Below, piece by piece: positions 1 to 64,000 of a stretch of 64,000 nucleotides of DNA. The translations under genes were made by a program, and so were the position numbers. Below the pieces are notes generated by a model, which did no database searches, had not been told where the DNA came from, and saw only the letters and a list, made by a program, of their open reading frames with translations. Origin of the DNA: Sphingobium sp. TKS (GTDB taxonomy: Bacteria > Pseudomonadota > Alphaproteobacteria > Sphingomonadales > Sphingomonadaceae); NCBI RefSeq assembly GCF_001563265.1, contig NZ_CP005083.1:3847001-3911000 (forward strand), read 5' to 3'. Position 1 is the stretch's first letter, and each line of letters begins with the position of its first letter.

Positions 1-40
1 GAAGGGGAATCCCAAAAATTACACTTCTGCCAAAGTAGTG
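1..40 (-). mobile_element. Terminus of an IS701-family element lying left of the window
   Basis: The last 15 bases of this segment (26-40) are identical to the terminal inverted repeat of the complete IS701-family element at 23680-25111. The resemblance to that element's left end continues inward almost to base 1, with a few mismatches. The tip is followed by CTAG at 41-44, which fits the YTAR 4-bp target duplication of the family. The element itself extends leftward out of view, with its left end facing right, so its transposase should be on the minus strand. The mismatches show it is a related copy and not an identical one. Confidence 0.8.
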
Positions 41-44
41 CTAG

Positions 45-206
45 AGATCGCGCGAGCCCTGAAGGTTCTGCGCAGGCGCATCGAAGCGGCGCAGATCCCC
101 TCATCGAATCTCGATGAGACGCTCAACATCGCCACCTGGAATAACCGCAGAACTATGTCCTGTATGATCTCGGCAAGCCGATTCTTGAGATATTCTTGAG
201 ATAAAG
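45..206 (+). pseudogene. Remnant of an endonuclease/exonuclease/phosphatase-like gene
   Basis: Directly after the IS701 tip one frame reads ARALKVLRRRIEAAQIP, then LDETLNIATWN. This resembles the N-terminal part of endonuclease/exonuclease/phosphatase-family proteins, in which ATWN(I/V)R is the first motif. The frame then breaks, and a second frame gives a fragment ending LYDLGKPILEIFLR before a stop. There is no intact start or end. The simplest reading is a gene truncated by the IS and then decayed. The family assignment comes from memory of the motif and is tentative. Confidence 0.4.
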
Positions 207-501
207 CGGCTGCGATATTGAGAGACTGGGCGATCAATTGAAAACATTTGGGATGAGTATGACGCCCGCGCCCGCAGCGGAATGATCATGCATTTGTGTT
301 GCCCATGACCTGCTCTCGATCTTGGGCCATCCGGCCGGAGCTGATCCGGTCAATCTGATGATCGAGCTGAAGTCCATCGATACACTCAGGAGCCTTACGT
401 AGTGACGTTGCCAGTCGGCGCGGTGATGGTGACCACAAAAGAGGTGGCTGGGTGAAACCTTGAGGCGGCCTCTGGCACCTTACGCAAGCTGGAGATGAGC
501 T
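207..501. other. Non-coding region upstream of ppsA
   Basis: No convincing coding frame is present. Stops are frequent and short frames have no family resemblance. The useful content is the TTACGTAG motif at 394-401 and a purine-rich stretch (CTGGAGATGAGCT) just before the ppsA start at 502, which can serve as its ribosome binding site. Confidence 0.5.
394..405 (+). promoter_or_regulatory. Putative FixJ-type site upstream of ppsA (TTACGTAGTGAC)
   Basis: TTACGTAGTGAC is about 100 bases upstream of the ppsA start. The same core followed by YG occurs at 15233 and 21034, each time just upstream of a gene start. The core differs at one base from the GTAMGTAG motif described for FixJ binding at the Sinorhizobium fixK promoter. 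A FixJ homologue is encoded at 20408-21022. Function is inferred. Confidence 0.45.
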
Positions 502-2883
502 ATGTCCAAGCCGATGATTTTGTGGTTCGAAGACATCGGTATCGCTGATGTGCCGGCCGTAGGCGGCAAGAACGCGTCTTTAGGCGAGATGACCGCGGCC
601 CTCGCTCAGAAGGGCGTGAAGGTGCCCTCTGGCTTTGCCACCACTGCGGACGCTTACAGGGCGTTCGTTCACGACAATGAGCTTGCACCCCGCATTACGG
701 AACATCTCTCCGCCTTCCACTCCGGCGGATGCACCCTTCAGGAAGCGGGGCAGGCTATAAGGAGTCTGTTTCTGGAAGCGGAAATGCCCTCCCATATCGC
801 CGAGGAGATTGTGTCCGCTTATGCGGAACTTGGCCGGCGTACCGGCACAGAGCGTCCCGCCGTTGCCGTGCGCAGCAGCGCGACCGCCGAAGATCTGCCG
901 GATGCGAGCTTCGCGGGCCAGCAGGAAACCTTCCTCAATGTCCGGGGCCGGGCCGCACTTCTGGCGGCCTGTCGTCGATGCTTCGCCTCGCTGTTCACCG
1001 ATCGCGCGATCAGTTACCGCGATGCGAAAGGCTTCGATCATCTCGAGGTTGCGCTGTCGATCGGCATTCAGCAGATGGTCCGTTCGGACCTGTGCGGATC
1101 GGGCGTCATGTTCTCGATCGATACCGAAACCGGCTTTCCAAATGCTATCGTCATCAGCGCCGCCTGGGGGCTGGGTGAGACCGTCGTCCAGGGGAGCGTA
1201 AACCCGGACAGATATGTCGTATTCAAACCGCTTCTCGCGCAGCCGGGGACCGAACCGATCATCGACAAGGAGTTGGGCGGCAAGGCGTTCCGCATGGTCT
1301 ATGGGGAAGGCGGAAGCCACCGTACGAGGATCGTCGAGACAACCGAGCAGGAGCGTCAGAGCTTCGTTCTCGATAACAGCGATATCGTCCAGCTCGCCCG
1401 GTGGGCCGTGGCGATCGAGGACCATTACCAGCGTCCCATGGACATGGAATGGGCGAAGGACGGCGAGACTGGTGAACTCTACATCGTCCAGGCACGCCCC
1501 GAAACGGTTCAGGCCCAGGCCAGCACCTCGACATTCCGGCATTACCGCCTCAAGGAGAAAGGCGACCCGCTATTGACGGGCGCGGCGGTGGGAACAGCCA
1601 TCGCTGCTGGCAAGGCTTGTGTCATCCGGACCGCCGCCGACATCGCCCAGTTCCGGGACGGGTCTATTCTCATCACTGAGACGACCGACCCCGATTGGGT
1701 TCCGGTCATGAAACGCGCGGCGGGGATCGTGACCAATCATGGCGGCACCACCAGCCACGCCGCCATCGTCAGCCGCGAACTCGGTGTTCCCGCAATCGTC
1801 GGCACCGGAAACGCGACCGAGATCATTGCCGAGAACAGCGAGATCACGATCAGCTGCGCTAACGGTGACGTCGGAACAATCTACGCCAGCATACTCGATT
1901 TTTCCGTGACGGACGTGGATATCGGCTCCCTGCCGGCCACCCGGACGGACATCATGGTCAATATCGCGAACCCGGCGGCGGCATTCCAGTGGTGGCGGCT
2001 TCCTGCCCGAGGGGTCGGCCTTGCGCGCATGGAGTTCATCATCAACGCGCATATCAAGGTGCATCCGATGGCACTGGTTCACCCGGATCGCGTGAGCGCT
2101 GAAGCTCAGCGGCAAATACGCGATCTGACCAAGGGGTATTCCGACCCATCGGAGTTTTTTGTCGATGTCCTCGCGCGCGGCATCGCGAAGCTTGCAAGTC
2201 CCTATTACCCGCACCCCGCCATCGTGCGCCTGAGCGATTTCAAAACGAACGAATATGCGCACCTTGTGGGCGGCGACGCCTTCGAGCCGGATGAGGAGAA
2301 TCCGATGCTCGGCTTCCGCGGCGCCTCGCGCTATTACGATGAACGGTATCGCGAAGGCTTCGCTCTCGAATGCCGCGCGCTCAAGCGGGTCCGGGAGGAA
2401 CTGGGCTTCTCGAACGTCATCGTCATGGTCCCCTTCTGCCGCACGCCGGCCGAGGCGGATCGCGTGCTCGAAGCGATGGCCGAGAACGGTTTGCGCCGCG
2501 GGGAGAATGGGCTGCAAATCTACATGATGTGCGAGATACCCTCGAACGTCATTCTCGCCGAGCAGTTCGCTACGCGCTTCGACGGATTTTCCATCGGCTC
2601 CAACGACCTCACCCAGCTTGTGTTGGGTGTCGACCGCGATTCCGGGATTCTGGCCAATCTCTTCGATGAAAGAGACGAAGCCGTCACCCGCATGATCTCG
2701 GAAGCCATTCGCAACGCGCACGCGGCGGGCATCAAGATCGGCATATGCGGCCAGGGGCCGAGCAACCATCCGGACTTTGCGGCGTTCCTGGTTTCGGAGG
2801 GTATCGATTCCATGTCGCTCAATCCCGACAGCTTCGTGCGAACGATCAAGGCCGTCGCGGAGGCGGAGGGACAGTCGGGCTGA
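502..2883 (+). CDS. ppsA: Phosphoenolpyruvate synthase (pyruvate, water dikinase)
   Basis: This 793-residue protein has the length and three-part layout of PEP synthase, which makes PEP from pyruvate and ATP for gluconeogenesis. The N-terminal ATP-grasp/PPDK half includes VGGKNASLGEM near the start and VRSSATAEDLPDASFAGQ. The central phosphohistidine domain has GGTTSHAAI, with the phosphorylated His at about residue 419. The C-terminal PEP/pyruvate barrel has GSNDLTQ and the CGQGPS loop, with the catalytic Cys at about residue 749. The start is the first ATG of the frame, after a GGAGATGAG ribosome site. It stands alone, with a putative FixJ motif about 100 bases upstream. In stress islands of this type ppsA is thought to let cells use C3 acids during energy limitation; that role is inferred from context. 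Confidence 0.95.
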   Translation: MSKPMILWFEDIGIADVPAVGGKNASLGEMTAALAQKGVKVPSGFATTADAYRAFVHDNELAPRITEHLSAFHSGGCTLQEAGQAIRSLFLEAEMPSHIAEEIVSAYAELGRRTGTERPAVAVRSSATAEDLPDASFAGQQETFLNVRGRAALLAACRRCFASLFTDRAISYRDAKGFDHLEVALSIGIQQMVRSDLCGSGVMFSIDTETGFPNAIVISAAWGLGETVVQGSVNPDRYVVFKPLLAQPGTEPIIDKELGGKAFRMVYGEGGSHRTRIVETTEQERQSFVLDNSDIVQLARWAVAIEDHYQRPMDMEWAKDGETGELYIVQARPETVQAQASTSTFRHYRLKEKGDPLLTGAAVGTAIAAGKACVIRTAADIAQFRDGSILITETTDPDWVPVMKRAAGIVTNHGGTTSHAAIVSRELGVPAIVGTGNATEIIAENSEITISCANGDVGTIYASILDFSVTDVDIGSLPATRTDIMVNIANPAAAFQWWRLPARGVGLARMEFIINAHIKVHPMALVHPDRVSAEAQRQIRDLTKGYSDPSEFFVDVLARGIAKLASPYYPHPAIVRLSDFKTNEYAHLVGGDAFEPDEENPMLGFRGASRYYDERYREGFALECRALKRVREELGFSNVIVMVPFCRTPAEADRVLEAMAENGLRRGENGLQIYMMCEIPSNVILAEQFATRFDGFSIGSNDLTQLVLGVDRDSGILANLFDERDEAVTRMISEAIRNAHAAGIKIGICGQGPSNHPDFAAFLVSEGIDSMSLNPDSFVRTIKAVAEAEGQSG

Positions 2884-3058
2884 GCGCCGGGTGAAATGAC
2901 ACTGATGCGAGGTACAGGAAATTGCGTCTACCGGTGATGATCCGCCTGGTGTGCATGGCGGTGACAAAACCAGCCAGTGGAGCGCCGGCATTGTGCTGAG
3001 CGCGGCGGAGTAAAATCCGGCCATTGGTTAGGCTGAACCTTTTTGAGGTCGGCCAAGG

Positions 3059-4546
3059 ATGTTTGCCGTGGAGAGCTACGCCGCTGTTCGGCGCTTTGTG
3101 TTTATCGAGGGTCACAGCCAGCGCGAGGCGGCGCGGGTCTTCGGGCTGAGCCGGGAGACGGTGGGGAAGATGTGCCGGTTCTCGCTACCGCCGGGCTACA
3201 CGCGGACCAAGCCCGTGGAGAAGCCGAAGCTGGGTCCTCTGCTACCGGTGATCGACGCGATCCTGGCGGCGGATGGGACCGCGCCGGTGAAGCAGCGGCA
3301 TACCGCCAAGCGGATCTTCGAGCGGCTCCGCGACGAGCATGGCTTTGCAGGCGGCTACACGGTGGTGAAGGATTATGTCCGGATCAGCCGAGCCCGCGGG
3401 CGCGAGACGTTCGTGCCACTGGCCCACCCACCGGGCCATGCGCAGGTCGATTTTGGCGAAGCGGTCGGGGTGATCGGCGGGGTGCGGCAGAAGATCCACT
3501 TCTTCTGTATCGACCTGCCGCAGTCGGACGCCTGCTTCGTGAAGGCGTTCCCGCGCGAGACCACCGAGGCATTCCTCGACGGGCACGTGTCGGCGTTCGC
3601 CTTCTTCGGCGGAGTGCCGCTATCGATCCTGTACGACAACACCAAGATCGCGGTGGCGAAGATCTGCGGCGACGGGAAGCGCGAGCGGACGCGGGCCTTC
3701 ACCGAACTGGTCAGCCATTACCTGTTCCGAGACCGCTTCGGCCGTCCGGGCAAGGGCAACGACAAAGGCAAGGTCGAGGGACTGGTGAAGTTTGCCCGGC
3801 GCTGCTTCATGACGCCGGTCCCTGACGCGGCGAGCTTCGATGCCTTCAACGCCGAACTGGAGCATCGCTGCCGCGCGCGCCAGGCCGAGCGTGCCGGCCG
3901 GCACACCGCGACCATCGGTGAGCGCCTGGTGGCCGATCTGGCAGCGCTGCGCCCATTGCCGGCGGTGCCGCTGGAACCGTGCGAGAAGCGGGCAGCGCGT
4001 GTCTCCTCGACGGCGCTGGTGCGCTACCGGACCAACGACTACTCGGTGCCGACGGCCTATGGGTTCCAGGACGTCGTGGTGAAGGGCTTCGTCGATGAGG
4101 TCGTGATCCTGTGCGGTGGGCAGGAGATCGCCCGGCATCCCCGCTGCTACGCCGAAGGTGCGTTCATCGCCGAGCCGCTCCACTATCTCGCCCTCATCGA
4201 GACCAAGCCGGGGGCGCTCGACCAGGCGGCTGCGTTGCAGGGCTGGCGCCTGCCTGAGGTGTTCCAGCATCTGCGGCATCTGTTGGAGGCCAGGATGGGC
4301 AATCGCGGCAAGCGCGAGTTCATCCAGGTCCTGCGGCTGCTGGAGGCCTTGCCGCTCGATATCGTCACCGCTGCGGTGACCCAGGCGATCCAGATCGGCG
4401 CGCCCGGCTTCGACGCAGTCAAGCTGATCGCGCTGGCGCGCATCGAGCGGCGGCCCGCCCGGCTCGATCTGGCGGCCTATCCGCATCTGCCCAGAACCGC
4501 GGTGAAGACGACGTCGGCGGCCGACTATGCGGTGCTGGCGGCATGA
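3059..4546 (+). CDS. istA: IS21-family transposase IstA, copy 1
   Basis: This 495-residue protein is the DDE transposase of an IS21-type element. The N-terminus carries a helix-turn-helix (SQREAARVFGLSRETVGKM, about residues 20-40) that should bind the element ends. The rve/integrase core follows, with HAQVDFGEA giving the first catalytic Asp, LSILYDNTKIAV the second, and GNDKGKVEGLVKF carrying the catalytic Glu. It is coupled to istB by a 4-base ATGA overlap, as usual in the family. It is intact and probably active. The ATG at 3059 was chosen because the helix-turn-helix begins soon after it. Confidence 0.95.
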   Translation: MFAVESYAAVRRFVFIEGHSQREAARVFGLSRETVGKMCRFSLPPGYTRTKPVEKPKLGPLLPVIDAILAADGTAPVKQRHTAKRIFERLRDEHGFAGGYTVVKDYVRISRARGRETFVPLAHPPGHAQVDFGEAVGVIGGVRQKIHFFCIDLPQSDACFVKAFPRETTEAFLDGHVSAFAFFGGVPLSILYDNTKIAVAKICGDGKRERTRAFTELVSHYLFRDRFGRPGKGNDKGKVEGLVKFARRCFMTPVPDAASFDAFNAELEHRCRARQAERAGRHTATIGERLVADLAALRPLPAVPLEPCEKRAARVSSTALVRYRTNDYSVPTAYGFQDVVVKGFVDEVVILCGGQEIARHPRCYAEGAFIAEPLHYLALIETKPGALDQAAALQGWRLPEVFQHLRHLLEARMGNRGKREFIQVLRLLEALPLDIVTAAVTQAIQIGAPGFDAVKLIALARIERRPARLDLAAYPHLPRTAVKTTSAADYAVLAA

Positions 4547-5403
4547 CCCGGGCTGATGACCCGATGCCCACGGGCACGATGAGCACGGCGCCGCAGGTGC
4601 TGCTCGCCCATCACCTCAAGCAGCTGAAGCTGCCGACGGTGCTGCGCGAGTATGACAAGGTCGCCCGCGAGTGCGCCCGCGATGGTGTCGATCACCCGCG
4701 CTACCTGCTCCGGCTGATCGAACTGGAGCTGATCGACCGCGAACGGCGCACGGTCGAGCGACGCATCCGGGCCGCCCGGTTCCCGGCGGTGAAGAGCTTC
4801 GACACGTTCGACTTCGCCGCCATCCCCAGCCTCAACAAGCCGCTGGTGCTCGAGCTGGCCCGCTGCGAGTACATCCTGCGCCGCGAGAACGTCATCGCAC
4901 TTGGCAACAGCGGCACCGGCAAGACCCATGCCGCGCTCGCGCTGGGCCTGGCGGCCTGCCAGAAGGGGTTCACGGTCGCGTTCACCACCGCCGCCGCACT
5001 GGTCAACCAACTCATGGAGGCGCGCGACGAGCGCCGGCTGCTCAAGCTCCAGCGCGAGCTTGCCGCGGTCAAGCTGCTGATCGTCGATGAGCTGGGCTAT
5101 GTGCCGCTGACGGCGACCGGCGCCGAACTGCTGTTCGAGGTCTTCTCGCAGCGCTACGAGCGCGGCTCGACCATCGTCACGTCCAACCTGCCCTTCGAGG
5201 ACTGGACACAGGTCCTGGGCTCCGAACGGCTCACCGGCGCGCTGCTCGACCGGCTGACCCACCACGTCAGTATTCTGACCATGAACGGCGACAGCTACCG
5301 GCTGAAGCAGTCCGCCGGCCGCCGCCGATCCGCCGCCAGGGCGGAGCAATACCCGGCCAGCGACACCATCGACCCGGACACCGGCCAGATCACCACCACC
5401 TGA
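4543..5403 (+). CDS. istB: IS21-family helper ATPase IstB, copy 1
   Basis: This 286-residue DnaA/DnaC-like AAA+ protein assists IstA in target choice. The Walker A motif GNSGTGKTH is near residue 125, and Walker B LLIVDELGYVPL is near residue 180. An arginine-rich tail (AGRRRSAARAEQ) follows the AAA+ core. The start ATG overlaps the istA stop (ATGA), which implies translational coupling. A 42-bp perfect palindrome follows the stop by 15 bases and probably terminates the transcript. Confidence 0.95.
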   Translation: MTRADDPMPTGTMSTAPQVLLAHHLKQLKLPTVLREYDKVARECARDGVDHPRYLLRLIELELIDRERRTVERRIRAARFPAVKSFDTFDFAAIPSLNKPLVLELARCEYILRRENVIALGNSGTGKTHAALALGLAACQKGFTVAFTTAAALVNQLMEARDERRLLKLQRELAAVKLLIVDELGYVPLTATGAELLFEVFSQRYERGSTIVTSNLPFEDWTQVLGSERLTGALLDRLTHHVSILTMNGDSYRLKQSAGRRRSAARAEQYPASDTIDPDTGQITTT

Positions 5404-5418
5404 TCGGCAAAGACAACA

Positions 5419-5460
5419 ATGATATGAAGAGGGCCCCGATCGGGGCCCTCTTCATATCAT
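5419..5460 (+). terminator. Perfect 42-bp palindrome after istB, copy 1
   Basis: The arm ATGATATGAAGAGGGCCCCG and its complement meet at GA/TC, giving a 21-bp stem with almost no loop. It sits just after istB inside the IS and is repeated in copy 2 at 30331-30372. It can act as a terminator in both directions, although there is no long T run. Protection of the IS genes from outside transcription is an alternative. Confidence 0.6.
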
Positions 5461-5528
5461 CATCCCTGCATCAACAATGGCCTGCTTTTACTCCGCCCCG
5501 CTGGCTTGGAATCAGACCGCCGTTGACA

Positions 5529-5764
5529 GCCTGGGTTCACCCGCATATTGTCGCGCAATCGCGAGCTCGGGAAGGTTACCCGAGAACGTCGTCTGAGTCC
5601 GGCGGCATTCGTAAAAGCCCTAATGGCCCCATCCTGGAACCGCCGATAGCCTTTGAGTGCTGGCTGGAATCGGGGAACAGGGTCCGGCCAGATGACGTTG
5701 ATAGCAACAGTCGGAATGAGCGCCGCCGGTAGCGGGGAGACGGACGGCAACAGGAGGTTTTCCT
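5529..5764 (+). other. Leader region of the usp - ndvB operon
   Basis: No gene is seen between the IS21 right end and the usp start. CTCGGG at 5566-5571 and CCCGAG at 5579-5584 form a 6-bp stem with a 7-base loop that contains GTTACC. A strong ribosome site, AGGAGG, is at about 5752-5757. The original promoter of usp may have been separated from upstream sequence by the IS21 insertion. Confidence 0.4.
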
Positions 5765-6778
5765 ATGTCTGCCGTATCTGCCTTTCCATCCTTCTCCCAG
5801 CCCCGAATGTCCGCGAAGACATCCGGCGTCGTCGCGTGCATCGATTGCACCGATCGCAACGCGTGGATCTATCCACACGCTCTTGCTCTGGCTTCAACGC
5901 TCGACGTTCCGGTAACGCTGCTTCAGGTCTTGGACAGAGACGCGTCGCCCGACGCACGGCCTGACCCCATCGAGTGCAATCTTCGTCGCCGCGAGGCCAT
6001 GCGGGTGCTCGATCGTTGTGCTGCGACGATCGAACCGTCCTCATCTCAAACGACCATTGAGCTCGCAGAAGGACCGGCGGCGGAGGAAATCTGCCGGTAC
6101 GTGCGGGAGTGTGACGAAGGGATGGTCGTGCTGGGCAGGCGCGGACGAAAGGAAGCCGGCCGCGACGGCGTGGGGGGCACGGTCCACAAGGTGCTGTCCC
6201 AGGCACCAGGCCCTGTCCTGCTTGTTCCGGTGGAAGCGCCCGTCCCGGGTTCGGCCTATCGACGGATCGTGGTGCCGCTCGATGGCTCGCGCTGGGCCGA
6301 AAGCGTGCTGCCCCTTGCGGTGCGCCTCGCGAAGGCAGCCGACGCCGAGCTGCTGCTCGTTCATGTCGTCCCCACGCCCGAAATGATCCAGGCGCGACCC
6401 CTGGAAACCGAAGACGAGACGCTGCGCGAAAACCTGATCGAACGCAACGAGCAGGCCGCGCGCAGCTATCTGGATCGGACCAGGTCCAATCTTTCGGCGA
6501 TGGGCCTTCGCGCTCGCGCGATTGTCATCCGTGGCGGCGACGTTCGCGACACGCTTTGCGCGTTGGTCGATCGCGAAGCGGCTGATCTCGCGGTGATGTC
6601 CGCACGCGGGCACGGGCATCAGCATGTCAGGGACGTCCCGTACGGAACGGTTGCCTCCTATCTGATGGCCCATTGCAGTGTCCCGATGCTCGTCCTGCCT
6701 TCGGCGAGCCGCAAGGCGCAAATGACTTCGCCTGCCGCCAGCCAGAGCGTGAGATTGCCAACGGCCATTCAGGTCTGA
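5765..6778 (+). CDS. Tandem-domain universal stress protein (UspA family)
   Basis: This 337-residue cytoplasmic protein has two UspA domains. The first, about residues 20-155, ends in VVLGRRGRKEAGRDGVGGT and LLVPV. The second, about residues 160-310, begins YRRIVVPLDGSRWAES and ends with ARGHGHQHVRDVPYGT before LVLPS. Both keep the G-2X-G-9X-G(S/T) pattern of ATP-binding Usp proteins. Tandem Usp proteins are common in low-oxygen regulons of Proteobacteria and Mycobacteria; the link here is from context. The next gene starts 3 bases after its stop, so usp and the glucan synthase form one operon. The AGGAGG ribosome site 8 bases before the ATG supports the start. Confidence 0.9.
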   Translation: MSAVSAFPSFSQPRMSAKTSGVVACIDCTDRNAWIYPHALALASTLDVPVTLLQVLDRDASPDARPDPIECNLRRREAMRVLDRCAATIEPSSSQTTIELAEGPAAEEICRYVRECDEGMVVLGRRGRKEAGRDGVGGTVHKVLSQAPGPVLLVPVEAPVPGSAYRRIVVPLDGSRWAESVLPLAVRLAKAADAELLLVHVVPTPEMIQARPLETEDETLRENLIERNEQAARSYLDRTRSNLSAMGLRARAIVIRGGDVRDTLCALVDREAADLAVMSARGHGHQHVRDVPYGTVASYLMAHCSVPMLVLPSASRKAQMTSPAASQSVRLPTAIQV

Positions 6779-6781
6779 TTG

Positions 6782-9700
6782 ATGGCCGATTATGAGGAGC
6801 GCGATCCGCTCGCCGGGGCGGCGGAGGAGGTCGCCGACCGTCATCACCTGACAGGACTGCTCGGCAAGTCGGTGCCGCTGCCCGCATGGGCGCATCTCGA
6901 GGAGATGAAGACGTGGCTGAGGCAGGCCCGACAGGCGGCCGCCAAGGCCGACAAGCGCGCAGGCGCCGCGGCTGAATGGCTGCTCGACAACGATTATCAG
7001 ATACAACGCGCCATCCTGCAGATCCGCGAGGATCTTCCCGAAGAGTTCTACGCGAAACTTCCGGCGATCTCCGGGGACGGGCTCGGTCGCCCTCGCGTGC
7101 ATCAGCTTGCCCATGCCTTGCTGCAGGCTTCTCACCTGCAGGTCTCGCTGAATGGCGCGGTGCTGTTCGTAGAACAATATCAAAAGACGATGCCGCTCAG
7201 CATCGCCGAGACCTGGGCCTTCCCGACCATGCTGCGCATAGTCTGCCTGGAATTGCTCATCGGAGGTTTCAGCCACCTCTTCCCGGAGGTCGAGCCGCCC
7301 TTTGAGATCGTCGAGACGCCCGACACGGCGATGGTTGGTTTTGACGATACGGAATGCGTCGCGCGCGCAATCGCGAACCTTGGCGTGATCGCGACGATTC
7401 AATGGAACGACTTCTTCGATCGAACGAGCCAGGTCGAAGCCATCCTCCGGCGCGACCCGGCAGGCGTCTATCCACATATGGACTTCGATACGCGCGATCG
7501 ATATCGCCATGCGGTCGAGCAGCTTGCCGACCAGTCGGGACTCCCGGAATGGGATGTCGCCGAGCGTGCCTTGCGCCAGTGCCATAGCAGCGACGAAGCG
7601 CCATCGGGCCATGTAGGCTTCTGGCTCATCGATATCGGACGGCCTGCCTTTGCCGACGCGATCGATCCTCGTCCATGGACGCCGGGCTCGATATTGCGAC
7701 GCGCGCTGCGTTATCCAGGCCTGCTTTATGCAGCCGCCTTGCTGCTCGCGGGCCTTGCGGGCTTTGCTCTACCCGCAGCCTATCTGGTTTCCACCGGCGC
7801 CACCGCCGGATCCTGGCTTCTAGGGATCGCGCTCACCCTGCTACCCGCATCGATCCTGAGCATCACCTTCGTCAATTGGCTCGTGACCCACATCGTTCGG
7901 CCGAACGTACTCCCCAAGCTCGATTTCAAGGAAGGCATCCCCGAAAGTTCGGCGACGGCAGTCGTGATGCCTGTCTTGGTCGCGCGATTGTCGGACATCG
8001 CGCCGCTGCTTCGGCGCCTGGAGGCGCACCGCCTTTCCAATCCCGACGCCGCGCTCGAATTCGTGCTGCTCAGCGACTTCGCCGATGCATCACAGGAAAG
8101 TGTCTCGGTCGATGCCGATATCGTTCGCGCGCTGACCAGCGGGATCGAGGAACTCAACGCGCGCTTTGCCAATGCCAAGGGACGTGGGCCGTTCCATTTG
8201 CTGCATCGGCCACGACGGTTCAACGCGGCCCAGGGCTGCTGGATGGGCTGGGAGCGAAAGCGCGGAAAGCTTGAGCAGTTCAACGCCTTCATCCTGAACG
8301 GAGATGCGTCCCCCTTCAATGTGACCGTCGGCAGCATCGAACGGTTGCGGCGATGCCGTTTCGTGATGACGGCCGATGCCGATACCAGGTTGTCGGCCGG
8401 CATCGTCCGGCGACTGGTGGGGACGCTATCTCATCCCCTTAACCGCGCCCACTTCAACGCTGCGACCGGCGCGGTCGAACGAGGATATACGGTTCTTCAG
8501 CCGCGCGTTGAGCTGGCGCCGGAAGCGACCGGCCAATCCTTGTTTTCGCGCCTCTACGGGGGCGACACGACCATCGATATCTATTCGCGCGCCGTATCCG
8601 ACGTCTATCAGGACCTGCTCGGCACAGGCGTCTACGTGGGCAAGGGCCTCTATGATGTGGCGGCCTTTCATCGGAGCCTCGAAGGGCGCGTTCCCGAGAA
8701 TACACTTCTCAGCCATGACCTGTTCGAAGGACTGCACGGGCGAGCGGCGCTGGTCAGCGATGCGATCGTTTATGAGAGCTTCCCGACCAGCTATCTCGAC
8801 TTCACCTGGCGCTGGCACAGATGGGTCCGTGGGGACTGGCAGATCCTGCCATGGCTCTTTCCCTTCGTGCCCGGCGGCGATGGCCGATGGCTGCGCAACC
8901 GGCTCGGCTGGTTCGATCGGCTGAAGATATTCGACAATTTGCGGCGCAGCATAATTCCAGCGAGTATTGTGGCGCTGCTGGTGGGTGGATGGTTTCTTCT
9001 CCATGGGCAGCCCTGGGTCTGGACCTTGCTTGCCGTCATCGCGCCCGGTGCATATCTCTTTACGGACCTCGTGACCGGCCTCGCGCAGGGCCGCCGCCGC
9101 GGCGTCATGCAGAACCTGCTGCGACGTCTGGCGGATCACGCGGGTCGCTGGTTTCTCGCTATCGTCTTTCTCGTCAGTGACGCGATGATAGCGCTGCATG
9201 CCATTGCCATCACCCTATGGCGTCTCCATTCGGGCCAAAGAAAGCTCGAATGGACGTCGGCCGCCCACATGGCGACGCGCAACGCGGCGCGACATCCGCG
9301 ACTGGCGGCATGGCGTGACATGGCCGCCTCTCCGGTGTTCGCGCTGATCATCGGCGCGGGTCTGTTCCTTGCCGCGCCCGCTTCCCTGCCTGTCGCGGCT
9401 CCCCTGCTGCTGCTCTGGTTCATTGCGCCTGAGATCGCGATCCGGATCAGCCGTCCGATTGAGCCGGCAAAGGACACGCTGTCCGAAAACGATCGAAAGT
9501 TCCTGAGACTGATGGCGCGGCGCACCTGGCTCTTTTTCGAGACCTTTGTGCGCCCCGAGGACAACTGGCTGCCACCCGATAACTATCAGGAGCCGCCCGA
9601 CGAGGAAATCGCGCACCGAACCTCGCCGACCAACATCGGAATGATGATGGTATCGGTCCTCACTGCCTGGCGCCTCGGACATATCGGCCTCAACGAGGTT

Positions 9701-12700
9701 GCGACACGGCTTCACAACACGCTCGATACGTTGGATCGCCTGGACCGCTACCGCGGGCATATTCTCAACTGGTACGAGACGAGAACGCTCGCGGCCCTGG
9801 AGCCCCGATATGTTTCGACCGTCGACAGCGGAAATCTCGCGGTCAGTCTGATCACCGTCGCGCGAGCCCTTCAGGAAGCCAGAAGCTTGCCACCGGTCGC
9901 CACGGATTTGTGGCGAGGGTTTGACGACAATATCGAGTTGCTCGCCGAAGCGATTGCGACGATCGACCTCGAAGCGGCCTCCGCCGCCGGCTCGATCCTT
10001 GAGGCTATGCGGGAAACCGCCCGCAGGATTGAGGAAGGGAGGCAAGACTGGGCCGAGAGGATCGACGATCTCCTGTCGACCGATCTTCCTCGCCTGCGCG
10101 AGCAGATTACCCTGATGGCCGAAAGCGTCGGCGAGGATGAAATCGCCTCCCTGCGGAATGTCCAAGCCTGGCTGGAGCGGCTCGAACATCATCTGTCCGG
10201 CATGCGGCGAGACCTTCGGCTGTTCTCGCCCTGGTGGGAGACGCTCGCGCCGCATCCGGCAGAGTGTTCGAACGTCGCGGCAAAAGTCGCCGACCTGTTG
10301 GCGAACGACCGGCTGCCGTCCACGCACGCGGGCGCCGCGGCAGCAATTGGCGTCCTCAATGCGGCGAGAGACCAGCTACCGGCGGAAAGCCGGCAATGGG
10401 CGCACGATCTCCAGGCGGTGATCGAGGAAGGCCAGGCGGCCCGGCAAGCGCTTCATGACCGCCTCGATGACCTCTCCAGTCGCGCTAACGCCGCCGCGCA
10501 CGCCATGGACTTCTCGTTCCTGTTCGATGCCGGCAGCCGGCTCTTTCATATCGGCTACAATGTGAGCGCCGATCGAATAGATCCGCACCACTACGATCTG
10601 CTCGCCAGCGAAGCACGCCTCGCCAGCTTTTTCGCCATCGCGAAGGGCGACATAGAGCCTCTGCACTGGTTCCATCTCGGGCGGCCCATCACCAAGCAGC
10701 ACGCAGGCCTGGCGTTGATATCGTGGAACGGCTCGATGTTCGAATATCTGATGCCGAACATCTTCCTGCAGAGCGATCCCCAAACCCTGCTCGGAATGAG
10801 TGACCGGACCGCGATTGCTATCCAGATCGCATTCGGGCGGTCACATGATATGCCTTGGGGTATTTCGGAGTCGTCCTTCGCATCGATGGGCGAGGACCGC
10901 GTCTACCGATATCACGCATTCGGCGTCCCTGCGCTCGGCCTCCAGCGAGGTCTGGGGCGCGATCTGGTTATCAGCCCCTATGCGACGGCGCTGGCGCTGA
11001 CGATCCGGCCCGCGCTGGCGACGCGCAACCTTCAAACTCTGGCGGATCTTGGCCTCATCGGCCGATACGGATTTTTCGAAGCGGTCGACTTCACGCCCGA
11101 GCGGGCGCCTGACGGTGAACGCTTTGCCGTCGTGCGCTCCTACATGGCTCATCATCATGGCATGAGCCTTGCCGCGCTCGGAAACGCGTTGTGCGATGAC
11201 ATGCTCGTGCGCTGGTTCCACACCGATCCTCATATCCGCACCGTCGACCTGCTCCTTAACGAAAGGATTCCATGGGAGCTGCCGCCCGAGATCGCGCGGC
11301 TTGAGGTTCGTGAGCCACAGCCGGAACCCGACGAACTGATTCCGGGCCTTTACGGCTGGGCACCCACTCGGCGCCGTGGGGAGCACGCGTGGCAGATTCT
11401 CGGCAATGGCCGGCTTTCGAGCCGCATTCGGACAGACGGTGCAGGTGGGCTGAGCTGGAACCAGCATGCCCTGACCCGTGGGGACGCAGGTTTCTGGATC
11501 TATCTGCACGACCGGGATGCAGATGTTACCTGGTCGGCAACGGGCGGCCCCTTTTCTCGACCCGAAGACGCGCCGGAGGTGATCTTCCAAGCGCATCAGG
11601 TGGAGTTCCACCAGCGCGCCCACGGCTTGTCGGTCACGACAACGATCAATGTCGCCAATGCCGACGACCTGGAGATCCGGCGTGTCGCTCTTGTCAATGA
11701 TAGCGATAAGCCCCGGACCATCGAAGTCACGGGCTACGCGCAGATCGTTCTGGCTCCGGCCCAGGACGCGGCGCGCCACCCTGCCTTCAGCAAGCTGTTC
11801 GTGGGGGCGGAAGCCTTGCCTGGCAATGACGGCCTGCTTTTCACGCGGCGGCCGCGCAGTTCGGCGGAACGTCCGCCCGTCCTGCTGACCCGTGTGATCG
11901 GGGATGAAGATGGCGTTACCCTGCTCGGTCTCGAAGCCGATCGCAGCGCTTTCATCGGACGATATGGGTGCCCCAGGCGGCCCGCATTGTTGACCGGGGA
12001 ACTGCCTGGTGGCCCGCTCGGCTGGACGCTTGATCCGATCTGCGCGATCAGGATGACGGTGGAACTGCCTCCGCGCGCGCGACGTGAATTCGCCTTCGTC
12101 ACCATTGCGGCTGGATCCCGGCAATCGGCCCTCGAACTTGCCGAGCGCTTTACCACCCTGCCGTCACTCGACTGGGCTGTGAGCGATACGGCAAGTGCGG
12201 CGGCGCGCGAGATGCACAAGCTGGGCCTGCAGCCGCACATCGTGCCGCAGGCGCAGGCGTTGCTGTCCACTCTTCTCACCAGAGCGGCAGAGCCGGGATC
12301 GGCCGGCGCGCGCACATTTCGGCGCGGGGACCTTTGGGCGCTCGGGATATCGGGCGACCATCCTATTTTGATGCTGCGTTCCGGAACCGCGGAGCAGCAG
12401 GACCTGCTTCGACAGCTTCTCTCCTTCCACAAGCTCATGCGGCAGCGTGGTATGCCGATCGACCTGGTGGTGACGCATGAAGGAACGTCGGGCTATATCG
12501 AGCCCGTCCGCGAGCGTCTTCTGGAAGTGCTGAAGGATGCCGGGCTACAGGATCGCCTTGGCACCCATGCCGGGATACACCTCGTCGGCATCGGTCCATC
12601 CGATGGCGAGCGGGCGGCGCTTCTCGATCAGGTTGCCCGCCTCATCCTTGACGAAGCCGGCGGCAGCCTAGTCGACCAGCTTGCGCGATACGACCAGCCG

Positions 12701-15193
12701 CCGCATCCGGGCCCTCTGTTCGCGCCGGTCGGGGCGAACTCCGGTACAATCATGACGGCGCCCGTACCGCGCCCGGCTGATCTGCAATTCGATAATGGGT
12801 GGGGAGGCTTCGATCCGGATACGGGCGACTATACTATCTATCTGGAACCCGGTGCGCCGACCCCTGCGCCCTGGGCCAACGTCCTCGCCAACGACGGCTT
12901 CGGGACGATCGTGACCGAGGGCGGTCTGGGCTTCACCTGGGCGATAAACAGTGGTGAAAACCGTCTCACGCCGTGGTTCAACGACCCTGTCGAAGATCCT
13001 CAAGGCGAACGCCTTTATCTGCGCGATGAGGAAAACGCACGGCTCTGGACGCCGACGCCGCTTCCGGCCGGTGGAGACACGGCATGCCGCATCGATCACG
13101 GCCCCGACCGTACGTCCTGGCACCGGCATAGCGAAGGCCTTGAACAGGAGCTCTCCGTCATCGTGCCGACGCACGACACCGTGAAGCTTGTCCGGCTTCG
13201 CTTGCGTAATCAGTTGCCGCGTCCGCGCCGGATCACGGCTACCTACTATGCCGAATGGCTGATGGGCGCTGTGCAAGGAGAACAGGCGCCCCTGCGCCGC
13301 TCATTCTATGATCCGATCTCGCACGCGATTCTCGGCCAAAATCCCTGGACCGACGAATTTGCCGACCGCATCTCCTTTCTTGCTTCGACACTTCCGGTCC
13401 ACACGCTCACCACCTCACGCTACGATTTTCACGGCGATGACGCCGACCCCACCAGTCCCCTCGGACTTCTGAACTGGGATCTTGGTCACCGGCAGCATGC
13501 TGCCGGTGACGACTGCTGCGCCGCCCTGCAGGTCCATCTTGATATCCCGGCTGAAGGAACCGCAGAAGTTTGCTTTGTGCTGGGGCAGGGCGACGACCTG
13601 GATCACGCGCGTGACCTTGTCCGTCGCTGGCAGGACCCATCGGCCTTCGAGACCGCGGCGCGGGAGTGTGCCGGTTTCTGGAAGGACAGGCTGGACGCGG
13701 TGCAGGTCAAGACGCCCGATCCCGCCTTTGACCTGATGGTCAACCGGTGGTTGCCGCACCAGTCGCTCAGCGCCCGCATCCGCGCCCGCGCGGGCTTTTA
13801 TCAGGCGAGCGGCGCTTTCGGTTTTCGCGACCAGCTGCAGGATGTTCTGGCACAGATCCATGTCGATCCGAATGCAACACGGCAGCATATCCTTGCCGCG
13901 GCTGCCCATCAGTTCGAGGAAGGCGACGTGCTGCATTGGTGGCATCCGCCATTGGATCGCGGCGTCCGCACGCGCTGCTCGGACGATCTGGTCTGGCTAC
14001 CGTACGCCGTTGCTCATTATGTTGAGGCGACCGGAGACAAAACCATCCTGAGCGAGCTGGTTCCTTTTCTGCGGGCGCCCCCGCTCACGGCCGAAGAAAC
14101 CGATCGCTATGCGCGTTTCGAGGTGAGTGACTACACGCAATCCCTGTTCGTTCATTGCGAGCGCGCGCTTTCCCACGCCTACCGCCTCGGGTCTCATGGC
14201 CTCCCGCTGATTGGTGCAGGGGACTGGAATGACGGCATGGATCGCGTGGGCAACCGGGGGCATGGCGAAAGCATATGGCTCGCCTGGTTTCTCATCGCGA
14301 CCATCCGAAATTTCACGCGTCATTGTGTGGATGCGGACCGGAACGAGTTCCGCGACCATTGGAACGGCCGCGCAGAGACGCTCGCGGCCGCGGTGGAACG
14401 GTCGGGGTGGGATGGCGAATGGTATTTGCGCGCATTCGACGACGACGGCCGCCCATGGGGCGCGTCGGAAGAACAGGAATGCCGCATCGATTCCATCGCG
14501 CAGTCGTGGTCCGTATTGTCGGGTGCCGGCAAGGTCGAGCGTACCCGATCGGCGCTCGCTTCGGCCAGACGATATCTGGTTCGGGATGACGACAGTCTCG
14601 TGCGTCTGCTGGATCCGCCCTTTGACCGCACGCCGCGTGAGCCGGGTTATATCAAGGCCTATCCGCCGGGAATTCGCGAGAATGGAGGCCAGTATACTCA
14701 CGCGGCAAGCTGGCTCGCGCTCGCGCTCGCGCGCACGGGGGATGGTGACGGGGCCAAGGCGCTCTTCGACCGGATCAATCCTATTCAGCATGCCGCGACG
14801 GCTCGCAGCGCCGCCCATTATCGAACCGAGCCTTATGTCGTGGCGGCTGACATTGCCGGCATGGAGCCCTACCTCGGCCGAGGTGGCTGGACCTGGTACA
14901 CGGGTGCCGCAGCCTGGACATGGCGGTTGGCGGTAGAGGAGATTCTTGGCGTTCGGCTCGTGGGCGGCGAACTTCAGGTGCGCCCCGTCTTGCCCAGGGA
15001 CTGGGAGAGCGTCGAATTGACCCTGCGGCGAGGCCGTGGATCTATTCATGTAACGATCGAGACGGATGATACTCTGGAGAGCGAAGAACCGGTAATCGAG
15101 GTTGAAGGGACGCTCTGGGACGCACGCGGAATCCCGTTCCCCGAGAACGATCATACGCGGATAGTCGTCGTGCGGGTTGCGCAGCGAGCCTGA
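6782..15193 (+). CDS. ndvB: Cyclic beta-1,2-glucan synthase homologue (NdvB/ChvB type, GT84-GH94)
   Basis: At about 2803 residues it matches NdvB/ChvB, the giant inner-membrane enzymes that build and cyclise periplasmic beta-1,2-glucan. An N-terminal soluble region is followed by membrane segments (about residues 305-370) and a glycosyltransferase-84 region with MTADADTRLS and a WHRWVRGDWQ motif. More membrane helices lie at about 720-890. A glucoamylase-like region follows (YNVSADRIDPHHYDLLASEA near 1258, WNGSMFEYLMP near 1315). The C-terminal GH94 phosphorylase-like part (about 1500-2800) holds GAGDWNDGMDRVG near residue 2477. A TTG one codon upstream could also serve as start; ATG at 6782 is preferred. 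It follows usp by 3 bases. Periplasmic glucans act in osmo-adaptation and host interaction; the role in this strain is unknown. Confidence 0.93.
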   Translation: MADYEERDPLAGAAEEVADRHHLTGLLGKSVPLPAWAHLEEMKTWLRQARQAAAKADKRAGAAAEWLLDNDYQIQRAILQIREDLPEEFYAKLPAISGDGLGRPRVHQLAHALLQASHLQVSLNGAVLFVEQYQKTMPLSIAETWAFPTMLRIVCLELLIGGFSHLFPEVEPPFEIVETPDTAMVGFDDTECVARAIANLGVIATIQWNDFFDRTSQVEAILRRDPAGVYPHMDFDTRDRYRHAVEQLADQSGLPEWDVAERALRQCHSSDEAPSGHVGFWLIDIGRPAFADAIDPRPWTPGSILRRALRYPGLLYAAALLLAGLAGFALPAAYLVSTGATAGSWLLGIALTLLPASILSITFVNWLVTHIVRPNVLPKLDFKEGIPESSATAVVMPVLVARLSDIAPLLRRLEAHRLSNPDAALEFVLLSDFADASQESVSVDADIVRALTSGIEELNARFANAKGRGPFHLLHRPRRFNAAQGCWMGWERKRGKLEQFNAFILNGDASPFNVTVGSIERLRRCRFVMTADADTRLSAGIVRRLVGTLSHPLNRAHFNAATGAVERGYTVLQPRVELAPEATGQSLFSRLYGGDTTIDIYSRAVSDVYQDLLGTGVYVGKGLYDVAAFHRSLEGRVPENTLLSHDLFEGLHGRAALVSDAIVYESFPTSYLDFTWRWHRWVRGDWQILPWLFPFVPGGDGRWLRNRLGWFDRLKIFDNLRRSIIPASIVALLVGGWFLLHGQPWVWTLLAVIAPGAYLFTDLVTGLAQGRRRGVMQNLLRRLADHAGRWFLAIVFLVSDAMIALHAIAITLWRLHSGQRKLEWTSAAHMATRNAARHPRLAAWRDMAASPVFALIIGAGLFLAAPASLPVAAPLLLLWFIAPEIAIRISRPIEPAKDTLSENDRKFLRLMARRTWLFFETFVRPEDNWLPPDNYQEPPDEEIAHRTSPTNIGMMMVSVLTAWRLGHIGLNEVATRLHNTLDTLDRLDRYRGHILNWYETRTLAALEPRYVSTVDSGNLAVSLITVARALQEARSLPPVATDLWRGFDDNIELLAEAIATIDLEAASAAGSILEAMRETARRIEEGRQDWAERIDDLLSTDLPRLREQITLMAESVGEDEIASLRNVQAWLERLEHHLSGMRRDLRLFSPWWETLAPHPAECSNVAAKVADLLANDRLPSTHAGAAAAIGVLNAARDQLPAESRQWAHDLQAVIEEGQAARQALHDRLDDLSSRANAAAHAMDFSFLFDAGSRLFHIGYNVSADRIDPHHYDLLASEARLASFFAIAKGDIEPLHWFHLGRPITKQHAGLALISWNGSMFEYLMPNIFLQSDPQTLLGMSDRTAIAIQIAFGRSHDMPWGISESSFASMGEDRVYRYHAFGVPALGLQRGLGRDLVISPYATALALTIRPALATRNLQTLADLGLIGRYGFFEAVDFTPERAPDGERFAVVRSYMAHHHGMSLAALGNALCDDMLVRWFHTDPHIRTVDLLLNERIPWELPPEIARLEVREPQPEPDELIPGLYGWAPTRRRGEHAWQILGNGRLSSRIRTDGAGGLSWNQHALTRGDAGFWIYLHDRDADVTWSATGGPFSRPEDAPEVIFQAHQVEFHQRAHGLSVTTTINVANADDLEIRRVALVNDSDKPRTIEVTGYAQIVLAPAQDAARHPAFSKLFVGAEALPGNDGLLFTRRPRSSAERPPVLLTRVIGDEDGVTLLGLEADRSAFIGRYGCPRRPALLTGELPGGPLGWTLDPICAIRMTVELPPRARREFAFVTIAAGSRQSALELAERFTTLPSLDWAVSDTASAAAREMHKLGLQPHIVPQAQALLSTLLTRAAEPGSAGARTFRRGDLWALGISGDHPILMLRSGTAEQQDLLRQLLSFHKLMRQRGMPIDLVVTHEGTSGYIEPVRERLLEVLKDAGLQDRLGTHAGIHLVGIGPSDGERAALLDQVARLILDEAGGSLVDQLARYDQPPHPGPLFAPVGANSGTIMTAPVPRPADLQFDNGWGGFDPDTGDYTIYLEPGAPTPAPWANVLANDGFGTIVTEGGLGFTWAINSGENRLTPWFNDPVEDPQGERLYLRDEENARLWTPTPLPAGGDTACRIDHGPDRTSWHRHSEGLEQELSVIVPTHDTVKLVRLRLRNQLPRPRRITATYYAEWLMGAVQGEQAPLRRSFYDPISHAILGQNPWTDEFADRISFLASTLPVHTLTTSRYDFHGDDADPTSPLGLLNWDLGHRQHAAGDDCCAALQVHLDIPAEGTAEVCFVLGQGDDLDHARDLVRRWQDPSAFETAARECAGFWKDRLDAVQVKTPDPAFDLMVNRWLPHQSLSARIRARAGFYQASGAFGFRDQLQDVLAQIHVDPNATRQHILAAAAHQFEEGDVLHWWHPPLDRGVRTRCSDDLVWLPYAVAHYVEATGDKTILSELVPFLRAPPLTAEETDRYARFEVSDYTQSLFVHCERALSHAYRLGSHGLPLIGAGDWNDGMDRVGNRGHGESIWLAWFLIATIRNFTRHCVDADRNEFRDHWNGRAETLAAAVERSGWDGEWYLRAFDDDGRPWGASEEQECRIDSIAQSWSVLSGAGKVERTRSALASARRYLVRDDDSLVRLLDPPFDRTPREPGYIKAYPPGIRENGGQYTHAASWLALALARTGDGDGAKALFDRINPIQHAATARSAAHYRTEPYVVAADIAGMEPYLGRGGWTWYTGAAAWTWRLAVEEILGVRLVGGELQVRPVLPRDWESVELTLRRGRGSIHVTIETDDTLESEEPVIEVEGTLWDARGIPFPENDHTRIVVVRVAQRA
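13485..13510. repeat. Perfect 26-bp palindrome inside ndvB
   Basis: The half GTCACCGGCAGCA is followed directly by its reverse complement, with no spacer. It lies within the GH94 part of ndvB and encodes GHRQHAAGD in the gene's frame. Such a long perfect palindrome in a coding frame is rare, but it could be chance in GC-rich codons. Confidence 0.7.
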
Positions 15194-15232
15194 AGAGCAA
15201 TCCAGGACTGGGGCCAACGTGTATCCGGTGCT

Positions 15233-15244
15233 TTACGTAGCGCC
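15233..15244 (+). promoter_or_regulatory. Putative FixJ-type site upstream of the small ORF at 15305
   Basis: TTACGTAGCGCC has the same core as the sites at 394 and 21034. It lies 65-72 bases before the ATG at 15305, which would put a transcription start about 40-50 bases downstream of the motif, as in FixJ-type activation. It falls in the 111-base gap after ndvB, where a new promoter is expected. Confidence 0.45.
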
Positions 15245-15304
15245 CAGTGCTTCAGGCTCGGCTACAGGAACACTTCTCAACACCTTGTTGCCGGGGAGCG
15301 ACCG

Positions 15305-15541
15305 ATGAGCACCATTGAAGAACTTAAGGCTGATCTTGCCAAGCTCCGGGACGAAGCCAAGGTCCAGGTGCATCTGGGCGCGATGGAAGCTCGCGAGGAG
15401 TGGGACGAGCTCGAAACCAAATGGCACCATTTCGTTGCAGAAGCTCGCCTTCAGGAGAGCGGCGGTAACATCAAGGCCGCGCTCCAGGTGCTCGCTGATG
15501 AACTTCGTTCGGCTTACCTGCGTCTGAAGAAGGCGCTATAA
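15305..15541 (+). CDS. Small conserved-looking coiled-coil protein, 78 residues
   Basis: The function is not recognised. The 78-residue product is charged and almost wholly helical by composition, with heptad-like spacing (MSTIEELKADLAKLRDEAKV and later ADELRSAYLRLKKAL) and two Trp residues in the middle. It has no signal peptide or membrane segment. GGGAG lies 6-10 bases before the ATG. A putative FixJ-type motif sits 65 bases upstream and the DksA-like gene follows 54 bases downstream, so the two may be cotranscribed. Its composition and clean ribosome site make it a credible gene. It may be a small stress effector; that is a guess from context. Confidence 0.7.
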   Translation: MSTIEELKADLAKLRDEAKVQVHLGAMEAREEWDELETKWHHFVAEARLQESGGNIKAALQVLADELRSAYLRLKKAL

Positions 15542-15595
15542 ATCTGCACCGAACCCCAAGCCGATTTCGGTACCTACTGTTCTGAAGGAATCTCC

Positions 15596-15922
15596 GTGAC
15601 TGACACAGCCGCCATAGAAGAGCGCCTGACAGAGCGACTGTCGGAACTTCGCGCTCGGCTGACGCGAGTGAATGCGGATCTGGCTGAGCCCCTTAATGCG
15701 GACTCATCGGAACAGGCCGTCGAAGTCGAAGATGATGCGGGTCTGGAAGCCGAGGCAAGCTTGATCGTGCGGGAGGCCGCTTCGATCGATCGTGCCCTGG
15801 AGCGAATTGCGAAGGGCACCTATGGCGAATGCGTTCGTTGTGGGTCGCAGATTGCACCGGCTCGGCTGGATGCACGGCCGGAGGCAGCATTGTGCATCGA
15901 TTGCGCACGCGCCGAACAATGA
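15596..15922 (+). CDS. TraR/DksA-family C4 zinc-finger protein
   Basis: This 108-residue protein has an N-terminal helical hairpin (about 1-80) and a C-terminal zinc finger with CVRC and CIDC pairs spaced as in the DksA/TraR family (GTYGECVRCG then ALCIDCARAEQ). DksA-like proteins enter the RNA polymerase secondary channel and adjust transcription under starvation, often with ppGpp. This short form lacks the long coiled coil of housekeeping DksA and is closer to the small TraR/DksA-like proteins found on plasmids and in stress islands. The start is a GTG with GAAGGA about 7 bases upstream. Whether it regulates the island is not known. Confidence 0.85.
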   Translation: MTDTAAIEERLTERLSELRARLTRVNADLAEPLNADSSEQAVEVEDDAGLEAEASLIVREAASIDRALERIAKGTYGECVRCGSQIAPARLDARPEAALCIDCARAEQ

Positions 15923-15994
15923 TCGGCATCGCGACCTCACCGGATGGAGAATCCCTTCGGCTGGGGCGACATGCGCGGCTTGCATCATTCCCCG

Positions 15995-17605
15995 TCACAA
16001 ATGGCGGACATCCAGGACGTCCATGACCTGCGTTGCGACCGTCTTGCGGTCATCCGCCGCGTTGACGCGGTGCCAGTTGATGTGACCCAGATCGTAGCGG
16101 GTCTGCATCGCGACAACAGCTGCGTTGGCATCCGAAGCGTCATGTGTCCGGCTGGATACCCTCGCGGTCAGCATATCCGGCGACGCGTTGAGCCATATGC
16201 CATCGAAGCGCGCATCTCGTCGCAGTGCGACCTCCTGGATCGCCGTGCGCTCTTCAGGCTTCGCATGGACAGCGTCGGCCACCACCGAATGCCCGGCGTA
16301 AAGCATGTGTCCCGCCAGCCGTCTCAGCTCTGTGTAAATCGCTGCGTTCGCGGACAGGGTATATGCGTCTTTGGGAAGCGGCGATTCTGGCGGCACGCCG
16401 GCAAGTCGCTTCCGCAGCACATCGGATCTCAGAATACGCGCGCCTGGAACCTCGCCGAGGGAATGGCCGATCAGTTTCGCTATTGTGGACTTGCCGGACC
16501 CGGAGAGCCCGCCAATGGCGACGAGCCGCGCGGGCACCGGTTCGAGCACTGCGCGCGCCAGCGTCAGATAGGCGCTGGCCTTTTGGGTCAGAGCTTCGTC
16601 TGAACCATCGCTCGCCTGTGCGGCCGATGTATGGGCGCGAATCCCGGCTCGGATCGAAAGAAACAATGGCACAAGAGCCACGCCGGCCTCGTCTTGAGGG
16701 GAAATGTCCAGATAGCGATTGAACAGGGCATTCGCTTCGCAATGAAGGCCGCGGCCCCATAAATCCATGAGTAGGAACGCAAGGTCGTAAAGGACATCGC
16801 CGGTCGCAAGTTCGGGACTGAATTCCAGGCAGTCGAACAGGACGGGGCTCCCGTCGATCACGGCAATGTTACCCAGATGCAGATCGCCATGGCCATGTCT
16901 CACGCGCCCGCTTCGCGCACGTGAATCGAGCAGATCGGAGTGCTGGGCCAGCAGGGCGACTTGCCTGTCGATCAGGTCTCTCACGAGCCGAGCGGGAAGA
17001 ATGTCGGGGAATCGAGCCATGCTTCGATCATTCCCGGCAATGACGGCTTCCAAACGGCTGCGCCCCGATCCGGACAGGCAAGTCTCGGCGCCATCATGAA
17101 ATGCCTTGATCCGGTCTGCGAGCTGCGTGATCAGCACATCGGTCAGGCCACCTTGGGTTGCCACATGATCGAGCAAGGCGTCATCGGGAAAGCGGCGCAT
17201 CTCCAGAAGCCAATCGACAGGTTCTCCCTCGCCATCGAGGTTCAGGCAGCCCGCCGAATTCTTGGATACCGGGCGAACCGCCAGGTAGAGTTCCGGCGCG
17301 GTCCTGCGATTAAGCCGTAGCTCCGCTTCCAGGGCGGCGCGGCGTCTATCGGCGGTTGAAAAATCCAGATAGTCGAACTGGACGGCACGCTTGAGCTTCC
17401 ATGCACGATCGCCGACGAGGAACACACGCGCCGCATGCGTGTCGATCCGACGCATGGTCTCTCCAGAGCCGAAGGCTCGTCCCTCGAGAAGGGTTATGAC
17501 GTCGGCTTGCGGGTCTGCGTGGTGCCGAGGTCCCGTCGAAGCCTCCGGCAAACTGCTATGCCTGCCCGATTTCGATCTTCCGACTCCGCGCTGGCGCATT
17601 TTCAT
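15995..17605 (-). CDS. Fused aminoglycoside phosphotransferase-like / P-loop kinase protein
   Basis: The product has two parts. The N-terminal half is an APH-like kinase fold: RIDTHAARVFLVGDRAWKLK holds the ATP-binding lysine, and GHGDLHLGNI with LFDCLEF are the catalytic and metal-binding loops. The C-terminal half is a P-loop kinase with Walker A GGLSGSGKSTIAK (near residue 370) and a later R-rich lid. This two-domain family (COG0645 plus COG2187) is widespread and its substrate is not established. The longest frame starts inside hsp20 (50-base overlap). A TTG at 17551, just past the hsp20 stop, is a plausible alternative start and keeps all conserved sequence. It lies directly downstream of hsp20 and is probably cotranscribed with it. 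Confidence 0.85.
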   Translation of the reverse strand: MKMRQRGVGRSKSGRHSSLPEASTGPRHHADPQADVITLLEGRAFGSGETMRRIDTHAARVFLVGDRAWKLKRAVQFDYLDFSTADRRRAALEAELRLNRRTAPELYLAVRPVSKNSAGCLNLDGEGEPVDWLLEMRRFPDDALLDHVATQGGLTDVLITQLADRIKAFHDGAETCLSGSGRSRLEAVIAGNDRSMARFPDILPARLVRDLIDRQVALLAQHSDLLDSRARSGRVRHGHGDLHLGNIAVIDGSPVLFDCLEFSPELATGDVLYDLAFLLMDLWGRGLHCEANALFNRYLDISPQDEAGVALVPLFLSIRAGIRAHTSAAQASDGSDEALTQKASAYLTLARAVLEPVPARLVAIGGLSGSGKSTIAKLIGHSLGEVPGARILRSDVLRKRLAGVPPESPLPKDAYTLSANAAIYTELRRLAGHMLYAGHSVVADAVHAKPEERTAIQEVALRRDARFDGIWLNASPDMLTARVSSRTHDASDANAAVVAMQTRYDLGHINWHRVNAADDRKTVATQVMDVLDVRHL

Positions 17606-18050
17606 CCTTGGTCAGTGTGACGGTGAGGACACCATCCTTGAATGCAGCGGTGATCCCGTTCGGGTCAACGTCGCTGGGCAAGGATACCTGGCGCCGGAAG
17701 GAGCCATATCGCCGTTCGCTGAATACATAGCCCTTGTCCTTGCGTTCGGTCTCCTCCTTCTTTTCGCCGGCTATCGTCAGGAGACCGTCAGCGACGCTGA
17801 TATCGATATCATCATCGGACAGGCCAGGGAGCTCGGCGGTGAGGCGATAGGCCTTGTCCTCATCGACAAGTTCAATAGCCGGAACTGGCGCGATTGAAGA
17901 TCGATTGCCGACACCGAACAGACTGGCGGCGGGGCGGCCAAAATCTTCGAAGAGGCGGTCAATCTCCGTGCGAAGCCAATCAACCGGATGATCGAGAATT
18001 GGGCTGATCGGATTGGCCTTGGACGTGGTCGCTGGAACCTGATCATTCAT
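17556..18050 (-). CDS. Small heat-shock protein, Hsp20/alpha-crystallin family
   Basis: The 164-residue product has the classic small Hsp layout: a variable N-terminal arm (about 1-55), an alpha-crystallin domain (about 56-150) with AELPGLSDDDIDISVADGLL and a beta-strand block ending FKDGVLTVTL, and a short tail. The conserved A-x-x-x-x-G-V-L signature is present as AAFKDGVLTV. Such ATP-independent holdases form large oligomers in the cytoplasm and bind unfolding proteins. An AGGAGG ribosome site lies about 6 bases before the ATG. A run of 12 C on the coding strand lies 44-55 bases upstream of the ATG, in the likely promoter region, and could affect expression if its length varies. Confidence 0.95.
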   Translation of the reverse strand: MNDQVPATTSKANPISPILDHPVDWLRTEIDRLFEDFGRPAASLFGVGNRSSIAPVPAIELVDEDKAYRLTAELPGLSDDDIDISVADGLLTIAGEKKEETERKDKGYVFSERRYGSFRRQVSLPSDVDPNGITAAFKDGVLTVTLTKDENAPARSRKIEIGQA

Positions 18051-18093
18051 GGCGGACCTCCTGCGAAATGAATGCTCGAGGTCCGGATTGGGC

Positions 18094-18105
18094 GGGGGGG
18101 GGGGG
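18094..18105. repeat. Homopolymer run of 12 G upstream of hsp20
   Basis: Twelve consecutive G follow GGC in the divergent region between hsp20 and fixL. On the hsp20 strand this is a C12 tract 44-55 bases before the start codon. Tracts of this length slip during replication and are also error-prone in sequencing. It is the longest mononucleotide run I noticed in the window. Confidence 0.85.
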
Positions 18106-18225
18106 ATGGCCGATGAATCAGGCCAACAGCGATCCGGCCCTCGAGCGAGGAGGAGGCTATGCGGTTGCCTGGGTGGGCTCTATCCGGAAAGTTACTGAGG
18201 GGCGTTTGGGGCGCTCACCATCTCA

Positions 18226-18247
18226 CAATGGACCCGCGGGTCCATTG
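18226..18247. promoter_or_regulatory. Perfect 22-bp palindrome, operator-like
   Basis: The half CAATGGACCCG is followed directly by its reverse complement. Such a spacer-free perfect palindrome in a divergent promoter region is typical of an operator for a dimeric regulator. A hairpin is possible too, but no T run follows. The regulator is unknown; no matching second copy was noticed in the window. Confidence 0.5.
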
Positions 18248-18594
18248 GTTCAGGTAGCAGCGCGCAAGTTGCACGGATGATGACAATCCGAAGAGCCCGG
18301 CCTAAAGAACGCCGACGGTTTGAAGCTCGTGGATGCGACGGTCTGGACATGTTTCCAGCGCTGAACTCCAAAGCAAGTAACATCATCGTTGAGATGGTTG
18401 CCAATTTTAATGGATCGCACGAGGCGCTGTTGATAGGCTTGAGACAGAAAGGGGTATCAGCGCTTGCTGCTTCCTTCTGACGACGAAGAGGCAGAGTCAT
18501 CATTAAAACCGCTCCGCGATCCGGGAAATTCCTCCATTCATGGCAAGCGGGTGCCATTGCGCCACTGGTTGACCGTTCGATCCATGCCCGGCTT

Positions 18595-20418
18595 TTGACC
18601 GCGTCCCTCGCGGGACTGGCTATCGCCGTCATCGCGGTGGTCACACGATGGCAGCTTGGCCGGCAGATCGACGAGAGCGTTCATTATTTCGTCTCTCTCG
18701 GCGTGGCCGGTATGGTGCTCGTGGCGCTCAGGCCGGATATCGTGGTGTTGGCGGGCGTCACGCTCGTTACCCTTACGACGCTCGCAATCGTTGACGGTTG
18801 GCCGACCGTGGCAGAACAGTGGGTTGCCCTGTTCCTGTTTCTCGCCGCCATGGCTCTGCTTTGGCGGAATCACCATCGTACTCTCTCACGCGCTCGCGAT
18901 CTCGCGGACGGGACGAGGATGCTGGCCGCAGAACTGAACCTGCTCATCGATGGGGCGGAAGATTATGCGATCTATATGCTCGATGCTGAAGGGCGGGTCA
19001 CGATCTGGAACGGGGGCGCCGAGCGTCTGAAAGGCTGGACAGAGGTCGAGATGGCCGGCCAGCTTACAGATCGGTTTTATCCGGCCGATGTCGTCGCCAG
19101 CGGCAAGCCGACGTCCTTGCTTGCCGAAGCACAACACCGTGGCAAGATCGAGATCGACGAGTGGCAGATTCGTAAGGATGGCAGTGAGTTTCTGGCTCAC
19201 ATTTCCATCACCGCGTTGAAAAAACCCGACGGATCGTTGGGCGGTTTCGCGACAGTTGTCCACGACATCACCGACCAGCGAGCAACGCTGAGCTCTCTTC
19301 GCAACAGTGAAGCGCATCTTCGTTCGATTTTGTCGACGGTCCCCGATGCAATGATCGTCATCGATGAAGGCGGCACGATGGTGTCGTTCAGCACGGCGGC
19401 CGAGCGTTTGTTCGGTTACACTCAGGAGGAAGTCCTGGGTTCCAATGTCAGCATGTTGATGCCCTCGCCTTATCGCGAACGCCATGACGGTTTTCTCGAG
19501 CGCTATCTGCGTACAGGAGAGCGGCGCATCATCGGGATCGGACGCGTGGTTTTTGCACTGCGAAAGGATGGGACGACCTTCCCGATGGAGTTGTCGGTTG
19601 GAGAAGCGGCCGGCGAGAGCCAGCGGCTGTTCACCGGCTTCATTCGCGATCTGACGGATCGCCAAAGGACACAGGAGCGGCTAGAGCAGCTTCAATCCGA
19701 ACTGATCCACGTCGCGCGCGTCAGCGCGATGGGGACGATGGCGTCGACGCTCGCCCATGAGCTGAATCAGCCGATCACCGCCGTAGCCAACTATCTCGAA
19801 GCGGTCCGGGACCTGCTCGACCAGCCAGATCCCGATGATCTGCCCGACATCCGGGAGGCGCTGACAGACGCCGCGGGGGAAGCGATGCGCGCGGGTCATA
19901 TCGTGCGCCGTTTGCGTGATTTCGTTGCCAGGGGGGAGGTCGAGAAGACTGTCGAGAACTTGCCTAACCTTATCAACGAAGCGGCTGCCTTCGGCCTGAT
20001 GGGCGCGGGCGAGAAATCGATCGAAACCCGCATGGACATCGATCACGAAGCTGCGACGGTCCTCGTCGATAAGGTCCAGATCCAGCAGGTCCTCGTGAAC
20101 TTGATCCGCAATGCGGTCGAGGCCATGAATGCGCGCGCCAGGCCTGTGCTCACCATCCGCACCGGTCCCGACCAGGCGGGTTTTGTGCGTGTCACGGTGT
20201 CCGATACCGGCACGGGAATGGCCCCCGAGGTCGCTGCCCAACTCTTCAAGGCCTTTGTCAGCACCAAGTCGGACGGCATGGGGTTGGGTCTTTCGATTTG
20301 TCGAACGATTGTCGAAGCCAATGGCGGGCGCATCTGGATGGAGCCTGCGGAAGGGGGCGGCACGCAATTCCATTTCACACTGGTCAGGGCAGATAGGGAG
20401 CAATCTTATGGAGGATAA
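18595..20418 (+). CDS. fixL: FixL-type heme-PAS sensor histidine kinase
   Basis: This membrane histidine kinase starts with hydrophobic segments (about residues 1-90). A PAS domain follows (about 120-240, [19 protein letters not shown]), then a second PAS (about 245-370), HisKA with [10 protein letters not shown] (phospho-His about residue 388) and a HATPase with DTGTGM and [10 protein letters not shown]. The second PAS is the FixL type. [11 protein letters not shown] puts His297 at the heme-ligand position (His200 of Bradyrhizobium FixL), and RRIIGIGR keeps Arg303 and Arg317, equivalents of Arg206 and Arg220. His214 is replaced by Arg311. It is therefore expected to sense O2 through heme. 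The start is uncertain: TTG at 18595 is the first usual start codon, but the frame is open back to 18481. It overlaps fixJ by 11 bases. Confidence 0.92.
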
Positions 20419-21022
20419 GCGGATCGTCCACATCGTCGACGATGAAGATGCAATCCGTCGATCTGCCGGTTTCATGCTCAAGAAATCAGGTTTCTCGGTC
20501 GAAACCTGGTCCTCCGGTGTTGAATTTCTGAAAGACGTGAGGAACGCGGCCGAGGGCTGCATTCTCCTCGATGTGCGTATGCCTCAGATGGATGGGCTCG
20601 AAGTCCAAAAGGAATTGAACGAACGCGGTATCGCGATGCCCGTCATCATCCTGACTGGGCATGGCGATGTGTCGATCGCTGTAAGCGCGATGAAGGCCGG
20701 CGCAGTCGACTTCATCGAGAAACCGTTCGAGAAGGCGGTGTTGCTCGCGGCTATTGAAAGTGCCTTCGAACGGCTTGCCGACGTTGAAGGCAGGGCAACC
20801 CGCGCCGCCGACGCAACGATCCGCGTCGCCGCTCTGTCCGGGCGCGAACAGGATGTGCTCAAGGGGCTTGCGCGAGGACTGCCAAACAAGACGATCGCTT
20901 ATGATCTTGGGATTTCGCCGCGCACCGTAGAGGTGCATCGCGCCAACCTCATGACCAAGCTGGGCGTTCGCAGCCTGTCGGAGGCGCTCCGTATCGCGTT
21001 TTCCGCGGGGATCACGGGCTGA
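20408..21022 (+). CDS. fixJ: FixJ-type response regulator
   Basis: At 204 residues it equals FixJ in length. The receiver domain (1-120) has the acidic pair DD at 11-12, the phospho-acceptor Asp at about 55 in [17 protein letters not shown] and the conserved Lys in FIEKPF. The LuxR/FixJ-type helix-turn-helix (about 140-200) reads [20 protein letters not shown], then [18 protein letters not shown]. The ATG overlaps the end of fixL, so the two are coupled and should form a sensor-regulator pair. In rhizobia FixJ phosphorylated at low oxygen activates fixK and nifA. No fixK or nifA is in this window, so the targets may be the island genes with TTACGTAG motifs, including ppsA. That is inference. 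Confidence 0.93.
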
Positions 21023-21033
21023 GGATCGGGACA

Positions 21034-21045
21034 CTTACGTAGCGA
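21034..21045 (+). promoter_or_regulatory. Putative FixJ-type site upstream of the receiver-only regulator
   Basis: TTACGTAGCGAC occurs 12 bases after the fixJ stop and 44-51 bases before the start at 21085 (68-75 before the alternative ATG at 21109). It matches the sites at 394 and 15233 over the core and the following YG. A FixJ-activated promoter here would drive the receiver-only protein, the hemoglobin and the former alcohol dehydrogenase. Confidence 0.45.
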
Positions 21046-21084
21046 CCCGGGGATCGTTTCCTGACATCGTCCGAGGGACCAGCA

Positions 21085-21516
21085 ATGCCGCTGGGCCGAT
21101 GGTGTGAGATGTCAGGCGAGAATATTGCGGCCCCGTTGCGGGAACGCCCGCGTCTTCTTCTGGTCGAGGATGACGCCGGTGTTCGCCGTTCACTGCAGCT
21201 TCTCTTTCGTGCGCAGGGTTTTGACGTCCGGGCCTATGCGGCTGGTGCGGCGCTTCTGGACGATCCGTTATCGGGGGATGCCTGCTGCTTCGTTGCTGAT
21301 TTTCGATTGGAGCAGAGCGATGGCATCGAGGTGCTTTGCCGCCTGCGCGAACGTGGCTGGCCGGGTCCAGCCATACTCATCACCGCGTTCCCATCGGCCG
21401 AACTGACCGAGCGTGCCTTGGCGCAGGGGTTCGCCCATGTTCTGGAAAAGCCCCTGCGGGAACATGCGCTGACTGGCGCGCTTGCCAGGCTGACGGGCGT
21501 GGGAAAGCGCATTTGA
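21085..21516 (+). CDS. Receiver-only response regulator (FixJ-receiver type)
   Basis: This 143-residue protein consists of a single receiver domain. RLLLVEDDAGVRRSLQLL carries the acidic pocket, CCFVADFRLEQSDG the phospho-acceptor Asp (about residue 72), ITAFPS the switch Thr, and VLEKPL the conserved Lys. It ends after the domain and has no DNA-binding part. It may divert phosphate from FixL (phosphate sink), feed a different output, or be a remnant of a full FixJ paralogue. The chosen ATG gives 24 bases of extra N-terminus; ATG at 21109 (MSGENIAAPL) is equally possible and places the FixJ-type motif at a better distance. It precedes the hemoglobin by 47 bases. Confidence 0.88.
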   Translation: MPLGRWCEMSGENIAAPLRERPRLLLVEDDAGVRRSLQLLFRAQGFDVRAYAAGAALLDDPLSGDACCFVADFRLEQSDGIEVLCRLRERGWPGPAILITAFPSAELTERALAQGFAHVLEKPLREHALTGALARLTGVGKRI

Positions 21517-21563
21517 AACGACGCTCGACCAAAAGGGAGTGCGCAGCATAACAGGAGAAACGT

Positions 21564-21974
21564 GTGACAGCAGCGGAACAGAAACAGCAGGCGCCCTATG
21601 ATCTGGTTGGAGGGGCCGTCGTCGTCCGGAATATCGTAGACCGCTTCTATGATCTGATGGATCAGGAGGACGCCTATCGGGAGTTGCGTGCGCTACACGC
21701 CCCGGAGTTGGGGCCGATGCGCGTTTCGCTTGCCGGTTTTCTCAACGCATGGCTGGGCGGACCGCGAGATTGGTTTGATGATCACCCTGGCGTTTGCATG
21801 ATGTCGGCCCATGCGCGCCTGCCGATCACTGGTGAGACAGCGGATCAGTGGTGTGACGCGATGCGCCGCGCCATCGCTGATTCGACGGTAGATCCTGCCC
21901 TGGGCGTCAAGATGGCCGAAGCCTTGTCGAACATGGCGCAGGGCATGGCGGCGCGTGCCGCGTCGGCAGCGTGA
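21564..21974 (+). CDS. Group II truncated hemoglobin
   Basis: The 136-residue product matches truncated hemoglobins of group II. It has YDLVGGAVVVRNIVDRFYDLM at the N-terminus, FLNAWLGGPRDWF in the middle, the proximal heme His in MMSAHARLP, and the G8 Trp in ADQWCDAMRRA. Group II globins bind O2 and NO tightly and are linked to O2 delivery or NO detoxification. The start is GTG with ACAGGAGAAA just upstream, a good ribosome site. It lies between the receiver-only regulator and the broken alcohol dehydrogenase, all on the plus strand and closely spaced, so they probably formed one low-oxygen operon. Confidence 0.9.
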   Translation: MTAAEQKQQAPYDLVGGAVVVRNIVDRFYDLMDQEDAYRELRALHAPELGPMRVSLAGFLNAWLGGPRDWFDDHPGVCMMSAHARLPITGETADQWCDAMRRAIADSTVDPALGVKMAEALSNMAQGMAARAASAA

Positions 21975-22005
21975 CCCCGCGGCGCGAACAGGCGAAGAAA
22001 TCACT

Positions 22006-22840
22006 ATGACCGAGATGTTCGCGATGCAGCTCGAAGCGGTCGGCACGCCGCTGCGGCTCGTCGCGCGACAGGTTCCAACGCCTGGTCGAGGCGAGCTTCT
22101 CATCGAGGTCGCTGCTTGCGGCGTCTGCCGAACCGATCTGCATATCGTCGATGGGGAGATCGAATCCCGCCTCCCCATCGTTCCCGGGCACGAAATTGTC
22201 GGCATCGTTGTTGCGGCGGGGGAAGGGGTCGCCGATGTCGCGATCGGTGATCGCGTCGGCGTTCCCTGGCTCGGACATAGCTGCGGCCATTGCGACTATT
22301 GCCGAACAGGTCATGAAAATCTGTGCGATAGTCCCGCATTCACGGGATGCACCCGGGATGGCGGTTATGCGACCCATACGGTTGCGGACGCTCGCTTCTG
22401 CTTCAGGATACCCGACGCCTTTTCCAATGAAGAAGCCGCGCCCTTGCTGTGCGCCGGGCTGATCGGCTGGCGGTCCCTGCGCGCTGCGGGGGAGGGAACG
22501 CGGATCGGTCTCTACGGATTTGGCGCCGCCGCGCATATCATCGCCCAGATTGCGCTGTGGCAGGGCCGGGCGGTTTATGCCTTTACCAGGGCGGGAGACG
22601 ACGAGGGACAGGCTTTTGCGCGATCACTCGGCTGCGCCTGGGCCGGATCATCGGAGGATGACCCGCCCGTGGAACTCGATGCGGCGATCCTCTTTGCCCC
22701 CGTCGGTGATCTTGTTCCGCGCGCGCTGCGTGCAATCCACAAGGGAGGCAGGGTGATCTGCGCAGGGATCCACATGAGCGACATTCCGTCGTTCCCCTAT
22801 GCTGACCTCTGGGGTGAGCGAACCATTGCATCGGTGGCTA
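22006..22840 (+). pseudogene. Zinc alcohol dehydrogenase, 5' part, interrupted by two insertion sequences
   Basis: The reading frame starts at ATG 22006 (GGCGAAG upstream) and encodes about 277 residues of a medium-chain zinc alcohol dehydrogenase. It has CGVCRTDLHIVDGE (catalytic Cys), PIVPGHEIVG (His-Glu), the structural-zinc cysteines in CGHCDYCRTGHENLCD, and the cofactor loop LYGFGAAAH. It runs to ERTIASVA and then into the IS5-type element, which supplies a false end (ARLRTR and stop). The natural C-terminal part is found beyond the IS701 element at 25112-25287, so the gene was about 335 codons. Without the C-terminal segment the product is probably inactive. Confidence 0.93.
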
Positions 22841-23676
22841 GGCTCAGGACTCGTTGATCAGAGCCAGAAGAGCACTGTTGCCGCGAGCGCGAGAGCGGAG
22901 AAGAAGACGGTCGGGCAGCGGTCGTATCGCGTTGCCACGCGTCGCCAGTCCTTGAGGCGACCAAACATGATCTCGATGCGGTTACGGCGTTTGTATCGGC
23001 GCTTGTCGTATTTGACGGGCAAGGATCGAGATTTCCGGCCGGGAATGCAGGGTTTGATGCCTTTTTGCTCGAGTGCGTCCCGGAACCATTCGGCGTCATA
23101 GCCCCGGTCGGCAAGCATCCATTGCGCCTTGGGCAGATCGTCGAGCAAGGCTGCCGCGCCGGTATAATCGCTGATCTGTCCAGCGGTGATGAAGAAGCTC
23201 AAGGGGCGGCCATGGGCATCGGTGATGGCGTGAAGCTTGGTATTCATGCCGCCCTTCGTGCGTCCGATCAGGCGGCCGCGATCCCCTTTTTTACCCGCAG
23301 GCTCGAAGCCGTGCGGTGTGCCTTCAGATAGGTCGCATCGATCATGACGGTCGTTGGCTCTGCGCGTTCGGCAGCGAGGCCTTCCATCATGCGCCCGAAG
23401 ACACCCATCTCGCCCCAGCGCTTCCAACGGTTGTAGAGCGTCTTGTGCGGCCCGTATTCCCTGGGAGCATCCCGCCAACGCAGGCCGTTCCGATTGACGA
23501 AGATGATCCCGCTCAGGACCCGCCTGTCATCCACACGAGGTTTGCCGTGGCTCTTGGGAAAATACGGCGAAAGTCGCGCCATCTGCTCGTCGGTCAGCCA
23601 GTACAGGTCACTCACGCTCAGTCTCCTTGCGGAGCCTGAATCACAGACCACTCAGCCAATCAATGGGTCCTGAGCC
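22841..23676 (-). mobile_element. IS5-family (IS427-type) insertion sequence
   Basis: Inverted repeats GGCTCAGGACTCGTTGA (22841-22857) and, reading inward from 23676, GGCTCAGGACCCATTGA bound an 836-bp element. The direct duplication is TA (22839-22840 and 23677-23678), as expected for the IS427 group. The target was the left copy of the CTAA duplication made by the IS701-family element, so this insertion came second. It encodes one transposase on the minus strand in two overlapping frames. Confidence 0.93.
22858..23615 (-). CDS. IS5-family transposase in two frames, joined by -1 frameshift
   Basis: The first frame starts at GTG 23615 (MSDLYWLTDEQMARL once initiated) and ends at 23268. It carries the N-terminal domain with RWRDAPREYGPHKTLYNRW and the first catalytic Asp in VMIDATYLK. 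The second frame runs to 22858 and has GRTKGGMNTKLHA, LADRGYDAEW (second Asp) and NRIEIMFGRLKDWRR (the Glu region). The frames overlap at the slippery heptamer A-AAA-AAG (minus strand, 23292-23286). A -1 shift there joins the reading frames exactly, as is known for the IS427 group. The full product would be about 250 residues. No damage is seen, so the element is probably functional. Confidence 0.9.
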
Positions 23677-23679
23677 TAA

Positions 23680-25111
23680 CACTACTTTGGCAGAAATGTG
23701 ATTTTCGGGATTCCCAAAGGGCAGAATCCCTGATTCATGGGGAGCCAGCTTTTATGGGGGCTGGCGATGAACGGGGATTGGCGGAGCGAACTGGACGCAT
23801 GGCTTGCGCCGTTTGTCGTGGCTTTGCGGAACAAGACGCGCGGTCGGATGTGCCCTGCCTACATAGCAGGTCTGATTGGACCTGGTGACCGCAAGAGCGT
23901 GCAGCCGATGGCGGCGCGGGATGGCGATGTCAGCTACGACAAGCTGCACCACTTCATCGGCAGCGGCGTCTGGGATGAAGCACCACTGGAGATGGCGCTG
24001 CTTGCCGAAGCCGACCGGCAGGTGGGTGCCAATGACGCCTGGCTGATCATCGACGACACGGCCTTGCCTAAGAAGGGACGGCATTCGGTTGGCGTGGCGC
24101 CGCAATATGCTTCGGCCCTCGGCAAAAACGCCAACTGCCAGACGCTGGTGTCGCTGACTCTGGCTTCGGGCGAGGTACCAGTCATGGTGGGCTTGCGCCT
24201 GTTCCTGCCGGAAAGTTGGACGAGCGATATGGCTCGCCTGGAACGTGCCGGAGTTCCCGAGGACTTCCGGCACTACCGGACCAAGCCGGAGATTGCGCTG
24301 GCCGAGATCGACAGGGTTCACGCAGCCGGCGTCCGCTTCGGCTGCGTGCTTGCCGACGCAGGATACGGCCTTTCCGCGCCGTTCCGGCAGGGCCTGAGCA
24401 AGCGTGGCCTCACCTGGGCAGTTGGCATACCCTTCAAGCAGAAGGTCTACCCCGCCGACGTCGCGATGGTCTTTCCGGTCGCTGGCCGGGGCCGCCCTCG
24501 CAAGAACGCGATACCCAACATCACGTCCGTATCGGCGCAGGCGATGTTGGAGACTGTGCCATGGCGCAAGGTCAGCTGGCGGCGTGGAACCAAAGGTCAA
24601 CTCTCGGCCCGTTTCGCCGCGGTCCGCGTCAAGGTTGCTGACGGTCCGCCGCAGCGCATTCATGACATGGGCGCCCAGCACCTGCCGGGCGAGGAAGTGT
24701 GGCTCATTGGCGAGCATCGCTCAACCGGCGAGCGCAAATACTACCTCACCAACCTCCCAGTCGATACTCCGATCAAGCAGCTTGCCGGCGCCATCAAGGC
24801 CCGCTGGATCTGCGAACAGGCGCATCAGCAACTCAAGGAAGAACTCGGGCTCGATCACTTCGAGGGCCGATCATGGAAGGGCCTGCACCGGCACGCGCTG
24901 ATGTCCATGATCGCCTTCGCCTTCCTCCAGTCACTACGCCTCAAGCAAGCCAAAGGGGGGGAAAAAGAATCGCCGGGCCGCCACCGAAGCCGAGCTTGCC
25001 GGCGATCCGGCAAGCCATCATTGACCGCCTCCCCAAGCCGCCCGATCGGCCATGTCCGCACTGCGGACGTAGTCCTTTGGAAACTCCTCGGCAAAATCTG
25101 CCAAAGTAGTG
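23680..25111 (+). mobile_element. IS701-family insertion sequence (1432 bp) in the alcohol dehydrogenase gene
   Basis: Perfect 15-bp terminal repeats (CACTACTTTGGCAGA at 23680-23694 and its complement at 25097-25111) bound the element. The target duplication is CTAA: the right copy is 25112-25115, and the left copy is now split by the IS5-type element (C at 22838, TA, then A at 23679). CTAA fits the YTAR rule of IS701. Inside the left end, GGGATTC and GAATCCC form a further inverted repeat. A related element tip is at bases 1-40. Confidence 0.95.
23737..25109 (+). CDS. IS701-family transposase with an apparent -1 frameshift near the 3' end
   Basis: The protein (start ATG 23737; ATG 23767 is an alternative) has the family's DDE fold. 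HHFIGSGVWDE and WLIIDDTALPKKG give the first Asp, VLADAGYG the second, and WICEQAHQQLKEELGLDHFE the glutamate region. After LQSLRLKQAK the frame reaches a run of seven G and five A at 24955-24966. In frame it continues as unrelated sequence past the IS end into the dehydrogenase remnant (stop 25285-25287). A -1 shift at the run gives the family-like tail PPPKPSLPAIRQAIIDRL with CPHCG, ending at TAG 25107-25109 inside the inverted repeat. This may be programmed slippage or a disabling indel. Confidence 0.88.
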
Positions 25112-25287
25112 CTAATCTGACCCGCGAAGACGGCACAAGCTTTTTCGAGATCGCGCAGAAAGCCAACGTCAAATCCGTGACGACGGTCTTTCCGCTGGCT
25201 CAAGCCAATGTCGCGCTTGAGCGGTTGCGCAGTGGCGCCGTTGTTGGAGCGGCCGTCCTGGTGCCATCGAACTACGCGAAGGCTTGA
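25112..25287 (+). pseudogene. Alcohol dehydrogenase, 3' part, downstream of the IS701 element
   Basis: Beginning with the CTAA duplication, the frame reads ANLTREDGTSFFEIAQKANV, then a tail ending FPLAQANVALERLRSG, GAAVLVPSNYAKA. This is the usual C-terminal end of the zinc dehydrogenase whose 5' part lies at 22006-22840: ERTIASVA joins directly to NLTREDG when both IS are removed. It is in frame with the unshifted IS701 transposase, so the long open frame across the IS border is a chance fusion. Confidence 0.92.
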
Positions 25288-25355
25288 GTATGCACTCGCC
25301 GCGAAGCGCCCTCTTCACGGCCCCAGGGGCGAGTGCGCGTCACGCGGTGCCTCTG

Positions 25356-25370
25356 TAAAGTTACGGAGTG
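25356..25370 (+). promoter_or_regulatory. Degenerate TTACGTAG-like site upstream of the second usp
   Basis: AAGTTACGGAGTGCGG contains TTACGGAGTG, one base from the TTACGTAGYG consensus seen at three other starts. It lies about 40 bases before the ATG at 25403. It could be a weak FixJ-type site, or chance. Confidence 0.25.
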
Positions 25371-25402
25371 CGGTCATCAATGGCCGGGGCCATGATGCGA
25401 TC

Positions 25403-26236
25403 ATGAGCAGCATTTCACAGATCAAACATGTGCTCGTCGTCGTGGACGGTGCAGAGCATTCCCTGACCGCCGTTGATCAGGCGCTTGCCTATGCCGGTAT
25501 GCATGAAGCGGCGCTTACGATCGTCGTCGTGACCGAAAATCTCGCATTCGCCGCGGCGGCCGATGCCATGGCTTTCGCGCAGGCCATCACGGTATCCGAG
25601 GACCAGCGCGACGAACATCTGGCGGCCGTTCGCGAACGAACCAGGAATACCGCGATCGAAGTAGAGGTTCACTCGGTGTTCGAGGCCAGCGGGCTGATAC
25701 CCGGTCTCGTGAAGGCTGAAGGCCAGTACGCGGATATCGCGCTGATTCCGGGTGTCGGGCGCTGGCAAAGGGATGGCTTGAGGCGCCGTATCTCCGAGGC
25801 GCTTCTGTTTACGGGCGTGCCGACGGTCATTTTGCCGGCCTCCTGGAATCCTGGTCCCATCGATCACGCCGTATTGGGCTGGAACGCATCACTTGAATCG
25901 TTCCGCGCCGCGAGGGCGCTTCTCAATCTGGCCGAACCCGATGCCCGTATCGACGTTGCGATTGTCGATGATCCGGGTGTCGAATCCGGGGAGCACCGGG
26001 GCGGTGTCCAGATCGCCCGCCTTTTCGCGCGACATGGCCATAGCGGCGGCGTTTGTCCGATCAGCTCATCCGGTAAGGATACGTCGGCTGTCCTTCAGAA
26101 TTACGCAGTGGAGCAGAAAGCCGATGTGCTCGTGATCGGTGGCTATGGGCGTTCGCGCGCACTCGAGTTCGTGCTTGGCGGCGTGACGCGGGAACTGATC
26201 GATCATCAGCGCCTGCCGATCGTTTTCGTACACTGA
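25403..26236 (+). CDS. Universal stress protein, UspA family (277 residues)
   Basis: The start is set at ATG 25403 because IKHVLVVVDGAEHSLTAVDQ, the first strand of a Usp fold, begins a few residues later; the frame upstream is not conserved-looking. The first half is a degenerate Usp domain. The second half ends with VLVIGGYGRSRALEFVLGG and LPIVFVH, where G-x-x-G is followed by a poorly kept distal glycine, so ATP binding is uncertain. This two-domain architecture resembles the Usp proteins often found beside alcohol dehydrogenases in low-oxygen islands. The next gene starts 36 bases downstream and should be in the same operon. Confidence 0.88.
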   Translation: MSSISQIKHVLVVVDGAEHSLTAVDQALAYAGMHEAALTIVVVTENLAFAAAADAMAFAQAITVSEDQRDEHLAAVRERTRNTAIEVEVHSVFEASGLIPGLVKAEGQYADIALIPGVGRWQRDGLRRRISEALLFTGVPTVILPASWNPGPIDHAVLGWNASLESFRAARALLNLAEPDARIDVAIVDDPGVESGEHRGGVQIARLFARHGHSGGVCPISSSGKDTSAVLQNYAVEQKADVLVIGGYGRSRALEFVLGGVTRELIDHQRLPIVFVH

Positions 26237-26272
26237 CTGGCGAACCCGTCTAACGGTTGAACGGAGGAGATC

Positions 26273-27310
26273 ATGAAAGCTCTCGTTTATCATGGCCCCG
26301 GCGAGAAGAGTCTCGAGGATCGCCCGAGGCCGGCCTTGCAGGCACCCGGCGATGCGATCGTGCGGATCACGAAGACCACCATTTGCGGCACCGACCTGCA
26401 CATCCTGAAGGGGGATGTGCCGACGTGCGAGCCGGGCAGGATCCTCGGACATGAGGGTGTCGGGATCGTGGAGGAGGTCGGAACCGCGGTTGGAGCCTTC
26501 AAGCCCGGAGATCATGTCCTGATCTCCTGCATCACCTCTTGTGCCCGGTGTGAATATTGCCGGCGCGGCATGTATTCGCATTGCGTCGAGGGCGGCTGGA
26601 TATTGGGCAACAGGATCGATGGCACGCAAGCCGAATTCGTGCGCATCCCCCATGCCGACAACAGCCTTCACGCGATCCCGCCGGGGGCCGATGAGGATGC
26701 CCTCGTCATGCTGAGCGACATTCTTCCGACGGGCTATGAGTGCGGCGTCCTGAACGGGAAGGTTGCACCGGGCAGCAGCGTCGCGATCGTCGGCGCTGGA
26801 CCGATCGGCCTGGCGACCCTGCTGACTGCGCAATTTTATGCACCGGCCCGGATCATCATGATCGATCTCGACGACAATCGCCTCGCCGTCGCGCGCAAGT
26901 TCGGCGCGACGGACACGTTCAACAGCGGACGTGATCCGGTCGTGAGCCTGGTTCGAGAGCTCACCGACGGCAAGGGGGTCGATACGGCTATCGAAGCAGT
27001 CGGGATCCCTGCGACATTCGCGTTATGCGAAGAACTGGTCGCGCCCGGCGGGGTAATTGCCAATGTCGGTGTCCACGGCGCCAAGGTCGACCTCCATCTG
27101 GAGGAACTCTGGTCGCGCAACATCACCATCACCACCCGGCTCGTCGACACCGTCAGCACGCCGATGCTCCTGAAGACGGTCGAGGCCAAGCGCCTGCGGC
27201 CCGAACAGCTCGTCACCCATCGTTTCGCGTTGTCGGACATGTTGGAGGCGTATGAGACGTTCGCGCGCGCAGCCGATACTCATGCCTTGAAGGTGGTGAT
27301 CGACACGTGA
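26273..27310 (+). CDS. Zinc-dependent alcohol dehydrogenase (medium-chain family)
   Basis: This intact 345-residue protein has all family marks. These are ICGTDLHILKGD with the catalytic Cys, ILGHEGVGIVEEVG with His-Glu, structural-zinc cysteines in CITSCARCEYCRRGMYSHC, and the nucleotide-binding GAGPIGLATLL followed by MIDLDDNRL, where the Asp favours NAD over NADP. It resembles the isopropanol / threonine-dehydrogenase-like branch; the substrate is not known. An ACGGAGGAG ribosome site precedes the ATG. It may take over some function of the broken dehydrogenase at 22006. Its stop overlaps the GTG of the thymidine phosphorylase fragment (GTGA). Confidence 0.92.
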   Translation: MKALVYHGPGEKSLEDRPRPALQAPGDAIVRITKTTICGTDLHILKGDVPTCEPGRILGHEGVGIVEEVGTAVGAFKPGDHVLISCITSCARCEYCRRGMYSHCVEGGWILGNRIDGTQAEFVRIPHADNSLHAIPPGADEDALVMLSDILPTGYECGVLNGKVAPGSSVAIVGAGPIGLATLLTAQFYAPARIIMIDLDDNRLAVARKFGATDTFNSGRDPVVSLVRELTDGKGVDTAIEAVGIPATFALCEELVAPGGVIANVGVHGAKVDLHLEELWSRNITITTRLVDTVSTPMLLKTVEAKRLRPEQLVTHRFALSDMLEAYETFARAADTHALKVVIDT

Positions 27311-27861
27311 TCGGGGTTTCCAGCGATATTCCGGGCGATGCGCAGCAATTCCATCCGAATATAGGGAGTTCCGAACCGGCGGAACCATCGTTCGCGCGCG
27401 CGCGCCGGCTGCGCCTTCACACGCATCATGAGCTGGTCGCGATCATGCGGACCGACAGCCCGGTGTGCCATGCCGAGGGCCTTGCCGCGCACACCCAGGT
27501 CTATATCCGCAACGGCAGCCAGCCGATCGCGGCCACGCTCTATCAGGTGGAGGGCGACTTCCTGGCCGGCGACGAGATCGGTCTGTCCGAAGCGGCCTGG
27601 GTCGCGCTTGGCGTGGAGGAGGGAACCGTTGTCCAGGTCGGTCATGCGCCGCCCCTCGAATCGATCGCCTGCGTCCGCCAGCGCATCTACGGACACAGGC
27701 TGAACGGGGCCGCGCTGACCAGCATCGTCGGTGACGTGGTGGCGGGCCGCTATGCCGATGTGCACCTCGCCGCCTTCCTCACGGCTACCGCCACGCTTCC
27801 CTTCGACGAGGACGAGACCTACCATCTCACCAGGGCGATGGTCGAGGCCGGCGACCGTTTG
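27307..27861 (+). pseudogene. deoA: Thymidine phosphorylase, truncated by IS21 copy 2
   Basis: From GTG 27307 (4-base overlap with the dehydrogenase stop) about 185 codons remain. LRLHTHHELVAIMRTDSPVC, IAATLYQVEGDFLAGDEIGL and LTSIVGDVVAGRYADVHLAA belong to the N-terminal region of the DeoA/AMP-phosphorylase type seen in archaea and many Proteobacteria (full length about 500). The frame runs into the IS21 left end at 27862 and stops at 27876. The phosphate- and base-binding C-terminal part is missing from the window, so the product should be inactive. Confidence 0.88.
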
Positions 27862-27970
27862 TGTGCATGGCGGTGACAAAACCAGCCAGTGGAGCGCCGG
27901 CATTGTGCTGAGCGCGGCGGAGTAAAATCCGGCCATTGGTTAGGCTGAACCTTTTTGAGGTCGGCCAAGG

Positions 27971-29458
27971 ATGTTTGCCGTGGAGAGCTACGCCGCTGTT
28001 CGGCGCTTTGTGTTTATCGAGGGTCACAGCCAGCGCGAGGCGGCGCGGGTCTTCGGGCTGAGCCGGGAGACGGTGGGGAAGATGTGCCGGTTCTCGCTAC
28101 CGCCGGGCTACACGCGGACCAAGCCCGTGGAGAAGCCGAAGCTGGGTCCTCTGCTACCGGTGATCGACGCGATCCTGGCGGCGGATGGGACCGCGCCGGT
28201 GAAGCAGCGGCATACCGCCAAGCGGATCTTCGAGCGGCTCCGCGACGAGCATGGCTTTGCAGGCGGCTACACGGTGGTGAAGGATTATGTCCGGATCAGC
28301 CGAGCCCGCGGGCGCGAGACGTTCGTGCCACTGGCCCACCCACCGGGCCATGCGCAGGTCGATTTTGGCGAAGCGGTCGGGGTGATCGGCGGGGTGCGGC
28401 AGAAGATCCACTTCTTCTGTATCGACCTGCCGCAGTCGGACGCCTGCTTCGTGAAGGCGTTCCCGCGCGAGACCACCGAGGCATTCCTCGACGGGCACGT
28501 GTCGGCGTTCGCCTTCTTCGGCGGAGTGCCGCTATCGATCCTGTACGACAACACCAAGATCGCGGTGGCGAAGATCTGCGGCGACGGGAAGCGCGAGCGG
28601 ACGCGGGCCTTCACCGAACTGGTCAGCCATTACCTGTTCCGAGACCGCTTCGGCCGTCCGGGCAAGGGCAACGACAAAGGCAAGGTCGAGGGACTGGTGA
28701 AGTTTGCCCGGCGCTGCTTCATGACGCCGGTCCCTGACGCGGCGAGCTTCGATGCCTTCAACGCCGAACTGGAGCATCGCTGCCGCGCGCGCCAGGCCGA
28801 GCGTGCCGGCCGGCACACCGCGACCATCGGTGAGCGCCTGGTGGCCGATCTGGCAGCGCTGCGCCCATTGCCGGCGGTGCCGCTGGAACCGTGCGAGAAG
28901 CGGGCAGCGCGTGTCTCCTCGACGGCGCTGGTGCGCTACCGGACCAACGACTACTCGGTGCCGACGGCCTATGGGTTCCAGGACGTCGTGGTGAAGGGCT
29001 TCGTCGATGAGGTCGTGATCCTGTGCGGTGGGCAGGAGATCGCCCGGCATCCCCGCTGCTACGCCGAAGGTGCGTTCATCGCCGAGCCGCTCCACTATCT
29101 CGCCCTCATCGAGACCAAGCCGGGGGCGCTCGACCAGGCGGCTGCGTTGCAGGGCTGGCGCCTGCCTGAGGTGTTCCAGCATCTGCGGCATCTGTTGGAG
29201 GCCAGGATGGGCAATCGCGGCAAGCGCGAGTTCATCCAGGTCCTGCGGCTGCTGGAGGCCTTGCCGCTCGATATCGTCACCGCTGCGGTGACCCAGGCGA
29301 TCCAGATCGGCGCGCCCGGCTTCGACGCAGTCAAGCTGATCGCGCTGGCGCGCATCGAGCGGCGGCCCGCCCGGCTCGATCTGGCGGCCTATCCGCATCT
29401 GCCCAGAACCGCGGTGAAGACGACGTCGGCGGCCGACTATGCGGTGCTGGCGGCATGA
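27971..29458 (+). CDS. istA: IS21-family transposase IstA, copy 2
   Basis: The 495-residue translation is the same as that of copy 1: N-terminal helix-turn-helix, then the DDE core with HAQVDFGEA, LSILYDNTKIAV and GNDKGKVEGLVKF. It overlaps istB by ATGA. Because both copies are intact, either can supply transposase for the other, and they offer 2.6 kb of homology for recombination. Confidence 0.95.
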   Translation: MFAVESYAAVRRFVFIEGHSQREAARVFGLSRETVGKMCRFSLPPGYTRTKPVEKPKLGPLLPVIDAILAADGTAPVKQRHTAKRIFERLRDEHGFAGGYTVVKDYVRISRARGRETFVPLAHPPGHAQVDFGEAVGVIGGVRQKIHFFCIDLPQSDACFVKAFPRETTEAFLDGHVSAFAFFGGVPLSILYDNTKIAVAKICGDGKRERTRAFTELVSHYLFRDRFGRPGKGNDKGKVEGLVKFARRCFMTPVPDAASFDAFNAELEHRCRARQAERAGRHTATIGERLVADLAALRPLPAVPLEPCEKRAARVSSTALVRYRTNDYSVPTAYGFQDVVVKGFVDEVVILCGGQEIARHPRCYAEGAFIAEPLHYLALIETKPGALDQAAALQGWRLPEVFQHLRHLLEARMGNRGKREFIQVLRLLEALPLDIVTAAVTQAIQIGAPGFDAVKLIALARIERRPARLDLAAYPHLPRTAVKTTSAADYAVLAA

Positions 29459-30315
29459 CCCGGGCTGATGACCCGATGCCCACGGGCACGATGAGCACGG
29501 CGCCGCAGGTGCTGCTCGCCCATCACCTCAAGCAGCTGAAGCTGCCGACGGTGCTGCGCGAGTATGACAAGGTCGCCCGCGAGTGCGCCCGCGATGGTGT
29601 CGATCACCCGCGCTACCTGCTCCGGCTGATCGAACTGGAGCTGATCGACCGCGAACGGCGCACGGTCGAGCGACGCATCCGGGCCGCCCGGTTCCCGGCG
29701 GTGAAGAGCTTCGACACGTTCGACTTCGCCGCCATCCCCAGCCTCAACAAGCCGCTGGTGCTCGAGCTGGCCCGCTGCGAGTACATCCTGCGCCGCGAGA
29801 ACGTCATCGCACTTGGCAACAGCGGCACCGGCAAGACCCATGCCGCGCTCGCGCTGGGCCTGGCGGCCTGCCAGAAGGGGTTCACGGTCGCGTTCACCAC
29901 CGCCGCCGCACTGGTCAACCAACTCATGGAGGCGCGCGACGAGCGCCGGCTGCTCAAGCTCCAGCGCGAGCTTGCCGCGGTCAAGCTGCTGATCGTCGAT
30001 GAGCTGGGCTATGTGCCGCTGACGGCGACCGGCGCCGAACTGCTGTTCGAGGTCTTCTCGCAGCGCTACGAGCGCGGCTCGACCATCGTCACGTCCAACC
30101 TGCCCTTCGAGGACTGGACACAGGTCCTGGGCTCCGAACGGCTCACCGGCGCGCTGCTCGACCGGCTGACCCACCACGTCAGTATTCTGACCATGAACGG
30201 CGACAGCTACCGGCTGAAGCAGTCCGCCGGCCGCCGCCGATCCGCCGCCAGGGCGGAGCAATACCCGGCCAGCGACACCATCGACCCGGACACCGGCCAG
30301 ATCACCACCACCTGA
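29455..30315 (+). CDS. istB: IS21-family helper ATPase IstB, copy 2
   Basis: The 286-residue translation is the same as that of copy 1: Walker A GNSGTGKTH and Walker B LLIVDELGYV. It starts inside the istA stop and is followed after 15 bases by the 42-bp palindrome. No disrupting change was seen, so it should be functional. Confidence 0.95.
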   Translation: MTRADDPMPTGTMSTAPQVLLAHHLKQLKLPTVLREYDKVARECARDGVDHPRYLLRLIELELIDRERRTVERRIRAARFPAVKSFDTFDFAAIPSLNKPLVLELARCEYILRRENVIALGNSGTGKTHAALALGLAACQKGFTVAFTTAAALVNQLMEARDERRLLKLQRELAAVKLLIVDELGYVPLTATGAELLFEVFSQRYERGSTIVTSNLPFEDWTQVLGSERLTGALLDRLTHHVSILTMNGDSYRLKQSAGRRRSAARAEQYPASDTIDPDTGQITTT

Positions 30316-30330
30316 TCGGCAAAGACAACA

Positions 30331-30372
30331 ATGATATGAAGAGGGCCCCGATCGGGGCCCTCTTCATATCAT
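30331..30372 (+). terminator. Perfect 42-bp palindrome after istB, copy 2
   Basis: Identical to the palindrome at 5419-5460 and at the same distance from istB. It is a GC-rich stem of 21 bp, a probable bidirectional terminator at the IS end. Confidence 0.6.
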
Positions 30373-30440
30373 CATCCCTGCATCAACAATGGCCTGCTTT
30401 TACTCCGCCCCGCTGGCTTGGAATCAGACCGCCGTTGACA

Positions 30441-30520
30441 CACACGAAGCCCCGGCGCTGAAGACCGTCGGCGATCAGTGCCGCCATTCGCTCATTATCT
30501 TCGACGATGAGAAGGCGCAT
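30441..30520 (-). pseudogene. Response regulator, N-terminal stump cut by IS21 copy 2
   Basis: Reading the minus strand from ATG 30520, 26 codons give MRLLIVEDNERMAALIADGL and then QRRGFV before the IS21 border. This is the first strand and helix of an OmpR-type receiver domain, with the acidic ED pair. The rest of the gene is absent. It lies 78 bases downstream of the cytochrome b561 gene on the same strand; such cytochromes are often found beside QseB-type two-component genes. Confidence 0.85.
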
Positions 30521-30598
30521 GGGTTTAATGTAGACTTTCCACCAGGAACGAAAGGCAAGAAGGATTGAAGCTTTCTACCAGACCATCAACCGATGTTT

Positions 30599-31291
30599 TC
30601 AATCCCTTTCCTCGTGCGAACCGTGATGGGAATGGCGTTGCTGCGGCGCGAAGGCGGTCGGATCCACCATGACAATGGCGATGATTGCCAGAACGATCGC
30701 TGCGGCACCAAGTAGAGCCGCAAACAAGCCTGGTCCCCGAGCCTCACGCACATTCGGATAGAGGCTGTTCTTCTTGCGGCCGCTGATCATCGCGCGAACA
30801 AGGTTTTCGCCGGTGAGCAGCGACATCAACAGCACGGCGCCGACATGAAGCCCGATCAAAGCAAGCAGGCTGTAGGCGAGGGCTTCATGAAGGTCTTTGT
30901 CCATGCCGCCTGCCGCAACGCTGCTGCCGCTCCAGATGACGATTCCGGTCAATCCGATCAGCGCCACGACTGCGATCGCGCCCAGTGGATTATGACCCAC
31001 GGAACGTCGAGGATGGCCAGCTAGAAGGTCGCGTGCATGGGTGGCGATTGCTGTTGGCCGAATGAAATTCACGAACCGGGCATGCTCGCCTCCGACGAAG
31101 CCCCAGATCAGACGGAACGCAAGCAAGGCAGCAGCAGACCATCCTGCGACCATATGCCACGATGCGATCGGACTATCGTCGTCGGAAGAGAGAAACGCGA
31201 TCGAGATCGCTAGGACCAGCAGCCAATGGAATAGCCGTAGCGGCGTGTCCCAAACCTTGAATGTCCTTGTATATTCAGAATTTGTCATCAC
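30599..31291 (-). CDS. Cytochrome b561-type membrane protein
   Basis: The 230-residue product is a di-heme cytochrome b of the b561 / Ni-Fe-hydrogenase cytochrome b superfamily. It has four or five membrane spans, with WDTPLRLFHWLLVLAISIAF and ASWHMVAGWSAAALLAFRL in the N-terminal half, and DLHEALAYSLLALIGLHVGA later. The His residues in these helices (LFHW, SWHM, DLHE, GLHV) fit the four axial ligands of two hemes. It should pass electrons between quinone and a periplasmic partner; the partner is unknown. A His-rich tail (RHSHHGSHEE) is unusual. Two adjacent start codons exist (31291, 31288). Confidence 0.88.
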   Translation of the reverse strand: MMTNSEYTRTFKVWDTPLRLFHWLLVLAISIAFLSSDDDSPIASWHMVAGWSAAALLAFRLIWGFVGGEHARFVNFIRPTAIATHARDLLAGHPRRSVGHNPLGAIAVVALIGLTGIVIWSGSSVAAGGMDKDLHEALAYSLLALIGLHVGAVLLMSLLTGENLVRAMISGRKKNSLYPNVREARGPGLFAALLGAAAIVLAIIAIVMVDPTAFAPQQRHSHHGSHEERD

Positions 31292-31360
31292 GTTCGCCTT
31301 TCCAGCTGGAAGGGCTACGGGTGTTCACTGACCGAATCCTGACGATGTGAGCAGCGTGGT

Positions 31361-32062
31361 TCAAACCACTGTTCCGAACAGCCTCCCGATGCCCGCGGTC
31401 GCAGCCAGGGCCAGCGCGCCCCAGAATGTGACCCGTAGGATTGATTTCATGGGGCGGGCGCCCCCGGCCCAGGCGCCAAGCGCGCCCAGCAGTGCGAGAA
31501 ACAACAGGGTTGCCGCGACCTCGATTGCGACGAGGCTATCATGCGGAACGACGGCGACCAACATCAGGGGCATGAGGGCGCCTGTGCTGAAAGTTGCGGC
31601 GGATGTGAGCGCGGCCTGGATAGGGCGGGCGGTCACGACTTCGGAAATGCCGAGTTCGTCGCGGGCATGCGCGGCCAGCGCATCCTTTGCCATTAGTTCG
31701 TCGGCTACCTGCCGGGCCAGTTCCTCATTCAGACCGCGTTTGACGTAGATGTCCGCCAGTTCCTGATGCTCGAGCACCGGTTGAACGGCGAGTTCACCTC
31801 TTTCCCGGGCGAGGTCGGCATTCTCCGTGTCCGCCTGAGAGCTGACCGAGACATATTCGCCGGCGGCCATCGACATGGCGCCTGCCACCAGCGCCGCCAT
31901 CCCTGCGACCAGGATATTGGCCTTGCCCGCGCCGGAGGCTGCGACGCCGACGATGAGGCTCGCGGTCGAAACGATCCCATCATTGGCTCCCAGCACTGCC
32001 GCGCGTAGCCAGCCGATGCGTGACACCGCATGGCGTTCGGGATGGGATCTTAGTCGGCTCAT
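31361..32062 (-). CDS. VIT1/CCC1-family membrane transporter
   Basis: This 233-residue protein has the VIT fold. WLRAAVLGANDGIVSTASLIVGV is the first helix with the typical GANDGIVS signature, AGAMSMAAGEYVSVSSQAD is the second with the metal-site Met and Glu, and a hydrophilic cytoplasmic loop (about 75-150) precedes three C-terminal helices. The family moves Fe(II) or Mn(II), in eukaryotes into vacuoles; bacterial members probably export metal from the cytosol. The divergent region upstream (32063-32255) is without obvious genes. It could limit Fenton chemistry after reoxygenation, an inference from the stress context. Confidence 0.9.
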   Translation of the reverse strand: MSRLRSHPERHAVSRIGWLRAAVLGANDGIVSTASLIVGVAASGAGKANILVAGMAALVAGAMSMAAGEYVSVSSQADTENADLARERGELAVQPVLEHQELADIYVKRGLNEELARQVADELMAKDALAAHARDELGISEVVTARPIQAALTSAATFSTGALMPLMLVAVVPHDSLVAIEVAATLLFLALLGALGAWAGGARPMKSILRVTFWGALALAATAGIGRLFGTVV

Positions 32063-32255
32063 GGTGTCCTTCGTAAAATGCCGTGAAAAAGTTCAACAGT
32101 CTTTCCTGACGAAACCCTGACGATGATTGGTAGCCGGCATAGCTCAGCAATCCCTACTTGAATCGGTCTACATTTGTCGCACCACGCTGAAATCGGCACT
32201 CGGTGAAGGGGCCGTCACGCTTGAATCCATAGAGATTGGAGAGACCCGGCCTAGT

Positions 32256-32507
32256 TCATGTGATCATGGCCTCCTGCAGGCGGCTCATGAGAGGCAGCGC
32301 CAATTCCAGATCATCCGGTTCGACGGCTGCCTCCAATATGGTTTCGACGTGCATGACGGCTATGTTCACAGCTTTGGCCTTCGCATGACCGCGGGGATCG
32401 ATTTCGGAATCCGTCTTCTTGCGAAACTTCGGGGTGAAGAGACTGCAAAAATTACGTAACTCGCGATCGAATATGATCCAGCCCCCCGTTCGATACGGGT
32501 CGTCCAC
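32256..32507 (-). CDS. Small hypothetical protein, 83 residues
   Basis: Not recognised. The frame starts at GTG 32507 with AGGA about 10 bases upstream and encodes a mixed charged protein (VDDPYRTGGWIIFDRELRN at the N-terminus, LALPLMSRLQEAMIT at the end). It has balanced composition and no long low-complexity stretch, which argues for a real gene. There is no signal peptide, membrane segment or known motif. The opposite strand also has an open frame here, but its product looks less protein-like. Confidence 0.4.
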   Translation of the reverse strand: MDDPYRTGGWIIFDRELRNFCSLFTPKFRKKTDSEIDPRGHAKAKAVNIAVMHVETILEAAVEPDDLELALPLMSRLQEAMIT

Positions 32508-32790
32508 GTAATGCGAGTCCTGAACTAATCGCGACAGCGCGTGCGATTATGGGTGAGGATGCGGCCTATCAGGCCGCTTTGATCGCTGCGGAACGTCGCG
32601 TATGAGTGAGAGGCGCGTTAGAGGGGCTTACAAGCCGCATCAGCTTCCAGCCCAGGAAATAGCGGAACGGGAGCCGAACTGGGCAAGGATAACTTGCACT
32701 ACGTCGCTCAATAACTGCGGCAATCCCCATTCGGATAACGGAAACCGAGCGTATATTGCGAGATGAAGCGATACGGCCTTCCGCTCGAAC

Positions 32791-32973
32791 ATGATCGCCG
32801 TCGCTGGACAATGGAAGCCGTGGACCGAAAGGGAGGTCCACGAAATCGTAGCCCGATCACGGGAAAGGAATTATCTTTCCCGATTGCTGACCCACATGCT
32901 TGCCGTTTTTCGCTGGCGGATGATCGAACAAGATTGGCGGCGCCTCCTCTCGCTGCTTGCTCCGTCAAAGTGA
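32791..32973 (+). CDS. Possible small protein, 60 residues
   Basis: Not recognised. The product is helical and basic, with WTEREVHEIVARSRERNYL and a C-terminal block WRMIEQDWRRLLSLLAP. It has no clear ribosome site before the ATG, and the upstream sequence is not open, so it may be the tail of a decayed gene. It is listed because the amino acid pattern is regular. Confidence 0.3.
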   Translation: MIAVAGQWKPWTEREVHEIVARSRERNYLSRLLTHMLAVFRWRMIEQDWRRLLSLLAPSK

Positions 32974-33001
32974 GCGGTTTCGCGCGGGCATCGTCCCCAG
33001 T

Positions 33002-33652
33002 CTACCGTTTCGGCGCCTTTGGGCGCTGCGCGCGGATTTCCGCCAGCAGCACGCCAAGATATTTCTCAGCTTCGGCAGCTTCGCTTTCGGGATAGGCGGC
33101 CGTCATGCGTCCGCTCCAATAGCCATAGTCGACTGTCGTCAGGCTGGAACGCCATGGTTTGCCGTCGCGATAGCCGGTGAAAGTTCCGCGATAGGCCTTG
33201 AGGCGGCGATTGGTTGGGATCGTCGCCGGTCCTTCCGACACGATGGTCGGCGCGGCAAAATGGGACATCGTAGCCTGACGCATGATCATATAGTGGTCGC
33301 GTGGCGGCATCTGGTCGATATGGACCACCGCCATCCGCACCACGATGCGATCGTCGCCGGTGCCGAGTGGCCGGTCGTAGCCGATGGCGATATACTCGCC
33401 GCCCGGATCGAATGCCCGTTCCCTGAGGCGGGTAAAGCCCTCGAATTCCTCCGGGAAGCGCAGGCCGCTGGCCACGTGGACAAGAGTTGTGCCGTCCGGC
33501 GCCAACTCAAATCCGTCGGGTACCGCGATTGCCGTGGCGTCGGCCGAAGGTGGCGCAGCGGGCGCGGTTTCAGCCAGTGACGGAGCCGCCGAGGACAGCC
33601 CCAGCAGGATGGCGGCGGCAAGGGAAACTGGAACGCGCAATGATCGGGACAT
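33002..33652 (-). CDS. Secreted hypothetical protein, about 216 residues
   Basis: The start at 33652 is chosen because MSRSLRVPVSLAAAILLGLS is a normal Sec signal peptide (cleavage likely after SLAETA or nearby); the longer frame upstream adds only unstructured sequence. The mature part has AIAVPDGFELAPDGTTLVHV and a C-terminal block with VVHIDQMPPRDHYM and EAEKYLGVLLAEIRAQ. It seems to be a periplasmic or outer-membrane-facing protein of unknown function. It lies 121 bases downstream of the L,D-transpeptidase gene on the same strand. Confidence 0.7.
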   Translation of the reverse strand: MSRSLRVPVSLAAAILLGLSSAAPSLAETAPAAPPSADATAIAVPDGFELAPDGTTLVHVASGLRFPEEFEGFTRLRERAFDPGGEYIAIGYDRPLGTGDDRIVVRMAVVHIDQMPPRDHYMIMRQATMSHFAAPTIVSEGPATIPTNRRLKAYRGTFTGYRDGKPWRSSLTTVDYGYWSGRMTAAYPESEAAEAEKYLGVLLAEIRAQRPKAPKR

Positions 33653-33773
33653 CGAAGTCAAATCCTCTGGTGAGTATGTCGTAATTAGGCCGGTCTTCGC
33701 AATTACGGCAGGGGATTGTTTGGAATCAGGCGGTAAGACGCTGCGATGGACGCGAAGTCGGGATTGCACAACG

Positions 33774-34856
33774 TCATCGTTCGTTTGTATCCGCTTGGGC
33801 ATCCTCGCCCGTGAGCACGGTCAGGGATGTGCCTGTACTCCCGCTTTCGAGGGTATCGGCCGTGACGATCAGCGTGCTTCCCGGTTTGAGCACCGACAGC
33901 AGGCCCCGTCTGAAGTCCTCGGGAAGGATTAGCCGCTCCCGGTCCTGCCGCGAGACTTCCCCCGTCTGTGCACCGCCAAATACAGGGAGGAACATCCAAT
34001 GCGTCCCGTGTTCGTCGATGGAGGCGAGGTTGAAGGCCTGAAGGCCGGAGATCTTGCCGCGGATGGCGACAGGCGCCGAACCGATTTCGATGCCGTTTCG
34101 CAACACCACGGCGCGCTGGTCCGCCGCGCTGACGATTATGGAGATCGGCCCTGTGAGTGCTTTCTCTGGCTGCCAGACCGTCAAAAAGGCATTCCCGAAC
34201 GACGAGCGCCGGGCCGTATCCTGCAGGATACGGGGAGCTGGGGCAAAGCGCGGAATCTCGCTTGCCTGCGTGATGATGACCGTCAGGCCAAGCTGCGTGA
34301 CATCATAGAGGTGCTCGGCGAACGTCAGGGGAAACCGGATGCATCCGTGCGAGGCGGGATAGCCCGGAAGATTGCCGGCGTGCATGGCAATCCCGTCCCA
34401 GGTGAGGCGCTGCATGTAGGGCATCGGCGCGTCATTGTAGAGGTTCGATCTGTGCGCGACTTTCTTTTGGAGGATGGTGAAAACCCCGGTGGGCGTTTCG
34501 TGGCCGGCTGCGCCGGTGGAAACGGTCGAGATGCCGATCAGGACGCCGTTGCGATAGACATAGGCCCGCTGCCTGGCGAGGCTGACGATGATGACCACCG
34601 GACCATCGGGAGCCGTTTCGGGCGCCCACAGGAACTCTCCTGGCCGTAACGCTTCCACGCTCGCCGCGATCGATCCTGGATCAAGCGCCATAGCGCGGAT
34701 CGGAGCGGCGGTCAGGCAGAGCGCGGCAGTCATGGTGCCGGCAAGAAGCGTTCGGCGCGAGAAGCGTGTCGATGGTGCGTGGGATGCGCCGGCCGTTGCC
34801 ACGGCAGTGAGCGTCGGGGTTCGCAATATGATGTCTGGTGTTGTGATCTTATCCAT
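33774..34856 (-). CDS. L,D-transpeptidase (YkuD domain)
   Basis: The product (about 360 residues from ATG 34856) carries a twin-arginine-like signal (RFSRRTLLAG then a hydrophobic run to about residue 55). A YkuD domain follows at about residues 85-200. It has the catalytic motif: His159 in DGIAMHAGN, then SHGCIRFP with Cys172. Such enzymes make 3-3 cross-links in peptidoglycan or anchor proteins to it. The region after residue 200 repeats parts of the Usp-like strand pattern (GPISIIVSAADQRAVVLRNG mirrors an earlier segment), a feature of this sphingomonad-type subfamily whose role is unclear. Peptidoglycan 3-3 cross-linking is often raised in resting cells, consistent with the island. Confidence 0.88.
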   Translation of the reverse strand: MDKITTPDIILRTPTLTAVATAGASHAPSTRFSRRTLLAGTMTAALCLTAAPIRAMALDPGSIAASVEALRPGEFLWAPETAPDGPVVIIVSLARQRAYVYRNGVLIGISTVSTGAAGHETPTGVFTILQKKVAHRSNLYNDAPMPYMQRLTWDGIAMHAGNLPGYPASHGCIRFPLTFAEHLYDVTQLGLTVIITQASEIPRFAPAPRILQDTARRSSFGNAFLTVWQPEKALTGPISIIVSAADQRAVVLRNGIEIGSAPVAIRGKISGLQAFNLASIDEHGTHWMFLPVFGGAQTGEVSRQDRERLILPEDFRRGLLSVLKPGSTLIVTADTLESGSTGTSLTVLTGEDAQADTNER

Positions 34857-34995
34857 CCTCTTCTGATCAGGCCATAATATCGGTCTGCTTCGCGACGGCC
34901 AGCGAATCCTTGCCGAAGAACATTTCTGTCCGTCCTGCAAATACACGGCGACACGTTCCTTGGTTGGCGGACCACTGCTGCTATGTTGCGTCGAT

Positions 34996-35853
34996 ATGAC
35001 CCCGCGAACGATTCTGTTTCCAACCGATTTTAGCGGTCGCTGCGACCGAGCCCGCGACCGCGCGATACAGCTGGCGAGCGAGTGGCGCGCACATCTGGTT
35101 CTTCTCCATGTTCAGAGGGATCCCGATCCCGCAGACATGCTCGACGGACTGCAGGCTGCCGAGAGTCGCCTTCATGCCCGCTTGCGGGCGGAGGTGGCGG
35201 ACCCGGATATTCCGGTCGAGACACGCCTCGCCACCGGCGCCGTCTCGCAGGCGGTGCTGGAAGCGTCAACCGCATGCGGGGCGGATCTCATCGTGACCGG
35301 CATCTCGCGCCATGACGATATCGGGGATTTCCTGATCGGCACGACCGTGGAGCGCATGATACGCCATGCTCATGCGCCGGTGCTTATCGTGAAGGAAAAG
35401 ACTCAGCACCACTATCGCCGGGTCTTGGTCGCAACCGATTTCTCCGGCTGCTCGGCCCAGGCGCTTCGCACGGCCATGGCCGCATTCCCCGCTGCCGAGA
35501 TCACTCTCGTTCACGCCTATCACGTGCCGCTGGAGGCACTTCGGGGCCGGGAAGGGCCGGCAGCTGCGCTGCAGGCCAGGATAGCCTATGATCTGGATGC
35601 CTTTCTGGACAGGACCGATCTGCCCGCCGACGCACGCGACAGGCTGGATATCAATGTCGACTATGGCGAGGTTTGCGAGGTTGTCCGCAATCATGTGAAG
35701 CTGAGCGAAACCGACCTGGCCGTGATCGGAACGCACGGTCGATCGGCCCTGACGGTGGCGGTGCTCGGCAGCACGGCGCGGGCGCTGCTCAGCCGTCTCG
35801 ATTGCGATGTCCTGCTCGTGCGCCAGCAGCCGCAGGCGGATGCTGCCGTCTGA
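34996..35853 (+). CDS. Universal stress protein, two UspA domains
   Basis: This 285-residue protein has two Usp domains. MTPRTILFPTDFSGRCDRA to VLIVKE is the first, HYRRVLVATDFSGCSAQA to VLLVRQ the second. Both keep G-x-x-G ATP-loop patterns (ISRHDDIGDFLIGTTVER; GTHGRSALTVAVLGSTAR). The start at 34996 replaces a longer frame because Usp strand 1 begins at residue 4. It is the third Usp gene of the window. The stop TGA overlaps a CTG that is probably the start of the phospholipase D gene (CTGA), so the pair is translationally coupled. Confidence 0.9.
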   Translation: MTPRTILFPTDFSGRCDRARDRAIQLASEWRAHLVLLHVQRDPDPADMLDGLQAAESRLHARLRAEVADPDIPVETRLATGAVSQAVLEASTACGADLIVTGISRHDDIGDFLIGTTVERMIRHAHAPVLIVKEKTQHHYRRVLVATDFSGCSAQALRTAMAAFPAAEITLVHAYHVPLEALRGREGPAAALQARIAYDLDAFLDRTDLPADARDRLDINVDYGEVCEVVRNHVKLSETDLAVIGTHGRSALTVAVLGSTARALLSRLDCDVLLVRQQPQADAAV

Positions 35854-37400
35854 TCCGGATCGTCATCCTTGCCTGCCTGGGCTTCGTCGCGGCGTCGATG
35901 CTCGCGACCTGGGTCTACGGCCTGTTCGCCAGTCGCGCGCAGGGGGAGCCTTCCTACGCACTGTCGATCGAACGCGGCCGGACGCCGCTCGATCAGCGTA
36001 TTGGCGCCACGACGGATGCGCACCCCGGTGAGAGCGGCCTGCTTTTGCTGGACGAGAATCTCGACGCCTTCGCGGCACGTGGATTGTCGGCGCGCAAGGT
36101 CGAGCGCTCGCTCGATCTGATGTATTACATCTGGCACGACGATCTGACCGGCCGCCTTCTTCTGGCCGAGGCCCTGTCCGCGGCCGATCGCGGCGTCAGG
36201 GTGCGGATCCTGATCGACGACATCGGCACCAGCCATACATCTGATGCGATGATCGCCATGGCGCATCATCCGCATATCGAGATCCGTATCTTCAACCCGA
36301 CCCGGGCGCGGCAGGGCGGCTTGCGGCGCGGCATCGAAATGATGCTGCGCGCCTTCAGCGTGACCCGGCGCATGCACAACAAGGCCTGGATCGCTGATGG
36401 CCGCGTCGCCATCCTTGGCGGGCGCAATATCGGCGACGCCTATTTCGATGCCGCGACGCAAACCAATTTCCGCGACATGGACGTGCTGGTGATGGGGCCA
36501 GCCGTCGCCCAGACGGAGAAGATCTTCGACGATTACTGGAACAGCGGCCTGGCGTTGCCGGTCGATAGGCTTTCGCCCTTGAAAGATCCTGGCGTGGCGC
36601 TGACGCGGATCGCCGCCGAATTGAGCAACGCTGCCAATGAGGCTGCCGCGCGCCCCTATCTGGAGCGCATCGCCAAACGGCTCTCGCTTCTCGATCCCGA
36701 GACCACGCGGCCCGACTGGACTCGCGCCGCCCGCGTGATCGCCGATCCGCCGCGCAAAGTGCTGGGCAAGGAGGGCAAGAACTGGCTGATGCACGACCTG
36801 CTGCCGGTCTTCGATGCGGCGCGGGAAAGGCTTGAAATCACTTCGCCCTATTTCATCCCCGGCGAGGAAGGCACGGCGGCGCTCGCCGCGATTGCGGCAA
36901 AGGGGGTTTCGGTCTCGGTCCTGACCAATTCTCTTGCGGCAACCGATGTCGCCGCGGTCCATGGCGGTTATGCGCGCTACCGTGTTCCGCTGCTCGAGGC
37001 AGGGATCAAGCTCTGGGAATTGCGGCCCGAGCATCAGGAGCGGGACTTTTCCCTGCGAGGATCGAGCCGGGCAAGCCTGCACACCAAGGCTTTCACTGCC
37101 GACGGGCATATGGGGTTCATCGGCTCGATGAACCTGGATCCTCGTTCGGCTTCCCTCAACACGGAAATGGGCGTCCTCTTCGAGTCCGAGGCCCTGGCCC
37201 GGAAGATGGCTGCCATCTGGCAGCGCGATACCGCGCCCTCCCGCAGCTATGAGGTCTGTCTGACGTCGGATGGCGACGTGGAATGGGCCGGGAGCCGGAA
37301 CGGCGTGCCCGTCCGATACGACCGGGAACCGGAAGCCTCGTTCTGGCGCAGACTAACCGCACAGGCCATTGGCCTTCTGCCGCTGGAATCGCAGCTTTGA
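35850..37400 (+). CDS. Phospholipase D-family protein (cardiolipin synthase-like)
   Basis: The product, about 516 residues, has an N-terminal membrane anchor (IRIVILACLGFVAASMLATW) and two HKD motifs: HNKAWIADGRVAILGGRN (His about residue 176) and HTKAFTADGHMGFIGSMN (His about 411). It belongs to the PLD superfamily, close to cardiolipin synthase/phosphatidyltransferases, so it could remodel phospholipid head groups at the inner membrane. No ATG, GTG or TTG lies in frame near the anchor; the likely start is CTG 35850, which overlaps the usp stop as CTGA. ATG at about 35898 would remove half the anchor. The upstream open frame is a shadow of usp. Confidence 0.88.
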   Translation: MIRIVILACLGFVAASMLATWVYGLFASRAQGEPSYALSIERGRTPLDQRIGATTDAHPGESGLLLLDENLDAFAARGLSARKVERSLDLMYYIWHDDLTGRLLLAEALSAADRGVRVRILIDDIGTSHTSDAMIAMAHHPHIEIRIFNPTRARQGGLRRGIEMMLRAFSVTRRMHNKAWIADGRVAILGGRNIGDAYFDAATQTNFRDMDVLVMGPAVAQTEKIFDDYWNSGLALPVDRLSPLKDPGVALTRIAAELSNAANEAAARPYLERIAKRLSLLDPETTRPDWTRAARVIADPPRKVLGKEGKNWLMHDLLPVFDAARERLEITSPYFIPGEEGTAALAAIAAKGVSVSVLTNSLAATDVAAVHGGYARYRVPLLEAGIKLWELRPEHQERDFSLRGSSRASLHTKAFTADGHMGFIGSMNLDPRSASLNTEMGVLFESEALARKMAAIWQRDTAPSRSYEVCLTSDGDVEWAGSRNGVPVRYDREPEASFWRRLTAQAIGLLPLESQL

Positions 37401-37484
37401 CCCAAGCAGGCTTTCGGCGCCGTCTTCAATTTTGCGTGTTGCCGACGAATGGACCGTCTGCGACGGGGACCTGTTTCCTTGAGA

Positions 37485-38069
37485 TCATGCGCTTGAGCGC
37501 GGATCGTTGTCGGAGCGCAGAAATCTGCTCCAGTCGATCTGGGCGAGCGCAGCAAGCAGGATGATCATGCCGATCTGCATCGCGATGCCCCACGGACTGG
37601 TGAGGCGCTCGGTAAAGACGTCACCCAGGCTCGATTTGCGGATCACGCCTGCTGTCGCGGCATAGATCGAATAGGAGACGAGACGCCCGACGAAAAACGC
37701 TGCTGTGAACTTCCCCAGCCTGATACCCGCAAGGCCGGCCGCTTCGAACAGTTGCGCCGAGGGAAGCGGAGAGAGAGCGAACAGTGCGAGCCCGAAAATC
37801 GCGCTTTTCGGTCGGTCCTCGACGACTTTTTTCGCTGCTTCGAGGTTGCGCTTTTGTTTCGCGGGCAAATAGTCCTTGAGAAATCGAAAGCCCCAGGCAA
37901 GCAGCAAACGTCCAAGAGCGGCCGCGAGCGCGCCAATGAACACGATCAAGGCGACAGGCAGATCGGTCGTCAGGCCATAGAGAACGATGATCGACCATGT
38001 CGGGGGACCGAACGCGGGCAACAGGTTGATACCAAGGACGATCAGGAAGAGAATCAGGCACGCGGTCAT
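37485..38069 (-). CDS. Small integral membrane protein, VTT/DedA-like
   Basis: The 194-residue product is hydrophobic, with about five or six membrane spans. It has MTACLILFLIVLGINLLPAF at the N-terminus and FALSPLPSAQLFEAAGLAG in the centre, the latter resembling the re-entrant loop of the VTT/DedA superfamily, which includes lipid scramblase-like proteins. The assignment is by pattern only; an alternative is an uncharacterised family. It lies convergent to the phospholipase D gene (84 bases between stops) and ahead of nothing tightly coupled on its own strand. Confidence 0.65.
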   Translation of the reverse strand: MTACLILFLIVLGINLLPAFGPPTWSIIVLYGLTTDLPVALIVFIGALAAALGRLLLAWGFRFLKDYLPAKQKRNLEAAKKVVEDRPKSAIFGLALFALSPLPSAQLFEAAGLAGIRLGKFTAAFFVGRLVSYSIYAATAGVIRKSSLGDVFTERLTSPWGIAMQIGMIILLAALAQIDWSRFLRSDNDPRSSA

Positions 38070-38150
38070 TTCGCCTTCGGCGTTATCGCATTTGCGCAGG
38101 GTCAGCGAGCCGGATGGGAGAGATGTCTTTCAGCCTGTCAATCCATGCGT

Positions 38151-38561
38151 CTACTTCTCGACGCGCGTCCAGATCTGCGACCGGCACCCGATGCGCCCGA
38201 CGAGGCAGCCGTTCGCCTCGAGCCTGTTGCTGTCGAGTACCGTGACGCGCCCGGTGAAGGTCCGGCCGATATCGGGCACGAAAACGCGGCCGCGCCACAC
38301 GCCGGGCTGCTCCTGCTCGAAATCACGAAACAGCTGTGCGCCCACCAGAGGATCCGGGCTGCCCTTGCGCGCATCGGCTTTCGCCTTGTCGTTAGCCCAG
38401 ACGACGACACCGCACATCCTGTCGTCGCACGGTTGCGCGCGGATATGCACACTGTTTGCAGGGTTGCGCCAGATAGTCCCGGAAATGCTCGATGCCGGAG
38501 CATTTCCGACCGTTGCCGCCAGGATGAGCAAGACCGAAAGCGGTTTGTATCCTCCGATCAT
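38151..38561 (-). CDS. DUF2147-family periplasmic protein
   Basis: The start at 38561 gives a signal peptide (MIGGYKPLSVLLILAATVG). The mature part has ISGTIWRNPANSVHIRAQPC, CGVVVWANDKAKADARKG and GRVTVLDSNRLEANGCLVG, the pattern of the DUF2147 family, whose members are small secreted proteins of unknown function. Four Cys residues may form two disulfides. The length (about 136 residues) is normal for the family. It lies 50 bases from the HdeD-like gene on the same strand, so cotranscription is likely. Confidence 0.8.
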   Translation of the reverse strand: MIGGYKPLSVLLILAATVGNAPASSISGTIWRNPANSVHIRAQPCDDRMCGVVVWANDKAKADARKGSPDPLVGAQLFRDFEQEQPGVWRGRVFVPDIGRTFTGRVTVLDSNRLEANGCLVGRIGCRSQIWTRVEK

Positions 38562-38611
38562 CCTGGCGTTTCCTTTGTTGTTCGGGGCAGGGCACCCTTG
38601 CCGCACTAAGT

Positions 38612-39184
38612 CTATAGCTTACCGATGCGGCGCAGACCCATGGCGAGGATGATGAGGAAGGTTCCTCGCAGCAGGAAGCTCAGGCCGACCGCCAATGCCA
38701 GGAAGGCAAGTCCGGTCGCGGGATCGCTGAACAGGAGGAGACCGCCCAGAACAGTGTCGAGAACGCCGAGTAGCAGGCGCCAGCCCCGGTCATGCGCAGA
38801 CTGGAATGCGCCGACGATTTCGAAAACGCCGATGATGAGCAACCAGGCGCCGATCAGCGCGACGAGCGTCAAGGCCCCGGCGAAGGGATTGAAGAAAGTG
38901 ATGGCGGCCGCGACGAGGCTCAGCACGCCGAGGAGGATCTCGATCCAGCGTGCGCGCCGGGAGAGCGAGGACAACCCGGCCGCGATAGCCAGTATTCCGT
39001 ATATGAGGAGCGCCACGGCAAGGAAAACACCTGTCGCGAAGCCCGTCGCGATTGGGTTGAGGAGCGCAAAAACGCCGATCAGGATCACGAGCAGCCCATA
39101 AGCCAGGACCCAGCCCCAACTGGTCTCCAATGCCGGGTCGGCCATACCATAGGGGCTGGAATAGCGCCTCGATTGTGACGGCAT
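38612..39184 (-). CDS. hdeD: HdeD-family membrane protein (DUF308)
   Basis: The 190-residue protein has six predicted membrane helices in three pairs, with WVLAYGLLVILIGVFALLNP, the DUF308 repeat seen again as WIEILLGVLSLVAAAITFFNP and WRLLLGVLDTVLGGLLLFSD. In E. coli, HdeD is needed for acid resistance at high cell density; its molecular action is not known. The ATG at 39184 is taken because the polar N-terminal tail (MPSQSRRYSSPYG) is typical. Its frequent presence in stress islands fits this context. Confidence 0.85.
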   Translation of the reverse strand: MPSQSRRYSSPYGMADPALETSWGWVLAYGLLVILIGVFALLNPIATGFATGVFLAVALLIYGILAIAAGLSSLSRRARWIEILLGVLSLVAAAITFFNPFAGALTLVALIGAWLLIIGVFEIVGAFQSAHDRGWRLLLGVLDTVLGGLLLFSDPATGLAFLALAVGLSFLLRGTFLIILAMGLRRIGKL

Positions 39185-39324
39185 GTGAAGGGCTCCTTCT
39201 TGGTGACTCGGAACTTTTGCTGTGAGCGTGTCGACTATTGCCAGAGTGCAACCTCAAGTCGAGCAGGAAGCGCTGATGTCGCAGGAGGCGTCGCTCAAGT
39301 GCGTGATGTGCATGAAGGCGGGTT

Positions 39325-40548
39325 TCAACGCACCAGTGCCACGCCCAGACGAAAACGGGTCGTATGGCGATCATAGTCGAGCAGATTCTCGCCATAGCCG
39401 ATGAAGCTCTGGCCGAAGAGATAGAAGTCGGGTCCCCCACCCAATAGCCGCGAGAGCGGATAGGAAAGATCGGCGGCGAGTGCGCCTTTGCCGCTGGAGA
39501 CGCTGAACCGCGTGGATGTCGTAAGGCGTAGGCCGTCATCTTTCCCGACTTCCAGGAAGAGCGAGCTATTGCCCCTGTAGCGGCGGATATCGGGATTGTC
39601 GGATTTGTCGCCGACAAGGAGGGAGAAGCGCGGAGCTACCGACAGGCGATAGCCGCCGCCCAGTGGGAAGGCGGCCATCGGCGCCACATAGAGCGTGTTG
39701 AGGCTGCGGGAATCGAGACCGGAGCGACCGTTGGATTCATGGCGAAAGCCGCCCTGTGCGCTCAGCGAGATGCCGCGTGTCAACGTAGCTGAAGGGGTCA
39801 GGTAGAAGAGTTCCGGCTGATAGTCGATGTTACGAAACGGCGAGGAATCCGCGCCAAGATCCCAGAACATGCGCTGGGTATAGGCAAAATGCAGTCCGTC
39901 GCGCCAGGAAAGTGGCAAGCCCTGGGCGCGTCTCGTTCCGAAAATCTGATATTTGAAGCTGATCTGGATGCGTGCGGCGCTGTCGGTGCTCGGACCATAG
40001 ACAGCATAGATCGGTTCATAGGCCGACAGGTTGGCGAAAAAGGCGTTGCCCGCCGACCGGTCCGAGGGAGGCGGCACAGCCTTGTTTTCCAACCCCGGCG
40101 CGTTGGGAGGCCCGGATTGCGCGGAGGTGTTCGTGGCTATTTGCGCCCCTCGGTCCGCGGGCCGCAATGCCAGCGTGATCTGCCGCGTGCCCCATGCGGG
40201 AACGGAGATCGCGGCGCCTTCCAGCGACAGATTGGTCCTCCGCGCAAGCCGGTAGGTCGCGCGCGTGAAACCGCCAGGTGGAATGATCGGGTTTGGAGGC
40301 GTCGTCGCCATGCGCTCCAGCCAGACGGTGCGAGAGACGCCGCTCTGCTCCACCTGCGCTTCGATGCGGTCCGGAAGGGCCATGCCCTGCGGATCGCCGC
40401 TGTCATTGAGCAGGCGCAGATCGACCAGAACGGCGCCGGTTTCGTCCTCCTGCCCGGCATCGCTGATCAGGATTTCGACGGGCGATGCGGCATGAGCCGC
40501 GGCAGGGGTGGCAAGCGCGATGGCGGCAAGGCTTATCGCGCGCCTCAT
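39325..40548 (-). CDS. pldA: Outer-membrane phospholipase A (OMPLA)
   Basis: The product has a signal peptide (MRRAISLAAIALATPAAAHA), an N-terminal extension of unknown structure (about 21-165) and an OMPLA beta-barrel (about 170-407). The catalytic triad is present: FRHESNGRSG gives His270 and Ser272, and Asn284 follows 12 residues later in RSLNTLYV, the spacing of E. coli OMPLA (His142, Ser144, Asn156). It should hydrolyse phospholipids that reach the outer leaflet. ATG 40548 overlaps the ackA stop by four bases, so pldA is the last gene of the phaC - pta - ackA - pldA operon, an unusual partner for metabolic genes. Confidence 0.9.
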   Translation of the reverse strand: MRRAISLAAIALATPAAAHAASPVEILISDAGQEDETGAVLVDLRLLNDSGDPQGMALPDRIEAQVEQSGVSRTVWLERMATTPPNPIIPPGGFTRATYRLARRTNLSLEGAAISVPAWGTRQITLALRPADRGAQIATNTSAQSGPPNAPGLENKAVPPPSDRSAGNAFFANLSAYEPIYAVYGPSTDSAARIQISFKYQIFGTRRAQGLPLSWRDGLHFAYTQRMFWDLGADSSPFRNIDYQPELFYLTPSATLTRGISLSAQGGFRHESNGRSGLDSRSLNTLYVAPMAAFPLGGGYRLSVAPRFSLLVGDKSDNPDIRRYRGNSSLFLEVGKDDGLRLTTSTRFSVSSGKGALAADLSYPLSRLLGGGPDFYLFGQSFIGYGENLLDYDRHTTRFRLGVALVR

Positions 40549-41738
40549 GATGGATTCTCCCCCAGCACATGCAAGGTGTGGAGCGCGATCATCCGTTCCT
40601 CGTCGGTGGGAATGACGCGCACCGCGACATGGCTGCCGGGCGTGCTGACAAGCGGGGCGCCGGCAGCGTTCGCCTGTTCGTCGAGTTCCACGCCCAGCCA
40701 TGCGAGGCGTGCGCAGATACGCTGGCGCATCGCGGCGTCGTTCTCTCCGATCCCGGCGGTGAAGACGATGCCGTCCAGCCCGCCCATCGACGAGGCGAGC
40801 GCGGCCGTCTCGCGCGCGGCGCGCCAGGCGAACAGCGCCATCGCCTCTTCCGCTTCCGGCGCATCGCTGGCCGCGAGCGCCCGCATGTCGCTCGACAGGC
40901 CGGACACGCCGAGCAGGCCGGACTGCCGGTAAAGCATGTCCTCCACATCGGCCGCGCTCATGCCCATGCGGAGCTGAAAGTGCAGGATCACGCCGGGATC
41001 GATAGTGCCGCAGCGCGTGCCCATCACCAGGCCGTCGAGCGCAGTGAAGCCCATGGTCGTATCGACGCTCCTGCAGTCCCGCATGGCGCAGAGGCTGGCC
41101 CCGTTGCCCAGGTGCGCCGCGACCACGCGGCCCGCGGCCAGCGCCGGGTCGATCTCCGCGAGACGCATTGCGACATATTCATAGGACAGGCCGTGAAAGC
41201 CGTAGCGGCGGATGCCCTGATCGTGGAACTTGCGCGGGATGGCCAGGCGCGAGGCGACGTCCGGCTTGTCGTGGTGGAAGGCCGTATCGAAGCAGGCGAC
41301 CTGCGGCAGGTCGGGTTTCAGCTTCGCGATCGCGCGGATCGCCGCGAGGTTGTGCGGCTGATGCAGCGGGGCGAGGGGGCACAGCGTTTCCAGCCTGTCC
41401 AGCAGGTCGGCATCGACCAGGCGGGGCGTGACGAAGTCCAGGCCGCCATGCACCACGCGATGGCCGATGGCGATCACGTCCCGCCCTTCCAGCGGATGAT
41501 CTCCCGCCCAGGCGAAGAGGTCCGCCAGGAGATCCGCATGGCTGAGCGCAGCGCCGTCCGGCCAGTCCCGCTCGATGAGGATTTCTCCCGTCGCGGAGCG
41601 GGCCCGCAGGCTGGGCGCGATGCCGATCTTCTCGATCTTGCCGCCTGCCGAGAGCGTCAGCCCGTCCCGGCCATCGAGCGTGAACAGCGAGAACTTGATG
41701 CTGGACGAACCGGAGTTGATCGCGACGACGGCTTTCAT
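40545..41738 (-). CDS. ackA: Acetate kinase
   Basis: The 397-residue protein has MKAVVAINSGSSSIKFSLFTL, the first acetate-kinase signature with the phosphate-binding Asn-Ser-Gly-Ser-Ser, and later GHRVVHGG and VAHLGNGASLCA (second signature) plus FTAGIGEN. It turns acetyl phosphate and ADP into acetate and ATP, or the reverse. The start at 41738 overlaps the stop of the MaoC-Pta gene. With Pta it offers a substrate-level ATP path when respiration is limited, in keeping with the oxygen-sensing genes nearby. Confidence 0.95.
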   Translation of the reverse strand: MKAVVAINSGSSSIKFSLFTLDGRDGLTLSAGGKIEKIGIAPSLRARSATGEILIERDWPDGAALSHADLLADLFAWAGDHPLEGRDVIAIGHRVVHGGLDFVTPRLVDADLLDRLETLCPLAPLHQPHNLAAIRAIAKLKPDLPQVACFDTAFHHDKPDVASRLAIPRKFHDQGIRRYGFHGLSYEYVAMRLAEIDPALAAGRVVAAHLGNGASLCAMRDCRSVDTTMGFTALDGLVMGTRCGTIDPGVILHFQLRMGMSAADVEDMLYRQSGLLGVSGLSSDMRALAASDAPEAEEAMALFAWRAARETAALASSMGGLDGIVFTAGIGENDAAMRQRICARLAWLGVELDEQANAAGAPLVSTPGSHVAVRVIPTDEERMIALHTLHVLGENPS

Positions 41739-43156
41739 GCGCTCGCCGTCCCCGGCAGGCCGGGCGCGGCCTTGGTGGCGGCGCGCGCCATCAGCACCGC
41801 GACCGCGCAGGAGGCGAGGCGGGTGCGCAGGCTGTCGGCCCGGCTGGCGAGGATGATCGGCACGCGCGCGCCCAGCACGATGCCTGCCGCGTCCGCACCG
41901 CCCAGGAAGGTGAGTTGCTTGGCCAGCATGTTGCCAGCCTCCAGGTTTGGCACGACGAGAATTTCCGCTTTGCCCGCCACCGGCGAGACGATGCCTTTCT
42001 CCTTCGCGGCGGCTTCGCTGATCGCATTGTCGAAAGCCAGGGGTCCGTCCAGCACGCCGCCCGTGATCTGACCGCGATCGGCCATCTTGCACAGGGCAGC
42101 GGCGTCGAGTGTGGATTGCATCGCGGGATTGACAGTCTCCACGGCGGAAAGGATCGCCACTTTCGGTTCCGCGATGCCGATGACATGGGCAAGGTCGATG
42201 GCGTTGCGGATGATGTCCGCCTTCTCCTCGAGTGTCGGCGCGATGTTGATCGCGGCATCCGTGATGATGAGCGGTGTCGGATGGTTCTGGACGTCCATGA
42301 CATAGGCATGGCTGATCCGGCGCTCGGTTCGCAGGCCCGTGGCGGAGCGCACGATGGCGCCCATCAATTCGTCGGTATGGAGCGAGCCTTTCATCAACAG
42401 CTTCGCTTCGCCGCCGCGCACCAGGTCCACGGCCTTTGCCGCCGCTTCGTGGCTATGGGCGGCGGATACGATGCGGAAAGGCGAAATGTCCTTGCCGGCG
42501 TCTTCGGCCGCCTTGCGGATCTTCGCTTCCGGCCCGACCAGGATCGGCATGATGAGATTGGCTTCGGCGGCTTCAATCGCGGCCAGCATGGCGGCCGCGC
42601 TGCAGGGATGAGCCACCGCCGTCGGTTCCGGCACGCCATTGGCGGTCATCTCGATCAGCTTGCGGTAGCCGTCATGGTCGCGCAGGCTGACCTCCGGCAG
42701 CGCCGCACGGGGGCGGCGGACCTTCTCGGCCGGCGCCTTGACTTCGGCCTGGCCGCTGATGACTTCCTCGCCGTCCTGGTTGACGCAGCGGCAATCGAAC
42801 AGGATATCATGGTGCGCGCGTTTTTCCGCCACCGTCACCGACGCCGTGATCGTGTCGCCAAGGCCTACCGGCCGCGTGAACTGCAGCGACTGGCTGAGAT
42901 AGATCGCGCCGGGGCCGGGCAGTTCGGTGCCCAGCACGGCGGAGATGAGACCGCCGCCCCATAGTCCGTGCGCGATGACGCGGCGGAACATGTCGGTCGC
43001 GGCATAGTCGGCGTCCATATGCGCCGGGTTCACGTCGCCGGACACGAGCGCGAAAAGCTGGATGTCCTCTTCGGTCAGCGTGCGCGAGATACTGGCGGTA
43101 TCGCCCACTTTTATCTCGTCGAAGGTGCGGTTCTCGATCATGGTTCCGTCAGTCAT
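41735..43156 (-). CDS. pta: MaoC-like / phosphate acetyl(butyryl)transferase fusion
   Basis: The 473-residue protein joins two domains. The first (about 1-145) is a MaoC hot-dog fold with LFALVSGDVNPAHMDADYA, the hydratase Asp-x-x-x-x-His pattern. The second (about 155-465) is a PTA/PTB domain with AHPCSAAAMLAAIEAA, LLMKGSLHTDELMGA and HAYVMDVQNHPTPLIITDAA. Such fusions are annotated as bifunctional enoyl-CoA hydratase / phosphate acetyltransferase. The transferase would make acyl phosphate for AckA; the hydratase could serve (R)-3-hydroxyacyl-CoA supply for PHA. The stop of phaC lies 3 bases from its start and its own stop overlaps ackA. Confidence 0.93.
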   Translation of the reverse strand: MTDGTMIENRTFDEIKVGDTASISRTLTEEDIQLFALVSGDVNPAHMDADYAATDMFRRVIAHGLWGGGLISAVLGTELPGPGAIYLSQSLQFTRPVGLGDTITASVTVAEKRAHHDILFDCRCVNQDGEEVISGQAEVKAPAEKVRRPRAALPEVSLRDHDGYRKLIEMTANGVPEPTAVAHPCSAAAMLAAIEAAEANLIMPILVGPEAKIRKAAEDAGKDISPFRIVSAAHSHEAAAKAVDLVRGGEAKLLMKGSLHTDELMGAIVRSATGLRTERRISHAYVMDVQNHPTPLIITDAAINIAPTLEEKADIIRNAIDLAHVIGIAEPKVAILSAVETVNPAMQSTLDAAALCKMADRGQITGGVLDGPLAFDNAISEAAAKEKGIVSPVAGKAEILVVPNLEAGNMLAKQLTFLGGADAAGIVLGARVPIILASRADSLRTRLASCAVAVLMARAATKAAPGLPGTASA

Positions 43157-43159
43157 TGC

Positions 43160-44914
43160 TCAATGCTCCAGCACATAATGGCCGGGAGCATCGGCGATCG
43201 CCGCATAGCCCTTGTCCGCTGCGCCCATGGGCGGCGGCGCACCAGGTTCTCCCGAACGCGCGGCCAGCCATTCTCCCCACGCCGTCCACCATGAGCCTTG
43301 CTTTTGCTCGGCGCGGCTTGCCCATTCTTCGGGATCGTAGGAGGTGCCGTCGACCTCGCGGGTCAACACGCGGTAGCGGCGGCCCTTGTGGCCCGGTTCC
43401 GAAACGATGCCGGCATTGTGCCCGCCGCTGGTCAGGACGAAAGTGATCTCGGCCCCGGTCAGCAGGTGGATCTTGTGGACGGAATGCCATGGCGCGACAT
43501 GATCGCGCTCGGTTCCGACCACGAACAGCGGTTTGCGGATGGAGGCAAGGTTGATGGTTCGCCCATCCACCCGGTATTTTCCTTCGGCCAGGTCGTCGTC
43601 GAGGAACAGGCGGCGCAGATACTGGCTGTGCATGGCATAGGGCATCCGTGTGCCGTCGGCGTTCCAGGCCATGAGGTCGTTCATCGGTTCGCGCTCGCCC
43701 ATCAGGTAGGTGGCGAGCACACGCGACCAGACCAGATCGTTGGAACGCAGGATCTGGAAGGCGCCGCCCATCTGGCTGCTGTCCAGATAGCCCCGGCTCC
43801 ACATCATGTTCTCCAGCAGGTTGAGCTGGCCTTCGTCGATAAACAGGCCCAATTCCCCCGGCTCGCTGAATTCCGTCTGTGCGGCCAGCAGTGTGACGCT
43901 GGCGAGCCTGTCATCTCCGTCGCGCGCCATGGCCGCGGCCGCGATCGAGAGCAGCGTGCCGCCCAGGCAATAGCCCATGGCATGGATGCCCGTCGCGCCG
44001 GTGATCGCCGTCACCGCATCGAGCGCCGCCATCGGTCCGAGGTGCCGGTAGGCGTCCATGTCGAGGTCACGGTCGGCACTGCCGGGATTGTGCCACGAAA
44101 TCATGAACACGGTGAAGCCTTGCGCCGTCAGCCAGCGGACCAGCGAGTTCTCGGGCGACAGGTCGAGAATATAGTATTTCATGATCCACGCGGGCACGAT
44201 CAGGATTGGCTCGGGCCGCACGGTGTCCGTGGTCGGTTCATACTGGATCAGTTCGATCAGCTTGTTGCGGTAGACGACCTTGCCTTTGGCCGTGGCGACG
44301 TTTTCGCCCACGCGAAAGGCTTCGGCGCCGACCGGCGGCAGGCCGCGCGCCATGTGCTGCATGTCCTCGACCAGGTGCCGGAAGCCGTCGACCAGGCATT
44401 GGCCACCTGTTTCCGCGATCTTGTGTTGGAGAACGGGATTGGTGGCGAGAAAGTTGGTCGGCGCGAGCATGTCCAGCATCTGCCGTGCGGCGAATTCCAC
44501 CATGTCTTCATGATGTTTCGAGACACCGCCAATGCCTGTCGTCGCGGCGTGCCACCATTGCTGGTTGAGCAGGAAGGCCTGAGCGACGAGATTGAAAGGT
44601 AATTCTTTCCAGGCGGGATCGGCGAAGCGCCGGTCCTGCGGCAATGGTTCGATGGCCGGTTCGGCCTCGCTGTCTTCCATGCGGCGCTGCAGATAGTCGA
44701 AAAGCCGGGCATGCTTGCGGATGGCCTTGGCGCCAAGCTGCATTTGTTTGCCCGGCGACGTGGCGAGATGAATCCCCCAATCGGCCATGGCAAGCAGGAG
44801 CGTGGCCGGCGAAAGGCCGAAAGTCGTCTGCGCGATGGCCGCCGATGCCGTGCGGTCGAGCGTTTCGCTGATTCCGTCCAGCGGATCGTCGGAAGGCGGA
44901 GGGGACGTGGCCAT
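43160..44914 (-). CDS. phaC: Poly(3-hydroxyalkanoate) synthase, class I-like
   Basis: The 584-residue protein has the PHA synthase layout: an N-terminal domain (about 1-200) and an alpha/beta-hydrolase catalytic domain. The lipase-like box is HAMGYCLGG, with nucleophile Cys316 replacing serine. The catalytic Asp is in GTERDHVAP and the His in SGGHNAGIV. It polymerises (R)-3-hydroxyacyl-CoA into storage granules. ATG 44914 is chosen over the longer frame because the latter adds non-conserved sequence. It is first in the operon with MaoC-Pta, AckA and PldA. PHA acts as an electron and carbon sink, which suits oxygen limitation. Confidence 0.94.
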   Translation of the reverse strand: MATSPPPSDDPLDGISETLDRTASAAIAQTTFGLSPATLLLAMADWGIHLATSPGKQMQLGAKAIRKHARLFDYLQRRMEDSEAEPAIEPLPQDRRFADPAWKELPFNLVAQAFLLNQQWWHAATTGIGGVSKHHEDMVEFAARQMLDMLAPTNFLATNPVLQHKIAETGGQCLVDGFRHLVEDMQHMARGLPPVGAEAFRVGENVATAKGKVVYRNKLIELIQYEPTTDTVRPEPILIVPAWIMKYYILDLSPENSLVRWLTAQGFTVFMISWHNPGSADRDLDMDAYRHLGPMAALDAVTAITGATGIHAMGYCLGGTLLSIAAAAMARDGDDRLASVTLLAAQTEFSEPGELGLFIDEGQLNLLENMMWSRGYLDSSQMGGAFQILRSNDLVWSRVLATYLMGEREPMNDLMAWNADGTRMPYAMHSQYLRRLFLDDDLAEGKYRVDGRTINLASIRKPLFVVGTERDHVAPWHSVHKIHLLTGAEITFVLTSGGHNAGIVSEPGHKGRRYRVLTREVDGTSYDPEEWASRAEQKQGSWWTAWGEWLAARSGEPGAPPPMGAADKGYAAIADAPGHYVLEH

Positions 44915-45255
44915 GACTATATACTCCGAGTTCCGCTGGAAGGTGCCTCGTCTCTCCGACAGGATTCCACAGCAGATGTTTGGGCCGCCCCTCCCGGTTC
45001 TTCTTATGCCGAACGGTACTGCATAGGTAAGATAGAATGCAAGCCGCACGGAGCTTGGTTGCGACCGGACGGCTGTCTGACGGCCAGTCGCAACCGCGGG
45101 CGCGGGGATATTCGGCCATGGCCTGCTGGAGAAAAAGGAGCCTCAATCATTGAGCGTAAAGCCACTAGGTATAGTTCACGATGGCGATGCATTGCCTGGA
45201 GATACAGTGTACGGCGGTCGTCATCCCGGGCAATTTTGCGGGAAATTGAAGGAGA
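44915..45255. other. Divergent region between phaC and the ABC ATPase gene
   Basis: These 341 bases hold the promoters of the phaC operon (leftward) and the ABC gene (rightward). CCACTAGGTATAG at 45162-45174 is a near copy of a sequence in front of the tetR/efflux operon. No open frame here is convincing. Confidence 0.45.
45162..45174 (+). promoter_or_regulatory. TetR-operator-like sequence upstream of the ABC ATPase
   Basis: CCACTAGGTATAG matches CCACTAAGTGTAG at 46950-46962 (11 of 13 bases), which lies between tetR and the efflux operon. It is 81-94 bases before the ATG of the ABC gene. If both are bound by the same TetR, the ABC gene belongs to its regulon. Confidence 0.35.
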
Positions 45256-46179
45256 ATGGATGATCCGCGAGATCGCCATGATGGCAGCGGTTGCGCTGGT
45301 GCTGGCCGGCCGGGATGGAGACGCGTACTGACCCGGCTTTTGAGGGACCTTGGCGGAAATCTCGGGCATGATGCCCAACTCGTATCGCCGGCCGCGCGTT
45401 CGGAGAGCGAGCCGCTTGCGCCCGCGTCAATCGGACCGGTCGCAGTCGAGCGCGCGCCGACGGTTCTTTCGATCGCCGGGATCGAGAAGTCCTTTGGCAA
45501 GCGGAAGGTGCTTGACGATGTCGCGCTCGAAGTGCGGGCAGGCGAAATCGTGGGGCTTCTGGGGCCAAACGGGGCCGGCAAGACGCTCTGCTTCTATGCG
45601 ATTGCCGGCCTGATGAGCGTGGATGCCGGCAGGATCGAGATTGGCGGTCAGGATGTCACCGCGCTTCCCATGGATCGAAGAGCGAAGCTGGGCCTCGGCT
45701 ATCTTCCCCAGGAAGGATCGATCTTCCGCGGCATGACGGCTGCGGAGAATATCGCGGCCGTGCTCGAACTGCATATCGCCGATCGCGATGTAGCTGCCGC
45801 GCGGCTCGATGAACTTCTTGCCGAGTTCAATATCGCCCACATTCGCGACGTTCCCGCACAGCGGTTGTCCGGCGGGGAACGCAGGCGCTGCGAGATCGCC
45901 AGGGCCATGGCGGCAGCGCCCTCGGTCATCCTGCTCGATGAACCGTTCGCGGGCATCGATCCCATGTCGATCGCCGACGTCAAGGCGATGGTGCGAAAGC
46001 TCAAGCGAGAAGGCGTGGCGATCCTTCTGACCGACCACAATGTGCATGAGATGCTCGAACTGGTCGAGCGGGCCTATATCATCGATCAGGGCAGGATGCT
46101 GTTCGAGGGCGGCCCAGAAGCGGTACTCGACAACCCCGAAGTCCGGCATCGCTATCTTGGCGAGGGCTTCAGGATGTGA
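45256..46179 (+). CDS. LptB-like ABC transporter ATPase
   Basis: The C-terminal 240 residues are an ABC ATPase close to LptB. Walker A is LLGPNGAGKTLCFY, signature QRLSGGERRRCEIARA, Walker B VILLDEPFAGIDP, and switch LTDHNVHEML. LptB drives lipopolysaccharide export with LptF/LptG; those genes are absent here, so this may be an accessory copy. The frame has a 65-residue arginine-rich N-terminal extension with no homology seen. ATG 45256 lies too close to the AAGGAG site, while ATG 45260, at the right distance, opens a 23-codon frame (MIREIAMMAAVALVLAG, then RDGDAY). The true start may be lower or the short frame may be a leader. Confidence 0.82.
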   Translation: MDDPRDRHDGSGCAGAGRPGWRRVLTRLLRDLGGNLGHDAQLVSPAARSESEPLAPASIGPVAVERAPTVLSIAGIEKSFGKRKVLDDVALEVRAGEIVGLLGPNGAGKTLCFYAIAGLMSVDAGRIEIGGQDVTALPMDRRAKLGLGYLPQEGSIFRGMTAAENIAAVLELHIADRDVAAARLDELLAEFNIAHIRDVPAQRLSGGERRRCEIARAMAAAPSVILLDEPFAGIDPMSIADVKAMVRKLKREGVAILLTDHNVHEMLELVERAYIIDQGRMLFEGGPEAVLDNPEVRHRYLGEGFRM

Positions 46180-46891
46180 GGCGGTTACCGCGCCCTTCGT
46201 TCAGGAACGGAATGGCCTTTGCCATGAGGTCGAGCGCTCGCTCGATATAGGCAGCCTTTGTCCGGGTGGTGTTGTGCAGATCATGGCGCTGCAGGATGCG
46301 CTGGCGCGGCACGGTGACCAGCGCGTCGAAGAGAAAAGCAGCGAGGAACGGAAGATCGCCTGCTTCCTCGCTGTTCGGTTCGCTCGCCTCGGCAAGGATC
46401 GTCTGCATCAGATCGATGCCGAACTGGGTGCCGATCGCGGGCTGTGCCCGCATCATGCCCGGATTGTGGTTTGCCAGCCAGATGATGAGCGCTTCGATGC
46501 CCACGACATCGCCTTGAAGCGACAGGTCGAGCATCCTGCGAGCGATATAGGCGATTTTTTTGCGGGTGCTTCCTCGAGGGACCGATGCCGCGATCGGATC
46601 GAGATAGCGGGCAAGGCTGTGTTCCATGGCGGCGACGAGCAGGGCGAGCTTTGAGCCGAAGCGGGAATAGAGCGTTCGCTTCGATGTCTGTGCGGCGGCG
46701 GCGATAGCTTCCATACTCGTACCCTCGACGCCGCCGGCGATGAATTGGGCAAGCGCCGTCTCGAGGATATGATGTCCAAGCCGGGCTGCGACCTCCTGTG
46801 GCGGCCTTCCTCCCCTGGGATCGCGGGCAGGCAGACGCGAGCCGGTTCCCGATGCGGCGCCGTCATCTTTCATGAATCGCTCGCGGCCCAT
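46169..46891 (-). CDS. TetR-family transcriptional repressor
   Basis: The 240-residue protein (start ATG 46891, GGAA about 10 bases before; ATG 46873 is possible) has the TetR helix-turn-helix in its N-terminal third: LETALAQFIAGGVEGTSMEA and AQTSKRTLYSRFGSKLALL. The C-terminal part is the ligand/dimer domain and is not specific. It lies divergent to the NodT - HlyD - RbbA - YhhJ efflux operon and convergent to the ABC ATPase gene, so it probably represses the efflux operon and itself. Its 3' end overlaps the ABC gene by 11 bases. Confidence 0.9.
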   Translation of the reverse strand: MGRERFMKDDGAASGTGSRLPARDPRGGRPPQEVAARLGHHILETALAQFIAGGVEGTSMEAIAAAAQTSKRTLYSRFGSKLALLVAAMEHSLARYLDPIAASVPRGSTRKKIAYIARRMLDLSLQGDVVGIEALIIWLANHNPGMMRAQPAIGTQFGIDLMQTILAEASEPNSEEAGDLPFLAAFLFDALVTVPRQRILQRHDLHNTTRTKAAYIERALDLMAKAIPFLNEGRGNRLTS

Positions 46892-46949
46892 CGCTGCTTC
46901 ATTCCAGCTTTCGCGCTTGATCGGCAAGTGATACCGGGCAATATCAAAA

Positions 46950-46962
46950 CCACTAAGTGTAG
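46950..46962 (+). promoter_or_regulatory. Putative TetR operator between tetR and the efflux operon
   Basis: CCACTAAGTGTAG is followed by ATACTAATAGT, giving an imperfect dyad (ACTAAGTGTAG against ACTATTAGTAT on the other strand). It lies in the 142-base divergent promoter region. Its near copy at 45162 supports use by one regulator. Confidence 0.4.
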
Positions 46963-47033
46963 ATACTAATAGTCCGGAGAGGTGCTTGCCCATAGGCGTA
47001 CCGCCTGTTTGAACCAGAATGGAACCGGACTAG

Positions 47034-48503
47034 ATGGCTCGCAGCGCTCATATTACTGGCCGTTTATGCGGGTTCCGGGCCGTCATGGCGGCGATGATCG
47101 TGCCATCTTTCCTGTCCGGCTGTTCCTTCGCGCCGCCCAATGTCCGGCCGGCCCAGCCGGTGCCGCAGGACTATCCCGCGCCAGCCGCGCTGGGCGCGTC
47201 CATCGCGCGGATCGGTTGGCATGATTTCTTCCGGGAAGAGCATCTGCGTGTGCTGATCGCGGCCGCGCTGGAGAACAACCGCGATATCCGTATCGCCGCG
47301 GCCCGCGTCGATCAGGCGCGCGCGGCCTGGCGTATCGAGGGATCGGCGCTCTATCCCGAACTCAACGCCGTCGGCACCGGCACGCGGGGTCGTTCCATCA
47401 TCAGCCTGCCGGGCGCAGGCACGCAGAGCTATGACATCAAGCAGGTCACCGCGCAGGTGAGCGCGAGCTGGGAAATCGATTTCTGGGGCCGTCTGCGCAA
47501 CCTGAACGACGCCGCGCGCAATCGTTATCTGGCGACGGAAGAGGCGAAGCGCGCCGTTGCCACCGGCCTGATCGCGCAGGTCGCCAATGGCTATCTGCTG
47601 GAGCGCGAATATGAGGAACGCCTCGCGCTTGCCCGGCGGACGATCGTCACGCGCGAGGACTCACTGCGGATCATGCGCCGCCGCTATGAAGTCGGGTCCG
47701 GCTCGAAGCTCGAAATGACCCAGGCGCAGTTGCTGCTGGCGCAGGCGCAGGATGCGCTGCAAGCGCTTGAGCAGGACCGCGACGTGAACCGCAACGCGCT
47801 GGCGCTGCTGGTCGGGCGGCCCGTGGAGATCGTGCCTGGGCCCCTCGGTCTTGCCGAAACCGGACCGGATATCGCCCTTCCGCCGGGCTTGCCCTCCGAC
47901 CTTCTGGTCAACCGGCCTGATATCGTGGCGGCGGAATATCAATTGCGGGCGGCCAACGCCGATATCGGCGCGGCGCGGGCGGCGTTCTTTCCCAATATCA
48001 GCCTGACGGGTGCCTTCGGCACGGCGAGTTCCGATCTCGACGGGCTGTTCGGCGACGGGAGCCGCGCGTGGAGCTTCACCCCGACGATCGCCCTGCCGCT
48101 GTTCAATGCGGGCCGCCTTTCCGGCAACCTCGATCTGGCGAAAGCGCGGCAGGTCGAAGCCGTGGCCAGCTATGAAAAGACCGTGCAGGGCGCGTTTCGT
48201 GATGTTTCCGACGCGCTGGTCCGGCGCCGGCAACTGGCGTTGCGGATCGACACCGCGCGCAGCTCGCTGGACGCCTTGCGCGAACGGGCTCGGCTGGCCG
48301 GGTTGCGGTTCGACAACGGGCGTTCGGCCTATTTGGAAGTGCTGGACGCGCAACGCGACCTTTTCGACACCGAACAGGCGCTGATCCAGTTGCGCCGCGC
48401 TCATCTGGCGAGCGGCATAGCCCTCTACGCGGCGCTTGGCGGGGGCTTTCCCGCCGAAGTCGTCCACGACAGCAACGATCAAGGCGGAGAACACAGGCGA
48501 TGA
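47034..48503 (+). CDS. NodT/OprM-family outer-membrane efflux lipoprotein
   Basis: This 489-residue TolC-like channel subunit has a lipoprotein signal with lipobox FLSGC (Cys about residue 30), followed by two OEP repeats. VSASWEIDFWGRLRNLNDAA and SFTPTIALPLFNAGRLSGNL are the usual marks of the NodT branch, and LVNRPDIVAAEYQLRAANADIG is the conserved central segment. It forms the outer-membrane exit duct for the pump encoded by the next three genes. The stop overlaps the next start (ATGA). It should be controlled by the divergent TetR. Confidence 0.93.
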   Translation: MARSAHITGRLCGFRAVMAAMIVPSFLSGCSFAPPNVRPAQPVPQDYPAPAALGASIARIGWHDFFREEHLRVLIAAALENNRDIRIAAARVDQARAAWRIEGSALYPELNAVGTGTRGRSIISLPGAGTQSYDIKQVTAQVSASWEIDFWGRLRNLNDAARNRYLATEEAKRAVATGLIAQVANGYLLEREYEERLALARRTIVTREDSLRIMRRRYEVGSGSKLEMTQAQLLLAQAQDALQALEQDRDVNRNALALLVGRPVEIVPGPLGLAETGPDIALPPGLPSDLLVNRPDIVAAEYQLRAANADIGAARAAFFPNISLTGAFGTASSDLDGLFGDGSRAWSFTPTIALPLFNAGRLSGNLDLAKARQVEAVASYEKTVQGAFRDVSDALVRRRQLALRIDTARSSLDALRERARLAGLRFDNGRSAYLEVLDAQRDLFDTEQALIQLRRAHLASGIALYAALGGGFPAEVVHDSNDQGGEHRR

Positions 48504-49573
48504 CGGCGTCCCGGAAGACATGGCTCATCAGGGGCGGCATCGCGGCGGCGCTCGTCGTTGTAGCTCTGCTCCTTTGGCAGGTGCTCAAGCCCGGCGATTT
48601 GCCCGAAGGCATCGTCGGCGGTAACGGCCGGATCGAAGCGGTTGAAATCGACGTTTCCGCCAAATCGCCCGGCCGCATCCGCGAAATCCTGGTCGACGAA
48701 GGCGCGTTCGTGCAGGCGGGGCAAGTCGTCGCCCATATGGATACGGACGTGCTGAGTGCCCAGAGGGCCGAAGCCGAAGCGCAACTGGCGCCGGCGCTGA
48801 ACGGCATCCAGATCGCGACCAGCCAGGTCGCGCAGCAGCAGAGCAACCGGGCGGCGGCTCTCGCCGGCGTCCGCCAGCGTGAGGCGGAGCTGAACGCGGC
48901 GCGCAAGCGGCTGGCGCGATCGGAAACGCTGGCGCGAGAAGGTGCGACCGCCGTGCAGGAACGGGATGACGATCAGGCCCGCGTCGAAGGCGCGGCGGCG
49001 GCAGTGGAGGCCGCTCGCGCCCAACTCGCGGCCGTCGACGCGGCGATCACGACGGCGCGCAACCAGGTGATCGGCGCGCGTTCGCAGGTCGATGCCGTGC
49101 GCGCCACCATCCAGCGGATCGAGGCCGATATCCGCGACAGCGACCTCAAGGCGCCGACGGCCGGCCGCGTGCAATATCGCGTCGCCCAGCCGGGCGAAGT
49201 CGTGGGTGGCGGCGGGCGCGTGCTCAACCTGGTCAATCTGGGCGACGTCTACATGACCTTCTTCCTGCCGGAAACGGTCGCGGGCAAGGTGGCGCTGGGC
49301 AGCGATGTACGCATCGTGCTCGATGCGCTTCCGGATCGTGCGATCCCTGCGAAAGTCAGCTTCGTTGCCGATGTGGCCCAGTTCACGCCCAAGACGGTGG
49401 AGACGCAAAGCGAGCGCCAGAAACTGATGTTCCGCGTGAAGGCGCAGATCGATCGCAAGTTGCTCGATCGCTATATCACCCAGGTCAAGACCGGCCTTCC
49501 GGGCATGGCCTATGTGCGGATCGATCCGAAATCCGAATGGCCCGCGAAACTGACCGTCAACGTGCCGCAATGA
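48500..49573 (+). CDS. HlyD-family periplasmic adaptor (YhiI-like)
   Basis: The 357-residue product has one N-terminal membrane helix (about residues 9-30) and the adaptor layout of lipoyl-like half motifs and a long coiled coil. [20 protein letters not shown] and [19 protein letters not shown] form the first lipoyl half. The coiled coil (about 85-200) is rich in Ala and Arg, and [20 protein letters not shown] is the second half. It links the inner-membrane ABC part to the NodT channel. The gene order with RbbA and YhhJ matches E. coli yhiI - rbbA - yhhJ. The start and stop overlap their neighbours by 4 bases. Confidence 0.93.
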
Positions 49574-52320
49574 CGGAAGCTGTCGCCCGCGTTTCGGGCG
49601 TGAGCCTGCATTACGGCAAGGTGCTGGCGCTCGATGATGTGAATCTTGAAATCCCCGCCGGGCGCATGGTGGCGATGATCGGCCCGGACGGCGTCGGCAA
49701 GTCCAGCCTGTTTTCCCTGATCGCGGGCGCGCGAGCCATCCAGGAGGGCCGGGTCGAGGTGCTGGGCGGCGACATGGCCGAGGCCCGCCACCGCAACGCC
49801 GTGTGTCCGCGCATCGCCTATATGCCGCAGGGGCTGGGCAAGAACCTCTATCCTACGCTCTCCATCGACGAAAATCTCGAATTCTTCGGGCGGTTGTTCG
49901 GGCAGGACGCGGCCGAACGCGAGCGCCGCATTGCCGACCTCACCGAAAGCACGGGCCTCGCGCCGTTCCGCAAGCGCCCGGCGGGCAAGCTTTCGGGCGG
50001 CATGAAGCAGAAGCTCGGCTTGTGCTGCGCGCTCATCCACGATCCCGATTTCCTGCTGCTGGATGAGCCGACAACCGGCGTCGATCCCATGTCGCGCGCG
50101 CAATTCTGGGATCTGATCGACCGCATCCGCGCGAACCGCCCGCACATGAGCGTGCTGGTCGCCACGGCCTATATGGAAGAGGCCGAACGCTTCGACTGGC
50201 TAATCGCGATGGACGCGGGAAAGGTGCTGGCCACCGGCACCGCAGCCGACTTCTATGCACGCACCGGCGAACAGTCGCTGGAACAGGCGTTTATCTCGAT
50301 GCTTCCCGAGGAGCGCCGCCGCGGGCACAAGCCGGTGGAGATTCCGCCGCGCAGCGACGGCGGCGAGGCCGAGATCGCCATCGAGGCGCAGGGGCTCACC
50401 ATGCGTTTCGGTGATTTCACGGCAGTCGATCATGTCGATTTTCGCATCGAGCGCGGCGAGATCTTTGGATTCCTCGGCTCCAACGGCTGCGGCAAGTCGA
50501 CCACCATGAAGATGCTGACCGGCCTGCTGAAAGCCAGCGAAGGCCAGGCCTGGCTGTTCGGCCGCGAGGTCGAGAATGACGACATGGCGACGCGCCGGCG
50601 CGTTGGCTATATGAGCCAGGCCTTCTCGCTCTACTCGGAACTGACGGTCCGGCAGAACCTCGAGCTGCATGCCCAGCTCTTCCATGTTCCCGCCGGGGAA
50701 GTGCCGGCCCGCGTGAGGGAAATGGCGCAGCGGTTCGGCCTGGATGGCATCATGGATGCGTTGCCCGGCGCCTTGCCGCTGGGCCAGCGCCAGCGGCTCA
50801 GCCTAGCCGTCGCCATGATCCACAAGCCGGAAATGCTGATCCTGGATGAACCGACGTCCGGCGTCGATCCGATCGCGCGGGACCAGTTCTGGCAGATGAT
50901 GATCGACCTGTCCCGGCGCGACAAGGTGACGATCTTCATTTCCACGCACTTCATGAACGAAGCGGAGCGGTGCGACCGCATATCGCTGATGCATGCGGGC
51001 AAGGTGCTGGTCAGCGACACCCCCGCCGCCATTGTCGAGAACCGCGGCGCGGCGGACCTGGAAGAAGCGTTCATCGCCTATCTTCAGGATGCGAGCGGCG
51101 AGACGCCGACAGAAAAGAGGGACGATCCGGTTCCTGCGGGCGCGCCTGCCGCGGCCGATCAGGACATTTCGGCTGCACCGGCCCGCTCCCCATGGTTCAT
51201 GCGGCGCCGGATGATGAGCTATGCCCGGCGCGAAGGGCTGGAATTGCGCCGCGATCCCATCCGCGCCACCCTGGCCCTGCTGGGCAGCGTCATCCTGATG
51301 TTCATCATGGGCTATGGCATCAGCATGGACGTGGAGGACTTGCCGTTCGCCGTGCTGGACCGCGACGGCACGACCACCAGCGAGAACTACGTCCTCAACC
51401 TGGCCGGATCGCGCTATTTCATCGAACGGCCGCCGATCACCGACTATAGCCAGTTGGACCGGCGGATGCGCTCGGGCGAACTGAGCGTGGCCCTGGAGAT
51501 TCCGCCCAATTTCGCGCGCGACCTGCGCCGGGGCGTGCCGGTGCAGATCGGTGTATGGGTCGATGGCGCCATGCCGCAGCGGGCCGAGACCGTGCAAGGC
51601 TATGTCCAGGCCCTGCATGCCCACTGGCTCAGTGAAATGGCCGTGCAGGAAACAGGTGCGCGGCCATCGATGGGTCTCGTCAATATCGAGCTGCGCTATC
51701 GTTACAATCCGGACGTGAAAAGCCTTGTAGCCATCGCGCCGGCCGTGATTCCGATGATGCTGCTCTTGTTCCCGGCGATGCTGACGGCTTTGAGCGTGGT
51801 GCGGGAAAAGGAGCTGGGTTCCATCGTCAATTTCTACGTGACGCCGATCAGCAAGGTGGAATTCCTGCTGGGCAAGCAGCTTCCCTATGTCGCGCTCGCC
51901 ATGCTGAACTATGTCTTGCTGGTGTTCCTCGCCGTCACGATGTTCGGTGTGCCGTTGACGGGCAGTTTCCTCGCGATGACGCTGGGCGCTCTCTTCTATA
52001 CGCTGTCGGCGACGGCCATCGGCCTGCTGTTCTCCATCTTCATGCGCAGCCAGATTGCCGCGATGTTCGCCACCGCCATCGGCACGATCCTGCCCGCCGT
52101 GCAGTTTTCCGGCCTGATCAACCCGGTGTCCTCGCTCGAGGGGGCGGGCGCGGTGATCGGATCGATATATCCCGCGACCTGGTTCGTCACCATCTGCCGC
52201 GGCGTCTTTTCCAAGGGGCTGGGCTTCGCCGACCTCTGGCCTGACCTTCTCGTGCTGTTCGCGACGTTTCCCGTCATCCTGGCGCTGTGTGTCGCGTTGC
52301 TGCGTAAGCAGGAGAGCTGA
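49570..52320 (+). CDS. rbbA: RbbA-type ABC transporter (two ATPase domains fused to permease)
   Basis: At 916 residues it matches E. coli RbbA (911). The first ABC domain (about 1-240) has GPDGVGKSS (Asp in place of the usual residue) and [12 protein letters not shown]. The second (about 275-500) has [10 protein letters not shown] and a degenerate signature [14 protein letters not shown] linker and an ABC-2 permease with six helices follow (about 550-916). E. coli RbbA was reported as a ribosome-associated ATPase, but it sits in an efflux-type operon here as there. It starts inside the HlyD stop. It probably exports a small molecule or lipid with YhhJ. Confidence 0.93.
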
Positions 52321-52321
52321 T

Positions 52322-53446
52322 ATGCGCCACGCGGCCAACATCTACCGGCTCGGCATCAAGGAACTGCGCAGCCTGTGGCGCGATCCGATGATGCTGTTCC
52401 TGATCCTCTATTCGTTCTCGGTGGGGATCTACGTCGCGGCAACCGCCATGCCGGAAACGCTGCACAAGGCGCCTATCGCGATCGTCGATGAAGACCAGTC
52501 GCAGCTTTCCAGCCGGATAACCGGCGCCTTTTATCCGCCGCACTTCACGCCCCCTTCGATCGTGGGACTGAACGAAGTGGACAAGGGGCTGGATGCCGGG
52601 CGCTATACGTTCGCTCTCGACATCCCGCCCGATTTTCAGCGAGACGTACTTGCGGGACGCCAACCCGGCTTGCAGCTCAACGTTGACGCTACGCGGATGA
52701 GCCAGGCTTTCACGGGCGGCGGCTACATCCAGCAGATCGTGCAGGGCGAAGTTGCCGAATTCATGAAAGGCACGCGTGCGAGCACGCCGGTCCCGGTCGA
52801 GCTGGCGCTGCGCGTGCGGTTCAATCCTACGCTGGCGCAAAGCTGGTTCGGCGCGGTCATGGAAATCATCAACAGCGTCACCATGCTGTCGATCGTGCTG
52901 ACGGGCGCGGCCCTGATCCGCGAGCGCGAGCACGGCACGATCGAACACCTGCTAGTGATGCCGGTGACGCCGTTCGAGATCATGGCCAGCAAGGTCTGGG
53001 CCATGGGGCTCGTTGTCCTGGTCGCCTGCGCTTTCGCGCTTTTCGTGATGGTGGAAGGGGTACTGTCCGTTCCCGTCGAAGGGTCGATCGCGCTGTTCCT
53101 CGCCGGAGCGGGGCTGCACCTGTTCGCCACGACCTCCATCGGCATCTTCATGGGGACGATCGCGCGCTCCATGCCGCAGTTCGGCTTGTTGCTGATGCTG
53201 GTGCTGCTGCCGTTGCAGATGCTGTCCGGCGGTTCGACGCCGCGCGAAAGCATGCCGGAGTTCGTCCAGACGGTCATGTTGGCCGCGCCCACCACCCATT
53301 TCGTGAAGATGGCGCAGGCCATCCTTTACCGGGGCGCGGGCTTTGACGTGGTCTGGCCCCAGTTCCTGGCTATCATTGCTATCGGCGCGATCTTCTTCGC
53401 CATTGCGTTGGCGCGGTTCCGGCGAACCATCGGCACGATGGCGTGA
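52322..53446 (+). CDS. yhhJ: ABC-2 type permease (YhhJ-like)
   Basis: The 374-residue protein starts at ATG 52322, one base after the rbbA stop. It has an N-terminal helix (DPMMLFLILYSFSVGIYVAA), a large periplasmic domain (about 50-170) and five further helices, the ABC-2 permease pattern. LIREREHGTIEHLLVMPVTP is the conserved cytoplasmic loop after the second helix. It probably pairs with the permease half of RbbA as a heterodimer. It is the last gene of the efflux operon. Confidence 0.93.
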   Translation: MRHAANIYRLGIKELRSLWRDPMMLFLILYSFSVGIYVAATAMPETLHKAPIAIVDEDQSQLSSRITGAFYPPHFTPPSIVGLNEVDKGLDAGRYTFALDIPPDFQRDVLAGRQPGLQLNVDATRMSQAFTGGGYIQQIVQGEVAEFMKGTRASTPVPVELALRVRFNPTLAQSWFGAVMEIINSVTMLSIVLTGAALIREREHGTIEHLLVMPVTPFEIMASKVWAMGLVVLVACAFALFVMVEGVLSVPVEGSIALFLAGAGLHLFATTSIGIFMGTIARSMPQFGLLLMLVLLPLQMLSGGSTPRESMPEFVQTVMLAAPTTHFVKMAQAILYRGAGFDVVWPQFLAIIAIGAIFFAIALARFRRTIGTMA

Positions 53447-53740
53447 GGAGGCAGTCGAATGTCAGAACACCAAATTGCGTGGGACATCGTAACGATGCTT
53501 CAGACTAACGATTGCCGAACGGTTCCGCGCAGGTTTCGCAGGAGAATAATACCGGCGGCGGTGTCGCGGATCCTGAGCCAGGTTTTCGAAACAGCGAATC
53601 CACGATTGCCCTAGCAGCCTCACGCGTCAGCCATAGCGCTGGCTGACGGCTGTGAATGCCCCCTATCTCCCATAGGTATCACAACGGCTTCTTCTGGCAC
53701 GTTTGCCGGTGCACGGCCAACACAACCCAAGGAGGATGCC
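53447..53740. other. Region between the efflux operon and the LuxR solo
   Basis: There is no convincing gene in these 294 bases. CCTATCTCCCATAGG at about 53665-53679 is a short dyad (CCTAT / ATAGG) about 62 bases before the luxR start and could be a regulator site. An AAGGAGGATG ribosome site lies just before the start at 53741. Confidence 0.4.
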
Positions 53741-54532
53741 ATGTATGTCAATGCCAGAATGCGTGAGACACTCTCACGCTTCAATGCCGCTTCTTCAATG
53801 GAAGCGCTGCTCGCCGCCTTAGCTGATGCCGCCACGAAAATGGGCTTCCCCTATGTCGCGATGATCCAACATGGCGGCCTCCCACGCTTGGTCGAACGGG
53901 CGCTGGTTATTACCAACTATCCGGCGGAGTTCGTGCGTTTCTACACCGAGAGCCACGCGTACGTCATCGATCCAGTCTATGAGGTGAGCCAGTTGCTGGA
54001 CCGCCCGTTCAGCTGGGACGAGATTCCCGGTTATGTCGATCTCACAGGCACACAATCAGCCCTGTTCGAAGAAGCGCGGCTGCATGGTCTCGTCCACGGT
54101 GTCACCGTGCCGCTCCACATACCGAGCGAATCCCATGCGTCTTGCACTTTCGCACGCGCGGAGCCGATCATGGCTTCGCCATCGCTACTGACGACGCTCC
54201 ACATCGTCGCTGCCTTCGGGTTCAAGGCGGGCCTCAGACTACATCATGCCTCGCGCGGACATGACGTACCCAGGCTCACGCGCCGCGAAGCTCAATGCAC
54301 GGCATTGGTCGCCGTCGGCAAGAGCGATTGGGAGATCAGCCAGATACTCGGTCTGAGCGAGACCTCGGTGCGCTATTTCGTCTCCCACGCAAAGCAGCGT
54401 TACGGCGTCTACAAGCGCTCAGAGCTTGTCGCCAGGGCGCTCATCGACGCGCAGATCCTTCGAAACGACCAAGGGATCATTGAGGCTGGACCCCGCCGCC
54501 CGCGCCACAGGGCGAAACGGCGCAGTCCTTGA
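53741..54532 (+). CDS. LuxR-family solo with acyl-HSL-type ligand domain
   Basis: The 263-residue protein has an autoinducer-binding domain (about 15-170) and a LuxR helix-turn-helix (about 180-245). ESHAYVIDPVY holds the Asp-Pro pair that corresponds to TraR Asp70-Pro71, FSWDEI the Trp85, and LVHGVTVPLH the Gly113 position. The Trp57 position is Phe in AEFVRFY. The output domain has LTRREAQCTALVAVGKSDWE and ILGLSETSVRYFVSHAKQRY. No luxI lies in the window, so it is a solo by what is visible. In sphingomonad and rhizobial plasmids such regulators often govern conjugation; here it sits near the transfer region. Confidence 0.88.
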   Translation: MYVNARMRETLSRFNAASSMEALLAALADAATKMGFPYVAMIQHGGLPRLVERALVITNYPAEFVRFYTESHAYVIDPVYEVSQLLDRPFSWDEIPGYVDLTGTQSALFEEARLHGLVHGVTVPLHIPSESHASCTFARAEPIMASPSLLTTLHIVAAFGFKAGLRLHHASRGHDVPRLTRREAQCTALVAVGKSDWEISQILGLSETSVRYFVSHAKQRYGVYKRSELVARALIDAQILRNDQGIIEAGPRRPRHRAKRRSP

Positions 54533-54670
54533 CAGTCCTGTCGGTGTCGCCGTGTTGCGCATCCCGTCAATTGGCCCGCGAATCGCCATGCCTAGGGCGG
54601 ATAAGTGTATTGACCTACGGTCGCACGATCCAGTTTGCCGAGCTCTGATAATGCCAAGCAAGGCTTAGCC

Positions 54671-54682
54671 AATTTCGAAATT
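54671..54682. promoter_or_regulatory. Palindrome AATTTCGAAATT upstream of abiEi
   Basis: This 12-bp perfect palindrome lies 35 bases before the AbiEi start, in an AT-rich stretch that probably holds the promoter. AbiEi proteins are known to repress their own promoter through inverted repeats, so it is a candidate operator. Confidence 0.4.
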
Positions 54683-54716
54683 AATAAACTCGACAGTAGT
54701 TTCCCAATCTGTCAAA

Positions 54717-55511
54717 ATGCATAGCATGGCTTCGCAAACATTAGGAAAATTAAACCGGCTGCAACGGGATCTCCCAGAGAGCCTGCTGGTCGACGCGGCA
54801 TGGATGGAAGCCCATGGTTACTCATCATCGCTGCGGAGCCAATATGTTCGCGCGGGATGGCTCGATAGCCCGACCCGGCGCGTCTATCGCCGCTCGCGTG
54901 GACCGCTCACCTGGGAACAGGCCGTTATCTCACTGCAATCCCTGTTGGACCTGCCTTTGACAGTTGGCGGGCGCACAGCGCTCGAACAGCAGGGCTACGC
55001 TCATTATCTCTCCATAACGGTGCGCGAAGTCCATCTCTATGGGCCAAGCCGGCCGCCGACATGGCTCGACAGCCTGCCACTCGATGTCTCGTTCCGCTGG
55101 CATAACAGCCTCCGGCTGTTTCCAGTCGACGGCGAGATTCCTCCCGAGCCTGCGCCCCGGATGTCCAGCACCGCCGGCACGACCTTGCCGATCCGCTGTT
55201 CGAGCAAGGAACGCGCCGTTCTCGAACTGCTCGATGAGCTTCCCCATGAGAGCTTCCATCAGGTCGACATGCTGATGGAAGGAATGAGCGACCTCAGCCC
55301 ACGTCGCCTTCAGACACTTCTTGAGGCGTGCGCGAGCGTAAAAGTGAAGCGTCTCTTCCTCTTCTTCGCGGATCGCCATGGCCATGCCTGGCGTTCGAAG
55401 CTCGATGTTTCCCGCCTGGATCTCGGATCGGGCAAACGCGTCCTGGTCAAAGGAGGGAAGCTCGACCGGCGCTACAACATCACCGTGCCCTCCGACCTGG
55501 CGGGAGAATAG
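54717..55511 (+). CDS. abiEi: AbiEi-type antitoxin (type IV toxin-antitoxin)
   Basis: The 264-residue product has an N-terminal winged-helix-like region (LVDAAWMEAHGYSSSLRSQY, VRAGWLDSPTRRVYRR) and a C-terminal AbiEi domain (about 90-260, with RTALEQQGYAHYL early in it). It should be the antitoxin of an AbiE system, acting on the toxin indirectly and repressing the promoter. It ends 4 bases before the toxin gene starts. AbiE systems stabilise mobile elements and can abort phage infection. Confidence 0.88.
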   Translation: MHSMASQTLGKLNRLQRDLPESLLVDAAWMEAHGYSSSLRSQYVRAGWLDSPTRRVYRRSRGPLTWEQAVISLQSLLDLPLTVGGRTALEQQGYAHYLSITVREVHLYGPSRPPTWLDSLPLDVSFRWHNSLRLFPVDGEIPPEPAPRMSSTAGTTLPIRCSSKERAVLELLDELPHESFHQVDMLMEGMSDLSPRRLQTLLEACASVKVKRLFLFFADRHGHAWRSKLDVSRLDLGSGKRVLVKGGKLDRRYNITVPSDLAGE

Positions 55512-55515
55512 CTGT

Positions 55516-56436
55516 ATGGCGTTTCTCGACGGCTACCGGAGACAGGTCGCTCTTCTTCTGCGTGTTATGCCTCACGTCGCGAAGGAGGATATCTTCGCGC
55601 TGAAAGGCGGAACAGCGATCAATCTGTTCGTGCGTGACCTGCCGCGACTTTCGGTGGACATCGACCTCACCTATCTGCCGATCGAGGACCGCGCGACCTC
55701 GCTCGCCACGATCGATGCGGCGATGCTGCGGATCAAGGAACGCATCAAGGAAGGACTGGTCGGAGCCAGGATTCATGCGTCGCGTTCCGCTGACGAAAAA
55801 ATCGTCACCAAGCTCATCGTTCGTGCGGATGATGTGCAGATCAAGATCGAGGTCACGCCAGTGTTGCGCGGGACGGTCTATGATCCCGTCGTTATGGGTG
55901 TCGTTCCCGCAGTCGAGGACGCCTTTGGTTTTGCTGAGATTCAGGTGGTGTCCTTCGCCGATCTCTATGCGGGAAAAATCGTGGCGGCGCTCGACCGGCA
56001 GCACCCTCGCGACCTCTTCGACGTCCGCGACTTGCTGGCGAACGAAGGCGTCACAGACGATTTGCGACGTGCATTTCTCGTCTACCTCGCCAGCCATAAT
56101 CGCCCGATGGCCGAGGTTCTCGCTCCCGCCCGTAAACCGCTCGCCGAGGAGTTCGAGCGCGGTTTCGTCGGAATGACTCACCAGCCGATCACTCTGGCGG
56201 AACTGGAATCAGCGCGTGAAGACATCATCGCGCGCATGGTTGCCGGGATGCCTGACACTCATCGGCAATTCCTTGTCGGCTTCAAGCGTGGTGAACCGGA
56301 CTGGGCGCTTGCGGGCATTGATGAGGCGAGGCGACTGCCCGCGGTCTTGTGGAAGCAACGTAACCTGGACCGGTTGGACCCTGGCAAGAGGCAGGAGCTT
56401 GTTGCCGCGTTGGAGAAGCAATTGCTGCCGGGATAG
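55516..56436 (+). CDS. abiEii: AbiEii-type nucleotidyltransferase toxin
   Basis: The 306-residue protein has the nucleotidyltransferase fold of AbiEii: ALKGGTAINLF (first motif), then RLSVDIDLTYLP (metal-binding Asp pair), and later FADLYAGKIVAALDRQHPRDLFD. AbiEii toxins transfer nucleotides, in known cases to tRNA ends, and cause reversible growth arrest. The start ATG 55516 follows the AbiEi stop by 4 bases. A GC-rich hairpin (CAGGCG / CGCCTG at 56439-56459) after the stop may aid termination but lacks a T run. Confidence 0.9.
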   Translation: MAFLDGYRRQVALLLRVMPHVAKEDIFALKGGTAINLFVRDLPRLSVDIDLTYLPIEDRATSLATIDAAMLRIKERIKEGLVGARIHASRSADEKIVTKLIVRADDVQIKIEVTPVLRGTVYDPVVMGVVPAVEDAFGFAEIQVVSFADLYAGKIVAALDRQHPRDLFDVRDLLANEGVTDDLRRAFLVYLASHNRPMAEVLAPARKPLAEEFERGFVGMTHQPITLAELESAREDIIARMVAGMPDTHRQFLVGFKRGEPDWALAGIDEARRLPAVLWKQRNLDRLDPGKRQELVAALEKQLLPG

Positions 56437-56649
56437 GTCAGGCGCCCCTCCGACGCCTGCAGGTCAGCCTGTTTGCGGCGAGCAGCGCGGAAGGGTGGTG
56501 GTTAGGTGAAGTGCGGGAGCAGCGAGGAAAGGGTGGAGGTGATGGGAGAGGGAGCCGCTCGCGTTTGGGACCAGCAGGTACATTGAAGGCTTACGGTTCG
56601 ACATGGATTTTGGCGGAATGGCCGGGCAATGTCTTTCCGCTAGCGCTGC
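56437..56649. other. Spacer between abiEii and the small HTH gene
   Basis: Only the hairpin at 56439-56459 was noticed in these 213 bases; short frames here have no family resemblance. Confidence 0.4.
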
Positions 56650-57003
56650 CTATATTCTTGGTGATGCAGGCGCGCGAACATAGCGCACAGCGTGGTCGAG
56701 GCGCTCCGCCGCGTCGGCCTCGCTGATGCGGAGGCGGCGTGCGATCTGGCCAACGGTAAAGCCGTCATTGCGATGAAGGAACAAGGCCCGCATGGTCAGG
56801 TGCGGTAGATCGGTAAAAACAGAATCCCATACCTCGCCTTCTTCCCCCATCTTGCCCGACGACCCCATGACCCTCTCAATCACATCGTGGAGATCGGCAG
56901 CAGCGGGTTCCTGCAAGGCGTATAGGATCGCCAAGGACTGCTCCATCATTTCCAGCGCTTGTTCTTTCAATTCGTCGTTGCCCGGCTCGTTACCGCTCCC
57001 CAT
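56650..57003 (-). CDS. Small protein with sigma-70 region 4-like helix-turn-helix
   Basis: The 117-residue protein starts with an acidic helical part (ELKEQALEMMEQSLAILYAL). It ends with LTMRALFLHRNDGFTVGQIA and LRISEADAAERLDHAVRYV, which has the spacing of sigma-factor region 4 (promoter -35 recognition). There is no region 2, so it is not a full sigma factor and may be an accessory or decoy. The ribosome site is AAGGAGGTGA, fully complementary to the 16S tail, 5 bases before the ATG, so high expression is expected. Its place between a TA module and the transfer region suggests a plasmid regulator. Confidence 0.65.
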   Translation of the reverse strand: MGSGNEPGNDELKEQALEMMEQSLAILYALQEPAAADLHDVIERVMGSSGKMGEEGEVWDSVFTDLPHLTMRALFLHRNDGFTVGQIARRLRISEADAAERLDHAVRYVRAPASPRI

Positions 57004-57600
57004 GCTCTCACCTCCTTCTTAGTTGCAGAGGAGCATGACAGAAATCGCGGGATTTTCATCAACAACAACCCCCAACTTGGATATTGTTGTGCGCTGGCTT
57101 TTTGCGCGAAGGTGCCATGCGCTATTTTATGATTTCCGAGCCGTTAGCCGGACTTCAGATTTTGAAAACATCATGACTGCCAGCCTTACAGGTCGCGCCG
57201 CCGCTCGCATCAGCGGAGGTGCCGAGAATGGGGTTGCCCGGGGATGGAGATGCTCGAGATATGGAAAATGCACGGTCTCGTGCCGACCTTGTAAGTCATA
57301 TGCCCAGCAGAAGCGGCTGAGACGCAGTCCGTGTTGGACACCGCAAAAGCTGTCCCAACCGCGACATTTACCGGAACTGGCAAGAACGACCGTCATGCAT
57401 TGACATTGGTGACGGTTATTGCGGCGGCGCCAATACCCTCTCTCTGGAATTGACGCCGCCACATCGATCCCTGTTCGCAAAGATGGGTCAATGCCGATAG
57501 ATTAGAAGCGTTGTTCCCAATCGGTTTCCAGATCGAGCCGATTCACAAATGATGGAACACCGACAGAATTCTGCTATAGTCCTCCAGTGAGGATATAGCG
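57004..57600. other. Gap of 597 bases before the transfer region
   Basis: No convincing gene is seen. One frame (57023-57403) is rich in Arg, Ser and Cys without family resemblance and is not called. The DNA has lower GC content than its neighbours in its first 150 bases (TTGTTGTGCGCTGGC, CTATTTTATGATTTCC), which could mark a junction or promoter. An origin of transfer could lie in such a spot, but no diagnostic repeat was noticed. Confidence 0.4.
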
Positions 57601-58059
57601 ATGAACAACGCCGCCCATATTCAAGCGCCCGAACCGGCATCGCCTCGGCTGAAACCGTCCGATTGGCTCTGGCGTCCGTGGTACGCGAAGCTGTGGTGGT
57701 CGGCAATTCCGGTCTGGTGGATTGGCATGGCTACATCGACCAGGATCGCGCCGCTTGAGGCGTTCTACGACAGTGCGGCGGCCGGTTTTCTCAACCTCCT
57801 GTTCTTTCCGATGACGGCACTCATGGTGCTTGGACTCGGCTATGTGCAGCAGTGGGTGGCCGGGTTTTCATCGACGGGCGAGGGTACGCCTGTGTCCGAT
57901 GAAGCGGTGGCCAGAACCTCCAAAAGAATGTGGGAGGAACATGAGCGAGGAATGGAAGACCTTCGTGCTGGCACCGATATATTCGATCCACGGTCGGGAG
58001 GTCTCTACATCGGCAACCCGCTGAGCCTTCAGCACCCTAGTCGGTTCTTCAAGCACTAA
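57601..58059 (+). CDS. Small membrane protein next to the transfer region
   Basis: The 152-residue product has two hydrophobic segments (LWWSAIPVWWIGMATS, about 32-48; GFLNLLFFPMTALMVLGLGY, about 62-82) and a polar C-terminal tail (about 90-152) with VARTSKRMWEEHERGMEDL. It is not recognised. It is rich in Trp near the first helix. The gene overlaps the end of traG by 4 bases, tail to tail. Similar small proteins are common at the end of F-type transfer regions, but no function is known to me. Confidence 0.6.
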   Translation: MNNAAHIQAPEPASPRLKPSDWLWRPWYAKLWWSAIPVWWIGMATSTRIAPLEAFYDSAAAGFLNLLFFPMTALMVLGLGYVQQWVAGFSSTGEGTPVSDEAVARTSKRMWEEHERGMEDLRAGTDIFDPRSGGLYIGNPLSLQHPSRFFKH

Positions 58060-61000
58060 CGATTCTTGAAGCTGCTGTCGCCATCGCCGGGGCTGCCATC
58101 CACGTCCGTAGAAAATCTACCGCTCTTCAGGACGGAGTTCTGTTCGACCGAAGTCAGGGGCCCGGTAATGTCGAAAGTTGCCCGGCCGGAATCCGCATCA
58201 TGGAGATATCGGTTGCGTATGCCATCCGGGCCAAGAATCCGGTCCGACAGTTCACGCGAGAAGGTCGCCGCCGGGTCGCTCGAGCGCGCGGCTTCGCGCT
58301 CGGCGGCGGCAATCGCTTCGCGCACGTCGTAGTTGACGATGTCAATCGACGACTGTGCTGTCTCGTTGCTGATTCCGACGTCACGACTTTCAAAACCAAG
58401 ACTGGCGCCCACTCGACCTGAGGTCGACGTGGTCTTCTGTGGCGACTGCGCTTGGCCCGCTTGCTTGCCTTTCTCTGCAGGCTGCCCGCGACCGCCTATC
58501 GCCTCCGATTCATCGACCCCAACCGAGCCTCCGAGTTGAGCGCCGACGCTTGTACCGATCGTGACATTATCCTGCGCGGATCGCGAGAGCCCGCGCTGCC
58601 ACCCGGTCTGCGCGATGATCGCCTGCACGTCGCGCGTAAGCGTATCGGCCACCTGCGGGTTCAGACGCCAGTTGCCATGACGGTCCATCTCGAACCCGCC
58701 CTTGAGCCAGTTCTGCATCATCGCCTGGCCCTGTTCGCCGCTGCTGAGGAAATGCTCGATCGTGTCGGGCCCGGCCTGTTTCCCTGCCTCGAACCGCGTA
58801 GAGGTATCGTTGCGGGCCGATTGCTGGAACCCGACCGAGCTGGAGACGAGAAGATCGTTGTCGGCGAACGAGAACCTTGCCCGCCCGCCATTGGCGACCG
58901 CGCCCAATTGGCTCTCGTTGATGAGCCCGCCGCGCCACATCTGCGCCGCCGTCTCCGGGGTGAGATTGAGGCTCAGATCGCCATTCTGCGCCATGGCGAT
59001 CTGCCGCTTCGACATGTCGACACCATGATCGGCCAGCAGCTTCTGCATGCGCGTCAGGCGCTCATTATCGATGATCCGCGTCATCCGTTCGTTGCGAGCG
59101 CGGTCAGCGATCCCGGCCGCACCACCTTCGGCCATGTCGACCTGATTGCCGGCGCCCTGCGACAGCGTGCGGATGAAGCTGTCGAGATGTGCGGCCTGGC
59201 GCACCGACATGCCCGCGGCGGCCGCGCCTTCCGCGAACCCGGCATTGTCGGCCTGTCGCCGCTGCTCCCCGATCCGGGCGGCCGAGCGCGTACCGTCGTG
59301 ACCGACCTCACGCTGCGCGTCGAGCTTGCCCGACCGCTCCGCAAAATCGAAGCCCGCTGCCTCGCGGGTGCGGCCATAGACGCTGGCGCCCTCGCGCGCG
59401 GCCTCGACGGTCGCACCGTCGGCGGTGCCGACCTGCACGGCGGCATTGTAGGTTTCGAGCGCCCGCATGACCTGCGCCTCGTTGCGGCCGGTTGCGCGGG
59501 AGAGTTGGGAAATGGCTGTCGACCGAGCCTCTCCGGATAGCGCATTGATAAAGGCGATGCGGCGGGAGGTTTCCTGGACTGAGAGGCCGAGCATGGAGGC
59601 GGCGTTGCGCTGGCCCTCATTGCTGCCGGTCCTATGCGCCTGCTCGGTCGCGACATTGCCGCGCTCGATCCGCCTTACATTGTCGCCAGCAAAATCGCGC
59701 CGGCCTTCCATCGCGCCGACTTGAATCTGCGCGCCGGTAAGATCGTTGCGCAGCATCTGCTCCTGGTCGAAGGTATTGGCGATCAGTTTGGCGAAGGTCG
59801 GATCAGCCGACGCTTGGGCGATCACCGTCGAGGCTTTGAGCGCGGCATCCTTTTGGTCGTAGCCGTTCCTCTCAAAATGCCGCTGGGCTCCGGACAGCAT
59901 CATGTCATAGGCGCGCGTATCCCCGAACGCCTTCCACTGGACCATCTTCTGCGTGAAGGCCGCGAACGAACGTTCCCCGGATTGCCCCTCGCCAAAATAG
60001 CCGGTGCCAAGGCTGCGGAGCGCATCCTTCTCGGCAAAATTATGGATCGCACTGGTCGCGGCATTGTCGCGCACGGCGCGCACGGTCGCGGGATCGGTGA
60101 GGCTGCGGCCGGTGAGGGCAGGGGAGAGCCCGCCCAGTTCGCGTGCCGCATCGAGCTTGCCCATGCCGAATGCGGCCGTCCCGCTGGCGCCGCCGCCATG
60201 TTCGCCGAGCACGCTGCTCGCGGCACCGAACGCACGGGTTGCGCCGAAGGCCGAGCGCTCCCCGAAATCCCCGAAGTTCGAAGCCGCGCCCCGCCGCGCC
60301 ATGGTGCCCGCTGCTCCCGCCTGCGCCTCGAGCGCGCCGGCATAGCCTTCGCTGGTGGCAAGCGGTGCGGCGGCTGCCGTGCCCTGACCCTGCACACCGA
60401 GCGCGCCGGATGTGAACGAGGTGAACACATTACCGGAGAACCGGAAAACCGTGAAGACGAACGCCCCCGCAAGACCCGCGGACGCGGTGCGGAAACTCCC
60501 GAAGATGGCGAGCGCCTTCATCGCGGACGACGGCGCCAGCATCCAGGCATTGGCCGCGACATGGTTGGCGCGCATCTCGGCCAGCACATCGGTCGCGCGG
60601 CCGAGCGTCAGCTGATAGATCCCGGCGTCGATCACGCCCCAGAGCGCCACGAAGACGAACAGGCCGAGGGCGAAGGAAGCCACGCGCAGATTGATCGGGG
60701 TGAGGATGAACAGCAGCGCGACGGGCATCATGAAGAGCATGATCCCGAAGACCGTCGCCCGGATCGTGGGCATCCACTCGTTGGCCGTCGACATGGTGGC
60801 CAGGCCTGACGAGACGACAGCGCGATTGGCCATGACACGCGCCGCCGTTGCAGGACTGTCCTCGAACAGCACATCGCCCACCGTGCTGCCGAGCATCACA
60901 TTGGTCAGGAACTGCTGGAGCGAGAGCGGCGTATCCATCATCATCTGGCCAAGTTCGCCGATGTTGGAGCGGCAGCGCTGAAGCTGGGTCGCATTGCCGA

Positions 61001-61826
61001 TGTCGTAGCCGGTGCGGGTGCAGACCTGCGCGACATAATTGTCGAACAGCGCAGGTTCGGAGAGGCGTGTCGAGATATGTTCCCACGCCTCGTTGCAGCT
61101 CACCGTCGTGCCGCCCTTGTCGGTGGACGTGAACACCGTGCTGAAGGTCGCCGGCCCCGCCATCGCGGCAAAGGCGGCAGGAAGATCGGTCGCCGTGCGG
61201 AACAGCTGATCGTCGTCGACGCCATAGGCGGGCGAGACCCGCGCGACCGGATAGCATTGCCGGACATAGTCCTTGATCGTCGCGTCAAGGAACGTGTCGG
61301 TCATCGGGCCGCGCGGGCTCGCTGCATTGAGGAACAGGTCGAAACTGTGCCCGCCCGCCCCGAACTCAAGCTTGGCATGGGGATCGGTGGTGTTGTCGTC
61401 GATCACTTCCGCGAGCGCGCGCTCCATCATGTTGGTCATGCCCGCGACCAGCACGATGAGGTTCGGCACGTCGCCGACCGGCTGATAGGCGTTGCGGACG
61501 CGGTCGTAGACATGGACCGTGCCCGTCGTCGCGACCAGGCCGACGAACAGGCCGACGCCGATCAGCATCTGGAACCCGAAGGCGACGATGCCCATGCCTT
61601 GCCCGCGGATGCTGGCGAGCAGGACGCCGAGCGCGATGCCCACCACCGCGACGATCAGCACCAATGTCTCGTAACGCGAATCCCCGAAGATCATCGAGAC
61701 GAGGCGGAAGGCGTCCACCGTCTCCGCAAAGCCGTCATAGGTGTGGAAACTCGCATCGATCGCCAGCGCGGGACTGGCCGAGAAGAGAGCGATCAGGACC
61801 GAGATCGCGCGAACTAAGCGGTGCAT
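58056..61826 (-). CDS. traG: F-type conjugal transfer protein TraG
   Basis: The 1256-residue product fits F-type TraG in layout and place. The N-terminal half is membranous: after a signal-like helix (MHRLVRAISVLIALFSASPA) come several spans, e.g. LVLIVAVVGIALGVLLASI and IMLFMMPVALLFILTPIN. The C-terminal half (about 500-1256) is a long polar periplasmic or released region rich in Ala, Gly and Asn. F TraG acts in pilus assembly and, through its C-terminal part, in mating-pair stabilisation and entry exclusion. It follows traH on the same strand by 14 bases, as in F. Confidence 0.88.
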   Translation of the reverse strand: MHRLVRAISVLIALFSASPALAIDASFHTYDGFAETVDAFRLVSMIFGDSRYETLVLIVAVVGIALGVLLASIRGQGMGIVAFGFQMLIGVGLFVGLVATTGTVHVYDRVRNAYQPVGDVPNLIVLVAGMTNMMERALAEVIDDNTTDPHAKLEFGAGGHSFDLFLNAASPRGPMTDTFLDATIKDYVRQCYPVARVSPAYGVDDDQLFRTATDLPAAFAAMAGPATFSTVFTSTDKGGTTVSCNEAWEHISTRLSEPALFDNYVAQVCTRTGYDIGNATQLQRCRSNIGELGQMMMDTPLSLQQFLTNVMLGSTVGDVLFEDSPATAARVMANRAVVSSGLATMSTANEWMPTIRATVFGIMLFMMPVALLFILTPINLRVASFALGLFVFVALWGVIDAGIYQLTLGRATDVLAEMRANHVAANAWMLAPSSAMKALAIFGSFRTASAGLAGAFVFTVFRFSGNVFTSFTSGALGVQGQGTAAAAPLATSEGYAGALEAQAGAAGTMARRGAASNFGDFGERSAFGATRAFGAASSVLGEHGGGASGTAAFGMGKLDAARELGGLSPALTGRSLTDPATVRAVRDNAATSAIHNFAEKDALRSLGTGYFGEGQSGERSFAAFTQKMVQWKAFGDTRAYDMMLSGAQRHFERNGYDQKDAALKASTVIAQASADPTFAKLIANTFDQEQMLRNDLTGAQIQVGAMEGRRDFAGDNVRRIERGNVATEQAHRTGSNEGQRNAASMLGLSVQETSRRIAFINALSGEARSTAISQLSRATGRNEAQVMRALETYNAAVQVGTADGATVEAAREGASVYGRTREAAGFDFAERSGKLDAQREVGHDGTRSAARIGEQRRQADNAGFAEGAAAAGMSVRQAAHLDSFIRTLSQGAGNQVDMAEGGAAGIADRARNERMTRIIDNERLTRMQKLLADHGVDMSKRQIAMAQNGDLSLNLTPETAAQMWRGGLINESQLGAVANGGRARFSFADNDLLVSSSVGFQQSARNDTSTRFEAGKQAGPDTIEHFLSSGEQGQAMMQNWLKGGFEMDRHGNWRLNPQVADTLTRDVQAIIAQTGWQRGLSRSAQDNVTIGTSVGAQLGGSVGVDESEAIGGRGQPAEKGKQAGQAQSPQKTTSTSGRVGASLGFESRDVGISNETAQSSIDIVNYDVREAIAAAEREAARSSDPAATFSRELSDRILGPDGIRNRYLHDADSGRATFDITGPLTSVEQNSVLKSGRFSTDVDGSPGDGDSSFKNR

Positions 61827-61840
61827 GACGCGGCCCTCCG

Positions 61841-63265
61841 TCAGCGGTTGCGGTTGGCGGCGGCGCCGGCGGCGTCGCGCGCATCACGGTCGCGCTGGCG
61901 CACGACCCCGGCATAGTTGGCCGAGAGGTTCGCCTGGTTGAGGGCGGCCATGTAGGACTGGCGCATCTGCGCGCGCTGGCGCAGCACCTCGTCGCGTAGC
62001 CCGCTCAATTGCTCAATGCCCTTGGCGAGGATGCGGGTCTGGCAGATCCGGGCGCTGCCGGCATCGGCCGCGCCGGCGGCGGTCACGCCACGTTCGGCAT
62101 TGGACACGGCAAAATCTATGCTACGCGTGAGGTCGTTGAGCATCTGGTATGCGAGCGTCAACGCGACCAGTTCGTCGGTATCGCCGATCACGCTCTCGAC
62201 CAGCCCCTGGCGCACGCCCCATTCCAGAAGACGATAGACGGGGAGGGTGCGCACATTGGCGACGAACTGGCGTTCCTCCGCCGTCAGCGCGGCGCGCGTG
62301 CGGATCTTGATCGCGATCGACTCCATCCGGCCGCGCGCGAGCACCAGCGCGCCCTTGCCGCTGCCGTCGGTCGAGCAGTCGGCCGAGGTCGGCGGCACCG
62401 CGATCGCGCGGGTCTGGACCTTGCCGGTCAGGAAATCATCGACGCTCTCGGTGTCCTGCCGCGCGCAGGCGGGGATAGCCGTGAACAGCGGTACCTTGTC
62501 CGCCGGGTCCCAGCGCATATAGACGTCGCCGACGCGGGCGCGCATGACGCCGGCCCAGTCGGACGCGCCGACACGCGCGGCGGCATGGGCGAGGAGCGAG
62601 CCGGTCTTGAAGATGTCGGTGACCTCGGCCGGGCAGTTTTCCAGCGCGTCGCGCAGATCCTCGGTCGGATTGCCCTGGTTCGCCTGAATCTTTTCGCGGC
62701 TCTGCTGATAGCTCTTGGAGAAGCCCTCGCGGACGCTCTTGTAGCCGGTCATCTCTTCGATGATGCCCGACATATTGTCGTCGCCCCGGGCGATCTGGAC
62801 CATGCGGTTGGCGAGCCGGCAATCGTTGACCTGGATCGAGTTGAGGAAGTTGGTCGCCGCCTCCATCTTCGAGATGATGTTGCCCATTTTTTCATCGAGG
62901 GTTTCCAGCAGGTACTGGAAAGCGACCGCCGGGGCGGCCTGAAGGATGCTTTCGAGCTTCTGGACGAGATAGTCGGGATCGAGGAACGACATGCCGCCCA
63001 AAAACATGTCGATTCCCCCGCAGCCCGCGCGGACCTTGGGCAGCGTGACCGACATGAGATAGTCGTTATGGACATCGATCCGGCCCGACATGCCGCCCGC
63101 GGTGATATAGCCGCGGGTCTGGTCCTCGAACGAGCCGGGGCTGGTATAGGTCACATTGTCGAACCAGCTTTCGGCCCAGCTTTGCGCACAAGCCGGTGTG
63201 GCGAAGGCAACGCAAGCCAGCAGGGGCAAGGCGAGCAGGGTCAGGCGGCGGCGCGGGTTTGCCAT
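61841..63265 (-). CDS. traH: F-type conjugal transfer protein TraH
   Basis: The 474-residue protein has a Sec signal (LTLLALPLLACVAFATPACA) and the TraH pattern. Near its start are QTRGYITAGGMSGRIDVHND and VRAGCGGIDMFLGGMSFLDP, whose G-C-G-G-I-D-x-F-x-G-G-x-S-F block is characteristic. Coiled-coil segments follow at about 130-210 and 395-460. TraH is a periplasmic/outer-membrane-associated protein needed for F-pilus assembly. It lies upstream of traG and downstream of the thioredoxin-like gene on the minus strand. Confidence 0.93.
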   Translation of the reverse strand: MANPRRRLTLLALPLLACVAFATPACAQSWAESWFDNVTYTSPGSFEDQTRGYITAGGMSGRIDVHNDYLMSVTLPKVRAGCGGIDMFLGGMSFLDPDYLVQKLESILQAAPAVAFQYLLETLDEKMGNIISKMEAATNFLNSIQVNDCRLANRMVQIARGDDNMSGIIEEMTGYKSVREGFSKSYQQSREKIQANQGNPTEDLRDALENCPAEVTDIFKTGSLLAHAAARVGASDWAGVMRARVGDVYMRWDPADKVPLFTAIPACARQDTESVDDFLTGKVQTRAIAVPPTSADCSTDGSGKGALVLARGRMESIAIKIRTRAALTAEERQFVANVRTLPVYRLLEWGVRQGLVESVIGDTDELVALTLAYQMLNDLTRSIDFAVSNAERGVTAAGAADAGSARICQTRILAKGIEQLSGLRDEVLRQRAQMRQSYMAALNQANLSANYAGVVRQRDRDARDAAGAAANRNR

Positions 63266-63310
63266 GGCGGGCAGCTTTCGTTTGCGCGGGCAAGGGTCTG
63301 GCTCCCCATG

Positions 63311-63895
63311 TCAGTTCCTTGCTCGGTTGGAGGATGGAGGCGTGGGCGCGGCCACGATTCCGGTGAACTTCGCCATGCCGCGCACGCCGACAGCGGGCTT
63401 CACCCCGGTCAGCATCTTGGCGGCGAGGTAGAGATTGCGCGCGAGGTTGGGCGCGTGATCGGTGCCGATCGCGACGGGAATGATGCGATTGGAATCGGCG
63501 ACAGGGCGGACCCAGGCGACCGGATGCCCGACCCATGGCAGACCGAGGCGCCCGGAGCGCAGCATCGCTTCCTGGCTGCCGATCGTGCGGACCTTCCAGC
63601 CATAGCGTTGCCCCAATGTGCCGAGCCGCGCCCAGAGATCGGCGCAGGGGATGCAGCCGGGCGCCGTGCTCATCTCGACGATGAACGCGGGGGCCTGGCC
63701 TTTCATGGTTTCGGCGAAGTCGGGCGGCCAGTCGCGCGTCACCGGAACGCGGGCGAGCCATTGGCGCATCTTCGCGTCGGTGGCGACCGGGTGGATCGCC
63801 GCGCGCATCGCCTGTTCGTGCGTCGGCGCCTGCGCGTGCGCGGATCCATTGGCCATGAGCATCGCCGTAAGCAGGATGGGGGCAAAGCGGATCAT
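63311..63895 (-). CDS. Thioredoxin-fold conjugal transfer protein (TraF/TrbB-like)
   Basis: The 194-residue product has a signal peptide (MIRFAPILLTAMLMANGSAHA) and a thioredoxin-like region with STAPGCIPCADLWARL, where CIPC is the redox pair, and a later cis-Pro-like WVGHPVAWV. In F-type systems TraF and TrbB are periplasmic thioredoxin-fold proteins beside traH, and some act as disulfide isomerases for Tra proteins such as TraH and TraN. Which of the two this gene represents cannot be settled here. The ATG overlaps the stop of the partial gene upstream. Confidence 0.8.
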   Translation of the reverse strand: MIRFAPILLTAMLMANGSAHAQAPTHEQAMRAAIHPVATDAKMRQWLARVPVTRDWPPDFAETMKGQAPAFIVEMSTAPGCIPCADLWARLGTLGQRYGWKVRTIGSQEAMLRSGRLGLPWVGHPVAWVRPVADSNRIIPVAIGTDHAPNLARNLYLAAKMLTGVKPAVGVRGMAKFTGIVAAPTPPSSNRARN

Positions 63896-64000
63896 GGCCG
63901 GGGTCCCATCCGAACGTCCACCAGATCGCCGCCCAGGACGCGCGGATCGGTGGCGGAGACCGGGCCGTTGGCGAGCGCGTCGAAGAACCCGTCTTCCTCG
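63892..64000 (-). CDS. Partial transfer-region gene, C-terminal end only
   Basis: On the minus strand the frame enters from beyond the window and ends at TGA 63894-63892, overlapping the next ATG by four bases. The visible end reads EEDGFFDALANGPVSATDPR and VLGGDLVDVRMGPRP. The position just ahead of a TraF/TrbB-like gene suggests TraN, TrbC or TraU, but 35 residues are too few to decide. Confidence 0.7.
   Translation of the reverse strand, partial: EEDGFFDALANGPVSATDPRVLGGDLVDVRMGPRP

Follow-up and report, generated by a model that had tools for sequence, protein, structure and literature searches.

Genes at the locus

The window, a stretch of 64,000 nucleotides (positions 3847001-3911000) in a genome of 6.23 Mb and 11 contigs, carries genes for a FixL-like histidine kinase, a FixJ-like response regulator and a stand-alone receiver among genes of stress and energy metabolism (Table 1). 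The initial annotation had placed ppsA, usp, hemoglobin, adh, ackA/pta and phaC around fixLJ; Pfam matches support each of these, as well as Hsp20, and the adh next to the hemoglobin gene proved to be cut by an IS5-type element. The gene in the like place of plasmid pDB-2 is annotated as a group II truncated hemoglobin. A second IS21-type ORF pair lies at 27971-30315, with the same sizes, starts and scores as the first. The host is a sphingomonad, as had been supposed, and belongs to the same genus as genome G144.

Table 1. Features of the window, with the matches on which their assignment is based
Feature	Position	Strand	Basis and remarks
candidate FixJ-type box GGAGCCTTACGTAGTGACGT	389..408	+	starts 113 bp before ppsA start; PWM score 17.1; one of four exact sites in 6.23 Mb
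ppsA, phosphoenolpyruvate synthase	502..2883	+	Pfam PPDK_N, PEP-utilizers; box also before ppsA in pDB-2, G196
inserted IS21-type element (ORFs 3059-4546, 4543-5403)	2950..5528		alignment; Pfam IstB_IS21, Mu-transpos_C_2
universal stress protein (usp)	5765..6778	+	Pfam Usp
2804-aa glycosyltransferase / GH94 protein, cyclic-glucan-synthase type by domains	6779..15193	+	Glyco_hydro_94, GH94_b-supersand, Glycoamylase, Glyco_trans_2_3
weaker candidate FixJ-type box	15227..15246	+	PWM score 14.8; precedes 78-aa ORF (15305-15541)
Hsp20 small heat-shock protein	17556..18050	-	Pfam HSP20
fixL-like membrane heme-PAS histidine kinase	18595..20418	+	Pfam, NCBIfam, structure alignment; start uncertain
fixJ-like response regulator (REC + LuxR-type HTH)	20408..21022	+	Pfam Response_reg, GerE
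candidate FixJ-type box GGACACTTACGTAGCGACCC	21029..21048	+	gap between fixJ and receiver gene
stand-alone receiver (single-domain response regulator), FixT-like in place and make-up	21085..21516	+	Pfam Response_reg only; recurrent third gene
truncated haemoglobin, GTG start	21564..21974	+	Pfam Bac_globin
zinc alcohol dehydrogenase (adh), cut short by IS5-type element	21955..22857	+	TIGR02822 positions 13-279 of 329
IS5-type element (transposase ORFs 22858-23478, 23268-23651)	22838..23679	-	annotated IS5 matches over about this stretch; Pfam DDE_Tnp_1
second alcohol dehydrogenase	26273..27310	+	Pfam ADH_N, ADH_zinc_N
ackA, acetate kinase; true start probably inside ORF	40545..42092	-	Pfam Acetate_kinase residues 122-503
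MaoC-pta fusion, phosphate acetyltransferase	41735..43156	-	Pfam PTA_PTB, MaoC
phaC, polyhydroxyalkanoate synthase	43160..45049	-	Pfam PhaC_N
traG of conjugation system	58056..61826	-	Pfam TraG_N

This stress-island repertoire recurs, in varying selection, in seven of eight annotated plasmid regions: usp, ppsA, a very large glucoamylase-family protein, P-type ATPases, adh, BON and ackA-pta-phaC, together with RbbA efflux, thymidine phosphorylase, PRPP synthetase, MgtC and Hsp20. Plasmid pISP1 holds part of it, and pSPHCH01 has a copper-resistance region. The island was also said to be free of fixK and nif, which agrees with the profile searches: of the 15 HTH_Crp_2 matches of the genome none lies in the window, the closest being approx. 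116 kb away, and nifH, the sole nif gene searched, gave four short matches in the whole genome, the best scoring 27 bits against a cut-off of 394.

The FixL-like kinase and the FixJ-like regulator

The kinase ORF encodes 607 amino acids counted from a TTG at 18595; upstream of it the frame stays open for 38 codons without ATG, GTG or TTG, so the start is uncertain. Its domains are PAS (two stretches), HisKA and HATPase_c, preceded by a hydrophobic N-terminal part of approx. 90 residues that is probably membrane-spanning. The second PAS matches the heme domain of B. japonicum FixL (PDB 1dp6; E 1.3e-46) over 129 residues with no gap, and its alignment with that of S. meliloti FixL (1d06) is gap-free as well. 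In these alignments the proximal His297, the next Arg303 and the distal Arg317, which the initial annotation had read as a FixL-type pocket, are in register and exactly spaced. The same annotation had singled out a change of His214 to Arg; this is correct relative to B. japonicum FixL but is no peculiarity, as S. meliloti FixL has Arg as well, and it was ruled out as a mark of altered sensing.

The FixL profile match covers residues 206-601 with E 2.4e-159, which excludes chance as its source. With the proximal His and distal Arg in register, a HisKA and HATPase_c module and an adjacent fixJ, the protein is a probable FixL heme-PAS oxygen sensor in the broad sense; its score for the rhizobial FixL equivalog (NCBIfam NF041777) is 531.1 bits over model positions 89-484 of 485, below the cut-off of 850 bits. 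The regulator, whose frame overlaps that of the kinase by 11 nt (an overlap already noted), shares an identical stretch of 11 residues with S. meliloti FixJ and scores 250.4 bits for the FixJ equivalog (NF006900), just short of the 255-bit cut-off. Because both proteins fall under the equivalog cut-offs, the names are kept at FixL-like and FixJ-like.

A receiver gene completes a recurrent trio

The third gene, new here and missed in the initial annotation, completes a fixL-fixJ-receiver trio that recurs across loci. Thirty-nine fixL loci were examined (ten named or own, and 29 out of 149 family genomes); L041, which lacks a fixJ match, and the near-duplicates L016 and L018 were dropped before counting, leaving 36. 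A receiver stands directly behind fixJ in 23 of them and not in the other 13. Six of these 13 encode short FixLs of fewer than 400 residues (L023, L046, L050, L051, L052, L054), and two have a receiver nearby: in L033 (genome G144) it lies approx. 1.9 kb behind fixL, with a box, and in L038 upstream of fixL. The phospho-acceptor Asp is kept in most receivers, Glu replacing it in L020 and in the second copy of L017.

As a stand-alone receiver encoded with fixLJ, the protein resembles C. crescentus FixT, described as the receiver of a FixLJ system; the Cys spacing given for the Caulobacter protein (C53, C56, C59, C64) is absent, the four Cys of the window receiver lying at other places (PMC7078487). 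Its similarity to the 79-aa piece at the FixT place of S. meliloti, which comes from an interrupted frame and was taken as FixT by its place, is weak (24% over 71 residues, E 1e-4). Judged by place and make-up, the receiver is called FixT-like and is not claimed as a proven FixT orthologue. By analogy with C. crescentus, as reported in PMC7078487, it may inhibit FixL.

A candidate FixJ operator

The gap between fixJ and the receiver gene also contains a candidate FixJ operator, GGA-N4-TACGTA-N2-GAC, likewise new here. Of the 23 receiver loci, 18 have its core hexamer TACGTA between -70 and +150 relative to the fixJ stop (the exact hexamer is absent from five), versus none of the 13 others; in 200 shufflings, the commonest 6-mer reached a mean of 11.1 loci and a maximum of 16. 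The full pattern is the consensus over the boxes of the fixJ-receiver gaps and, having been read off these gaps, is supported by them by construction. The core agrees with the SELEX consensus of S. meliloti FixJ, given as GTAMGTAG in PMC4999443, and with GTACGTAG, which the R. palustris fixK promoter carries and which is reported to be bound by FixJ in EMSA (PMC13327599). When the matrix was applied to the gap between fixJ and fixK of S. meliloti, its top match, with a score of only 5.3, fell on the TAAGTAGTTCCCC stretch, which resembles TAAGTAATTTCCCTTA, listed as a known S. meliloti site (PMC4999443). Putative sites of the TAMGTAG type, as expected of a FixJ regulon, stand before candidate targets; according to PMC13327599, FixJ may also act as a repressor. 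A longer palindrome, GGNCNNTTACGTANNGNCC, proved useless when three mismatches were allowed, having 1216 places in the genome as compared with 2243 for its reversed control.

Two clear boxes were found in the window, before ppsA and before the receiver gene, and none at usp, Hsp20 or ackA-pta-phaC; no other island gene in the window has a box scoring at least 12.5. The 78-aa ORF behind the weaker box has no relative in the other loci compared, except in L057, which is the same place of the own genome. The box marks only some island genes, here the receiver operon and ppsA and, weakly, a small ORF. Neither a FixJ site in sphingomonads nor such an island with its regulator was found in the open-access literature; most subscription papers lie outside this search, and the absence of earlier reports is unproven.

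Position of the boxes across genomes

In the own genome of 6.23 Mb, the four exact boxes comprise three fixJ-receiver gaps and the site before ppsA. Four further sites have one mismatch: one in the fixJ gap of the paralogue P4, two far from any FixL, and one at position 2497 of region L025, 2.5 kb beyond the window end and inside a frame on the opposite strand. The pattern was fixed after this search and before the multi-genome counts, which used exact matches only. The 149 family genomes contain 16 exact boxes in 10 genomes; for 13, a receiver gene was read no more than 250 bp downstream, one precedes ppsA, one lies 86 bp before a CoA ligase gene (L095), and one is inside a coding frame (L093). 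When 248 new genomes were added, the total rose to 42 boxes in 29 of 397 genomes: 22 before a receiver gene read (and two more by inference), nine before island genes (one by inference), and nine without evident link. The island genes behind boxes are ppsA, the MBL hydrolase, the CoA ligase and usp|adh.

The 26 boxes of the new genomes allow a closer view. Nine precede a receiver gene read, and two probably do, judged by distance to fixL (G303:C90) or by identity with the G201 site (G308:7904). Three precede ppsA (G189, G341, G196) and two an MBL-fold, beta-CASP hydrolase (G189, G341); one lies between divergent usp and adh (G308, read), and another is assigned likewise from an identical 18-mer (G201). 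In sum, 18 stand before receiver or island genes, three of them assigned without reading, and eight lie elsewhere. As G189 and G341 carry near-copies of the window island, their six boxes are not independent; without these, 12 of 20 fit. The genomes of the eight boxes elsewhere include three without a FixL at E<=1e-100 (G378, G178, G282), as holds for G115 of the first draw; two have only short FixL matches (G253, G215), one has a long FixL 380 kb off (G311), and G243 and G222 have none among the matches listed. In G215, the exact match (L127) is 54 bp upstream of a gene of the ArsC family; it belongs to none of the islands seen and was not counted as support.

A backwards-read control pattern is commoner than the box, with 23 versus 16 occurrences in the 149 genomes and approx. 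66 versus 42 in the 397 (counted by eye, the control places not being given). The evidence therefore consists in the position of the boxes and not in their number. In a complementary approach, a PWM trained on 14 other genomes was used to scan six islands (334 kb). It gave 11 sites scoring at least 16, versus a mean of 0.89 for permuted matrices, and none of 200 permutations reached 11. Six of the sites are fixJ gaps. Of the remaining five, two precede ppsA (window and pDB-2), one a second receiver with PRPP synthetase behind it (pLA4) and one an ATP-binding protein gene (S. panacis); the fifth, in pDB-2, has a P-type ATPase gene on one side and an HU gene on the other. With thresholds picked after the scores were known, five of five non-gap matches lie between genes at 16 and six of ten at 14 (the pLA4 site of L107/L108 being counted once). 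The L025 site mentioned above and several PWM matches below 16 fall inside coding frames.

Mobility and paralogues

The island is flanked by a relaxase on one side and F-type transfer genes on the other: a coupling protein and a TrwC-type relaxase are encoded upstream of the window (L024), and TraG, TraC and a TrbI-type protein in its right part and beyond (L025). A near-identical stretch of approx. 25 kb (99.8-100%) is shared with a contig of G341, which belongs to another genus; window positions 24-2949 are 100%, 5529-13401 99.99% and 13402-27861 99.84% identical. The IS21-type element at 2950-5528 is missing from this otherwise near-identical island, and the two sequences part after 27861, where the second IS21-type copy begins. 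In G189, from a third genus, FixL is identical to that of the window. These data bear out the earlier view of a mobile island.

The own genome encodes five FixLs, with identities to the window kinase of 100, 64, 62, 55 and 53%; the initial annotation had missed the four besides that of the window. All five keep the proximal heme His and the distal Arg, and two (P4, P5) have His instead of Arg at the middle pocket position. Besides that of the window, three have a receiver and a box (with one mismatch in P4), and the short one (C2) has neither. Over the 380 residues compared, P4 does not differ from the kinase encoded on pSPHCH01, the copper-resistance plasmid. A tree of 38 kinases joins the window kinase with that of pDB-2 (100/100), and both fall inside a 20-row set made up mostly of receiver-bearing loci (93/97, not starred). 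FixL-like kinases at E<=1e-100 occur in 159 of 397 sphingomonad-family genomes, several on conjugative plasmids, and 203 plasmid records, rhizobia included, encode such a kinase at E<=1e-60; 36 of these are from Sphingobium. FixLJ without nif is thus not special to this locus, and the system is a widespread sphingomonad variant. The suggestion that a FixLJ system had been reassigned to a mobile microoxia island holds insofar as the island is mobile and the shared box appears to tie FixJ to some of its genes; it does not hold as a description of a single locus.

Comparison with known systems

In S. meliloti, the gene order is fixL-fixJ-receiver ORF-HTH regulator (the fixK place)-ccoNOQP. The window has in common with the FixLJ-FixT-FixK systems of S. 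meliloti and C. crescentus a heme-PAS kinase, a LuxR-type FixJ, a receiver frame behind fixJ and a TA[AC]GTAG core. It differs from them in that the window is without fixK and the genome without nifH, the box stands before the receiver and metabolic genes, and the system is present in several copies per genome and carried by conjugative elements. Caulobacter is also reported to have FixLJ without nif (PMC7078487), and in B. dolosa FixLJ is described as acting on fixK (PMC5234846).

Plasmid-borne FixLJ in a sphingomonad has a precedent in Sphingobium hydrophobicum C1T, for which horizontal transfer and a role of oxygen-poor sediment were proposed; the available text of that description gives no third gene, FixJ site or island regulon (PMC6783567). 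Stress and metabolism genes are also combined in the lxa locus of Burkholderia, which, by its published description, contains six universal stress proteins and heat-shock, BON-domain, metabolism and transport genes. The FixLJ homologues of B. cenocepacia (BCAL2210/BCAL2211) lie, according to the same sources, outside the lxa locus (BCAM0275-BCAM0323) (PMC6127331, PMC9104464).

Proposed mechanism and alternative explanations

Taken at the sequence level, the locus is likely to be a mobile, FixK-independent oxygen-response unit with built-in feedback. In such a unit, the membrane-bound FixL-like kinase would sense O2 via its heme PAS, as its residues suggest, and would phosphorylate FixJ when O2 falls. 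FixJ, to judge from the core and position of the box, would bind GGA-N4-TACGTA-N2-GAC and turn on the receiver gene directly behind fixJ, along with the globin and adh genes behind the receiver. The receiver might damp FixL as FixT does, or might be a second phosphate acceptor. FixJ would further activate a small number of island genes for carbon and energy metabolism: ppsA in the window and, in sister islands, those of the MBL-fold (beta-CASP) hydrolase and the CoA ligase as well as usp/adh. The sensor would travel with its feedback gene, boxes and targets as F-type conjugative cargo, mobility being shown by the sequence and regulation presumed.

The box could instead serve self-control only, FixLJ regulating its own feedback gene while the island genes are passengers under FnrN or sigma factors. 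The prevalence of receiver genes behind exact boxes (22 of 42, as read) and the lack of boxes at the other island genes of the window would fit this explanation, which is nonetheless rather improbable: boxes also precede ppsA (window, pDB-2, G196), the MBL-fold gene (G189/G341), the CoA ligase gene (G114) and usp|adh (G308), and FNR/FixK-type boxes (TTGAY-N4-RTCAA, one mismatch) are not in excess in the window, where two were found versus 3.56 expected. Still less probable is a kinase that has retained a FixL fold while responding to a signal other than oxygen (NO, CO, redox, or one received via the first PAS and the membrane region), in which case the island would serve against another kind of stress. 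In its favour are the directly following globin gene, an N-terminal part that differs between loci, with most matches beginning past residue 80, and a score below the NCBIfam FixL cut-off; against this, the exactly spaced proximal His and distal Arg and the alignment with the heme domain of B. japonicum FixL over 129 residues without gaps argue for oxygen.

It is very improbable that this is an ordinary FixLJ system which controls cbb3 oxidases by way of a FixK or FnrN encoded on the chromosome and which sits in a stress island by accident. The genome does have two FnrN-like regulators, judged by their Cys pattern, and three ccoN genes; yet no exact or one-mismatch box lies within 20 kb of a Crp/Fnr HTH match, the best site before an FnrN-like gene (L006) is a weak match with a PWM score of 6.3, and the trio stands among island genes in seven of the eight annotated plasmid regions (in part for pISP1), that of pSPHCH01 being a copper region. 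The mobile oxygen-response unit remains the preferred reading, and an extension of it is put forward tentatively, at somewhat less than even chances: that sensor, FixJ, receiver, boxes and metabolic targets form a portable oxygen regulon that spreads as one unit between sphingomonad genera on F-type elements. Units with the same box would stack in one genome (of the five FixLs here, four come with receiver and box); newly acquired and resident FixJ proteins may then share targets and give a graded response to falling O2.

Biological significance

The candidate operator yields a testable, FixK-free list of targets, and the paralogues of this genome offer a natural set for asking why one genome keeps five FixLs. 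If the proposed mechanism is true, an oxygen-survival programme could be acquired whole by conjugation, which would bear on the persistence of aerobic pollutant degraders in oxygen-poor soil and sediment.

Boundary of the island and related loci

The same IS21-type element, an ORF pair, is found twice in the window (see the table). Its first copy is absent from the otherwise near-identical island of G341, a genome of another genus, and the window and G341 diverge at the start of the second. Because they part there, the MBL-fold (beta-CASP) hydrolase gene of G341 and G189 and the candidate FixJ-type box upstream of it are both absent from this spot of the window. Cytochrome b561 and VIT1-family genes lie immediately past the second copy.

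A copper-resistance region holds another FixLJ-receiver trio, and kinases scoring nearly like the one encoded there (54.7-55.1% to the window; rows H19-H40 of the plasmid search) come from plasmids of several sphingomonad genera. At L023, a short FixL lacking the N-terminal part and a FixJ adjoin a Usp gene; neither a box nor a receiver gene is present at this locus. G215, in which all FixL matches are short, carries an exact box 54 bp upstream of an ArsC-family gene. The further trio of S. meliloti pSymA is followed by a TrkH potassium transporter gene, and scanning it with the box matrix gave no match of at least 12.5.

Coordinates of the features described
Locus	Position	Feature
Window	2950-5528	IS21-type ORF pair
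Window	27862-30315	IS21-type ORF pair
Window	30599-32062	cytochrome b561, VIT1-family genes
Window	53741-54532	autoinducer-binding LuxR-type regulator
Window	55378-56436	AbiEii-type toxin homologue
L022/L018	12001-14600	trio, copper-resistance region
L023	8581-11219	short FixL, FixJ
L127 (G215)	1501	exact box
L105 (pSymA)	5440-8354	kinase, LuxR-type regulator, stand-alone receiver
L113 (S. meliloti R28)	6699-6938	receiver
L020	near 8.4 kb	receiver (CLIAEYRP)
L017	24010-24363	receiver (CLITEFRM)

Altered receivers

Strain R28 of S. meliloti has an interruption, near a G run, in the receiver frame that lies behind fixJ and ahead of the next regulator. The L020 and L017 receivers have Glu in place of the phospho-acceptor Asp and, judged by this substitution, look as if they were locked into one state.
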